A DNA stretch of 42,402 nt from Candidatus Abyssobacteria bacterium SURF_5 (GCA_003598085.1 QZKU01000070.1:1-42402); one strand, 5' to 3'; shown: positions 1 to 42,402, counted from the first letter of the stretch. The notes: generated from the sequence alone by a model not told the origin. Program-made: numbers and translations.

Positions 1-2
1 GC

Positions 3-89
3 TACCGCACATTTGAAACCTTTTCGCTTGCCCTTTATCACGTGCTCGGAGACCTTCCTATGCCACAATTAACCCACAAATTCTTGTGA
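3..89 (+). CDS. possible C-terminal tail of a gene entering from the left edge
   Basis: An open frame runs from the window edge to a TGA at 87-89, giving 28 residues that end in PQLTHKFL. There is no start codon of its own, so if real it is only the end of a gene lying outside the window. It would converge on and overlap by about 30 bases the zinc-ribbon gene on the minus strand. The composition looks protein-like, but 28 codons is short enough to arise by chance, and I assign no family. Confidence 0.22.
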   Translation, partial: YRTFETFSLALYHVLGDLPMPQLTHKFL

Positions 90-708
90 GGAGCTTAAAT
101 ACTTTTCTTTTTTGACGGCTAGTCTTTACAGAGGTTTCTGTCATAGACCCAGATGTGCTCAAAGCTTTGAAGGCATTCATTTTTTCAAATCCTTTTTTCG
201 TCAAGGTCACCTTGTGAACTTCATTTGTTACTGTGCCCTTGGAAATTGGGAACATGCTCTTAGGTTTCTCTCGCCTATCTAATACACCTTCTTTTATCAT
301 CTCGCTGATCAGCCAGTTTAGCTCTGCTTTTTCTCTCGCAAAAATAAGCGGATAATCAAATAAGGAATTGATTTCACATGCTTCCCCTAATTCCGCCTTC
401 ATGCCCATGTAAGCAATCAGGTTCTTTTCTTTCTGTTCCAGGGTTAAAAGAGAGAAATTCTGGTCAACTTCCTGAATTAAGTCTAAATCAAGCGAGGGTA
501 TTTCTTCTTGGAGATTACTCGTCCTTATAAAACCAGATAAGACGTAACTCTTAAAGGTGACAGTATTAAGAACCTTACATACTTCTTTCGAGATTCTGTA
601 AGAACCACATCTCAAACACTTGATAAGAAAAATTTCCTCGCCATCTGCATCTTCTTGAACTTGTCCATTCAATAAGCAGATAGGACATTGATGCTTGACT
701 GATTCCAT
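58..708 (-). CDS. hypothetical protein with N-terminal zinc ribbon
   Basis: This 216-residue protein is not one I recognise. It opens with two CxxC pairs (C8/C11 and C31/C34), which is the layout of a zinc ribbon. The segment around residues 125-175 reads like a winged helix: a helix ending in LISEMIKEGVL, followed by a basic strand ending in VTLTKKG. That suggests a nucleic-acid-binding or regulatory protein in the cytoplasm, but this is inference. The ATG at 706-708 is preceded by a strong GGAGGA ribosome site and a good promoter at 743-771, so it is probably expressed alone. The gene is clearly richer in AT, Lys and Ser than the rest of the window and lies next to a tRNA cluster, which hints at horizontal acquisition. 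The last dozen residues (FKLLTRICGLIVA) are oddly hydrophobic and could reflect a frame change near the end. Confidence 0.75.
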   Translation of the reverse strand: MESVKHQCPICLLNGQVQEDADGEEIFLIKCLRCGSYRISKEVCKVLNTVTFKSYVLSGFIRTSNLQEEIPSLDLDLIQEVDQNFSLLTLEQKEKNLIAYMGMKAELGEACEINSLFDYPLIFAREKAELNWLISEMIKEGVLDRREKPKSMFPISKGTVTNEVHKVTLTKKGFEKMNAFKALSTSGSMTETSVKTSRQKRKVFKLLTRICGLIVA

Positions 709-742
709 TAGCCTTCTTCCTCCGAAATATAGAAGTCAAAGA

Positions 743-771
743 ATTTTATTCATATAGACAGAGAAAGTCAA
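743..771 (-). promoter_or_regulatory. sigma-70 promoter of the zinc-ribbon gene
   Basis: Read on the minus strand, TTGACT (766-771) is separated by exactly 17 bases from TAAAAT (743-748). It points at the start codon at 708, with GGAGGA in between. This is a near-consensus housekeeping promoter. Confidence 0.65.
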
Positions 772-997
772 GTATATAAAATTGAAAGCAGCCACCATGG
801 CAGAACCCCCGAAGCTTGATGCCCAAGGGGCCCTGCAATATGATTTACTTCCGCTCAGCTACCCAGACCTTCTTCCTGTCCTTTTGAAGCACTACGACCA
901 GATCCAGAAAATGTGTCCAGTGCTTGATGCTCCATTTCCTTTCAGCTTCTTTCAATTCGGGGTCAGCTTAAGCAACCATATGTCAACCACCCAAGAC

Positions 998-1033
998 AAA
1001 AAAATAACTGCCTAGTTTTAGCTAAGCAGTTAT
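998..1033 (-). terminator. intrinsic terminator of the tRNA operon
   Basis: Arms 1004-1015 and 1022-1033 pair over 11 of 12 positions (outer ATAACTGC/GCAGTTAT) with a six-base loop. On the minus strand the hairpin is followed by seven T residues (1004-998). It lies just after the tRNA-Arg 3' end and ends the minus-strand tRNA transcript. Confidence 0.8.
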
Positions 1034-1044
1034 AACCTTAACTT

Positions 1045-1121
<77 letters not shown>

Positions 1122-1129
1122 ATTTCGTG

Positions 1130-1221
1130 CGGAGAGGGAGGGATTCGAACCCTCGATAGAGGTTTAAGCCCCTATAACACCTTAGCAGGGTGCCGCCTTC
1201 AACCAGCTCGGCCACCTCTCC
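1130..1221 (-). tRNA. tRNA-Ser (GCU)
   Basis: This is a class II tRNA with acceptor GGAGAGG/CCTCTCC, discriminator G and a long variable arm. The anticodon loop CTGCTAA gives anticodon GCU, which reads AGC and AGU. CCA is not encoded. It is the middle gene of the three-tRNA minus-strand operon. Confidence 0.95.
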
Positions 1222-1262
1222 AAATGGCTGCTACTCAAGAGCCGCTTCGCTTACTCGGTAAG

Positions 1263-1343
1263 CGGAGGGCGAGGGACTCGAACCCCCAAGCCCGAAGGCG
1301 CCGGTTTTCAAGACCGGTGCATTACCAGTTATGCTAGCCCTCC
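1263..1343 (-). tRNA. tRNA-Ser (UGA)
   Basis: Acceptor GGAGGGC pairs with GCCCTCC and the discriminator is G. The anticodon loop CTTGAAA gives anticodon UGA, which reads UCN codons. The variable arm (CGCC-TTCG-GGC type) is short for a serine tRNA, and the total of about 81 bases is compact. CCA is not encoded. It is the first gene of the operon, with the promoter about 40 bases upstream. Confidence 0.92.
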
Positions 1344-1379
1344 TGCAACTCGAAGAAATACGGGTACTTCCCGTTGCAA

Positions 1380-1408
1380 ATTATAGCAGATAGCCGGGGG
1401 AGTGTCAA
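1380..1408 (-). promoter_or_regulatory. consensus sigma-70 promoter of the tRNA operon
   Basis: On the minus strand TTGACA (1403-1408) and TATAAT (1380-1385) are separated by exactly 17 bases, a perfect match to consensus. It lies just upstream of tRNA-Ser (UGA), as expected for a strong stable-RNA promoter. Confidence 0.85.
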
Positions 1409-1469
1409 TCCGCCCATCAGCAAATCGAGGAGCCCTGCCCCCTTGCGCCCGCGCCTCCTTTCGCCCCAT

Positions 1470-1498
1470 TTGACAAAGCGCGCCGTGCTGAATAAAAT
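1470..1498 (+). promoter_or_regulatory. sigma-70 promoter of the CAU tRNA
   Basis: TTGACA (1470-1475), a 17-base spacer and TAAAAT (1493-1498) precede the mature tRNA 5' end at 1511 by about a dozen bases. This leaves a very short leader. Confidence 0.8.
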
Positions 1499-1510
1499 AA
1501 ACATGGAGAA

Positions 1511-1583
1511 GGGCCCATAGCTCAGTTGGTAGAGCAGGAGACTCATAATCTCTTGGTCGTAGGTTCGAGTCCTACTGGGCCCA
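1511..1583 (+). tRNA. tRNA with CAU anticodon, probably tRNA-Ile2
   Basis: A full cloverleaf has acceptor GGGCCCA/TGGGCCC, discriminator A and anticodon loop CTCATAA. It cannot be the initiator, because position 1-72 is a G-C pair and the anticodon stem lacks the three G-C pairs of fMet. The body (AGAGCAGG, GACTCATAATC, TTGGTCG) resembles the Ile2 isoacceptor, whose C34 is changed to lysidine by TilS so that it reads AUA. Elongator Met remains possible. CCA is not encoded. Confidence 0.9.
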
Positions 1584-1710
1584 CCCGGCTTCCTTCACTC
1601 CGTTCCATCAATAAATCGTTTCCCTGAAAATTCCTCTTCTCGTCTCTCTCACACTTTTATCCGTGCACGAGCCGAACATCAGGCGGCCCTGCATCAGATA
1701 CCTTCCTTCC

Positions 1711-1740
1711 TTGACAGCCTCCTTCAAAAGCTGATATAAA
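1711..1740 (+). promoter_or_regulatory. promoter of the iron-sulfur protein gene
   Basis: TTGACA (1711-1716), an 18-base spacer and TATAAA (1735-1740) lie about 50 bases upstream of the ATG at 1793. A ribosome site GAGGAG (1780-1785) lies between them. Confidence 0.65.
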
Positions 1741-1792
1741 GGCATCTGCAGATTCCTCCCTGAGAGAAACCTTTTTTTTGAGGAGACACGCC

Positions 1793-2800
1793 ATGAGCGA
1801 AGGAACGTTATATCAGGAACTGGCGGACAGAATCATGATGGGGCATTCGGAGAGAATCCAGCGCCTGTTCAAGATGCTGGCCGATGAGAATGAGGCAAAA
1901 CTGATGTTGGCCATGCCCGCCACCGCGGAGGAACTGGCCGGCGCAACCGATCGGCCGATCGCGGACGTACAAAAATCCCTTGACACCCTCTTCAAAAAGG
2001 GCGTCGTGTTCGTTTCGGGAAGCTCCGGCAAGTACCGCATGTGCCGCGATGCCGGACAGTTCCACGACGCCAGCATCCTCTGGCCGGATGCGCCGCAGGA
2101 GTTCTACGATCTCTGGAAGGAATTCACGAAGACCGAGTGGGGACAGACTGCGAAAGCTATCGAAGGGTTCTTGAGCAATCCGCCCATGCGAATTATCCCC
2201 ATCGAGGCTGCCCTCGAAGATAAGAACCAGATCCTGCACTACGAGAACGTGAAACAGATCATCGATAACGCCAAACGGATGGCCGTAACCAAATGCACGT
2301 GCCGCGTCGTCGATGGCGCCTGCGGATTACCCGTCGAGGTCTGCGTGCAACTGAACCGCGCCGCGGATTACTCGATCAAGCGCGGAACCGGCCGCGAGAT
2401 CAACAAGGCCGAAGCCCTCGAGATCATGCGAAAAGCCGAGGAGGCCGGCCTCGTGCACGTAACCATGAATACCGACCGCAGCGACCACTTCATCTGCAAC
2501 TGCTGCCCCGACTGCTGCATCGGCCTCAGCGTCATCAGGGCAAAGGACGGCGCGAAATTTGTGTCTCCCTCGCGGTTCCAGGCGGTGGTCGATCAAGAAG
2601 CCTGCATCGGCTGCGAATCCTGCCTCGAGCGCTGCTATTTCGGCGCACTGAGCACAACTGAAGCAGGAGACGAAATCAAGGCGTCCGTCGATCCCGACAA
2701 GTGCGTCGGCTGCGGACTGTGCGCCGTGGTCTGTCCATCGGACGCAATACATTGCGAGGAGGTTCGTCCGGCGGACTTCATCCCCTCCGCACAGCATTAG
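1793..2800 (+). CDS. winged-helix and multi-cluster 4Fe-4S protein
   Basis: A cytoplasmic protein of 335 residues. The chosen ATG has AGGAG seven bases upstream; a longer TTG start at 1778 would overlap that ribosome site. Residues about 15-80 look like a winged helix (TAEELAGATDRPIADVQKSL). A central cysteine motif follows, CTCR at 168-171 with further cysteines at 177 and 184, and then CNCC at 235-238 with a CC pair at 241-242. The C-terminus carries two classical ferredoxin motifs, C271/274/277/281 and C304/307/310/314, so it should hold two [4Fe-4S] clusters and possibly a third metal site. Families of this layout are usually labelled only as 4Fe-4S binding proteins. The DNA-binding-like N-terminus suggests a redox-sensing or electron-carrier role, which is inference. 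It converges with the histidine kinase and overlaps it by four bases. Confidence 0.88.
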   Translation: MSEGTLYQELADRIMMGHSERIQRLFKMLADENEAKLMLAMPATAEELAGATDRPIADVQKSLDTLFKKGVVFVSGSSGKYRMCRDAGQFHDASILWPDAPQEFYDLWKEFTKTEWGQTAKAIEGFLSNPPMRIIPIEAALEDKNQILHYENVKQIIDNAKRMAVTKCTCRVVDGACGLPVEVCVQLNRAADYSIKRGTGREINKAEALEIMRKAEEAGLVHVTMNTDRSDHFICNCCPDCCIGLSVIRAKDGAKFVSPSRFQAVVDQEACIGCESCLERCYFGALSTTEAGDEIKASVDPDKCVGCGLCAVVCPSDAIHCEEVRPADFIPSAQH

Positions 2801-4554
2801 GAGGAACCGGCCGCGCTTGCGTCAGGCATCGTCACGGGCATGCAGATATCCGCAGTGGTCCCGTTTCCGAGTTCGCTGCGGAACCAGAGGCTGCCTTTGT
2901 GGCCCTCTATGATCTTCCTGCAAATGGCAAGCCCCAGGCCCGTTCCCTTGGATTTTGTCGTAAAGAAAGGCTCGTATATCCGATCAAGGTCTTCAGGAGC
3001 AATACCTCGGCCGGTATCGGAAATCGTCAGGAATAAATATTTTGTTTTGCCACGGGGCTGAGTGCATGAGGAAATTGTGATCACCCCTCCCTTTGGCATC
3101 GCCTCGATTGAATTCGACATCAGGTTCACGAGGGCGCGCGCCATCTTGTCAGGGTCCACAGTCACCATCTCGCTTCCGTTCTCAAGATTGAGAACAAGCT
3201 TCACTCCACTCGCTTCAAGTTTGCGTCCGATTCCATGAACGGCGGTGTCAATGATCGCATGCAGCGGCCGCGAAGAATATCGCAGCGTTACCGGCCGCGC
3301 GTATTCCAATATTTCCTCGACAAGCCGGTTCAGGGAATCGACCCCTGCTTCCATGTCGGCAAGCGTGTCAAGCATATCGCCATCTGCACCGACGCCGGCG
3401 CGTATCGCCTCGAGCCCGAGCGAAATGTTTTGAAGCGGATTGCGTATTTCATGGGCAACGACCGACACCGTTTGCCCGATGACCGCCAGCCGCTCCGCTT
3501 GCTGAAGGTCAGCAACCTTTTGACGAACCGTTTTTTCCAGATTCTCGGACAATTGACGATATTCCTCTCGACTGGCATGAAGCCTGTCCTCGTTCCACTT
3601 GCGCTCGATAGCGATGGCATAGAGCGCGGCAAGCCGCTCTGCCACAACCATATCCCTCTCGCAATAATCTCTCTCCGGATTGGCCAGCCCGATCATGCCC
3701 ACGCGCTCTTTGCCAAACATGGCGGGCACTCCAAGAAAACGACTGATCGGAACATGTCCGGACGGAACCCCTCTCGAGCGAGCGTCGGTCGCAGGAGAAT
3801 TGGTCAGCAACGGCTCTTTATTCTCCCACACCCAACCGGCAAGACCGCTCTCCGCAGTCACTCCTTTGAAGATAAACTTCTTGTCTTCGACCCGGCACCC
3901 GCTCCAGATGTCGTGCGTCAACGTCGGACAAACGAAATCGCCCGTCTCCCGATCGAGGTATCCAACTATTCCGTAGCGACTGCCGGTCAACCGCTTGGCG
4001 TACTCGAGCACGAGACACGAGATATCTTCAAGCGAAGCCGAGCGCAAAAGCGCCTTCGCCAGTTCCGCCATGGCGGCATGCTCTTCGATCTCCCATTCCA
4101 AAGCAGCCTCAGTTTTTCTTTGTTCAGTAACATCGAGCCAATATGCGACCGCGCCCGTGATTCTGTCTCCTTCGCGGATCGGAGCCGCCGAGGCAAGCGC
4201 ATATCGAGCGTCGCCCCTGCGATCCCTGAATGTGAAACGCACATTCTGAACGATCTCCCCTCGGAGGGCACGGGCTGATGCCATATCGGAAACATTCATC
4301 TTCCGGCCGTCAAGCTGCGTCAGATCGATCAACCGCAGAATCTGAAGCTGCGTTAAGCCGATCGGATTGAACCCAAATATGGAGGCCGCCGCCTCATTTG
4401 CACCCGTGAGCACTCCACCAAGGCCGTAAATAAGAAAGGGATCAGCAATCGCAGAAACGACGGCTCGAATTTTCTCCGCCTGCTCGCGAGTCGCCTCCGA
4501 CGGCTCAAGACCTTGGCTGACGGGGCAGGCAGCGCGCCTCTTTGCTCGTAACAT
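2797..4554 (-). CDS. soluble PAS-GAF sensor histidine kinase
   Basis: This 585-residue kinase autophosphorylates and would pass phosphate to a response regulator. Domains in order: a PAS domain at about 28-145, a GAF domain at about 160-315, a short coiled coil at about 320-358, a HisKA domain with phospho-acceptor H368 in the motif VVAHEIRNP, and an HATPase_c domain. The ATPase domain shows an N box around N481 (NSIEAM), a G1 box DTGRGI at 513-518 and a G2 box GTGLGLAIC near 537-545. It has no membrane segments, so it must sense a cytoplasmic signal (small molecule, redox or gas bound by PAS or GAF). No response regulator gene lies nearby, so it is an orphan kinase. Its last codons overlap the stop of the converging iron-sulfur protein gene. 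Confidence 0.93.
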   Translation of the reverse strand: MLRAKRRAACPVSQGLEPSEATREQAEKIRAVVSAIADPFLIYGLGGVLTGANEAAASIFGFNPIGLTQLQILRLIDLTQLDGRKMNVSDMASARALRGEIVQNVRFTFRDRRGDARYALASAAPIREGDRITGAVAYWLDVTEQRKTEAALEWEIEEHAAMAELAKALLRSASLEDISCLVLEYAKRLTGSRYGIVGYLDRETGDFVCPTLTHDIWSGCRVEDKKFIFKGVTAESGLAGWVWENKEPLLTNSPATDARSRGVPSGHVPISRFLGVPAMFGKERVGMIGLANPERDYCERDMVVAERLAALYAIAIERKWNEDRLHASREEYRQLSENLEKTVRQKVADLQQAERLAVIGQTVSVVAHEIRNPLQNISLGLEAIRAGVGADGDMLDTLADMEAGVDSLNRLVEEILEYARPVTLRYSSRPLHAIIDTAVHGIGRKLEASGVKLVLNLENGSEMVTVDPDKMARALVNLMSNSIEAMPKGGVITISSCTQPRGKTKYLFLTISDTGRGIAPEDLDRIYEPFFTTKSKGTGLGLAICRKIIEGHKGSLWFRSELGNGTTADICMPVTMPDASAAGSS

Positions 4555-4813
4555 GAATATATCTTTTCCCCCTTTGCGGACTAAATAGCTCCACCTTTAT
4601 TGCACCATTCCCGCCACAATCATTCTGTAAGCCTAACTACTTTCAGGAAACTAAATTGCAAACTGTCGGCGTGAGCGACCCTCGGGTAAAAGGATTTCCC
4701 GCCGTTGGGCTTTTTCCGGTCGGGGCGCGGCGTCGACGTAGCCCGGCCTTGCGATCTCGCGCAAAACAGACACATTATTTTAAAAGCGTGTTTTCAAACC
4801 GATGGGGGACAGA

Positions 4814-5641
4814 ATGAAGCAGAAAATTTTCCCGCCCAACCTCTTGATTGGCGCCGACGGCTGGAGCTGGGACGACTGGGTCGGCGGCCTGTATCCTTCA
4901 GGTACGCCCAAATCGGAATACTTGAAGGAATATTCCCGCCACTACAGAACCGTCGAGGTCGATTCCACCTTTTACCGCATTCCCAAAAAAGATGCCGTGC
5001 GAAAATGGTATGACCAGACACCGGCCGATTTTTATTTCGCCGCCAAAGTCCCTCGCGGGGTGACACACACGGGGTTTTCCGGCGATTACCGCAGCCGGCT
5101 TGATTATTTTGTCGAAGTAATGAGAACCCTCGAAAAAAAGCTCGGACCTCTGCTCTTCCAATTCCGCTACTACCGGCAGTCCGAGTTCCCCTCAGTCGAT
5201 GCCTTCGTCGATGCGCTGGAGCCGGTGCTGACCTCCCTGCCGCCGGACCTTCGGTTCGCTGTCGAGATACGCAATCCCGAATGGGTGGCGCCCCAACTTC
5301 TCGAATGCCTCCGCCGGCATAATACGGCTTTCACATTGGTCGATCATCCCTGGGCGGAGAAAGTCGACGTTCTGATGAAACGAATGAATGTGATTACCGC
5401 CGACTTCTGCTACATCCGCTGGCTCGGACACCAGACGGCCCTCGAGAAAGTGACCGATCGCTGGGACCGGCTTGTGGCCGATAAGACCGAGGCCACCTCG
5501 CGCTGGGTGAAAGTCCTCAAAGACCTCCTCGCCCGCGACATCAATACAATCTATGGCTTCTATCGCAATCGCTACGCGGGCTATGCGCCCGGCTCAATCG
5601 AGTTGCTGAAGAACCTCTGGCAAAAAGAAGAGCCTCAGTGA
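4814..5641 (+). CDS. DUF72 family protein (YecE-like)
   Basis: A 275-residue member of the DUF72/YecE family, a TIM-barrel fold without a settled biochemical role. Typical features are the N-terminal IGADGWSWDDW segment, the EVDSTFYRIP motif around residue 50, F-A-A-K-V-P-R in the next strand, and the late segment YGFYRNRYAGYAPGS. I prefer the ATG at 4814 because GGGGGA sits seven bases upstream; the ATG at 4802 lies inside the ribosome site region. The stop overlaps by seven bases that of the converging cytochrome gene. No neighbouring gene suggests a pathway. Confidence 0.9.
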   Translation: MKQKIFPPNLLIGADGWSWDDWVGGLYPSGTPKSEYLKEYSRHYRTVEVDSTFYRIPKKDAVRKWYDQTPADFYFAAKVPRGVTHTGFSGDYRSRLDYFVEVMRTLEKKLGPLLFQFRYYRQSEFPSVDAFVDALEPVLTSLPPDLRFAVEIRNPEWVAPQLLECLRRHNTAFTLVDHPWAEKVDVLMKRMNVITADFCYIRWLGHQTALEKVTDRWDRLVADKTEATSRWVKVLKDLLARDINTIYGFYRNRYAGYAPGSIELLKNLWQKEEPQ

Positions 5642-5985
5642 CTCCTACCCGTCCATTTGCTTGAAAGCGTATAGTAAAGCGTGACTGCCGCCGTCTGCTC
5701 TTGGTCGAAAGAGGCGCGCCTCCCCATCTTCTTCACGATCTCGTCCCATTCAGCAGGCGAATATTCGTTGGGCCAATAGAAGCGATGGCACGTCGCACAT
5801 TCGGTCACCGCAAGCGCTCTCCCGCTGCGAAGCGCATCGACATCGATGGGGGAGGGCGCTTCTTCCAAAGCGGCCAACTGCTCCGCCGTCGGAAGCGATT
5901 TTGACGCCCCGGCGCATGCGAAGAAAACCATTGAAATTGATATGCCCACTAATACAGTCCTTAGCTCTTCCAGGTTCAACATCAT
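5635..5985 (-). CDS. small mono-haem c-type cytochrome, putative lipoprotein
   Basis: A 116-residue protein with one haem attachment motif CATCH (C63, C66, H67) and a likely distal ligand M87 in KKMGRR. The N-terminus is a short signal peptide ending in VFFAC, so Cys24 is probably lipidated and the protein anchored in the periplasm or outer membrane. The ATG at 5985 is favoured by GGGAG just upstream. The segment W-P-N-E-Y-S-P-A-E-W-D recurs in small periplasmic haem proteins. It follows the OprP-like porin on the same strand after 17 bases, so the two are probably co-transcribed. Its electron partner is not evident here. Confidence 0.82.
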   Translation of the reverse strand: MMLNLEELRTVLVGISISMVFFACAGASKSLPTAEQLAALEEAPSPIDVDALRSGRALAVTECATCHRFYWPNEYSPAEWDEIVKKMGRRASFDQEQTAAVTLYYTLSSKWTGRSH

Positions 5986-6002
5986 TTTGCTCCCACTCGA
6001 CT

Positions 6003-7337
6003 CTAGAAAACCCATCCGATCCCAAAATTGACGGCGTCGCCCGGATCGTCGCCTTCGCTGTCACGAAATTGATAATCCGCTTTCAAGACCACATTCGGCG
6101 TAAGATAGAAGTTCATCCCAACCGTGATCTCATTGCGGTCCCCGTTCGGGTTTTTCGGCACCCCCGAAGGCATACTGTATTGCGTATCGAAATCGTCATA
6201 GCGCACAAAGAAGGCGGCGTCTGAATTCCTCAGCTTGCCGGTCTTCCATTTGTCCGGCCAGAAACGATAGGCGCCCTCCAGGTACCAGCCGAAGATCTCC
6301 TCGGCTGTTCCGTTGCCGATTTGCTCCGCCCCATCGATACTTTCAAAAGCCACGGCTCCACGAAAGTCGAGACGCGAAACTGTATATTCAAAATCTGCGG
6401 AATAGATTTGGATATCTCCGTTGATGCCCGGATCCTTCCCCTGATTCCCGTTGTCGATACCGCCGGCGTAGGTGGAAACGCCAAGCCGCAACCATTGCCC
6501 AAATGGGACCTCTCGCAGAGCGAATGGGAAATAATCCAACCGACCCGTGAAGGCGGCATCATGCAGGCCGGGACGCTCCTTGATCCTGCCAGCGCGGATG
6601 CCGCTGAGAGCGTTGAACTTGGACCCGTTCAGCCCATTTACCACATATGCCTGGTATTTGAGCGAAGGACTGATGTTGCCGAACAAACCTATGCCGTCCG
6701 ACGACCATGTGCTCGGGATGATGAACTGCGCGAACGACGGGCGCTCCACTCCATAAAACGTCACCGGCTCGTGCTTCTGATTAATGATCCCGAGCGGCGT
6801 GAGAATCCTCCCTGCACGCACATTGAACAGATCGGACAGGAGAAAATCAAAATATGCCTGCTCGATCACCAGCTCGCCGCCCGCACCGTCCGTGACAAAA
6901 GCATGCTCGATCTCGGTCTCCGAATGAAATTTGATCCAGTCGTTGAAATCGTAGCCGAGATACAGGACCAGCCGATGGATGTCAAATTGATCGCCCGACG
7001 GCCCCTCTTCAAAGTTCGCGTGAAACTCCCCATAGCCGCCCATAGTGAACCTGTTCAGCCACGACGAGGAATCCCACAGCGGGGAATCGTCAACCTCATC
7101 CAGCCGGACGGATACTTCGGCTATCTTTTCCCGGCTCTCTTCGTTCAACAGTTGCTCCTCCCGCTGCTGCGTCTTGAGCTGCTGCAACTGCTCGTTCAAA
7201 TCGCGCAGGCTCTGTTCCAAAGCCTCGATCTTCTCGTCGCGGGCGTCCGACCGCTGCTCCTCGGCATGCGCCGCCGAACACGTCATCAGGGATGCCGTTA
7301 CCGTCGTCAACCACAGCCAGACCAAAATGGACCTCAT
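6003..7337 (-). CDS. OprP/OprO-like outer-membrane porin
   Basis: A 444-residue protein with a signal peptide cleaved after AHA (about residue 25). A coiled-coil periplasmic segment follows (about 28-80, rich in E, Q, L and K). From there to the end it alternates amphipathic strands with short turns, ending in an aromatic residue (FGIGWVF), the signature of a beta-barrel inserted by the BAM complex. The barrel resembles phosphate-selective porins O and P (GYGEFHANFEEG, DFNDWIKFHSETEIEHAF, AGRILTPLGIINQKHEP). Substrate selectivity cannot be read from sequence, so anion uptake is only a family-level expectation. AAAGGAG precedes the ATG. The mono-haem lipoprotein follows in the same transcript. 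Confidence 0.9.
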   Translation of the reverse strand: MRSILVWLWLTTVTASLMTCSAAHAEEQRSDARDEKIEALEQSLRDLNEQLQQLKTQQREEQLLNEESREKIAEVSVRLDEVDDSPLWDSSSWLNRFTMGGYGEFHANFEEGPSGDQFDIHRLVLYLGYDFNDWIKFHSETEIEHAFVTDGAGGELVIEQAYFDFLLSDLFNVRAGRILTPLGIINQKHEPVTFYGVERPSFAQFIIPSTWSSDGIGLFGNISPSLKYQAYVVNGLNGSKFNALSGIRAGRIKERPGLHDAAFTGRLDYFPFALREVPFGQWLRLGVSTYAGGIDNGNQGKDPGINGDIQIYSADFEYTVSRLDFRGAVAFESIDGAEQIGNGTAEEIFGWYLEGAYRFWPDKWKTGKLRNSDAAFFVRYDDFDTQYSMPSGVPKNPNGDRNEITVGMNFYLTPNVVLKADYQFRDSEGDDPGDAVNFGIGWVF

Positions 7338-7491
7338 GCCGCACTCCTTTCACGCAATCTGTACTCCGGATTTCATGCCACCGCTGATAGCGGCCCGGTT
7401 GCGCTCTCACTGTGCGGCCCAGGTCCACATCGTAAAACGCCCCAATGTCGTCCTAGTTCATCATTTCTTCCTCCTTGCCAGCGCTGCTCTT

Positions 7492-7737
7492 CTACGACAT
7501 CTCCAGCAGTATCTGCGTAAGCTTCTTCCTGAGCATCTCAATTTGCTTCGATTTGAAGGCTCGCCGCGTCTCTTCCAGCGCTTCGATTGTATCCACAAGA
7601 ATATGCTTCAATGCCTCCCTATAATCACAGGCATCGTCTGAACAGGAGAGGCGCTCTCGCGAGGATGTTTTCGAGAGTGTTCGCAGATACAAATCTGACG
7701 CGTGATGGCGGTTATAAATACTTTGTCTCTCGTGCAT
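7492..7737 (-). CDS. small helical hypothetical protein
   Basis: An 81-residue basic protein without a signal peptide or membrane segment. The C-terminal half (IEALEETRRAFKSKQIEM, then LRKKLTQILLEM) is a single strongly amphipathic, charged helix of a type I have met in short conserved proteins of deltaproteobacteria. No function is known to me. GGAG lies about six bases upstream of the ATG. It stands between the DtxR-type regulator and the porin on the same strand. The codon pattern is less regular in the first 35 residues, so the true start could be further in. Confidence 0.55.
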   Translation of the reverse strand: MHERQSIYNRHHASDLYLRTLSKTSSRERLSCSDDACDYREALKHILVDTIEALEETRRAFKSKQIEMLRKKLTQILLEMS

Positions 7738-7914
7738 AGATGCTCCATCGATAACCCTTTGTTTGCCGAAACAATTTTGATGCCTTCATGCGTGTGCCCG
7801 TATTCGAACGCTGTTGCGGGCACACTGCCGCCGATCACACAGAGAGTGAGACGCTGTCGCAGCATAGCGGCCGGAAAAAAAGCCGTAAAACCTCCAAAAA
7901 AACCACCCTCGAGT

Positions 7915-8424
7915 TCATTTCGATTTCGAATCCGCACTCTTAGGGGCCGCGGCATGCAACGTAGACGCCTCACAAACGCATTCCGCGCGGCGACCGACCC
8001 GAAAGCAGTTGAACCGCTCAGCCCACGCCTCGATTCCCTCCGGGCACGACTCAAGGAATTCGACGAAAAGCGCGAGCCGGCGGGTAAGGTCCCCGGAAAT
8101 TGCGTGTTCAAGCCGACATGCTTGTTCTTCAGCTTCTGCTCTGCAGATTCCAAGGACCTTCGTAAGAAAATCATGCATCACCGTATGGCGCCGTACCACC
8201 CGTCTGGCCGCGATAAGACCCTTCGGAGTCAACGTGATAAACTCGTAAGGCTCATACTGAATTAGCCCTTTCTCAGCCAACGATTGAAGGGCGCCGGTTA
8301 CTGACGGGCGGGTAACCTTCATGCTCCGTGCGATGTCCTTCGACCGGACCGCCCTTTTCTTCAAGCCGATCTGGTAGATCGTTTCAAGATAATCTTCCTG
8401 GCTTGGGCTGAGAGGTGCCACCAT
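7915..8424 (-). CDS. DtxR/MntR family metal-dependent repressor
   Basis: A 169-residue regulator. The start at 8424 is fixed by AAGGAG just upstream; a longer frame to 8475 would run into the promoter. Residues 1-75 form a winged helix (SKDIARSMKVTRPSVTGALQ). Metal-binding positions are a mixture: D11 and E14 in EDYLETIY match the manganese site of MntR, while CRLEH near 96-100 matches the Cys-x-x-Glu-His site of iron-dependent DtxR. The dimerisation helix ERRL of DtxR appears as LTRRL. There is no SH3-like third domain, and the tail is serine and lysine rich. It probably represses its own promoter, because a dyad (8442-8457) sits directly after the -10 box. No metal transporter gene is adjacent. 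Confidence 0.92.
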   Translation of the reverse strand: MVAPLSPSQEDYLETIYQIGLKKRAVRSKDIARSMKVTRPSVTGALQSLAEKGLIQYEPYEFITLTPKGLIAARRVVRRHTVMHDFLTKVLGICRAEAEEQACRLEHAISGDLTRRLALFVEFLESCPEGIEAWAERFNCFRVGRRAECVCEASTLHAAAPKSADSKSK

Positions 8425-8441
8425 GTGCTTCTCCTTATGTA

Positions 8442-8486
8442 GTTGGGATTGCCAAACATAATATATGAAGACCAACTCGTTGTCAA
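8442..8486 (-). promoter_or_regulatory. promoter and operator of the DtxR-type gene
   Basis: On the minus strand TTGACA (8481-8486), a 17-base spacer and TATTAT (8458-8463) form an excellent promoter. Immediately downstream, over the expected start of transcription, lies the imperfect dyad GTTTGGCAATCCCAAC (8442-8457), with 5 of 6 arm positions paired. Its size and position suit a DtxR-family autoregulatory operator. Confidence 0.65.
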
Positions 8487-8578
8487 GTGGAAAATGCGAA
8501 CGGGCGAGAGGAGGGAGGGGCCGCAGGGGGGAACCGCCTGTGTCTACCGGCGATCTTTAGGGAACTTCATGGCAGGCA

Positions 8579-9973
8579 TCAACTGCCCACAGATTCCCTC
8601 CACTCGAAGTACGAGACCGCCTTCGCGTAGGCCGCGATCGCTTTCTCCGGGCTGGTGAAAAGAGGGTATCCCGCCGACTGCAGCGCGCGCGAGAACTCGA
8701 GATCGCCGGTGAAACCCGCAAGGCTGATCAGCAGGCAGGGCTTTCTCAGGTCTTTTCTGAGGTCGATCATGTATTGCAGATATTCCTGCTGGCCGCCCGG
8801 TGTGATTCCACCGCCGATCAGAAGGGTGACGTCAATGCTTTCATCTTTTTCGACAACCCGCAGCGAATCCGAATATAAAGAGATGATTCCCCACGGCGCC
8901 ACTCCGAGGTCGACTGGATTGCGGAAACTTGCCCCGGACGCCGGAACGAATTTCATCAACTCTTTGACTGTGCTCTTCTCCAGTTCCGGAAGCGAGAGAC
9001 CCGCCCTCTCCGCTGCGTCGGAAGCGGCGACTGCCGGACCGCCCGGCCCGGAAATAATGGCCATTCTCCTGCCGCCGACCCGGCCAAAATAATAAAGGGC
9101 TGTCGCGATGTCGATCATTTCCTCCAGTGAGCCTGCGCGGATTACGCCGGCTTGCCTGAAGGCCGCGTCCCATACCGCATCGGCGCCGGCAAGCGAACCG
9201 GTATGAGACGAAACGGCCCGCGCGCCCGCCGCGGTCGAGCCTGCTTTCCAGACAATCACCGGTTTGCGCGCGCTCGCCTCCCTGAGCGCAGCCATCAGGT
9301 TTCGGCCGTCGCGCGTCCCCTCAAGATAGGCCGTGATGACCGCCGTCTTGTCGTCGCGCGAGAGGTAATCGATGAAATCGCAGCTCGACAGGTCGCACTC
9401 GTTCCCGATGCTTACTACTTTGCTGAAACTCATTCCGCGCAGGGTCCCCATCATGGTGACGAATGCGCCCAACGAACCGCTCTGCGAGACGAACGCCAGC
9501 TTGCCCACGACCGACGGCATCGAGGGAAAGAAACCCAGCCCGGCCTCCGGGCTATACACGCCCATGCAGTTCGGCCCCACCAGCCGAACGCCGCCTTCGC
9601 GCGCCCTCTCCACCATGCGCCGCTCGCGCTCGAACCCCCGCCGTTCGCCGGTCTCACCGAAACCGGAGGTAAAAACGATGGCGGCCTTCACCCGCTTCTC
9701 GACACAATCCTCCATCACCCGCTCGATCTGCTCAACGCCGACCAAAAGGATCGCAAGGTCAACATCCGCCGGAATCGAGGCCAGGGAAGGATACGCCTTC
9801 AGCCCGAGTATCGAGTCCGCGCTGGGATTCACCGGAAAAATCTCGCCCTTAAAACCCGGGTCCAGCAGCGCCTGCAGAAACACGAGGCCCGGCTTGAACG
9901 TCCGCGGCGCGCCGACAACGGCGACCGTTTTCGGCAAAAAGACCGCTTCCATTTGGTCAATTGTATAACTCAT
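8579..9973 (-). CDS. acyl-CoA synthetase (ADP-forming), alpha subunit
   Basis: A 464-residue protein of the succinyl-CoA-synthetase superfamily, corresponding to the CoA-binding and ligase domains of ADP-forming acetyl-CoA synthetase. Residues 8-100 are a Rossmann-type CoA-binding domain (TVAVVGAPR), VGPNCMGVY near 132-140 is typical, and H257 in SSHTGSLAG matches the active-site histidine that carries phosphate. These enzymes make ATP from acyl-CoA, giving acid plus CoA, and in anaerobes commonly finish the oxidation of 2-oxoacids. The ATP-grasp beta subunit that accepts the phosphate is missing from this polypeptide and from the window, so activity would need a partner encoded elsewhere. 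It could serve the acyl-CoA products of the IorAB enzyme further along, which is inference. Confidence 0.88.
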   Translation of the reverse strand: MSYTIDQMEAVFLPKTVAVVGAPRTFKPGLVFLQALLDPGFKGEIFPVNPSADSILGLKAYPSLASIPADVDLAILLVGVEQIERVMEDCVEKRVKAAIVFTSGFGETGERRGFERERRMVERAREGGVRLVGPNCMGVYSPEAGLGFFPSMPSVVGKLAFVSQSGSLGAFVTMMGTLRGMSFSKVVSIGNECDLSSCDFIDYLSRDDKTAVITAYLEGTRDGRNLMAALREASARKPVIVWKAGSTAAGARAVSSHTGSLAGADAVWDAAFRQAGVIRAGSLEEMIDIATALYYFGRVGGRRMAIISGPGGPAVAASDAAERAGLSLPELEKSTVKELMKFVPASGASFRNPVDLGVAPWGIISLYSDSLRVVEKDESIDVTLLIGGGITPGGQQEYLQYMIDLRKDLRKPCLLISLAGFTGDLEFSRALQSAGYPLFTSPEKAIAAYAKAVSYFEWRESVGS

Positions 9974-10086
9974 CGTAAAGCCTTCCTACGCGACAGACAT
10001 GAACGTGCGAGAGGGGGTTGGGATGTTCTTGTAATAGACGAATGGCATAGTAGCATACGAACCTCAGGATTTCAATGGTCCCGGTC

Positions 10087-10147
10087 GGATAGCTGGATAG
10101 CTGGCTTGACTTTTCATGAATAGACTGTTAGACTGGTCTTAGACTGG
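10087..10147 (+). promoter_or_regulatory. promoter and repeat-rich operator of the toxin-antitoxin operon
   Basis: Two tandem copies of GGATAGCT (10087-10102) are followed by a promoter, TTGACT (10106-10111), 17 bases, TAGACT (10129-10134). Three copies of TAGACTG lie at 10121, 10129 and 10140. The repeats overlap the -10 box and the start region, so they are good candidates for the site where antitoxin or the complex represses the operon. GGAGG (10151-10155) lies downstream, eight bases before the ATG. Confidence 0.6.
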
Positions 10148-10162
10148 TTAGGAGGAAAGCTA

Positions 10163-10399
10163 ATGCATAAGGTGGGCGCTTATGAAGCAAAAACAAACCT
10201 TCCCAAACTCCTCGAACGTGTGGCCAAAGGCGAACGCATAACCATTACCAAACACGGCGTTCCCGTTGCAACACTCCAACCCGCAGATTCCGCAAAGAAA
10301 GCCGTGCCGGAAACCATTGCACAGGTAAAACAGTTTCGCCGGGGCCATCGGCTGGCTGGATTATCGATACGAGCCATGATTGACGAGGGAAGACGGTGA
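10163..10399 (+). CDS. type II antitoxin, Phd/YefM family
   Basis: A 78-residue antitoxin. The N-terminus MHKVGAYEAKTNLPKLLERV and the following KGERITITKHGVPVATL are the hallmark DNA-binding fold of Phd/YefM antitoxins. The C-terminal 30 residues should be the unstructured toxin-binding tail. It neutralises the PIN-domain toxin encoded next and represses the shared promoter. Its stop codon overlaps the toxin start (TGATG at 10397-10401), which couples translation. AGGAGG upstream gives a strong ribosome site, consistent with antitoxin being made in excess. Confidence 0.92.
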   Translation: MHKVGAYEAKTNLPKLLERVAKGERITITKHGVPVATLQPADSAKKAVPETIAQVKQFRRGHRLAGLSIRAMIDEGRR

Positions 10400-10830
10400 T
10401 GACTGCAAGATTCGTTGTCGATAATTCTGTAATAATGGCCTGGTGTTTCGAGGACGTGGGAGATCGGTTTGCGGAAGCCGTTCTAGAGAGCCTCGAAACG
10501 TGTGAGGCGGTTGTTCCTGCCATTTGGCCGCTTGAGGTTGGTAATGTCCTGCTCGTGGCGGAGCGAAAAAAGCGCCTGAGTCAGGCAGATGTCATCCGAT
10601 TCGTATCCCTCCTCTATGATCTTCCGATCGTAATTGAACAGGAAACGCCCGAGAGAATGCTCAAGGAGATTCTGGCGCTGGCGAGAGAACAGCACCTCAC
10701 AACTTATGATGCTTCCTATCTCGATCTCGCGATGAGATTGGGGTTGCCGATTGCAACACGCGACCAGTCCCTCTCCAAAGCTGCAAAGAAAAGCCGCGTC
10801 CCTGCCTTTGACCCGGCAAAACTTGCATAA
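10399..10830 (+). CDS. vapC: VapC-type PIN-domain ribonuclease toxin
   Basis: A 143-residue PIN-domain protein, predicted to be a magnesium-dependent endoribonuclease that stops growth by cutting tRNA or rRNA when antitoxin is degraded. The acidic active-site residues are in place: D8 in FVVDNS, E46 in WPLEVGN, D104 in LTTYDASYLDLA, and D122 in ATRDQSL. I use the ATG at 10399, which overlaps the antitoxin stop; a GTG three bases earlier is possible. The pairing of a PIN toxin with a Phd-type antitoxin is common. Stabilisation of the surrounding region is a usual consequence of such pairs. Confidence 0.93.
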   Translation: MTARFVVDNSVIMAWCFEDVGDRFAEAVLESLETCEAVVPAIWPLEVGNVLLVAERKKRLSQADVIRFVSLLYDLPIVIEQETPERMLKEILALAREQHLTTYDASYLDLAMRLGLPIATRDQSLSKAAKKSRVPAFDPAKLA

Positions 10831-10883
10831 TGCAGATACCAACCGTAAGCGAAGCGGAACTGGCTGAGTGTCCACTATGCGCG

Positions 10884-12059
10884 CTATCGCGCCTCATCCG
10901 GTGGCAACAGCATTGCCTGTCGAAGTCTTGCCACAAGTGACGGCTTGCTCTTATGTTTAAAGTAAAGACTTGCCATCTGCCGCAAAAACTCTGAACTGGC
11001 ATCTGCCCGAATTGCCAGGTCCCGCAGGTCCTGAAGCAAGCACACCGCTTCGTCGTACTCTTTGGGTTGTCTGCATGAAATCAAGTCTGCGACCTTGATC
11101 CAAAGTTGCGCTTCACTGCCCGCGAGCGACTGCAGCCTTCCTTCACGGGCCTCGGCCTTTGCTCGCTCTTGTTGTTCAAGTTCCTTCGCCTTTCGCTCCG
11201 CCTCCTGCTTCTGCCGCTCTTCCGCGATGGATTCGGCCCGATTCATGAGCCGACCCGAATTTCGCGGACGACGTCGTCGAGAGGCTTTTGGGGATCGCTT
11301 CTGAGCAAGAATCTCGTGCATCGCGCGCTGTTTCAGTTCGGCGGTGACGTGGGAACTCTCGCCGCTGAGCAATTGTGTGAGAGCTTCTTCCTTCTCTTTT
11401 AATGGCAACTTTGTCACCCATTTTCTGATGTCTTTCTTCGACAAAGTCCACTCGACTCTTTGCTCACTCTCCCCGGCGGCCGCATCGATCAAATCCGGTT
11501 CAATGTCGAGAAACTCCACAAAGGTTCGCAGCTGAGTATTCAATTTTCCCAATCCTGGAGGAATAGGCGGTTCCTCGCATTCTTCATCCACGACGCCCTC
11601 CTGGACTGCCCGCAGCCACGCGAGGTAAAGGCAACGATGGTCCCCGAGCATCAGATCAGAGCGCAACTGTATCAGACGCTCAAGCCAGCCCTCACCCTCG
11701 ACCCAATCGTCTCTGTCCACCTCTTCGGCGCTGAAGGAGAGGATGAGAAGGTCATCTTTCGTATGATAGTCCAGGGTTTCATCGGTGCAGTATCCCGACA
11801 CTGTGTCAGGATCGAGCAACCGTATCGGGATACGGAACATCAGCCATCGGCTTCCCCAATTGCTCATGTAGAGAAAGGCATCGAAGTACTTCTCCATCCA
11901 CATATGTGGATCGCCCTTGAAACTGCCCCAATTGTAGAAGTTATTAAACGAAATCGGCGTGATCTCAGCCCTGCTCGAGGAAGAGCGCAACTCCTCCATC
12001 TGTTCCACGGTCAAAGGGCGATCTAGTGCTCGAAACTCGTAGAATTGGTACTCGCTCAT
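10884..12059 (-). CDS. conserved hypothetical with basic coiled-coil centre
   Basis: A 391-residue cytoplasmic protein of a conserved but uncharacterised family. The N-terminus (MSEYQFYEFRALDRPLT, then NWGSFKGDPHMWMEKYFDA) and the C-terminal repeat-like helices (FLRQMASLYFKHKSKPSL) are recognisable in that family, whose members often lie near SWIM zinc-finger genes; none is present here. Residues about 255-315 are a highly charged Arg/Glu/Ala coiled coil. No catalytic motif is evident. GGAG sits seven bases from the ATG and a promoter lies at 12119-12147, so it is a single-gene unit. It ends close to the toxin gene on the other strand. Confidence 0.75.
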   Translation of the reverse strand: MSEYQFYEFRALDRPLTVEQMEELRSSSSRAEITPISFNNFYNWGSFKGDPHMWMEKYFDAFLYMSNWGSRWLMFRIPIRLLDPDTVSGYCTDETLDYHTKDDLLILSFSAEEVDRDDWVEGEGWLERLIQLRSDLMLGDHRCLYLAWLRAVQEGVVDEECEEPPIPPGLGKLNTQLRTFVEFLDIEPDLIDAAAGESEQRVEWTLSKKDIRKWVTKLPLKEKEEALTQLLSGESSHVTAELKQRAMHEILAQKRSPKASRRRRPRNSGRLMNRAESIAEERQKQEAERKAKELEQQERAKAEAREGRLQSLAGSEAQLWIKVADLISCRQPKEYDEAVCLLQDLRDLAIRADASSEFLRQMASLYFKHKSKPSLVARLRQAMLLPPDEAR

Positions 12060-12118
12060 TTCTCACTCCAGCTTGCAATCTCGTGAGGAAAAACGTCGTC
12101 CAAATTGGTTGCCGAAAC

Positions 12119-12147
12119 ATTATATTCATGCGTGCGATTTTATACAA
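12119..12147 (-). promoter_or_regulatory. promoter of the 391-residue hypothetical gene
   Basis: Minus strand TTGTAT (12142-12147), a 17-base spacer and a perfect TATAAT (12119-12124) lie about 60 bases upstream of the start codon at 12059. Confidence 0.6.
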
Positions 12148-12265
12148 GGCGTTTCCGAACCGTTTTTTCTGCCCTCCCCCAGGATGTGCGGTCCGCATGT
12201 TTTCAGACGTTTCCGTACTGCAGGGACATCTGTACCGCCTGAAGTGAATTCGTCTGCAAGCTCCC

Positions 12266-12295
12266 TTGCGCGTCATCCCGCCATTGTGTTAGAAT
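12266..12295 (+). promoter_or_regulatory. possible promoter of the MFS gene
   Basis: TTGCGC (12266-12271), an 18-base spacer and TAGAAT (12290-12295) end only 15 bases before the ATG at 12311. No ribosome site is visible between them. If this promoter is used the message is almost leaderless. Confidence 0.35.
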
Positions 12296-12310
12296 CACCC
12301 CCGATTTCCC

Positions 12311-13606
12311 ATGACCACAACAATATCCGAAACTCAGCGCAGATTCACGTACTACCGGTGGCTGATTTTCAGCATTCTGGCGCTGGGATACGTCCTCGTC
12401 TATTTCCACCGCCTGTCGCCCGGTGTGATGGCGCTTGATCTCATGGAATCCTTCGGGGTCGGCGCGACCGTCGTCGGCATTCTCGGATCGGCCTACTTCT
12501 ACCCGTATGCGATCATGCAGCTGCCGGCCGGATTGCTGTCGGACTCGCTCGGCCCGCGCAAGAGCGTCACCATTTTCCTCATTATCGCCGCTGCGGGCGC
12601 AACTCTCTTTGCGCTCTCGCCGAACATCCAGACCGCAATTGCGGCGCGCGTGCTCGTGGGTCTCGGCGTTTGCATGGTTTTCGTGCCGGCGCTCAAGATA
12701 CTCTCGCAGTGGTTCACCCGCGGCGAGTTCTCCATGATGACCGCCATCCTGAACGCAATGGGCGGCGTCGGAGTCCTCATAGCCGCGGCGCCGCTCGCGT
12801 TCCTGACGGAAAGGATTGGATGGAGGAATTCGTTCTTCGCAATCGGAGCCGCCACCCTTGTGCTCGCGCTTGTCGTTTGGAAGTGGGTGAGAAACCGGCC
12901 AGATGAGGTGGGCCTGCCACCTATCATTGTTGGCGATGAAACATCCCGGGATGCGGTGAAGGCGATCCCCCTCGTTAGCGGCATGCTCCTGGTTCTGCAA
13001 AACGGCCGCTTCTGGGCGATCGCGATATGGTTCTTTTTCAACTGCGGGGTTTTCTTCGGACTCGGCGGGTTGTGGGGCGGCCCGTACTTGATGCAGGTCT
13101 ACGGTTTGAGCAAGACCCAGGCCGGCGGCATCCTCAACATGCTGGCGGTCGGCCTGATCATCGGAAGTCCGGTCCTGAGCACGCTCTCAGATCGAGTGTT
13201 TCGGAGCAGAAAAAAGGTCATGCTCCTGAGCGCGCTGGCGTTGTGCCTCACGCTGCTGTTGCCGGTCATCTCCACTGACAGGCTCCCTTTCCCGCTCCTC
13301 TATGTATTGTTCTATTCAATTGGCATGTTCTCGGCCGCAATCGTGGTGATTGCATTTACGGCTACCAAGGAACTCTTTCCGCTTGAGATAGCCGGTACTT
13401 CGGTGGGAACCGTCAACCTGTTTCCTTTCGCGGGCGGCGCGGCTTTTCAGCCGCTTTTGGGATATATTTTGGCGAGATTCACAGGAGAGTCGAATGCTGC
13501 CGGCTATCGCGCCGTTTTTATCGCGTGTTTCATCTCAGCAGTAATTGCCCTTATTTCGATCTCCCTGATGAAAGAGACGCTTGTCAGCAAACCGGAAACG
13601 AAATGA
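12311..13606 (+). CDS. major facilitator superfamily transporter
   Basis: A 431-residue inner-membrane carrier with about twelve predicted helices. The A-type motif between helices 2 and 3 is present (GLLSDSLGPRKSV), and a related copy follows the central loop (LSDRVFRSRKKV). The FHRLSPGVMALDL segment near the start is typical of the NarK/oxalate-antiporter-like branch of MFS proteins. It probably exchanges or takes up an organic or inorganic anion, but the substrate cannot be told from sequence. It converges on the arylsulfatase gene with a gap of 19 bases. No Shine-Dalgarno sequence is seen before the ATG, which is unusual in this window. Confidence 0.9.
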   Translation: MTTTISETQRRFTYYRWLIFSILALGYVLVYFHRLSPGVMALDLMESFGVGATVVGILGSAYFYPYAIMQLPAGLLSDSLGPRKSVTIFLIIAAAGATLFALSPNIQTAIAARVLVGLGVCMVFVPALKILSQWFTRGEFSMMTAILNAMGGVGVLIAAAPLAFLTERIGWRNSFFAIGAATLVLALVVWKWVRNRPDEVGLPPIIVGDETSRDAVKAIPLVSGMLLVLQNGRFWAIAIWFFFNCGVFFGLGGLWGGPYLMQVYGLSKTQAGGILNMLAVGLIIGSPVLSTLSDRVFRSRKKVMLLSALALCLTLLLPVISTDRLPFPLLYVLFYSIGMFSAAIVVIAFTATKELFPLEIAGTSVGTVNLFPFAGGAAFQPLLGYILARFTGESNAAGYRAVFIACFISAVIALISISLMKETLVSKPETK

Positions 13607-13625
13607 TCTGATATCCCGCCGGGCC

Positions 13626-15974
13626 TCACTGCCGCGCCATCGCTATGCGCTTTTCAGCTTCGGCATCCTGTATCGGCCTGCCGCTTACATCCACGACAAC
13701 CTTGTGAATTGTCCCGGTGAAGCGGAATTCGCCGGAATAATCCGGCGTCACGGGTGAGCCCGGAGCACGCCCGCAGGAAAGCACTCCGGCCAGCCCGAAC
13801 GTGAGCGGAACCGTCATCGGCAATTCGAGCTGTCCAGCCTGCATTCGGTCAATGTAAAGCCTGGCTATTCCAGGTGCGCCTCTGCCGTTCAAGATATCAG
13901 CATCTCCCGTGGGTTTAAATTCAAAGTGCACTTTATGTCGTCCCGCCGTCATCTTTCGCTTGGACTCGACCGTCCAGAGTTCTTTGCCCAGGAAATTGTA
14001 GGCGTAGCGAAGCTTCCCATCCTTGATGTAAAAAGAGTAGCCGCCGTCAAGTCCGCCTGCAGCAAGCAATACTCCGTCGGCGCCGCCCTTCGGCACTTCT
14101 ATTTCGGCTGTGATAATGTGCGCACGGTTAAAGAGGCGGGCGGTTGCAAGCGGGGGCACGCTCTGTGTGCCGGGATAATAGGTATACGTCTCCTTTTCGC
14201 CTGAAACAAGCGGACGCTCATCGAGAGCGCGCATCGCGCCTCTTCCGTCAATCGGCAAAACATTATATTTGCCCGCTTCAAAATACCACTTCTGAACCAT
14301 CTCGCGCAGCTTCTCGGGGTTCTTTTCGGCAAGGTTATGATTTTCCGTAAAGTCCTCGGCCACGTGATACAATTCCCAATGAGTCGCGTCGAGCTCCGCG
14401 AGCGCCTCAGCCGACAGGAATGAGCCGAACGGCCTCCCCGCCTCCGCAAAAGAAGTACCCGGCCACGGACAGACCGCGCGCCAGCCGTCGTGATAGATGG
14501 AGCGGTGTCCGATCATTTCGAAGTATTGCGTGAGGTGTTTTGTCGGCGCGTTTGGGTCATCAAACGTGTGGGCCAAACTTACTCCATGTATGGGCGATTG
14601 CACAGCGCCTTTAATCACGGAGGGACCCTCAATGTTCAGAGCAGCCAGTATCGTTGGCATCATGTCGATGGCATGGACGTATTGGGTGCGAATTTCACCA
14701 TGGCTCTTGATCCCACTCGGCCAGCACACGATAAACGGGTCGCTGATGCCGCCGCGATATGTCTCTCGTTTCCAGCGACGAAAGGGCGTGTCTCCGGCCC
14801 ATGCCCAGCCCCACGGGTAATGATTAAAGTATTTGGGGCCGCCCAGTTCATCCATCGCGTTGAGATTATCTTCAACAGATTCGGGAATCAAATTGAAAAA
14901 TAGCGTCTCGTTCACCGAGCCGTTCGCGCCGCCCTCGGCACTGGCGCCGTTGTCGGAAATGAGCATGATCAGCGTATTGTCAAATTCGCCGATCTCTTTC
15001 AGGAATCGTATTATGCGACCAATGTGATGATCGGTGTGAGTGAGGAATCCTGCATAGACCTCCATCATCCGCGCAAACAGACGCTTTTCCTCCGCTGAAC
15101 ATTGATCCCAGGGCTTCACGTCCGGGTCGTGCCGGGAAAGCTCGGCCTCTCGCGGCACAATGCCAAGTTCCTTCTGCTTCTTGAAGACCTCGTCCCGATA
15201 AGCTTCCCATCCGCCATCGAACTTGCCTTTGTATCTGTCAACCCATTCCTTCGGGACGTGGTGAGGAGCGTGTTGAGCGCCGGGGCAGAAGTACATGAAG
15301 AACGGCTTGTCAGGAGCCACCTGTTTCGTATCGGCAATGAAACTGATCGCCTTGTCAGCCAGGTCCTCAGTCAAATGATATCCTTCTTCGGGCGTTCGAT
15401 TCGGCTTGACTTGATGGTTGTCATAGACCAAATCAGGATAATACTGGTGGGTGTCGCCCCCCATGAATCCGTAAAAACGTTCAAAACCCCGGCCGAGCGG
15501 CCAGCGATCATATGGCCCGGCCGCGGAAACCTGCTCCGCCGGCGTCAGATGCCATTTGCCGACCGCAAATGTGCTATAACCCTTCTGCAGAAGAATCTCC
15601 GAAAGAAAACCGTTCTCAAACGGAATATAACCGTTACTGCCCGGATATCCCGTCGCTCCTTCCGTAATACAGGCCATGGCATTGAAGTGATGATTGCGGC
15701 CCGTCAAAATGCAGGAGCGCGTCGGCGAGCAGAGGGCCGTTGTTTGCATGTTGTTGTAACACAGCCCTCTTGCAGCCAAACCATCAATGTTGGGTGTCTC
15801 GATAGGACTGCCGTAGCATCCGATCTGTCCGAAGCCCGTATCATCAAGAACGATAAACAAAACGTTCGGAGCGTGGCTTCTCGATTGGACTCGCTCGGGC
15901 CATGCCGGCGAAGAGGCATCTATCGTGCCTCCGATAACGCCGCTGAATGCTGTTCCCGACTTGTATTCTTGCAT
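13626..15974 (-). CDS. type I arylsulfatase
   Basis: A 782-residue sulfatase of the alkaline phosphatase superfamily that would hydrolyse sulfate esters. The core is at the N-terminus: metal ligands D44 and D45 in LDDTGFG, and the formylglycine signature CSPTR at 82-86 followed by LTGR at 90-93. C82 must be oxidised to formylglycine. The middle (DNGASAEGG) supplies further metal ligands, and the last 180 residues form a concanavalin-like beta-sandwich. There is no signal peptide, so it is predicted to be cytoplasmic, and no maturase gene (formylglycine enzyme or radical-SAM anSME) is in the window. It lies downstream of iorAB on the same strand after 94 bases and may be co-transcribed, though a link in function is not obvious. 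Confidence 0.92.
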   Translation of the reverse strand: MQEYKSGTAFSGVIGGTIDASSPAWPERVQSRSHAPNVLFIVLDDTGFGQIGCYGSPIETPNIDGLAARGLCYNNMQTTALCSPTRSCILTGRNHHFNAMACITEGATGYPGSNGYIPFENGFLSEILLQKGYSTFAVGKWHLTPAEQVSAAGPYDRWPLGRGFERFYGFMGGDTHQYYPDLVYDNHQVKPNRTPEEGYHLTEDLADKAISFIADTKQVAPDKPFFMYFCPGAQHAPHHVPKEWVDRYKGKFDGGWEAYRDEVFKKQKELGIVPREAELSRHDPDVKPWDQCSAEEKRLFARMMEVYAGFLTHTDHHIGRIIRFLKEIGEFDNTLIMLISDNGASAEGGANGSVNETLFFNLIPESVEDNLNAMDELGGPKYFNHYPWGWAWAGDTPFRRWKRETYRGGISDPFIVCWPSGIKSHGEIRTQYVHAIDMMPTILAALNIEGPSVIKGAVQSPIHGVSLAHTFDDPNAPTKHLTQYFEMIGHRSIYHDGWRAVCPWPGTSFAEAGRPFGSFLSAEALAELDATHWELYHVAEDFTENHNLAEKNPEKLREMVQKWYFEAGKYNVLPIDGRGAMRALDERPLVSGEKETYTYYPGTQSVPPLATARLFNRAHIITAEIEVPKGGADGVLLAAGGLDGGYSFYIKDGKLRYAYNFLGKELWTVESKRKMTAGRHKVHFEFKPTGDADILNGRGAPGIARLYIDRMQAGQLELPMTVPLTFGLAGVLSCGRAPGSPVTPDYSGEFRFTGTIHKVVVDVSGRPIQDAEAEKRIAMARQ

Positions 15975-16068
15975 GATTCGATCCTTTTCCGGCAGACTTG
16001 CTCACGTTACAGAAGGGGTGGACGAGCTAAATAACACACGACATGATCTTGCGCGGCTTCAAAACGTC

Positions 16069-16647
16069 CTAATTCTTAGCGTTCAGTCCTTGCCTGAACA
16101 CTTTCAGAACAGTCTTCAGAACGGCTGGCTTCTTGGCAAACGCCTCGGATATCATTTTCTCCCAAACATCTGGCGTAAGATCAGGCGTATGCCCCGCCAG
16201 AGCCCCCAGAAGCAGAAAATTCACCGAGCGTCGCAAGGCGGGGTCCGCGGCCATCTTTTCTCCATCCACTATCTGAACCCGCTGCGGGAGCCTCTTCAGG
16301 CGCTCAAAGACATCGTCAGGGTATTTCGCCAATCCGGAGGAAACGGTGACGGGGTCCATCCGCTGGTTATTAACGAGGAATAAGCCGTCGGGCTTTATGT
16401 AGTGAGCGAACCGTAGCGACTCGACACGCTCAAACGCCATCACAACATCCGCCTCGCCCTGCATGATCAGTGGAGAATCAACCCGCTTCGAATAGCGCAC
16501 GTGCGAATATACGCTACCGCCGCGCTGCGCCATCCCGTGCACCTCGCTCACCTTAACATCGAATCCAGACTCCATCGCCGACCGGGCCATGATGTCCGCG
16601 CAGGTAAGCACGCCCTGCCCGCCTACACCCACCATCAACACGTTCAT
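16069..16647 (-). CDS. iorB: indolepyruvate:ferredoxin oxidoreductase, beta subunit
   Basis: A 192-residue subunit of the 2-oxoacid oxidoreductase gamma-type fold. The N-terminus VGVGGQGVLTCADIMA is the conserved glycine-rich motif and VSEVHGMAQRGGSV is the family signature. With IorA it oxidatively decarboxylates aryl pyruvates (from Trp, Phe and Tyr) to aryl-acetyl-CoA, reducing ferredoxin. Its ATG overlaps the iorA stop by four bases (ATGA), so translation is coupled. The length is normal for the family. Confidence 0.95.
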   Translation of the reverse strand: MNVLMVGVGGQGVLTCADIMARSAMESGFDVKVSEVHGMAQRGGSVYSHVRYSKRVDSPLIMQGEADVVMAFERVESLRFAHYIKPDGLFLVNNQRMDPVTVSSGLAKYPDDVFERLKRLPQRVQIVDGEKMAADPALRRSVNFLLLGALAGHTPDLTPDVWEKMISEAFAKKPAVLKTVLKVFRQGLNAKN

Positions 16648-18416
16648 GATTTCACCTCTATAGCGTCAAACTTGCACACGTGCTCGCACAGCCCGCATCC
16701 CTGACAGAAAAAGGCATCGATGAAAAAACTTTTTTCTTTGTTCTGGCCAAGCTGGATGATCGCCGGACACCCGAGCCGGATGCACGCGCCGCACTGGTTG
16801 CATTTTTCCTGATTCATCGAGTAGGCAGGCAGCTTCTCCTGCCCCGGGATCAAAACGCAGGGCCGCTTTGCGACAATAACCGACGGCTCGTCAGTCTCCA
16901 GGCATCGCTTGATCGTTTCCTCCAGAAGATCGAAATCTGTCGGATTCACCGTATGCGCGTCGCGCACGCCGACTGCACGGGCCAGCGCCTCAAAATTGAG
17001 TGCATGCGTGGCGTCGCCCTGAAGCGTGCGTCCGGTCGCCGGGTGCTCCTGACGCCCGGTCATCGCGGTGGTGCAATTATCCAGGATAATCACAAGAGTG
17101 GCGCCCTTATTATAAACGATGTCAATGAGACCGGTTATTCCGCCGTGAATGAATGTTGAATCGCCCAACGCGGCCACAGTTTTGCCCTTGCCGCTCACTT
17201 TCTCGATTCCAAAGGCCATGCCGACGCTCGCGCCCATACAGAGACACGAATCCATTGCGCCCAGAGGAGGCTGCGCACCCAGCGTATAACAACCGATATC
17301 ACCCATGATCGTAACTTTTTGTTTTTTTAAAGCGTGCAGGACAACCCGGTGTGAACAGCCTGGACACATCACCGGGGGCCGCGGCGGTAAATCCTCATAC
17401 TTCGGCGTCGGAACATCTGTTTTCGGTTTATCTCTCACTATCTGCGGGAATTTCGCCTGAAGCGCATGCCAGATCGTCTCTGGCGAAAACTCGCCGCACA
17501 GAGGAAGACCCAGATCCTGTTTCCCGATGACCTGTATGCCCAGCGCCCGAACCTGCTCTTCGATTATCGGGTCGAGTTCCTCAATGACCACAACCGTTTC
17601 GACTTCCCCCACAAATTGCCGGACCAAGTCAAGTGGTAAAGGATTGATAAATCCCAATTTAAGATATGAGGCTTCAGGCGCTACCTCAAGCGTGTACAGA
17701 TAGGCGACGCCGCTGGAAATGATCCCGATCGAGCGATTATTGCATCGAATCTGGTTCCACTGGGACTTGTTCGAGAGTGCGAACAAACTCTTCATTCGCT
17801 CTTCGACGATTACGTGTCGCCCGCGCGCATAACCCGGAAGCATGACATATTTCGGAATATCTCGAACGAATCCGCCGACCGGTTTTTCAACTCGATCGCC
17901 AATGTCGACGATACCTTTCGAATGGGAAACACGGGTGGTCATGCGCACGATGACCGGCGTATCAAATCTCTCGCTCAGGTCAAACGCGAGGCGCACAAAC
18001 TCCTTTGTCTCCTGGCTGTCCGACGGCTCGAGCATCGGGAGCTTCGCCGCGCGCGCATAGTGGCGGTTATCCTGCTCATTCTGCGAGCTGTGCATGCCCG
18101 GATCGTCGGCATTAATGATGACCAATCCTCCCTTCACCCCTATATAGGAAGAGGTGAACAGAGGATCGGCGGCCACGTTCATTCCCACATGCTTCATAGC
18201 CGCAAGGGCGCGGCCTCCGCCGATGGCCGCTCCGATCGCTTCTTCCAGAGCTACTTTTTCATTTACCGCCCATTGCGCCTTGACGCCCTCATATTTCGCC
18301 AGGTTCTCGAGCACCTCGGTGGACGGAGTGCCCGGATAAGCGGCGCCAAAGACCACTCCGGCCTCATACGCCCCTCTGGCGGCTGCTTCGTTGCCGGACA
18401 TGAAAGTTCGAGTCAT
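16644..18416 (-). CDS. iorA: indolepyruvate:ferredoxin oxidoreductase, alpha subunit
   Basis: A 590-residue catalytic subunit. The N-terminal half is the pyrimidine-binding domain (GNEAAARGAYEAGVVFGAAY, NEKVALEEAIGAA). A linker carries MCPGCSHR near residue 355. The thiamine diphosphate motif follows as GDSTFIHGG with the downstream N-K-G segment. Two [4Fe-4S] motifs close the protein, CNQCGACIRLGCP and CQGCGLCEHVC, and pass electrons to ferredoxin. The order and length match archaeal and deltaproteobacterial IorA. AGGAG lies nine bases from the ATG. The context of two PaaK-type ligases, a thioesterase and an amino-acid importer supports a role in aromatic amino acid fermentation or aryl acetate metabolism. 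The enzyme can in principle also run reductively. Confidence 0.96.
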   Translation of the reverse strand: MTRTFMSGNEAAARGAYEAGVVFGAAYPGTPSTEVLENLAKYEGVKAQWAVNEKVALEEAIGAAIGGGRALAAMKHVGMNVAADPLFTSSYIGVKGGLVIINADDPGMHSSQNEQDNRHYARAAKLPMLEPSDSQETKEFVRLAFDLSERFDTPVIVRMTTRVSHSKGIVDIGDRVEKPVGGFVRDIPKYVMLPGYARGRHVIVEERMKSLFALSNKSQWNQIRCNNRSIGIISSGVAYLYTLEVAPEASYLKLGFINPLPLDLVRQFVGEVETVVVIEELDPIIEEQVRALGIQVIGKQDLGLPLCGEFSPETIWHALQAKFPQIVRDKPKTDVPTPKYEDLPPRPPVMCPGCSHRVVLHALKKQKVTIMGDIGCYTLGAQPPLGAMDSCLCMGASVGMAFGIEKVSGKGKTVAALGDSTFIHGGITGLIDIVYNKGATLVIILDNCTTAMTGRQEHPATGRTLQGDATHALNFEALARAVGVRDAHTVNPTDFDLLEETIKRCLETDEPSVIVAKRPCVLIPGQEKLPAYSMNQEKCNQCGACIRLGCPAIIQLGQNKEKSFFIDAFFCQGCGLCEHVCKFDAIEVKS

Positions 18417-18555
18417 TTGCTTTTGCTCCTGAAGTCATTCTGCGAAACGATAACCTGTCGCAGATTCTGGTTCCGAAAAGTTCGGTCTACAAAAAACATT
18501 ATAGCATTTTGCATGGAAAGGACAGAAACGTTTCTTCTTCGTGCAATCGGGGTAA

Positions 18556-18617
18556 GGCGTCTTCCCTCTGTGGAGCGGCCCAGGACATGGGGGAGAGGCC
18601 GACAAAAGCAAGACGCC
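18556..18617. other. structured intergenic element
   Basis: Outer arms GGCGTCTT (18556-18563) and AAGACGCC (18610-18617) are perfectly complementary over eight bases. Inside them, CCTCT (18565-18569) pairs with AGAGG (18594-18598) and two GGCC blocks can pair further. It lies between the 51-residue membrane protein and iorA, so it could end the first transcript or act as leader structure for iorA. A possible -10 box for iorA, TATAAT on the minus strand (18498-18503), follows. No T-tract is present on either side. Confidence 0.4.
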
Positions 18618-18631
18618 GGCAAATCAACACG

Positions 18632-18787
18632 CTAAAACTTGTACGCGCCCGTGACAAGGATCAGCACAATCAACATCAGCAGGCCTATCAAGAGGCTGTA
18701 GCCGATCAGCTTCTTCTCGACCGGCGACAAAGGTTCCGCTTCCTGCTTCATTTCATCGGCGATCTTTGCCTTCTCGGTTACTGTCAT
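18632..18787 (-). CDS. 51-residue single-helix membrane protein
   Basis: This small gene encodes a charged N-terminus (MTVTEKAKIADEMKQEAEPL) followed by one strongly hydrophobic segment of about twenty residues (LLIGLLMLIVLILV) and a short tail GAYKF. AAGGAG lies eight bases before the ATG, and the start is 21 bases after the stop of the permease gene upstream, so the two are surely co-transcribed. It is predicted to be an inner-membrane protein with the N-terminus in the cytoplasm. A role as accessory or regulatory subunit of the permease is inference from position only. I know no named family. Confidence 0.75.
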   Translation of the reverse strand: MTVTEKAKIADEMKQEAEPLSPVEKKLIGYSLLIGLLMLIVLILVTGAYKF

Positions 18788-18808
18788 CTATCTTCTCCTT
18801 CAACGCCC

Positions 18809-20275
18809 TCAAGCACCGGGCGGCGCTTGGATAATAGGCGGAGTTATTCCATGGAAGAACAGGAATGAGATGAGCAGGCCCACCCAGATAATAAAGCCGA
18901 ACAGGCAGAGGAAGTATACCACGGCCAGTTTGCCCATGCCCTCTCGTTTCAACGCGGCAAAATTGGAAATCGATCCGATCGAAAAGAACGTGAGCGCAAA
19001 GAAGATCTTGCGCAAATTATCAGCCTCGGAAATACCCGACTTGATCGCGGACACTAGCGGCGGCGATGCCAGCCCGATGCCGGCAACAATCAGGAATGCG
19101 AGGATATATCCGATTACGAACTTCGGGAAGCGGTACCATATCTCGATCTTCGGCACCTTCACGCCCGGCTTCTTTTCCACGCCGTACACCCATACCATCG
19201 CCAGCACAAACGCCCATATCCCGATAAAGATATCGATGAACATCTTGGTGGTTACGCTCGTTGCCAGCATCCAGCCTTCTTCATAAACGATATTCTGCGC
19301 GCTCATCGCCTTCGCGCGAATGAGCGCATCCGTTATTGCCCCGCTCGCGGCAGCGGCGCCGTCTGTCTTAATCGCAAGTCCCATCCACGCTCCCGCCATC
19401 ATCGGTTCCGTGTACAACCAATGCTGCGCCGCAAACGGAATAATAAGTAACTCGACGACCGCAAAAACAATCACGAGCGACGAGATAATCACCGGAACGA
19501 CGGGCCGCGCTTTTATTGCGCCCGCAGTCGCCATTGCCGCCGACACGCCGCAGATCGAAATACCCGACGCCAGCGGAGCCGACCACTCAGGACTCAATTT
19601 GAACCATTTCCGGCTCACGAAGTACACCACCGGCCAGTAAATGAGATACGCCTCAACTATCGCGCACAGGCCTCGAAAGATGATTGTGCCGGCCAGCTTT
19701 GATGATTGAAACGCCTTCAGCCCAACCGACGCCCCCAAAATCACAATGGCGATCTTTACAAACCATTCCGGCCGGGCAGCCTCCTCGAGATACTTCGCGA
19801 GCTTCGGGAAAACATTCCCAACGATCAAACCGGCAACCAACGCGATAATATACCCTGCTTCACCCGTAAGACTCAGCGACCAATCGATCCCGAATTTCGC
19901 TTGTTTGTCCGGCGTAGCCGCGATGTAAGCCCAATGACCGGCCACCCAGCAGATATAGGTGAGCCAAAAAATCAGCGAGAAACCAGCAACGTATTTCTTA
20001 ATGTTGAGCCGAAGCGAGGCTGCTCCGATGGCGGTGACAACGGTTACGAACGCATACGTAAAAATCAGGGATAAAATGGCGGGGAATCCGCCAAATTCGG
20101 CCGAAGTCGGCGCCACCGCGTCAAATAGATTCGAGTATACGCGCGTATCGGCAACCCAGCCGAGCAAGTCGATGCCAAGCAGAGAATCGCTCAACCCGAG
20201 AACTACAACGGCGAGCCCGATCCACACCGCCCACCAGTCTTCGGTGTTGAAGGATGTCCTCGTATCCGTGCCCAT
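18809..20275 (-). CDS. YeiH-family putative sulfate exporter, long form
   Basis: A 488-residue inner-membrane protein of the YeiH/UPF0324 family with ten or more helices. Characteristic blocks are GLIVGNVFPKLAKYLEEAARPEWFVKIAIVILGASVG (in pieces), SGISICGVSAAMATAGAI and PFAA. Family members are annotated as sulfate or sulfite-type exporters, mostly by homology, so the substrate is uncertain. It is longer than the usual 340-360 residues because of extra helices at the N-terminus and a central insertion. The ATG at 20275 has GGGAGGA upstream; the longer frame to 20311 would cover that site. A 51-residue membrane protein follows. An inverted repeat at 20344-20388 lies in the leader. Confidence 0.88.
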   Translation of the reverse strand: MGTDTRTSFNTEDWWAVWIGLAVVVLGLSDSLLGIDLLGWVADTRVYSNLFDAVAPTSAEFGGFPAILSLIFTYAFVTVVTAIGAASLRLNIKKYVAGFSLIFWLTYICWVAGHWAYIAATPDKQAKFGIDWSLSLTGEAGYIIALVAGLIVGNVFPKLAKYLEEAARPEWFVKIAIVILGASVGLKAFQSSKLAGTIIFRGLCAIVEAYLIYWPVVYFVSRKWFKLSPEWSAPLASGISICGVSAAMATAGAIKARPVVPVIISSLVIVFAVVELLIIPFAAQHWLYTEPMMAGAWMGLAIKTDGAAAASGAITDALIRAKAMSAQNIVYEEGWMLATSVTTKMFIDIFIGIWAFVLAMVWVYGVEKKPGVKVPKIEIWYRFPKFVIGYILAFLIVAGIGLASPPLVSAIKSGISEADNLRKIFFALTFFSIGSISNFAALKREGMGKLAVVYFLCLFGFIIWVGLLISFLFFHGITPPIIQAPPGA

Positions 20276-20343
20276 ACGTTTATCCTCCCGCTGACCAGTC
20301 AAGACAGCCAATCGCGAAAACTTGACGCTGCTGCTCTTCTGCG

Positions 20344-20388
20344 CGAAGTGAAGAATCTTTTGCCCCTCCCGAAAGCTGCTTCACTTCG
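20344..20388. repeat. inverted repeat upstream of the permease gene
   Basis: CGAAGTGAAG (20344-20353) and CTTCACTTCG (20379-20388) are perfect ten-base complements separated by 25 bases. They stand about 70-110 bases upstream of the permease start and also downstream of the porin terminator. They could be a regulator site or part of the leader. Confidence 0.5.
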
Positions 20389-20474
20389 TCCAGAACGCAA
20401 GAACTTTCGCTGAAAATCTCCAGCGCGTCATCCCTTCTTGCCAAGCTTCATCACGATTGCGGAAAAAGGGCATG

Positions 20475-20504
20475 AGGGGAAGGCAATGTATTTTGCCTCC
20501 CCCT
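20475..20504 (-). terminator. hairpin after the DcaP-like porin gene
   Basis: AGGGGAAGGCAA (20475-20486) pairs with TTGCCTCCCCCT (20493-20504) with one bulged base and a six-base loop. It is 22 bases past the porin stop. On the minus strand a T-run (20466-20462) follows a few bases later, so it fits a transcription terminator of the porin gene. Confidence 0.6.
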
Positions 20505-20526
20505 TTTGCCATGTAGATCGATTAAA

Positions 20527-21966
20527 CTAGAACTTGTAAATAAACGCGGTCTGAACTCTGAAGTCGTCGCCGTCCGCCTGATCAACCCACTTCGTTTCAT
20601 GCCAGGCAAGCTCGAGCCCGACATCGAAATTGGGGACAACTGTCCAGATCGTGTTGGCGAAAACGGTCCAGTTCTGGGAAATGTTGCCCAACATCATATC
20701 TTCGCTGTCCGCATCATCCAGACCATACCCGAAATTGAATTGCAAGTCGGGACGCGGTGTCAGCGCGGCATGGATGAACCCGCCGGTAGCCTGTATCTCT
20801 TTCAGGTTTATGGCCGGGGCCGCCCCAACATTTACGAAACCTTGAACGATTCCACCATAGACGTTGTCTATGTTCTCCCCGGTCCAGATTTCGCCCTGGA
20901 GACTGAGAAGATTCGGAATGATAGTGATCGACCCGTCAAGGGCCACCATCCAAACGTCAAGGTTTTCTGACTGAGTGATATCGCCACGAGCCTCCGTCTG
21001 CTCGCGTGCAAGCAGGCCGGACAAGCCCAAGCTCAGTTTCCTTTCTCCAAGGATTATGGTGTCCATTCCGATGCGCGCCTCACCCATCGGGTAACCGGAT
21101 TCCACACCGTTCAGCAGTAGATCGCCGTCAAAGTCGTCATTCGTCATACTGCGGTCTGTATGATTCAAGCTCGCCTGTCCGGTGAATTTCGTTCCATCGA
21201 CATCCCACCATTTGGTGAGGCGAAGCTGCGGGCGCCGGTAGCCGACGTTGCCCGATCCCCACAACACGACGCAGTCGAGCATCGGCGGTATGCGCGGGGC
21301 GACAACGTCCCACGTCTGGCCGGCAAGAAAACTCCATGTCGGATAAAGAAGTTCAGCATACGCGTGCCGCATGCGAATGCGATGCGCCACGACGTCTCCG
21401 CCGTTCCCCGACAGCTCGTCAAAGTCGATCTCGATTTTTCCCTTGATCGTTCCGCCTGCAAACTCGGGGCCGTCAAAATTCAAGCCCAAACGAGTGGCCG
21501 TTGCGGTCATGGAGAATTGATCATCATCATCGCGATGGACAAACGTGGCTGGATAAACGGGTGCCATCGATCTTCCGTCCTCAGGCCAAGCCCAGCCGAC
21601 GACGTTGCCGGAAAACATGAACACCGCCGAATCGTCATAAGCGGCATCCAACCGGATGAAGCCGTAGGGCGTGAGTTTGATCTTGCCTTTTCCGATAGTG
21701 AAGCCATCCTGAGGAGCGACCTTCTCCTGCACGCGCGCGACGATCTCTTCCATGTTCACGTACGCTTCGGGCGCTTCCTTGGCTTCCAGATCCATGATCT
21801 TGCGATCCTGCTGCTGGATCTTCATTTCCTGCTGCTGCATTTGCTGCTGCATCTGCAACAGTTGCTGCTTCAGAGCTTCAATGTCTTCTTCGTTTTCCGC
21901 CCATGCCGCTGGCGCCAGCAAGAAGCCGGCAACGGCAATGGTGAGGAATAAAACCACCTTCTTCAT
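20527..21966 (-). CDS. DcaP-like outer-membrane porin
   Basis: A 479-residue protein starting with a clear signal peptide (MKKVVLFLTIAVAGFLLAP, cleaved after AWA). A glutamine-rich coiled coil follows (about 25-60, runs of Q, M and E), which typically trimerises in the periplasm. The rest is a beta-barrel opening with LTPYGFIRLDAAYDDS and ending in FRVQTAFIYKF, with the aromatic last residue needed by the BAM complex. The DcaP group is linked to uptake of dicarboxylates or sulfonated and aromatic acids, and the neighbouring aryl-acid genes agree, but substrate assignment is inference. The ATG at 21966 has GGGAGAA upstream; a longer frame to 22005 has none. Confidence 0.9.
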   Translation of the reverse strand: MKKVVLFLTIAVAGFLLAPAAWAENEEDIEALKQQLLQMQQQMQQQEMKIQQQDRKIMDLEAKEAPEAYVNMEEIVARVQEKVAPQDGFTIGKGKIKLTPYGFIRLDAAYDDSAVFMFSGNVVGWAWPEDGRSMAPVYPATFVHRDDDDQFSMTATATRLGLNFDGPEFAGGTIKGKIEIDFDELSGNGGDVVAHRIRMRHAYAELLYPTWSFLAGQTWDVVAPRIPPMLDCVVLWGSGNVGYRRPQLRLTKWWDVDGTKFTGQASLNHTDRSMTNDDFDGDLLLNGVESGYPMGEARIGMDTIILGERKLSLGLSGLLAREQTEARGDITQSENLDVWMVALDGSITIIPNLLSLQGEIWTGENIDNVYGGIVQGFVNVGAAPAINLKEIQATGGFIHAALTPRPDLQFNFGYGLDDADSEDMMLGNISQNWTVFANTIWTVVPNFDVGLELAWHETKWVDQADGDDFRVQTAFIYKF

Positions 21967-22102
21967 GCGTTCTCCCTTGCGTTCTCTGGTATTCCCCAAA
22001 ACCATGCATGAATTCTACTGCTTGTACTGTGTCACTTCCTCGGGAAATAGGCTTTATCCCCAATGGTCTCGAAGTATCACCCCCCTTTTTGCCGAGCGAA
22101 CT

Positions 22103-23437
22103 TTATTCGAATCCTTCTGAAGCCCTCGAGGCGGAGTCCCGCCGGTCGACTATGCGACCGTGTTTGCGCTTCTCGGCAAGAGCGCCCGGTTCAACCAGGC
22201 GCACCTTCGCGCTGACACCGAGCGCGTCGAATAGTTCGCCCTGTATTTTTGTTTCAATTTCTCTCAGAATACGAAGCTGATCGGAAAAAAACGCGTCATT
22301 TACCTCAATAAGGATCTCGAGGGTTTCGCTGGTTTCGCTCCCTTCGACCACGAGCTGATAGACCGGCGCATCCTGTATGCCCCCCACCGCATCCTTGATA
22401 AACTGTTCTACCTGCGACGGCAAAATACTGATCCCTCCGATGAAGAGCATGTCATCCGTTCGCCTCGAGACACGGTCCATCCGCACAAAGCCCGACCCGC
22501 ATTCGCACAATCCGTACTCGAGTCTGGTGATGTCGCCGGTCCTATAGCGAATCAGCGGAAACGCCTCTTTCGTTACCGTGGTAATCACCAATTCGCCCGC
22601 CTCGCCGCCCGCAACAGATGCCCCTGTCGCCGGATTAATGATCTCGGGAATGAAATGATCCTCAAAGATGTGAAGCCCGTCCCGCTTCACGCATTCAGCC
22701 GCTACAGCCGACGGATAAAATTCACTGTGACCGTAACAGCCAAAAACCGGCGAACACAGCACCTCCTCGACTTTCGAGCGAAGCGATTCCGACCAGTACT
22801 GTCCAACCAGTACGCACGCTCGAAGCATGAGCGCCTTCCCTCCGCCGTGGTTCTGCCGGACGTATCCCACCAGCCGGAGAGCTTTTTGCGGTGTGGTGAC
22901 CAGAACGCTCGCTCGATAGTTCTTCATGGTCAGAAAAGCGGCTTCCGGCGACATGTGCGAGCCGGGGATCACCGTGGCCCCGAGTCTCTCCGCGCCATAA
23001 TGAAGGCCGAGCGTGCTCGGAAACAGCCCGTATCCAATGTACATCTGGACGACGTCATCCGGACCGATTCCAGCATATGAAAGAGAGCGTGCGGCAAGTT
23101 CAGTCCAATGGTCAATATCATTGCGGGTGAAACCTACAACGATTGCCTCGCCCGCAACGGAAGATGTGCACTGCAGACGAATGACCTCGCGCAGCGGGAC
23201 GGCGAACATGCCGTAGGGATGGTTCTTGACCAACGTGCTCCTGTCGGTCATCGGCAATCTGTTGAGGATATCGATATGGGTGAGGTCATCAGGATAGAAA
23301 TCGCAGGCTCGGAAGGATTCCTTATAGAACGGGACATTCTTATAGACGCGATGAAGCACCGCCTGGAGCCGCTCGAGCTGAAGCTGCTCGATCTCGTCCC
23401 GGGCAGCCAGAGAGGATTTTGGATTCCGTGCACCCAT
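22103..23437 (-). CDS. phenylacetate-CoA ligase family protein with degenerate ATP motif
   Basis: A 444-residue member of the PaaK branch of adenylate-forming enzymes, which make aryl-acetyl-CoA from acid, ATP and CoA. Family landmarks are present: the YKNVPFYKESF N-terminus, GYGLFPSTLGLHYGAERLG, RYRTGDITRLEYGLCECG and the hinge region RRTDDMLFIGGISILPSQVE. The phosphate-binding A3 loop, normally SSGTTGKP, reads SSVAGEAI at 92-99, lacking the Thr-Thr-Gly-Lys core. The C-terminal GKAKRV segment with the acylation lysine is also altered (LAEKRKHGRIV). It may have lost adenylation, or use a changed site. It closes the liv operon 137 bases after livF. Compare the intact paralogue at 28746-30059. 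Confidence 0.88.
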   Translation of the reverse strand: MGARNPKSSLAARDEIEQLQLERLQAVLHRVYKNVPFYKESFRACDFYPDDLTHIDILNRLPMTDRSTLVKNHPYGMFAVPLREVIRLQCTSSVAGEAIVVGFTRNDIDHWTELAARSLSYAGIGPDDVVQMYIGYGLFPSTLGLHYGAERLGATVIPGSHMSPEAAFLTMKNYRASVLVTTPQKALRLVGYVRQNHGGGKALMLRACVLVGQYWSESLRSKVEEVLCSPVFGCYGHSEFYPSAVAAECVKRDGLHIFEDHFIPEIINPATGASVAGGEAGELVITTVTKEAFPLIRYRTGDITRLEYGLCECGSGFVRMDRVSRRTDDMLFIGGISILPSQVEQFIKDAVGGIQDAPVYQLVVEGSETSETLEILIEVNDAFFSDQLRILREIETKIQGELFDALGVSAKVRLVEPGALAEKRKHGRIVDRRDSASRASEGFE

Positions 23438-23574
23438 AATCGCTATGCCCGCACTCGTGTGAGGAACGGCATCTTACCCTTCGGCAAAAAGTATATCAGA
23501 ATTTCCTTTTCTTCTTCTAATTTTTTTTGCTGCGCCAAAATTCAGGCTCGTGGCTGGGGCTGTAAGCTTGTTCG

Positions 23575-24309
23575 TCACTCCCAGATTTTCTCGTACGTCT
23601 TTCCCAGATATGCGCGCTCGACATCATGATTGCGAAGCAGATCGCTGCTCGGTCCCTCTACAACGACCTGTCCGGTTTCAATAACATATCCCCGCCCTGC
23701 AATGGAAAGCGCCATGCGCGCATTTTGTTCAACAAGCAGGATCGTAACCGCCTGCTTTTTCAGTTGAACAATCGTGTCGAAAATCTCTTCTGCAATCTTC
23801 GGGGCAAGCCCCATCGACGGTTCATCCAGCAACATGAGGCGGGGGCGCGACATCAGGGCCCGGCCGATTGCCAGCATCTGCTGTTCGCCGCCGGAAAGAG
23901 TGCCGGCAAGCTGGCTCCGCCGATTTTTCAAGACCGGAAACAGGGTAAAAATCATTTCGAGATCTTCATCAAGTTCATGCCGGCTGCCGTTCTTGTATCT
24001 GAGGTACGCACCGAGCAGCAGGTTGTCGGAAACCGACATAGGCGCAAAAAGTTGACGCCCTTCCGGCACCAAAACCACACCGAGCTTGACGATCCTTTCC
24101 GGCGGAAGCCCCCGGATATCCTTCTCGTTAAAGAGAATGGTGCCCTCGCTCTGGCTGATGAGCCCGGCCACCGTATTCAAGATGGTCGATTTCCCCGCGC
24201 CATTCGCGCCGATCAATGTAACGATTTCACCCTTGCCCACATGGAGACTGATTCCTCGCAGGGCCTGCAGGCGGCCATAATAGCTCTTAAGATTTTGGAT
24301 TCTCAGCAT
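23575..24309 (-). CDS. livF: branched-chain amino acid ABC transporter ATPase LivF
   Basis: A 244-residue ATPase of the LivF type that drives uptake from the cytoplasmic side. Walker A is GANGAGKST, the signature is LSGGEQQMLAIGRALM, and Walker B is LMLLDEPSMGLAP, followed by the H-loop region VEQNA typical of LivF. I start at the ATG at 24309 (MLRIQNLKSYYG); the longer upstream frame lies inside livG in another phase. The gene overlaps livG by 23 bases. It is part of livKHMGF. Confidence 0.95.
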   Translation of the reverse strand: MLRIQNLKSYYGRLQALRGISLHVGKGEIVTLIGANGAGKSTILNTVAGLISQSEGTILFNEKDIRGLPPERIVKLGVVLVPEGRQLFAPMSVSDNLLLGAYLRYKNGSRHELDEDLEMIFTLFPVLKNRRSQLAGTLSGGEQQMLAIGRALMSRPRLMLLDEPSMGLAPKIAEEIFDTIVQLKKQAVTILLVEQNARMALSIAGRGYVIETGQVVVEGPSSDLLRNHDVERAYLGKTYEKIWE

Positions 24310-25087
24310 AGTGATTCGTGCGTCCCAAATACCGTGCGATAACTTCCTCGTTGCGCTGAACGTCCCGCGGCTTGCCCTCGGCAATCTTCGTCCCGAAATC
24401 GAGGACAAGCACATGATCGGAAATCTCCATTACCACCGACATATCGTGCTCGACCAGCATCACAGTGACGCCTGAATCCCTGATCTTGCAGATCAAATTT
24501 GCAATTTGGTCGGTCTCCCGCATGTTCAAGCCGGAAGCCGGTTCATCCAGAAGAAGCAACTTCGGAGACGTCGCGAGCGCACGCGCGAATTCCACCAGGC
24601 GCCGCTTACCAAATGGCAGCGAAGCGGGGGAGGAGTGAGCCTCGGAGCCTAAGCCGACTATCTCCATCTTCTGTAATGCCTCTTCTCGTATGTACTTCTC
24701 CTCCTCAACGGCTTTTCTTCTCCTGAAAGCATTACTGAAGGCGCCGTACCGGGTTCGGCAATGAAAACCCAGCATCACGTTCTCCATGACGCTCATGTTA
24801 TCGAAAATTTCCACGTTCTGAAAAGATCTGGAAACACCCATGCGAGCTATGACGTACGGCTTTTTCCCGCCGATCTCCCTGTCCCCATAAGTGATCCTGC
24901 CGCTACTCGGCGGAAGCAGGCCGGTGAGCAGATTGAACAACGTTGTTTTGCCGGCCCCGTTCGGCCCGATAATCGATTTGATTTGACATTCGCTCACCTC
25001 AAAACTGAGGTCGTTCAAAGCGAGGACTCCGCCGAAGCGCCTGGTCAACCGGTCGACTTTCAGCAGCGCAGAATTCTTTCTTTCCAT
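24287..25087 (-). CDS. livG: branched-chain amino acid ABC transporter ATPase LivG
   Basis: A 266-residue ATPase of the LivG type. Walker A GPNGAGKTT, the LPFGKRRLVEFARAL signature (LivG-typical variant of LSGGQ), Walker B LLLLDEPASGLN and VEHDM are all present. The ATG at 25087 overlaps the livM stop by one base (TGATG). It pairs with LivF as the ATPase heterodimer. Confidence 0.95.
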   Translation of the reverse strand: MERKNSALLKVDRLTRRFGGVLALNDLSFEVSECQIKSIIGPNGAGKTTLFNLLTGLLPPSSGRITYGDREIGGKKPYVIARMGVSRSFQNVEIFDNMSVMENVMLGFHCRTRYGAFSNAFRRRKAVEEEKYIREEALQKMEIVGLGSEAHSSPASLPFGKRRLVEFARALATSPKLLLLDEPASGLNMRETDQIANLICKIRDSGVTVMLVEHDMSVVMEISDHVLVLDFGTKIAEGKPRDVQRNEEVIARYLGRTNHYAENPKS

Positions 25088-26049
25088 CAGCTCGCGCCCT
25101 GCCGGTATAACTGCCGGCTGAATCGCCTCTTGATAATGCTTAGTATCCCCGCCAGTCCTTCCGGAGCAAACATCATGATAATCAGCATCACCGCGCCATA
25201 GATAAGGATGTCGTAGTCGCCGAAGGTGCGAAGATACTCGGGCAGTGTTGCAAGCAGCAGCGCCCCGAGCAAGGCGCCCCATACGTTTGACATCCCTCCC
25301 ACAACGACCATTGTGACAAGCAGAATCGACACGTTGGCATCGAACGTTGTCGGACTGATAAACGTGACATAATGTGCATAGTAACTGCCGGCTATAGAGG
25401 CAATCACGGCGCTGAAGACGAACACCTTCATCTTGATCGAAGCAGTGTCTACCCCCATGGCGTTGGCGGCTGTCTCACTCCCGTGTATCGAGCGCAAGGC
25501 CCTGCCGACCCGCGAATGGATGACATTCAGGATCAAGACCAGTAAAACCACAACGGTCGCCCAGACAAGATAATAAAAATCGATATCACGCTTAAAGACG
25601 AAACCGAAGACCGAAAGCCGGGGAATCTGGCCGAAGCCCGAGGGGCCGCCTGTTAGCTCCACGGCTGAATTGAAGAAGATGTAAACGATCTCACCGAAAC
25701 CAAGGGTCGCCATCGCCAGGTAATGCCCACGCAGCTTCAGGACCGGCACACTGATCAGGAAGGCGAAGATTCCGGTAATAAACATGGCGACCAGGATCCC
25801 GATCCAGGGAGAGAGGCCCACTCGCGCGCTGAGCAGGCTGGAAGCATAGGCGCCTATACCATAAAAGGCCGCATGCCCGAGTGATATCTGGCCCCCATAT
25901 CCCAACAGCAGGCAAAGAGATATCGTCATCATCGAATAGATTCCGACGAATACCAGCATCCCCAGGTAGTAGGGATTCCGCATGACAAGGGGAAGGCCCG
26001 CTACCACCGCAATAAAAAGGACCACTAGGAGATAACTTCGTTTGCCCAC
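25087..26049 (-). CDS. livM: branched-chain amino acid ABC transporter permease LivM
   Basis: A 320-residue inner-membrane permease with about nine to ten helices. The family motif appears as GYGGQISLGHAAFYGIGAY near residue 50 and the coupling segment as ALRSIHGSETAANAMGVD. It starts at a GTG with GGGAG just upstream. LivM and LivH form the membrane channel for the Liv importer. Confidence 0.94.
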   Translation of the reverse strand: MGKRSYLLVVLFIAVVAGLPLVMRNPYYLGMLVFVGIYSMMTISLCLLLGYGGQISLGHAAFYGIGAYASSLLSARVGLSPWIGILVAMFITGIFAFLISVPVLKLRGHYLAMATLGFGEIVYIFFNSAVELTGGPSGFGQIPRLSVFGFVFKRDIDFYYLVWATVVVLLVLILNVIHSRVGRALRSIHGSETAANAMGVDTASIKMKVFVFSAVIASIAGSYYAHYVTFISPTTFDANVSILLVTMVVVGGMSNVWGALLGALLLATLPEYLRTFGDYDILIYGAVMLIIMMFAPEGLAGILSIIKRRFSRQLYRQGAS

Positions 26050-26075
26050 GCTGCTCCCGTTTTCCCGGACACTGC

Positions 26076-26969
26076 CTAAAATTTCTTCAGCCGCTGTGCT
26101 TCCGTATCTCCGAGCAATCCGCTGGGGCGAATAAAAAGCACCGCCAGAAGCACGATCAGCGCAATCGCGTCCTTATAATGGGATGATATGTACCCCGCTC
26201 CCAATGATTCCAATATCCCTATCAGTAGACCGGCCACCACCGCGCCCGGCCCGCTGCCAAGCCCGCCGAGAATGGCCGCACCGAATCCTTTGAGAGCCAG
26301 CATCGCGCCGCGCTGGTAATCCATCAGCACTATGGGAGTAATCACGATTCCCGCAACCGCTCCTATCCCCGCGGAAAGACCAAAGGAAATGGTCACCATC
26401 TGCTTCACACTTATGCCGACAAGCCGAGCCGCCGCGGGGTTATGAGCGCACGCCCGCATTGCCTTCCCCATAAGCGTTCGATTGAAAAACCACGCAAGCC
26501 CCAACACCACTGCAGCAAGGCTGCCCAACACCCACAGCGATTGCGGAAGAATCGTCGCCCCGAGCACGGCGATCGGCGTCTCACCCGAGAAATGGGGAAG
26601 ATAACGCGCCTCTTTTCCCCATGCGAACATCGCTATTCCTTTTATTAAAATCGAGCCCGCAATGGTTATCATGATCAATACGAGAACCGACGGAGCTTTT
26701 AACGGATGAATTGCCACGCGCTCGAATCCAACCCCGACCAAAACAACAAGCACGACCGCGATCGGGAAAGCGATTGGCAAGGGCAGCTTCCACACGGTGG
26801 TCAAAGTAACCATAAACATCCCGCCCAGCATTACGAACTCGCCCTGCGCAAAATTAATGATACCCGTGCAGTTATAGATGATGTTGAAACCGAGCGCCAC
26901 CATTGCATAAATGCTGCCGATGGCGACGCCCGTGAATAGATACTGAAGAGTCCTTGAGAGAACGTCCAT
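26076..26969 (-). CDS. livH: branched-chain amino acid ABC transporter permease LivH
   Basis: A 297-residue inner-membrane permease. The N-terminus (GSIYAMVALGFNIIYNCTGIINFAQGEFVMLGG, in pieces) is the LivH signature, and KAMRACAHNPAAARLVGI is the cytoplasmic coupling loop. I start at the ATG at 26969; a GTG codon precedes it directly. A ten-base palindrome ATCACGTGAT overlaps the start. It lies downstream of livK, with a hairpin in between. Confidence 0.94.
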   Translation of the reverse strand: MDVLSRTLQYLFTGVAIGSIYAMVALGFNIIYNCTGIINFAQGEFVMLGGMFMVTLTTVWKLPLPIAFPIAVVLVVLVGVGFERVAIHPLKAPSVLVLIMITIAGSILIKGIAMFAWGKEARYLPHFSGETPIAVLGATILPQSLWVLGSLAAVVLGLAWFFNRTLMGKAMRACAHNPAAARLVGISVKQMVTISFGLSAGIGAVAGIVITPIVLMDYQRGAMLALKGFGAAILGGLGSGPGAVVAGLLIGILESLGAGYISSHYKDAIALIVLLAVLFIRPSGLLGDTEAQRLKKF

Positions 26970-27011
26970 CACGTGATCCTGTTATCCGGAAGCGCCCGCC
27001 CGTATGAATGG

Positions 27012-27037
27012 CAGGGGCACGGCTGCCCGTGCCCCTG
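27012..27037 (-). terminator. strong hairpin between livK and livH
   Basis: CAGGGGCACGG (27012-27022) and CCGTGCCCCTG (27027-27037) form a perfect 11-bp stem with a four-base loop. There is no T-tract. Placed after the binding-protein gene and before the permease genes, it suits partial termination or protection of the livK message, giving more binding protein than membrane parts. Confidence 0.6.
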
Positions 27038-27091
27038 GTCTGTCAGCAGTGAGAATTCAGTTATGCGCTTCCCGGTGTTGATGCGCGGGAA

Positions 27092-28237
27092 CTAAATGCC
27101 GAGAGGCATGAACTTGCCCTCTTTTACCGTCATCATCTCGAATGCATTCTTGTCGAGGCCGCAATGATCTTCAGCCGAAAAATTGAAGATCCCGCCGGTG
27201 CCGACGAAGCCTTTCCTGTTCTCAATGTAATCCCGGAGCTTGGCTTTGTCCGGACCGACCGCTTTCAACGCATCAATGACGAGCCATAACGAATCGAACG
27301 CGTGCCCGCCGAATGTGCTTACCTGGTCTTTGTATTTCGCCTCGTACTCCGACTTGTACTTCGCCAGGACCGCCTTTTGGGGTAAATCGTCTTTGAGATG
27401 CTCGACAACCAGAAGCCGCCCCGCAGGAAAAATGATGCCTTCACCCGCAGCACCGCATGCCTCAATGTTTTTCGGATTCCCAAAACCATGGCTCTGGTAA
27501 AGCGGAATCGTCATGCCGAGTTGTCGCACGTTCTTGACGACAACCACTTGGACAGGCCCGACGGACCAATTGATCAAAGCCTGTGCGGGCGTACCTTTAA
27601 TCTTGGTCAATTGCGCAGTCATATCAGTATCCGACGGGGCATAGCTCTCGTCCGCGACAATCTCGATGCCCATAACCGGCGCAAAGGCCTGGAGCTGCGC
27701 TCTGCCGGTCGCCCCAAAAGCGTCCGTGGAGGTAATTATGGCTACTTTCGTGAGCCCTTTGGCTTTCATATGTTCATAAATGCGTACGGCACAGTCACTG
27801 TCTTTCTGAGGAGTCTTGAACACCCATTTGAACACCGGGTTCACAATCGCCTCAGCCGCCGCGCAGGAAATTAATGGCACCCCATATTCCTCGGCAATCG
27901 GCTTGACCGCCATCGTCGTCCCGGTTGTGGTAGGCCCTACAATGGCGACCACATTATCTTTTGCCACCAGCTTCTTAACTGCATTCACCGTGTTCGGCTC
28001 GAGGCCTGCATCATCCTCAACAATTACCTGTATCGGCCTGCCGTTGATGCCGCCCGCCGCGTTCACTTCGGCTTCAATCATCTTCACCGTATTCCGCTCG
28101 GGCTCGCCCAGCCAGGACGCTTTACCGGTAACGGCAAAGACCGCCCCAATCTTAATCGGTTCGGGCGCATCGGCTGCGAATAGGCTCCCGCTCAGTGCAA
28201 GGCACAGAACCAATGCTGCTAGTACAGTCTTTTTCAT
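27092..28237 (-). CDS. livK: periplasmic amino-acid binding protein LivK
   Basis: A 381-residue type I solute-binding protein. It has a signal peptide (MKKTVLAALVLCLALSGSLF, cleaved after FAA) and the fold of the Leu/Ile/Val-binding family: IKIGAVFAVTG at the mature start, DDAGLEPNTVNAVKKLV, VGPTTTGTTMAV and the hinge segments. The ATG at 28237 has GGGAGA upstream. Ligand specificity cannot be read from sequence. Given the flanking PaaK and Ior genes, aromatic amino acids or aryl acids are as likely as Leu, Ile or Val. It is the first Liv gene after the ACT protein. Confidence 0.94.
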   Translation of the reverse strand: MKKTVLAALVLCLALSGSLFAADAPEPIKIGAVFAVTGKASWLGEPERNTVKMIEAEVNAAGGINGRPIQVIVEDDAGLEPNTVNAVKKLVAKDNVVAIVGPTTTGTTMAVKPIAEEYGVPLISCAAAEAIVNPVFKWVFKTPQKDSDCAVRIYEHMKAKGLTKVAIITSTDAFGATGRAQLQAFAPVMGIEIVADESYAPSDTDMTAQLTKIKGTPAQALINWSVGPVQVVVVKNVRQLGMTIPLYQSHGFGNPKNIEACGAAGEGIIFPAGRLLVVEHLKDDLPQKAVLAKYKSEYEAKYKDQVSTFGGHAFDSLWLVIDALKAVGPDKAKLRDYIENRKGFVGTGGIFNFSAEDHCGLDKNAFEMMTVKEGKFMPLGI

Positions 28238-28314
28238 TCTCCCTACCTCCATTATCACGCGTATCCGACAACCAAATGACCCGCCTACTGGGCAGGGCCA
28301 AAACTCGCCGATTC

Positions 28315-28749
28315 CTAGAGAACGCCGTAAACCTCCTTTGAGGATAATAATCTCAATTTCTGATTTTTCAGACTCTCAATCACCTCGTCCGTGTTTTCAA
28401 CCCGGAGAATGATTACCGCCTTGTCGCTCTTCCGCTCGAGCACACTGTACATATATTCGATATTGACGCCGCAACCTTCCATTGTCTTCAGCAAATCCGA
28501 TAGCCCACCCGGGTGATCCGGAACCTCAACTGCAATGACATCGGTCTCCTTGACCGCATGGTTGGCGGCTCGCAGAACGGCGTGCGCTCTCTCCGGGTCC
28601 TCGACCACCATCCGCAGGATGCCGAAGTCCTTGCTGTCTGCAAGGGAGATGGCGCGCAGATTCAGGTTGGCTTTGGTCAATTCGTCCGTTACCATACGCA
28701 CATGCCCGATCTTATTCTCAAGAAAAACTGAAATCTGCTTTACCTTCAT
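28315..28749 (-). CDS. tandem ACT-domain protein
   Basis: A 144-residue protein made of two ACT domains (about 1-70 and 71-140), each with the beta-alpha-beta-beta-alpha-beta pattern. [20 protein letters not shown] and [20 protein letters not shown] mark the ligand-binding turns. ACT domains bind amino acids and act as sensors. Proteins of this type are regularly encoded beside paaK and iorAB in anaerobes, and probably report aromatic amino acid levels. The ATG overlaps the paaK stop (ATGA at 28746-28749), so the two are translated together. No catalytic domain is attached. Confidence 0.92.
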
Positions 28750-30059
28750 CCGGCTATCCCTCCTTCCTTTCGTAAATCTATGACTCGTTTTGCCTTACCC
28801 ATGCTGCGCTCGATGGTCTTCGGCTGGACCAAAGTCACCTTCGCATGAATGCCGAGCATGCTCTGTATCTCGTGCTCTATCTTCTTCTCAATCAGTTGCA
28901 GGTTCTTGATCTCGTCTGAGAAAATCTCCTCACTCACTTCAACTTGCACCTCGAGCGTATCCATCGGTCCGTCTTTTCTCACAATCAATTGGTAATGAGG
29001 TTGGGCCTCATCGAAGCCCACCAGAACATGTTCGATCTGAGATGGAAAGACATTGACGCCCCGGATGATCAGCATATCATCGGTTCGACCCGTCACCCGA
29101 TTCATCCGCACAAGAGTCCGCCCGCATTCGCACGGCTGGTACCGGAGACTGACGATGTCCCGCGTTCTGAATCGTATAACGGGAAAAGCCTGCTTGGTCA
29201 CGCAGGTCAAGACGAGCTCCCCGATCGACCCCTCGGGCAGTACTTTCCCGGTATCGGCGTCGATCACTTCGGGAATGAAATGATCCTCGAAAATATGCAG
29301 GCCGCACCGATGCTGGCACTCTGTCGCAACGCCAGGGCCGATTACCTCAGTGAGCCCGTAGATGTCCATCGCGGTAATGCGAAGCCGTTCTTCGATTTCC
29401 GAGCGCATCGTGTCCGACCAGGGCTCGGCGCCAAACACGCCCACCCGAAGCTTCAGCCGGCTCATATCGATGTTCATTTCCTCGGCGACTTCGGCAATCT
29501 GCAGCGAGTATGACGGAGTGCATGCAAGAACCGTCACCCCAAAATCTTCCATGACCATCAACTGCCTCTTTGTATTGCCGCCCGATATGGGAATGACCGT
29601 CGCCCCGACTTTCTCAGCTCCGTAATGGATGCCCAATCCGCCCGTAAACAGGCCGTACCCGTAGCTGTTCTGCACTACGTCATTCGCAGTCACATCACCC
29701 GCCGAAAGCGTGCGCGCCATCAACTCGGCCCATAGATTCAAATCCGCCTTCGTATAACCGGCCACAACCGGCTTCCCGGTCGTGCCCGAGGAAGAATGTA
29801 TCCGCACCACGTCTTTCAGCGGAGTAGCGAAAAGGCCAAATGGATACGTCTCTCGCAATTCATGCTTCGTAATGAATGGAAGCTTCTGAAGATCTTCGAG
29901 AGTCTTGATGTCCGAGGGGCTTAGCCCCAAATCGTCAAGCTTCTTGCGAAAGTAGGGAACATTCTTATGAACGCGCCGAATTACCCGTTTCAGGCGCGTC
30001 AGCTGCAATTCCCGAAGCTGTTCTCTCGGCATGCATTCATGTTTCTCATCCCAAATCAT
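28746..30059 (-). CDS. paaK: phenylacetate-CoA ligase
   Basis: A 437-residue enzyme joining phenylacetate (or indole- or hydroxyphenyl-acetate) to CoA at the cost of ATP to AMP. All core motifs are intact: the P-loop SSGTTGKP at about 90-97, the [17 protein letters not shown] segment, FRTRDIVSL, the hinge [20 protein letters not shown], and the C-terminal [13 protein letters not shown] with the adenylation lysine. I prefer the ATG at 30059 ([15 protein letters not shown], the usual family start); a GTG at 30068 is possible. It heads a probable operon paaK-ACT-livKHMGF-paaK-like. A thioesterase gene is divergent. Confidence 0.95.
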
Positions 30060-30397
30060 CTTGACCACTTCTCCTCATCCAAAAGAGTTCCCCAATAGCG
30101 CCTGCAGAAAAAGTAGGATACAAGTTGCGTCTGTCATGTGCTTTGCGAACGCGCCTCGAAAGCTGCACCTCTTGGTAGGGGTTATACCAGGGATAAAGGA
30201 GCATGATACAGAACATGATGATCCCCTCTACATTTGCAGCCGCGGCAGTATATCATGCCCCGCAAAAAGAAGTCAATAAAGGGGCGCCAAAAGAAGGTGC
30301 TTCCAAATGCTTCCGCACGTCCCTTTGACTGCGGTGGACGAGGCGAGTATTATAGGAGCCATTATTATCGGCAAAGAAAATCTCCAGGAGGCCCGGA
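30060..30397. other. divergent intergenic region between paaK and the thioesterase
   Basis: No gene is seen in these 338 bases. They hold the plus-strand promoter at 30325-30353 and must contain the minus-strand promoter of the paaK-liv operon. A candidate -10 on the minus strand is the GGTATAACC segment near 30180-30190, and ATCATG repeats flank TTCTGT near 30200-30220 and may be a regulator site. Confidence 0.45.
30325..30353 (+). promoter_or_regulatory. promoter of the PaaI-type thioesterase gene
   Basis: TTGACT (30325-30330), a 17-base spacer and TATTAT (30348-30353) lie 45 bases before the ATG. CAGGAGG forms the ribosome site between them. Confidence 0.65.
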
Positions 30398-30820
30398 ATG
30401 AGCAGTGCAGTATTCGAAGCGATCCGTAAAAAGGTGCGAGATGAACCGTTCGCCCAAAAAATGAAGCTTGCGCTCGCTGAACTGGCTGAAGGCTACTCGG
30501 TTGTGACAATGACCTTTACGCCCGACATGGAAAACCTCTTCGGAATGGCGCATGGCGGCGCTATATTCGCCCTCATCGACGAAGCCTTTGAGACTGCATC
30601 GAACTCCCATGGAACCATGGCGGTCGCCTTGAATATGAGTATAACCTACATTGCACCGGCATCGCCCGGTGATGCTCTGAGAGCAGAAGCAAAAGAAGTG
30701 CACAGAACAAACCGAACTGCCAGTTACTATATCACGGTCCAGAACCAGGATAATACTCTCCTGGCAACCTGCCAGGCTCTGGTTTATCGGAAGAAGGACA
30801 AACTTCCGTTTCTCGAGTAG
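30398..30820 (+). CDS. PaaI-type hotdog-fold thioesterase
   Basis: A 140-residue cytoplasmic protein with the single hotdog domain of the PaaI/YbgC group. The active-site helix carries MAHGGAIFALIDEAFETA, where the HGG turn and the following acidic residue are typical, and ALNMSITYIAPASPGD is the adjacent strand pair. Enzymes of this type hydrolyse phenylacetyl-CoA and ring-modified derivatives, freeing CoA. It is divergent from paaK and has its own promoter, which would let the cell relieve CoA trapping when aryl-acetyl-CoA builds up. Strong AGGAGG precedes the ATG. The assignment of substrate rests on family and neighbourhood. Confidence 0.92.
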   Translation: MSSAVFEAIRKKVRDEPFAQKMKLALAELAEGYSVVTMTFTPDMENLFGMAHGGAIFALIDEAFETASNSHGTMAVALNMSITYIAPASPGDALRAEAKEVHRTNRTASYYITVQNQDNTLLATCQALVYRKKDKLPFLE

Positions 30821-30834
30821 ATCTGATTGTATCT

Positions 30835-30885
30835 GCAGGTTGGGAAATCGGAACCTGCCCGGAGGAGGCAATACATCCTCCTCCG
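30835..30885. terminator. two tandem hairpins between converging genes
   Basis: Hairpin one pairs GCAGGTT (30835-30841) with AACCTGC (30852-30858). Hairpin two pairs CGGAGGAGG (30860-30868) with CCTCCTCCG (30877-30885). They fill the space between the thioesterase stop at 30820 and the DUF1573 stop at 30909, so they probably end transcription from both sides, although T-tracts are absent. Confidence 0.5.
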
Positions 30886-30908
30886 TGAGGTAAATTCAGA
30901 AAAGATTA

Positions 30909-31937
30909 CTACTTCACGTGTGCAAACACGGGTACCTCAATGACTGGATAGCTAGAATCGTTGGTCTTGATGTATAACTTTTCCGAAAAGGCGCCGGCCG
31001 GCGGCTTCTGATTTATTGAGACTTTTATCTCAAAGAAACGAGACTGCTCTTTTTGCTCAAGTTCATAGGCTATCAAGGGATTGGTCGATTCAACACCGGT
31101 AACCGTAAACTCCTTGTTGTTCGTGCTATGTAGACGAATGACCCTGGTCAGCGGGAGATTCTCGTTGATCACTCCAAATGCGACGGCGTCAGGTATCACC
31201 TTCACCGGCCCAACCACCTTTCCCCGCAAATGCACGAGCACTTTGGGATAAGAAGCGTTATCGGTCAGTATGGTGAGTCTTTCCTGAAAGTTGCCGACCG
31301 GCAGTTTCCCATCGTATTGCAGATCAATCCGATAGCCGGTTACTCCCGGTTGATCGGCCGGCCTGTATGAGGCGGTGAAGGCGGGAGACGACAGCTCGAG
31401 ACTCTTGATATTCACCTGCAGTTCCGGGTTGTAAAGCAGGTCCACGGTGCGTGATGACTTCTCATTGAGCTCCGCAACCCAATACAGAGTGCTGGGCCTT
31501 ACCTCCAACGGCACCAAAACGTTGGCAATGATCTCAAGTTTTACGGAGGGGCTGCCGGGATCATTCGAGCTCACAAATATGGCTTTCCTCCGCTGCCCCC
31601 CCGAGCGGCCGGAATGGAAGCTCACTTCAACCGAACCGTTGCCGCCCGGCGGAATCTCACGTTGCGACAGCAATGTGCCGGTGCAGCCGCATGTGGTCTT
31701 GATGTCTCCGATATTCAGTGTCCCACTGCCGGCGTTCTTGAATTGAAATTTGTATTTTACGGTCTCGTCCGGGCCCATTTTACCAAAGTCGTGCACCAGT
31801 TTTTCAAACACAATTTTCGGCGCCGATTGTGGTTGTGCGGCCGGTTTGGGCGATTCGGAAGCGTGCACACTAAAGGCAATAGCCGCAAGAAACCCTGCCA
31901 CACAGAGAGACGCGCCCGCCGTAAAAAGTCTTTTCAT
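30909..31937 (-). CDS. DUF1573 domain protein, exported
   Basis: A 342-residue protein with a signal peptide (MKRLFTAGASLCVAGFLAAI, cleaved near VHASES). The family core follows at about 40-130: FEKLVHDFGKMGPDETVKYKF, then GSGTLNIGDIKTTCGCTG, where TTCGCT is the hallmark of DUF1573 and the pair of cysteines may bind metal or form a disulfide. The remaining 200 residues are further immunoglobulin-like beta domains. It is probably periplasmic or surface attached; no catalytic role is known. It sits 20 bases after the PilZ gene on the same strand and has GGAGGG before its ATG. Confidence 0.88.
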   Translation of the reverse strand: MKRLFTAGASLCVAGFLAAIAFSVHASESPKPAAQPQSAPKIVFEKLVHDFGKMGPDETVKYKFQFKNAGSGTLNIGDIKTTCGCTGTLLSQREIPPGGNGSVEVSFHSGRSGGQRRKAIFVSSNDPGSPSVKLEIIANVLVPLEVRPSTLYWVAELNEKSSRTVDLLYNPELQVNIKSLELSSPAFTASYRPADQPGVTGYRIDLQYDGKLPVGNFQERLTILTDNASYPKVLVHLRGKVVGPVKVIPDAVAFGVINENLPLTRVIRLHSTNNKEFTVTGVESTNPLIAYELEQKEQSRFFEIKVSINQKPPAGAFSEKLYIKTNDSSYPVIEVPVFAHVK

Positions 31938-31957
31938 CGAATCCCTCCTGATTCATT

Positions 31958-32737
31958 CTATTGAATGGCATTGAGCCGACTTTGAAGGCTGATCCTCTGT
32001 TGTTCCGCAACGTATCGTAGTATTTTATCAATATTTCTCTTATATGCAATATCTGAATCAACCTCTATAAACTGAACTCCAAAAAAAACTTCGCGCACGT
32101 CCCTTCGCCGCAGATAGAAACCGATCTTGCCCAAGAGCCTGATCGGTTGATCTTCTTCAGAAAGTCGAAAGGAAAGAGACAACCTCGTGTCCACCCCCAG
32201 AAGAAGGCTTCTTCCCTCCGCTATGCGAAAGCCCATTCCGCCTCCGCCTATGTCAGTCATATACGCCTTTTCGCGCGAACGTATCCTCTGCTGTTTTCCC
32301 CTTTTTCCCGTATAGATGCCAACCATGACTTCCAATGAACGCGACCTCGGGATGGAAAGCCGATAGAAACTCCTGATCTTGCCTGTCGCAAGTGCTGCGG
32401 GTACTTGCAGTTGCAGGGCAGCCACATCAATTTCCCGATTTAGCTGATGCCGAACCCTTCCCAAGATAGCTGTAGCACAGGAATAGATGACTCCGTTGTG
32501 GACAAAAACAAGTTTAATCTTCTGCCCCGGCCGTAATAAGATGATCCTTCCTTTCGACGTCGGCGCCTGAATCACCAGGACAGGAGGAATAGCGTCCCGC
32601 TGAAATGCCAGAAAACTGCTGCGGTAGAATTCGGTGGATTTTTCTCCCATCGGACGTACGTCAAGAGAAACATTGTGCTGGCAAACCGATGAGAGAATAG
32701 AAAAATCATCGTCCGCTGTTTTCTTTCGAGGAGACAT
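31958..32737 (-). CDS. PilZ-domain protein, YcgR-like
   Basis: A 259-residue cytoplasmic protein. The N-terminal half (about 15-120) resembles the YcgR N-terminal flagellar-brake-type domain, and the C-terminal half is a PilZ domain. The second c-di-GMP motif appears as DIGGGGMGF (pattern D-x-[SG]-x-x-G), and the arginines of the first motif are represented by PRSRSLEV or the RIRSREK segment. It should bind cyclic di-GMP and adjust motility, surface attachment or secretion. The frame is open to a GTG at 32755, but that lies inside the promoter, so I use the ATG at 32737, only a few bases from the predicted start of transcription. DUF1573 follows in the same transcript. Confidence 0.82.
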   Translation of the reverse strand: MSPRKKTADDDFSILSSVCQHNVSLDVRPMGEKSTEFYRSSFLAFQRDAIPPVLVIQAPTSKGRIILLRPGQKIKLVFVHNGVIYSCATAILGRVRHQLNREIDVAALQLQVPAALATGKIRSFYRLSIPRSRSLEVMVGIYTGKRGKQQRIRSREKAYMTDIGGGGMGFRIAEGRSLLLGVDTRLSLSFRLSEEDQPIRLLGKIGFYLRRRDVREVFFGVQFIEVDSDIAYKRNIDKILRYVAEQQRISLQSRLNAIQ

Positions 32738-32745
32738 TTCCAATA

Positions 32746-32774
32746 TTATAGCCACTTCATGGGTGAAATTTCAA
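32746..32774 (-). promoter_or_regulatory. promoter of the PilZ-DUF1573 operon
   Basis: Minus strand TTGAAA (32769-32774), a 17-base spacer and TATAAT (32746-32751) form a near-perfect promoter. It ends only nine bases before the ATG at 32737, predicting an almost leaderless message. Confidence 0.6.
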
Positions 32775-32918
32775 GCTCGGCACAACTTGTTTTAGCAACC
32801 GCAGCAACGCATCATAACGACATCCGTTTGAACGCCCGCTGCAGAGAAGTTGTGCGCCGGGGGAGGGTTAGTACTTCCGGAAAAGGCGAAGAGCCGTTGC
32901 TTCCTTATCTGCCGGACC

Positions 32919-33587
32919 CTACTGCATAGTCCGCAGCGAAGATACCATCCTCAGAGCCTCCTTCAAGGCATTGGAAGCGTTATCGGCAGTCGCATCCGCA
33001 CCGAATTTGGATACGATCTCCTGAGTGACCGGGGCGCCGCCGATCATGATTCTCACGTTTGGATTCCGCTCGCGGATCATTTTGATCACCCGCTCCATCC
33101 CGAGCATCGATGTGGTCATCATCGCCGAGAGGCAAACCAGCGCTGCATTCGTCTTTAACTGCTCCTCGACGAACTTCTCGAGCTCGACGTCCTTACCCAG
33201 GTCATGAACCTCAAAACCGGCCACTTCAAACATCATCTTGACCAGATTCTTCCCGATGTCATGCACGTCGCCCTGAACCGTTCCAATTACGACAACGCCT
33301 TTTGACTTGGCCTTATCTTCAATCTTCACATGGGGCCGAAGAATATCGAGGCCGGCATACAGGGCATCGGCGCAAAGGAGGAGTTCGGGGACGAAATACT
33401 CCTCCTCTTCCCATAGCCTGCCGGCCTCTTCCATTCCTTTGGCCAGACCGTTAATAATTGCGTCATACGCATCCAGATTTGCGGCAAGAACCTCGTTCGC
33501 GGCAGCGACGACTTCTTCTTCCTCGAATTTCCATACACCGTCAGCAAGTCTCTTCAGCAGTTCTTCGCGCTTGGCTTCATCCGCCAT
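32919..33587 (-). CDS. corrinoid (B12-binding) methyl-carrier protein
   Basis: A 222-residue protein of the MtaC/MtbC/MttC type. A helical cap domain (about 1-90) is followed by a Rossmann-like B12 domain. The cobalt-ligand motif is D107-x-H109-x-x-G112 (DVHDIGKN), with H109 as lower axial ligand. The later SAMMTTSMLGM and MIGGAPVT segments contact the nucleotide tail. The protein carries a methyl group on cobalt between a substrate methyltransferase and an acceptor methyltransferase. It is the last gene of a run of closely spaced minus-strand genes that contains both kinds of methyltransferase and the reactivator. The true methyl donor is unknown. Confidence 0.95.
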   Translation of the reverse strand: MADEAKREELLKRLADGVWKFEEEEVVAAANEVLAANLDAYDAIINGLAKGMEEAGRLWEEEEYFVPELLLCADALYAGLDILRPHVKIEDKAKSKGVVVIGTVQGDVHDIGKNLVKMMFEVAGFEVHDLGKDVELEKFVEEQLKTNAALVCLSAMMTTSMLGMERVIKMIRERNPNVRIMIGGAPVTQEIVSKFGADATADNASNALKEALRMVSSLRTMQ

Positions 33588-33605
33588 AACTAGATTCCTT
33601 CCTTT

Positions 33606-34646
33606 TCACTTCCGCTCTCGTCGACCGGCGGCGACGGCCGCCATCAGCGCTTCCATATTCTCCCGCGGAGCGGTGGGCCAGATATCGCAGCCGGGCCAGA
33701 CAGCATCCACCCCATCTTCAATACAGTGAGCAACAGCGCGCCTGACGTCCTGAGGCGTCCCCCGCACCAGCACGTTATATGGATCAAAATTGCCGAGGAC
33801 AACGGGAGCTTTCCCGATGCTCTCGCGCGTCTGGCGCAGATCGTTCTTCTGATCGACGCTCAGCGCAGACGCACCGCACCCGTTCATTGAATCAATGATT
33901 CCGTTTGATTTCCCGCAGATGTGGAGAACGAGCGGACCCGCCGATTTCCTGAAAATATCCTTTAGATGCGGCTCGACAAGACTTCGAAAAAGAGTCGGCC
34001 GCAGCACGTCCGAGCATGCCCCCATTTCCCGAATCGTTATATAATCCGCACCCGCCGCAAAATATGATTTCGCCAACTCAACGATCAGCGATGAATAAAT
34101 CCCAAGGATCTCCGAGACCTCCTCCGGCTTCTTCAGGCACAGCTTGAGCAGGTGATCCAGTTCCATCGTCTGGCCTGCTACGGTGAACGGGCCCATGATG
34201 TAGGTTCCAATCGGAATTTCCCCGCCGACATCGCTCTTGAGCAGACTCAGCGCCTGTCTCACCATCGGCACTCGCCCAGCGTTGGCAAGATCGGATGGAA
34301 TCCGGATTCCGGCAGCCGACGATATCGTCTTTTCCTTGACCGTCGGATACAGTATCTCCTGCGGGTCCACTTCCGTATAAAAATTGATCGGACAACCCAG
34401 CAGTTCCGCCTCGATTGCAACATCGAACGGAACAACCGCAGACTGGAATCCGAACAGCCGGAACGAAGTCGCCGCCAGCTTCGCCATTTTGCCGGCGTCG
34501 GTATGCGCCTGGGCAAAACGTATTCCCGTTGCCTTCATCCCCTCAGTCGTAACATTCCCCATTCCGCTGAAACACAAAAACTCGCTGTCGCGCTTCCCCT
34601 GTAAAAGGTTAAGCGCCTTCTGCCGTATATTTTGTTGCGAAGCCAC
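33606..34646 (-). CDS. UroD-family corrinoid methyltransferase, copy 1
   Basis: A 346-residue TIM-barrel protein of the uroporphyrinogen decarboxylase superfamily. It is not the haem enzyme: it has the zinc-thiol motif of MtaA/MtbA-type methyltransferases, H242-x-C244 (HICG) and a distant C320 (GCDIWP). Such enzymes move methyl groups to or from a corrinoid protein with zinc activating a thiol or the substrate. It lies 18 bases before the carrier gene and six after the mtrH-like gene, so all are co-transcribed. A second copy is at 37557-38639, and the two probably act at different steps or on different substrates. Confidence 0.93.
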   Translation of the reverse strand: MASQQNIRQKALNLLQGKRDSEFLCFSGMGNVTTEGMKATGIRFAQAHTDAGKMAKLAATSFRLFGFQSAVVPFDVAIEAELLGCPINFYTEVDPQEILYPTVKEKTISSAAGIRIPSDLANAGRVPMVRQALSLLKSDVGGEIPIGTYIMGPFTVAGQTMELDHLLKLCLKKPEEVSEILGIYSSLIVELAKSYFAAGADYITIREMGACSDVLRPTLFRSLVEPHLKDIFRKSAGPLVLHICGKSNGIIDSMNGCGASALSVDQKNDLRQTRESIGKAPVVLGNFDPYNVLVRGTPQDVRRAVAHCIEDGVDAVWPGCDIWPTAPRENMEALMAAVAAGRRERK

Positions 34647-34652
34647 GTGATG

Positions 34653-35615
34653 CTACTCCTTCACTTGTTTCTGCGGCCGCTCAAGTTGATCGACAAATTC
34701 CGGGAATAGACGCCGCAACGGGTGAAATTCGGCCGCCGATAATTTCCGGGAATCGGAAAAGGTGTAAAGCGCCTTTATCGAATCGGCTACTGCGGCCGCC
34801 GCGAATGCCCGTTCCGTCCCGGACATCGGGCCGTAGAAAAGGAAATCGCTCCACACAGCCGCGATCGCATGAGCGGCGGCGTCAGCGCCCGCAAATATCT
34901 CGCGCGAGCCTCCCGCGCGAATCTGCTTCCATGTATACGTGCCGTTTGCGGGAGCGCAGCCGACTGGCAGCCCGAACTTCTGCTTGATTTCAACCCCAGC
35001 CCGAAGAGAGAACGCCATCGCCGCCACATTCATGACCGTGGTGTCAATGAGGATGCTGGAGAAGCATCCTCTCTCGATCACGGGCAACATCGCTTCAAGC
35101 GATCTTATCCTGCCGCTGGAGAATTTGTCGGCTTCATCAAACACGCCGACTATGACATGCTTCACCCCGATCTCGGCAATCTCTTGCACCTCACGCTCCA
35201 GATCCGGACTCCACGGGTTGAGGCTGTTGTAAATGAGCCTGTCAAGGATATCAATTGCCCCCGCTCTTCTTGCAGCCTCCATGCGAACATCAACTTTCCA
35301 TGCGTCAATACAAAGGGGGGCCGGTGTCTCCTGCGCCAGAAATTCAAGATATGCGTCAAATTCGGCCACGCCGTTTCCTACAACATCGATACAGGCCGGG
35401 ATGGATGTCTTCGAAGATAATTCCCGCAGCTTCTGCAGATAAGCCCGAGCGGCGTCTTTGTCGAATGACGCCGTTTTCCTGCTGGCGATCAGCCTGTCGC
35501 CCTTGTGAAACATCGAGCCGATGAGCAGGACGGGATTCGTTCCCGGGCGGCCGCCTACTCGTATGCCTCCAATGTCGCAGACTCTCTGTCCCGCATCAAG
35601 ACCGAAAGGATTCAT
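34653..35615 (-). CDS. MtrH-type methyltransferase
   Basis: A 320-residue protein of the MtrH family, named after subunit H of the methanogen tetrahydromethanopterin S-methyltransferase. Typical segments are the N-terminal CDIGGIRVGGRPGTNPVL, GSMFHKGDRL, then CIDAWKVDVRMEAARRAG and FGLPVGCAPANGTYTWK. In bacteria these proteins transfer methyl groups from a methyl-corrinoid protein to tetrahydrofolate. The start at 35615 (ATG) is preferred to the TTG six bases earlier. It would be the exit step of this methyl-transfer chain, feeding the methyl branch of C1 metabolism. Gaps to both neighbours are under ten bases. Confidence 0.93.
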   Translation of the reverse strand: MNPFGLDAGQRVCDIGGIRVGGRPGTNPVLLIGSMFHKGDRLIASRKTASFDKDAARAYLQKLRELSSKTSIPACIDVVGNGVAEFDAYLEFLAQETPAPLCIDAWKVDVRMEAARRAGAIDILDRLIYNSLNPWSPDLEREVQEIAEIGVKHVIVGVFDEADKFSSGRIRSLEAMLPVIERGCFSSILIDTTVMNVAAMAFSLRAGVEIKQKFGLPVGCAPANGTYTWKQIRAGGSREIFAGADAAAHAIAAVWSDFLFYGPMSGTERAFAAAAVADSIKALYTFSDSRKLSAAEFHPLRRLFPEFVDQLERPQKQVKE

Positions 35616-35622
35616 GTTCAAA

Positions 35623-37536
35623 TCACTCCGTCGGCAAAAGCTCTTTCAGATTTGGAAAGGCATCATGCATGTGGGGGAAATGCATCGCCTCTACAAATTC
35701 CCGCTCGAAATCCTTCTCCAGAGTCAATTCAACATATTCCACGCGACAGGCCTGCTCAGCGGCCTCTTTCCTTTTTCCGATATCCAGCAGCGCCATCCGC
35801 GCGCCGTCGCCGGCTGCGTTGCCGACCGCGATCACGTTCTCAATCGGACAGTCGGGAAACATACCCATCAGCATCGCGCACGTCCGGTCGATATAGCTCC
35901 CGAATGCGCCCGCCAATACCACCCGATCGACGCTCTGAATCCCGAGGCGCTTCATCAGAATTTTTGAGCCGGCGTATATCGCCCCCTTCGCAAGCTGAAC
36001 CGCGCGAACGTCTCCGGCCGTGATCGTGATGTTCTTCCCGATCGAAGTTTTCTCCTTCGGCACAAGGACGAATTCTCTGGATTTGCCATCGACCACAATC
36101 CGGGGCGAATTGATGCTCTTGTTGAATCGGCCGCTCTTCTCGACGATGCCGGCCCTGAACATCTCCGCAATGGCGTCTATTATACCCGACCCGCAAATGC
36201 CTCGCGCATGCTCACCATTATCACCCGCAATGACCCGGTATTCGACATCCAGCCCCCCCGGGGCAATGCGCACCCGCTCAATCGCGCCAGGCGCCGCCCG
36301 CATTCCATGCTTGATGTGGGCGCCCTCGAGCGCCGGTCCCGTCGCGCATGAGGCAGCCAAGATCTTATGGCGATTGCCAACAAGAATCTCTCCATTGGTG
36401 CCGATATCTATTATCAGTTGCATCTCATCTTTATCATAGGGGGCTTCCGCGATGAGAACGCCGACGTTATCCGCGCCAACGAATCCGGCCTCCACCGGCA
36501 GAACGTGCACATTGGCCGCTCCATTGATCCCGATTTGCAATTCGGCTGCCTTCAGGTCGATAGCGGACTGCACCGCCGGAGCAAATGGGGAAACGCCGAC
36601 GCCCACCGGAGAGATGTTCAAGAGGATGTGATGCATCACGGTATTGCCCACAATGCACATCTCGAGAATGTCATCCGGCTGAATTGAAGCCTTCGTGCAT
36701 ACGCTGCCAACTATCTGGTTGAGAGATCCTATGATCTCCCGGTGCAGTTCGCTCAGTCCACCGTCCGCAGTCATGATATAGGTAACGCGCGACATGACGT
36801 CTTCACCATAAGCGACCTGCGGATTCATGAGCGAATGGACCGCGGCAACGTCTCCATTCGAGAGATCGCACAGATAGCCGGCAACCGTCGTCGTGCCAAT
36901 ATCCACCGCCAGACCGAAACATTTCATCGAGGAACCCGGAACCGCCCCCAGAAGTTCTTTTCCCATCCAGACCGCAACCGTCACCTCCCAGTTCCCCTCA
37001 CGCAACACATGCGGGAGCCGCGCCATGAAAATTCTTCCCGCTCGCAGACCATGCAGGCGATGCTGCGATTCCAGCCCTTTCAGCAGGCGCTCGTAGTCGC
37101 TCAGTGGGTCGGCAAGCGTGGGTTTTTCCAGTCTGACATGGTAGGTCTTGACCGCCGGATTCAACGCTATCTTCCGAAGTGTCACTTCTTTCCGAACCAC
37201 CTGCTGTCCACCACGGCTCTCCTCGGGAACATGTATCAGCAGATCCCCCTGAATATGGGCCGCGCACGCAAGCCGATATCCTTTGGCGATTTCGTCCGGC
37301 GACAATACTTTCTTTTCTTCTTCCGTAAGCGGCGTGAGGTGATCGTACCGCGATTCAATGCCGTGGCGCTCGAAAAAGCCCTCCTGCACGCGCACCTTGC
37401 ATTTGCCGCACGTTTTCTTGCCTCCGCAAATGGATTCTATATCCACCCCCAGTTCGCGCGATACCTCCAGCAGGTTCTTCCCTCGCTCGATTTGCCCGCG
37501 CCGGCCGGACGGCTGAAATATCACTTGCTTGTGCAC
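35623..37536 (-). CDS. RACo-type corrinoid protein reactivator
   Basis: A 637-residue ATP-dependent reductive activator of corrinoid proteins. It has an N-terminal [2Fe-2S] ferredoxin domain with cysteines 37, 43, 46 and 91 (CGGKKTCGKC pattern). A linker leads to an ASKHA ATPase core from about residue 205 (GLAVDIGTTTVAGYL), with LIIDIGTNGEI and GNAAGDGARMALLD as further phosphate-binding motifs. It returns inactive cob(II)alamin to the cob(I)alamin state, a repair step needed whenever corrinoid proteins cycle. The length and domain order match RACo-like proteins. Only 7 bases separate it from the mtrH-like gene. Confidence 0.95.
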   Translation of the reverse strand: MHKQVIFQPSGRRGQIERGKNLLEVSRELGVDIESICGGKKTCGKCKVRVQEGFFERHGIESRYDHLTPLTEEEKKVLSPDEIAKGYRLACAAHIQGDLLIHVPEESRGGQQVVRKEVTLRKIALNPAVKTYHVRLEKPTLADPLSDYERLLKGLESQHRLHGLRAGRIFMARLPHVLREGNWEVTVAVWMGKELLGAVPGSSMKCFGLAVDIGTTTVAGYLCDLSNGDVAAVHSLMNPQVAYGEDVMSRVTYIMTADGGLSELHREIIGSLNQIVGSVCTKASIQPDDILEMCIVGNTVMHHILLNISPVGVGVSPFAPAVQSAIDLKAAELQIGINGAANVHVLPVEAGFVGADNVGVLIAEAPYDKDEMQLIIDIGTNGEILVGNRHKILAASCATGPALEGAHIKHGMRAAPGAIERVRIAPGGLDVEYRVIAGDNGEHARGICGSGIIDAIAEMFRAGIVEKSGRFNKSINSPRIVVDGKSREFVLVPKEKTSIGKNITITAGDVRAVQLAKGAIYAGSKILMKRLGIQSVDRVVLAGAFGSYIDRTCAMLMGMFPDCPIENVIAVGNAAGDGARMALLDIGKRKEAAEQACRVEYVELTLEKDFEREFVEAMHFPHMHDAFPNLKELLPTE

Positions 37537-37556
37537 GTAATCCCCTTGCTCCTCCT

Positions 37557-38639
37557 TTAAGCCCGCTGCATTGTACGATATTCCTTCACGGCATTGATCA
37601 TTGCTTGAACATTCTCAAGAGGCGTTCCGACAGGAAGATCACAGCCGCTGAGAAGACCAAAATTGGGTACTCCCTCCATTGCTGTCAGCATCTCCATCAC
37701 CACAGCCCGCACTTCCTCCGGCTTCTTCAACATAAGAACTTCCACCGGCGCAATGTTGCCAAGGATAATGATATCCGGCGGCACCTTATCCTTGATCTTC
37801 ATCAGATCGGTCGGCGAATCGACGCTGATACCAGTAACCCCCGTCTTGCACATCAGCTCGACCAGATGCCCGGCGCGACCACATATGTGAATGGTAGAGG
37901 GCACAGGTGTGCTTTTTGTGAGACGTTGAAGATAGGGAAGGACCATGCTCGCAAACGCCTTCGCCGAAAGCAGACTGCACGTCGGCTCCGCAATCCCGAT
38001 CACGTCGGCGCCGGCCTTGATCAACTCCATGTAATACCGTTGGACCACCTGGAGCGAATACTCCATCACCTCATGAACGAGCGGCGGCTCCTTGATGATC
38101 TTTCGCGTTATGATATCCACTCCCATCAGCTCGGCGGCAAGCGTGAATGGACCGGCCGCCGCCGCCGTTTTCGGAAGAGTGAAACGTCTCGTGAACAGCT
38201 TCGTGGCGTCAATGAATACCTTCAATCGCCCGTCTTTGTACGGGTCCGGAATCCGCAGATTCTTCATGTCCTCATGCGTCTGGATCGGATGAACCTTCAC
38301 CGAGGGCAGCGCGTTCTCAGGGATGGTAACTTCACAGCCGCAGGCCTCGGCCTCCGCCGCAAGATCGGGAAATGTGCACATGACGAAATCAGGCTTGAAC
38401 GTAGTCACATACTTCTCTATCGTCCCGAACATCACGTGCCCATCCGTCAGGTTCTGCTTGACCGTCGTCCCCGTCAGCGGCGCAAGATAAGCCCCCATAA
38501 TCGGTGAACCGATCCTGCGACCTGAGCCTGCCGCCATCTGCGCAAAGCTTTTGCCGGAGGTCGCCCGCCGCAAGAACAGCCCCACCGGCCTCACCGCCTT
38601 ATGTCTTCCCACCCAGTTGATGACGTCGATTGTGCTCAT
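37557..38639 (-). CDS. UroD-family corrinoid methyltransferase, copy 2
   Basis: A 360-residue paralogue of the 33606-34646 protein. Zinc ligands are H251-x-C253 (HICGRAGH) and C333 (SGCDLP). Its N-terminal 60 residues (RPVGLFLRRATSGKSFAQM, GAYLAPLTGT) differ from copy 1, and so does the pocket sequence, suggesting another substrate or acceptor. It is 20 bases from the RACo gene and appears to open the compact five-gene unit, with a possible promoter at 38806-38835. One of the two copies may be the substrate-specific enzyme. Confidence 0.92.
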   Translation of the reverse strand: MSTIDVINWVGRHKAVRPVGLFLRRATSGKSFAQMAAGSGRRIGSPIMGAYLAPLTGTTVKQNLTDGHVMFGTIEKYVTTFKPDFVMCTFPDLAAEAEACGCEVTIPENALPSVKVHPIQTHEDMKNLRIPDPYKDGRLKVFIDATKLFTRRFTLPKTAAAAGPFTLAAELMGVDIITRKIIKEPPLVHEVMEYSLQVVQRYYMELIKAGADVIGIAEPTCSLLSAKAFASMVLPYLQRLTKSTPVPSTIHICGRAGHLVELMCKTGVTGISVDSPTDLMKIKDKVPPDIIILGNIAPVEVLMLKKPEEVRAVVMEMLTAMEGVPNFGLLSGCDLPVGTPLENVQAMINAVKEYRTMQRA

Positions 38640-38805
38640 TGTAGTGGCTCTCCTTGTGGGGAGGGATAATCAAGCCGCTCCCGGCCAAAGATATCCATCT
38701 TGTGAGTAATTTCGTGCGGCCCCCCGTTGGGAAGCCACGCCCTGATCATGTTAACAAAATCACAGCGAAAACTCAAATGGAATTCAGAAACTTAACCAGC
38801 TTCAT

Positions 38806-38835
38806 TTATTGTCCTTGAGCAACCATAATTGTCAA
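38806..38835 (-). promoter_or_regulatory. possible promoter of the methyltransferase operon
   Basis: On the minus strand a perfect TTGACA (38830-38835) is followed after 18 bases by CAATAA (38806-38811). It lies between the 599-residue gene and the second UroD-type gene, in a 224-base gap. The -10 element is poor, so read-through from the TetR promoter may also matter. Confidence 0.35.
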
Positions 38836-38863
38836 GAATCTGGACCTATGTCGGAATTTGCCG

Positions 38864-40663
38864 TTACGTCCCCGGACTTTTATCACCATCCAGTTGCGCC
38901 GTCATCCGTTGCGCGAGAAGAGCCACCTTCTCGGCCCGCTCGCGTGCTCCTGGAATCGCAGTCGAAATAAAGCTTCCGGCCTCGGCAAGCCTCGCAGCTT
39001 CCGCAGGCGAATGCATTCCCATCGCGGCCGCGACCGCGGCCGGAACCGTGATGTTGAGGATGATGTTCGATCCCATAAGTATCTCGTTCAGGGGAACTGC
39101 CGCAAAAGGGATGCAGGCCAAAATCATGCCATCCTGTTCCTGAATCGCCTTGGGGATAACCCTGTGCGCGAGTCCCTCGAAACGGATGGTCTCTTCTCCG
39201 AGAGTTACCTCGACGTCGGCGTCAACGTTGAAACTGAGATACCGCTTCGCAATATCTTCGCTTCGACGGGCGCCGCAGGCGATTTTGGTGAATTTGATGC
39301 CGACCTCTATTCCATTGGTACGGAGAAAATATCGGCTCCCGCCTTTCTCGATGGTCTCCTGACGTTGCTCATCGAAGGTCTTGACGACCGATTCGAGCGT
39401 GGCCCCTTTGGAGAGCATGGCGTATGCGCTTACAGCTCTTCGACGGACGGCCTCGATACGGACTCCTTCGGTGCCGCGGATAATGGAGCGGGTTATCGGC
39501 CCGCGCCGCAGTTGTTCGGCCTTGCGGGCCATCACGTTGGCCGAGACTTTTGCGGTCTCCGGATCCATGAAAAACTCATCGCGCACATCGTGCACGGTCG
39601 TCGCCGTTTTCTCCTCGTCGCCTTCATGGTTTATAAAGGCGAGCAAGGCGATGATTGCGTCGGTGGTGACACGGCTGAGCACACTCGCGACCGGGCCCGA
39701 CCCTCCTCCGCACCCGATCATGCCGCCTTCCTTGAAGCAGCCGAGGATATCGTCGAAGGTAATCATCGCCATGACGGTCGGCGCGCCGATATCCTTAAGC
39801 ATCAGCCCCAATTCGCCAACCACTTTAGCGGTGTCGACCACTCGGTCAACTCCTTTGATGGTCAGCGTCTCCGGCAGCCCGGTCGCAGAGACAGCGCCCT
39901 GCCCGGCCAGGTGCGTTGTGTTGATCTTGCGGTAGTCGCCATATTCGGCCGCGACGCGGGCGTCGGGATGAACGATCTCAAGGATTGCGGCTGCGCCGAA
40001 AATAGCGGACATGATGCGGTTCGGCTGCATGCCGGCCCCGGCGAACGCCTTCATCATGGCCTCCGCGCCAATGCGGGCGCCCTCTTTGGCCAGGGCAGGA
40101 TACACAAGATCTTCGCCAAGAGCGGAATGACCGTAAATAGGGCCGCGCGCCACGCCATTGGGCACAAGCGAGCCATCGATGGGGCTTAACTTCTTTTCTT
40201 CCATGGCGCGATAAATGGCCTGGACCGCGGGGAATCCGGAAATCTTATTATTCAATTTCGGAGTCGGCACCGACATTACGCCGCAGCGGTCTGCGCCGGC
40301 GATCATACGCGCCATCGCACCCAATTTTCGATTGCCTGCGGCCACACCCGCTTGAACATTCGCGCCGGCGAAATAAAGCAGAGTCGCGCTCAGTAAAGCG
40401 GCGTTAGCCGAATCCGCCCCGGCCGCGCGAGCGGCGGCGATACATTTCGCCAGGACATCATCGAGTGGTATCTCAGGCGCATTATCCGCAGTAACTTTCA
40501 ATGTCTTGCCTCGCAGGAATTCCTCGGCGATCACATTGGCGATCGAAAAGACCGCCAGAGTGAGCATCCCATGGCCCTTGGACAGGGCCTCCAACCGGTC
40601 ACACGTCATCAGGTCAACATCGGCTATCGAAGCCGTCATAGCGGCGAGAACTTCTGGTTGCAT
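38864..40663 (-). CDS. uncharacterised 599-residue protein
   Basis: I do not recognise this protein. It has 599 residues, no signal peptide and no transmembrane helix, and is rich in Ala and Gly in long stretches. Striking blocks are a glycine loop GCGGGSGP (about 317-324), NNKISGFPAV and the early ATLLYFAGANVQAGVAAGNRK, and a conserved-looking VHDVRDEFFMDPE. Cysteines occur near C127 (DRCG), near 309 and 318 (DILGC and IGC) and in KIACG. The pattern suggests a large soluble enzyme with nucleotide or cofactor binding. GGAAGGAA before the ATG at 40663 decides the start; a longer frame to 40702 has none. It lies between a LarC-like gene and the methyltransferase genes on the same strand, so a role in the same pathway is likely but unproven. 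Confidence 0.8.
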   Translation of the reverse strand: MQPEVLAAMTASIADVDLMTCDRLEALSKGHGMLTLAVFSIANVIAEEFLRGKTLKVTADNAPEIPLDDVLAKCIAAARAAGADSANAALLSATLLYFAGANVQAGVAAGNRKLGAMARMIAGADRCGVMSVPTPKLNNKISGFPAVQAIYRAMEEKKLSPIDGSLVPNGVARGPIYGHSALGEDLVYPALAKEGARIGAEAMMKAFAGAGMQPNRIMSAIFGAAAILEIVHPDARVAAEYGDYRKINTTHLAGQGAVSATGLPETLTIKGVDRVVDTAKVVGELGLMLKDIGAPTVMAMITFDDILGCFKEGGMIGCGGGSGPVASVLSRVTTDAIIALLAFINHEGDEEKTATTVHDVRDEFFMDPETAKVSANVMARKAEQLRRGPITRSIIRGTEGVRIEAVRRRAVSAYAMLSKGATLESVVKTFDEQRQETIEKGGSRYFLRTNGIEVGIKFTKIACGARRSEDIAKRYLSFNVDADVEVTLGEETIRFEGLAHRVIPKAIQEQDGMILACIPFAAVPLNEILMGSNIILNITVPAAVAAAMGMHSPAEAARLAEAGSFISTAIPGARERAEKVALLAQRMTAQLDGDKSPGT

Positions 40664-40703
40664 ATCCGAATTCCTTCCCCCCAAAGGAGCGAACCAAGCC
40701 AAA

Positions 40704-40763
40704 GGGGACTGTCACAAGAATTACGGGCCGTGTCTTTTCGGCCATAGATTCGGGACTGTCCCC
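40704..40763. repeat. REP-like element with GGGGACTGTC repeats
   Basis: GGGGACTGTC (40704-40713) and GGGACTGTCCCC (40752-40763) flank a small hairpin, GGCCG (40726-40730) with CGGCC (40739-40743). The second copy is itself nearly palindromic. The layout is like REP-type palindromes mobilised by RAYT transposases; no transposase gene is present in the window. It separates the LarC-like gene from the 599-residue gene. Confidence 0.5.
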
Positions 40764-40778
40764 AAGCAAAAACAAAGC

Positions 40779-41283
40779 CTAAAATTGAATCGTAAAAAAA
40801 CCATTCTCATTTCTTGCGGCGTGTGCTTCCAGCAGCGCGCGCATCTTTGCCAATGAAACATTCAAACCGAATTCTTCTTTCACCCGTTCGCGAGCGCGTA
40901 CGACGTCCGCGTGCTCGGCTCGCGCGTTACCTCCGTCTCCTTCCCGCGCCTTGAAACGAATGTCGAGCGCAATCGACAAATCGCCCTTCCGAATGGTCGC
41001 CTCATACGCATTTGAGCGTTTGCGGCGTGCAGTAATGACATGTCTGTATCTGATGATAGCCGAAGATGGAAAATTCTTCGGCCAAAAAGCTCGCCCAATC
41101 GGCCTCCTTGGCGGGGTCGATATCGAGCAAGAGAAGACAGCCCGAGCGGCTTTTCTTCGTAATTCCCGGCAGGACGTACACATTTTCGGCCCCTCGGGCG
41201 ATGATCTGGTCGATGGCGTAGCCCAACTCCTCGCCGGTGAGGTGGTCGACCTGTGCCAAAATGAGCATCCCGTTCTTCTTCAT
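40779..41283 (-). CDS. LarC C-terminal-like nickel-insertion protein, split by a +1 frame change
   Basis: The first frame (41283-41002) gives 93 residues beginning MKKNGMLILAQVDHLTGEEL and containing GYAIDQIIARGAENVYVLPG and TKKSRSGCLLLL, close to the C-terminal domain of LarC (consensus IDDMT-E-LG, MKKGRPG). It then meets TGA at 41002-41004. The plus-one frame is open throughout and continues with EATIRKGDLSIALDIRFKAR and a final amphipathic helix, to a stop at 40779. Joined, about 167 residues form one complete domain. LarC in Lactobacillus is known to be made by programmed frameshifting; a similar event, a sequencing error or a recent pseudogene are all possible here. The large N-terminal LarC domain is absent. 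The start overlaps the TetR stop (ATGA). Confidence 0.7.
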
Positions 41284-41951
41284 GCGTTCGCTCCGGGCCG
41301 CTCCGCCGGCGAGAGAATTTCCTCGAGCCAGCCGAGCATCCTGTCAACATATTGCGTGTGGCTCTTCCTCTTTCCGGTGAATGGCACGCCAAAGTATTCC
41401 TCCAGCCGAAGGGAATGATAGGTCGAGACGAACCCCGAGTAGAGGAAGAAGCAAAGGCCGCCCACAATGTGAGCGATCATGGGGACATCGATATCCGAAC
41501 GAACTTCGCCCCGCTCGATGCCCTGGGTGAGAATGGCGCGAAAGTACTTGACCGAGGTCGCCTCGATGCGCCGCGTGACCTTTCGCGCGAAAGAGTCCAT
41601 GTCCGACGTTCCAAGCTGGAGCAGGATACGGAAGGTGTCGTTGCGGGCGTCCGCGTCGGTCTGCGTGTTCTCCATGAGCATGCGTATCTTCCCGAGGCAC
41701 GAGGCGTCGCTCGCGACCACGGAGCGCATGTACTCATCCTTGCCCTCGACCTGGCGCATGATGACGGCCTCGTAAAGGTCTGACTTGTTCTTGAAATATT
41801 TGTACAGCGCGCCGTTGCTGATGCCCGCGCGCTCGCAGATGTCGTTGATGTTCGCCTTATGATAACCATTCGCGGCGAATTCCACCTGCGCCGCCCGCAA
41901 CACGCGGTCCTGCTTCTCCTTTGAGATATTCGAGAAAGTTTTCGAAGCCAT
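41280..41951 (-). CDS. TetR-family transcriptional regulator
   Basis: A 223-residue repressor. Residues 10-60 form the TetR DNA-binding domain (RVLRAAQVEFAANGYHKANI, then ERAGISNGALYKYFKNKSDL). The rest is the helical ligand and dimer domain. The ATG at 41951 is used. It is followed by the LarC-like gene with a four-base overlap, and then by the 599-residue gene and the corrinoid genes, all on one strand, so it is likely to control this set in response to a ligand. It almost certainly represses itself through the dyad at 42020-42041. Confidence 0.93.
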   Translation of the reverse strand: MASKTFSNISKEKQDRVLRAAQVEFAANGYHKANINDICERAGISNGALYKYFKNKSDLYEAVIMRQVEGKDEYMRSVVASDASCLGKIRMLMENTQTDADARNDTFRILLQLGTSDMDSFARKVTRRIEATSVKYFRAILTQGIERGEVRSDIDVPMIAHIVGGLCFFLYSGFVSTYHSLRLEEYFGVPFTGKRKSHTQYVDRMLGWLEEILSPAERPGANA

Positions 41952-42199
41952 TTGTTGTTGACCTCGCAAAAGATACCCCTCTCAAAAAATCCGCCGCTTT
42001 CAGGGGGCCGGTCAATCCGAGAGAGTGAGCGTTCACTCTCTTATATCATCCAAGTGTCTTTTTGTCAAGCATCGTTCAAAGAACGGTTTTTTCGAGGAAT
42101 ACCGGTAGAACGGATGGAGATGGAAAGTGGCGGCCATAGCAAGAGAGATCGCAAGACCCAGCTTCGCTATGCCTCCTGGTACATCGGAACAATTAGTGC
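41952..42199. other. intergenic region upstream of the TetR gene
   Basis: No supported gene lies here. A 94-codon frame on the plus strand (41952-42236) has no ribosome site and low-quality composition. The stretch holds the TetR promoter and operator. Together with the partial frame after it, the DNA becomes more AT-rich towards the window edge. Confidence 0.5.
42020..42068 (-). promoter_or_regulatory. TetR promoter and operator
   Basis: Minus strand TTGACA (42063-42068), a 17-base spacer and TATAAG (42040-42045) form a strong promoter. Overlapping the -10 box and the start region is a dyad with nine-base arms, AGAGAGTGA (42020-42028) and TCACTCTCT (42033-42041), around GCGT. This size and shape is typical of a TetR-family operator, so self-repression is expected. 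Confidence 0.75.
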
Positions 42200-42402
42200 C
42201 TACACCTCCTGCTTTTGGGCTTTACCTTGCAGATGAAATTCACCCCGGCGGGAGAGTTGATATACGTCGCCGCTAAAGTCCACAACTTCCTGACTCAAGA
42301 AATATGGGTCCTCATGAGAATTTGTGGGTGAGAAAAAGTCATAAATAATTGAAAAGCATGAACTAAATCCTGTATATCGAGTGTCTGAAGAGGATACTTG
42401 AA
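42200..42402 (-). CDS. possible C-terminal part of a gene entering from the right edge
   Basis: On the minus strand a frame is open from the window edge (first full codon at 42400) to TAG at 42200-42202, giving 66 residues with no internal start needed. The last 35 residues read like protein (FLSQEVVDFSGDVYQLSRRG) and end in KAQKQEV. I cannot name a family. Codon use is more AT-rich than in the corrinoid genes. The length alone could occur by chance in a few percent of frames. Confidence 0.35.
   Translation of the reverse strand, partial: QVSSSDTRYTGFSSCFSIIYDFFSPTNSHEDPYFLSQEVVDFSGDVYQLSRRGEFHLQGKAQKQEV

Follow-up and report, generated by a model that had tools for sequence, protein, structure and literature searches.

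The nickel-pincer nucleotide (NPN) is made by LarB, LarE and LarC, the last of which uses CTP (PMC11796402), and is required by the 2-hydroxy-acid racemases and epimerases of the LarA superfamily (PF09861; PMC7583248, PMC11770544). LarA is the only known user of this cofactor, yet about 15% of surveyed genomes make NPN and lack LarA. It has been predicted that some NPN proteins do not share the LarA fold, and the field expects such an unidentified protein in LarA-less genomes (PMC11796402).

Many corrinoid-dependent methyl-transfer systems use a UroD-superfamily protein as their substrate methyltransferase, examples being MtvB, OdmB, MtoB and CdmB; such enzymes are known for aromatic O-demethylation and for chloromethane (PMC8630106, PMC13222342). 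The Mto, Mtv and Odm aromatic O-demethylases and the Cdm chloromethane system have a UroD-type MT1, a corrinoid protein and a RACo-type activase, with an MtrH-type MT2 in Mto. Type 1 mlp gene clusters possess several MtaA-like UroD methyltransferases, a corrinoid protein and a reductive activase, and a role in methyl-sulfur or selenium metabolism has been proposed for MtaA-like sets; neither nickel nor LarC features in that report (PMC10418091). For the Abyssubacteria, the full Wood-Ljungdahl pathway has been described, together with several corrinoid methyltransferases (PMC6121073).

The locus described here, from a deep-subsurface member of the Abyssubacteria, joins a corrinoid methyl-transfer chain to a gene pair encoding a 599-residue protein and a LarC2-like protein. 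Its corrinoid half is of a known kind, and the novelty lies in the 599 and LarC2-like module.

The eight-gene block in Abyssubacteria

The window is a stretch of 42,402 nt from Candidatus Abyssobacteria bacterium SURF_5 (GCA_003598085.1, QZKU01000070.1) which corresponds to one whole contig of a 5.1-Mb genome. It carries a block of eight genes in the order TetR, LarC2-like, 599-residue protein, UroD1, RACo, MtrH, UroD2 and corrinoid protein. The original prediction had placed these eight on one strand with mostly tiny gaps, and all were found in place on the minus strand, most gaps being 2–20 nt with wider ones of 223 nt (38640–38863) and 115 nt (40664–40778). Strong family matches (URO-D 3.3e-62 for UroD1 and 1.7e-62 for UroD2, MtrH 7.6e-50, RACo_C_ter 8.6e-95, B12-binding 1.5e-26) argue that the genes are not there by chance.

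Of the genomes compared, the nearest relatives were that of Candidatus Abyssobacteria SURF_17 and one from groundwater that had been deposited under Poribacteria. When all open frames of the window were compared with the loci of two other genera, similarity started exactly at the TetR gene and stopped exactly at the corrinoid gene. The block thus recurs with the same order and exact ends in all three Abyssubacteria genera examined, and its flanks, fetched up to 10 kb on each side of the 599 gene, have nothing in common across the three. Conservation in three genera with no similarity outside indicates that the block is a real unit, and the earlier view that the first three genes extend the methyl-transfer locus holds, as TetR, LarC2-like and 599 all lie within it. 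Protein identities to the relatives range from 60% (MtrH) to 85% (corrinoid protein), being lower only for the LarC2-like product beyond a frameshift (36–39%).

UroD1 (37557–38639, 360 aa) possesses an HxC...GCD motif, is 77–78% identical in the Abyssubacteria relatives and is the candidate substrate methyltransferase (MT1). It is followed by a RACo-type ATP-dependent corrinoid reductive activase (35623–37536, 637 aa; Raco_middle 6.6e-53) with a 2Fe-2S N-terminus (Fer2 1.3e-8), and by an MtrH-family methyltransferase (34653–35621, 322 aa; NF002142 291.6 bits, cut-off 287), a candidate methylcorrinoid:H4folate methyltransferase (MT2). UroD2 (33606–34646, 346 aa) is an MtaA-like methyltransferase (NF004889 258 bits, cut-off 244) which carries the HxC and GCD metal-site motifs and has 51% identity to the cassette UroD of locus L073. 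The block ends with a corrinoid (B12) carrier protein (32919–33587, 222 aa; B12-binding_2 9.5e-20), 84–85% identical in both relatives and 59% identical to a cassette carrier in another phylum.

Judged by family, the methyl-transfer chain is complete, with a UroD-superfamily methyltransferase, a corrinoid protein, a H4folate methyltransferase and an activase found together, as in clusters of the Mto, Mtv and Cdm type. The window differs from the Mto, Mtv, Odm and Cdm systems in that its UroDs are MtaA/CmuA-like and in its 599 and LarC2-like module, of which the available portions of the two reports make no mention for those systems (PMC8630106, PMC13222342). Type 1 mlp clusters are likewise similar in their MtaA-like UroDs, corrinoid protein and activase, but unlike the window they lack a H4folate methyltransferase (PMC10418091). 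Family profile searches gave no match to an MttB/MtgB-type substrate methyltransferase among the block genes. The original prediction had left the methyl donor open on account of this absence, a conclusion that is not supported: UroD-superfamily substrate methyltransferases serve in many corrinoid systems, so UroD1 is the natural MT1 candidate.

The 599-residue family and its LarC2-like partner

The 599-residue protein (38864–40663, minus strand) starts with ATG, a 612-aa TTG-started version also being open, and is among the best conserved of the block (80–82% identity in the Abyssubacteria relatives). Searches of Pfam, NCBIfam and the PDB gave nothing for it, even at E-values of 1–10, and no description of its family, nor of a LarC2-like protein with corrinoid genes, was found in the literature consulted. 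When a profile was run against 386 genomes sampled across the domain, the family occurred in the three Abyssubacteria only. Targeted searches identified it in five rhizobial plasmids (45–46% identity over 95%), in one of eight genomes of a second phylum (G387) and in five of 24 genomes of a third, making 14 loci in four lineages; no homologs were found in the phage collection or IMG/VR. The alignment of 12 members has 38 invariant polar residues, and K113, K136, K140, K290, K381, H179, H232, E184 and D185 are invariant. The possibility of a distant LarA was rejected, as hhalign against LarA profiles gave a probability of 0.2% and there was no Lar_N (PF09861) match. Two AlphaFold predictions, made on the family with three input sequences, were of low confidence (pLDDT 36 and 41), and Foldseek with the low-confidence pLDDT-41 model returned no match at E below 1.

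The neighbouring gene had been predicted to be LarC-like. It is indeed homologous to LarC, the CTP-dependent nickel insertase (PF01969, NF052512; 6bwo), with the GE and KKxR motifs kept, but only over the C-terminal LarC2 domain (about positions 242–366 of the 375 of PF01969), and LarC1 is without a match; its identity as a full nickel insertase was consequently rejected. Whereas LarC has two domains, the partner is a separate gene without LarC1; the window genome has a full-length LarC at another place, and in the rhizobial operon one comes next. LarC2 is the part of LarC that has been crystallised as a separate domain. Nor is the gene in the window a single open frame. A first part of 93 aa (41002–41283; Ni_insertion 4.3e-12, LarC2 domain only; NF052512 2e-12; 69–71% to relatives) begins at an ATG that overlaps the TetR stop, and the remainder of the domain continues in another frame down to 40779 (40779–41024, minus strand), where it matches the LarC2-like profile and the C-terminal part of the intact relatives (169 and 167 aa). 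DNA alignment with these relatives places a 1-nt insertion in the window, near 41025. A mutation or assembly error is likelier than a programmed frameshift, as the relatives are intact and the site lies inside the domain, away from its border. With NF052512 (cut-off 50), the R. tropici and G387 proteins score above the cut-off (55.2 and 53.4 bits), those of SURF_17 (49.9) and the broken window gene (47.2) fall just short of it, and that of G410 reaches 40.9. Elsewhere in the 386 genomes, LarC2-like matches occur only inside longer LarC-sized frames.

A stand-alone LarC2-like gene adjoins the 599 gene in 12 of the 14 loci, the two others being L108, where the contig end cuts it, and L104, where none is in reach. 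It lies ahead of the 599 gene in Abyssubacteria and behind it elsewhere, so that the adjacency has either outlived rearrangement or arisen twice. At the sequence level the two form a conserved pair in four lineages. In the anaerobes (nine non-rhizobial loci) this pair sits beside a UroD methyltransferase, which directly adjoins the 599 gene in seven loci, four of them outside Abyssubacteria in two other phyla, and usually near a corrinoid cassette as well (five of those seven). Repeated co-occurrence of the 599 and LarC-like genes with UroD/corrinoid clusters, which the original prediction had put forward for a neighbourhood survey, is therefore borne out in other phyla.

Outside Abyssubacteria, the UroDs beside the 599 gene form a clade of their own (95/96 support), distinct from the cassette UroDs, although its joining with the Abyssubacteria UroD1 group is uncertain because of long branches. 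L089 and L105 each have a cassette on the same contig: that of L089, about 7 kb away, comprises MtrH, UroD2, RACo and the corrinoid protein, and that of L105, about 6.5 kb away, comprises RACo, the corrinoid protein and two UroDs. In genomes G408 and G410 the 599 and LarC2-like genes lack a neighbouring UroD, and in G411, where 599 and UroD are present, no LarC2-like gene was found. The same corrinoid cassette is present without 599 in G093 (51–59% identity) and G287; it is thus a module of common occurrence, to which the 599 pair has been added.

Rhizobial plasmids and the nickel-pincer nucleotide

The second genomic setting of the pair is in the five rhizobial plasmids, where 599 and LarC2-like lie directly upstream of LarC, LarE and LarB, in that order, with a NixA-type nickel transporter in four of the five. 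On other alphaproteobacterial plasmids this place belongs to LarA. It is directly ahead of LarC-LarE-LarB in Rhodovastum, whereas R. leguminosarum and Phyllobacterium have two further genes separating LarA from the three; Sulfitobacter and Pseudosulfitobacter carry a gene with a LarA domain directly ahead of LarC. LarA is not encoded on any of the five 599-bearing plasmids (the search covered the plasmids). In the plasmid collection, 599 and the stand-alone LarC2-like gene occur in the same five records, none of which is among the 15 records returned by a LarA query. As the pair precedes LarC-LarE-LarB as LarA does elsewhere, on plasmids without LarA and with unrelated profiles, it holds, by gene order, LarA's place in an NPN operon. 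The 599 family, at 599 aa against about 430 aa for LarA, has no sequence relation to it and was never found with it in the same operon.

Beyond the plasmids, each of the three Abyssubacteria genomes has genes for full LarC and LarE, and LarB is encoded in the window genome and in all eight genomes of the second phylum, so the NPN biosynthesis genes are present in the operon (rhizobia) or in the genome (window genome). The original prediction had raised the possibility that a nickel cofactor is needed, and the rhizobial operons make NPN, the product of LarB, LarC and LarE, the best candidate for it. It should be mentioned that the Abyssubacteria genomes encode several LarA homologs and NPN hence has other users there, a point against assigning it to the 599 protein.

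No corrinoid genes are annotated near the rhizobial 599 loci. Their flanks encode a PatB-type C-S lyase, RidA and an amino-acid ABC transporter; a substrate was not deduced from these, as all three are absent in Rhizobium sp. CB3090. The LarE gene on the plasmid of R. tropici CIAT 899 contains a stop, and that of CCGE531 is annotated as two pieces.

Possible function and competing explanations

The best explanation, to which we would give a probability of roughly 55%, is that the block is a TetR-regulated cassette in which an NPN module acts together with the corrinoid-dependent transfer of methyl groups. Whether the 599 family as a whole is a LarA-unrelated NPN enzyme with its own LarC2-like partner, teamed in anaerobes with a dedicated UroD and so linking NPN chemistry to corrinoid methyl transfer, is in our view evenly balanced. 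From genomic context, we infer that the 599 protein is an NPN enzyme, with the LarC2-like protein as its dedicated loader or finisher. The 599 protein would bind NPN made by LarB, LarE and LarC encoded elsewhere in the genome, and its partner would load, protect or finish the cofactor on it, perhaps in a CTP-dependent step. The enzyme might then carry out hydride-type chemistry on a methylated substrate or demethylated product, a natural guess being its epimerisation or oxidation. Going by the named families, UroD1 would move the methyl group to Co(I) of the corrinoid protein and MtrH would pass it to tetrahydrofolate, with RACo re-reducing oxidised cobalt with ATP and UroD2 acting as a second cognate methyltransferase. 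The methyl group would enter the Wood-Ljungdahl pathway reported for this lineage (PMC6121073), and in rhizobia the pair would work without a corrinoid chain nearby.

The pair could also be read as containing no C1 enzyme at all, its two proteins making or storing an NPN variant or delivering it to other enzymes, LarA homologs among them; the variant might, for instance, be cytidylylated, as in the case of molybdopterin cytosine dinucleotide. This reading we consider unlikely. It would suit the fact that the constant partner of 599 is a maturase domain and no substrate enzyme, that several LarA homologs of Abyssubacteria could receive the cofactor, and that no catabolic partner accompanies the pair in L106 and L107; but the rhizobial pair stands where LarA would, with no LarA on the plasmid to serve, a dedicated UroD clade repeatedly adjoins 599, and a protein of this length, whose invariant polar residues number in the dozens, is at least equally compatible with an enzyme. 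The rhizobial operons bear equally on the more doubtful idea that the pair binds another metal or nucleotide and that its NPN link is incidental, since they are otherwise nickel-pincer operons in which the pair replaces LarA. On this view a 599-based enzyme with no need of NPN, for instance an accessory part for activation or regulation of the corrinoid system, would have taken on the LarC2-like protein as a subunit that binds CTP or a metal. This is in keeping with the modest LarC2-like scores (40–55 bits against a cut-off of 50), the missing LarC1 part and the lack of an NPN biosynthesis gene next to the anaerobe 599 loci. A corrinoid role, however, cannot explain the rhizobia.

It is quite improbable that TetR-LarC2-599 and the corrinoid cassette are unrelated transcription units, neighbours by chance, with the methyl-transfer half being a demethylase of the usual UroD/MtrH kind that acts on a methoxy or methyl-sulfur compound. 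The spacing of the halves in Abyssubacteria and the cassettes without 599 in G093 and G287 would allow for this, but the halves stay together in three genera whose flanks are not common, and a UroD adjoins 599 in the four further loci of two other phyla.

If the explanation of an NPN module working with a corrinoid chain is true, NPN chemistry would be widened beyond 2-hydroxy-acid isomerisation and tied to B12-dependent one-carbon metabolism in subsurface bacteria. The 599 protein is a testable candidate for the long-sought second NPN user. It is also an expressible one, since a single rhizobial operon encodes it together with its partner and all of the cofactor pathway. Counted against this explanation were the damaged LarE genes of CIAT 899 and CCGE531, the LarC2-like frameshift of the window, the incomplete gene sets of G408, G410 and G411, and both low-pLDDT structure predictions.

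With regard to regulation, an Rfam search of the region gave no RNA element. The gap between the 599 gene and UroD1 measures 223–575 nt in all three Abyssubacteria loci, which makes two promoters within the block possible; in the window it contains one promoter-like match (38835–38808, minus strand), the count of such matches in the region being not above chance. The TetR-family regulator (41280–41951, 223–229 aa; TetR_N 1.2e-14) is 69–70% identical in the relatives. Just upstream of it lies a perfect inverted repeat, AGAGAGTGA-N4-TCACTCTCT (42020–42041), a candidate TetR operator; L005 has a comparable element ahead of its TetR gene, and L004 matches in part.

Intergenic gap and genes beside the block

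The gap between the LarC2-like gene (a stand-alone LarC C-terminal domain) and the gene for the 599-residue protein contains an imperfect palindrome, GGGGACAGTCCC (40752-40763), and close to it, within the same gap, lies TGACAGTCCCC. The palindrome occurs only once across the window and was not found when the loci of relatives were searched.

Near the eight-gene block, the minus strand also carries a set of genes (16644-30068) which looks like one for aromatic or branched-chain acid degradation. It encodes the alpha subunit of an indolepyruvate ferredoxin oxidoreductase, a pair of CoA ligases resembling PaaK and an ABC transporter of the branched-chain amino-acid type.

Additional genes within the methyl-transfer cassette

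SURF_17 has an ORF of 152 aa between UroD1 and RACo (L004, 13473-13931), which is missing from the other two Abyssubacteria genera. By eye, its putative product resembles a DUF559-type nuclease. The cassette of the second phylum has, between the genes for the corrinoid protein and RACo, one for an iron-sulfur protein of 220 aa (L089, 6897-7559; L073, 10676-11341). This protein shows weak similarity to QueG/reductive-dehalogenase and could be an electron donor to the activase RACo.

Other settings of the 599-residue protein and the lar genes

Among the rhizobial plasmids bearing the gene for the 599-residue protein, LarE is intact in CCGE532, CB3090 and Ciceribacter, is broken by a stop codon in Rhizobium tropici CIAT 899 plasmid b (L055, 18598-19404) and is annotated as two pieces on the CCGE531 plasmid. 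No UroD or corrinoid gene was found near the 599-residue/LarC2-like pair in the 17-kb stretches searched of two third-phylum loci (L106, L107), an arrangement which is a third genomic setting of this pair.

The plasmids of R. leguminosarum and Phyllobacterium (L080, L081) possess a branched-chain-type ABC transporter followed by LarA. Two genes stand between LarA and LarC-LarE-LarB, one for a GntR regulator, the other for an NAD(P)-dependent oxidoreductase. This arrangement hints that LarA here acts on a specific, imported 2-hydroxy-acid substrate.
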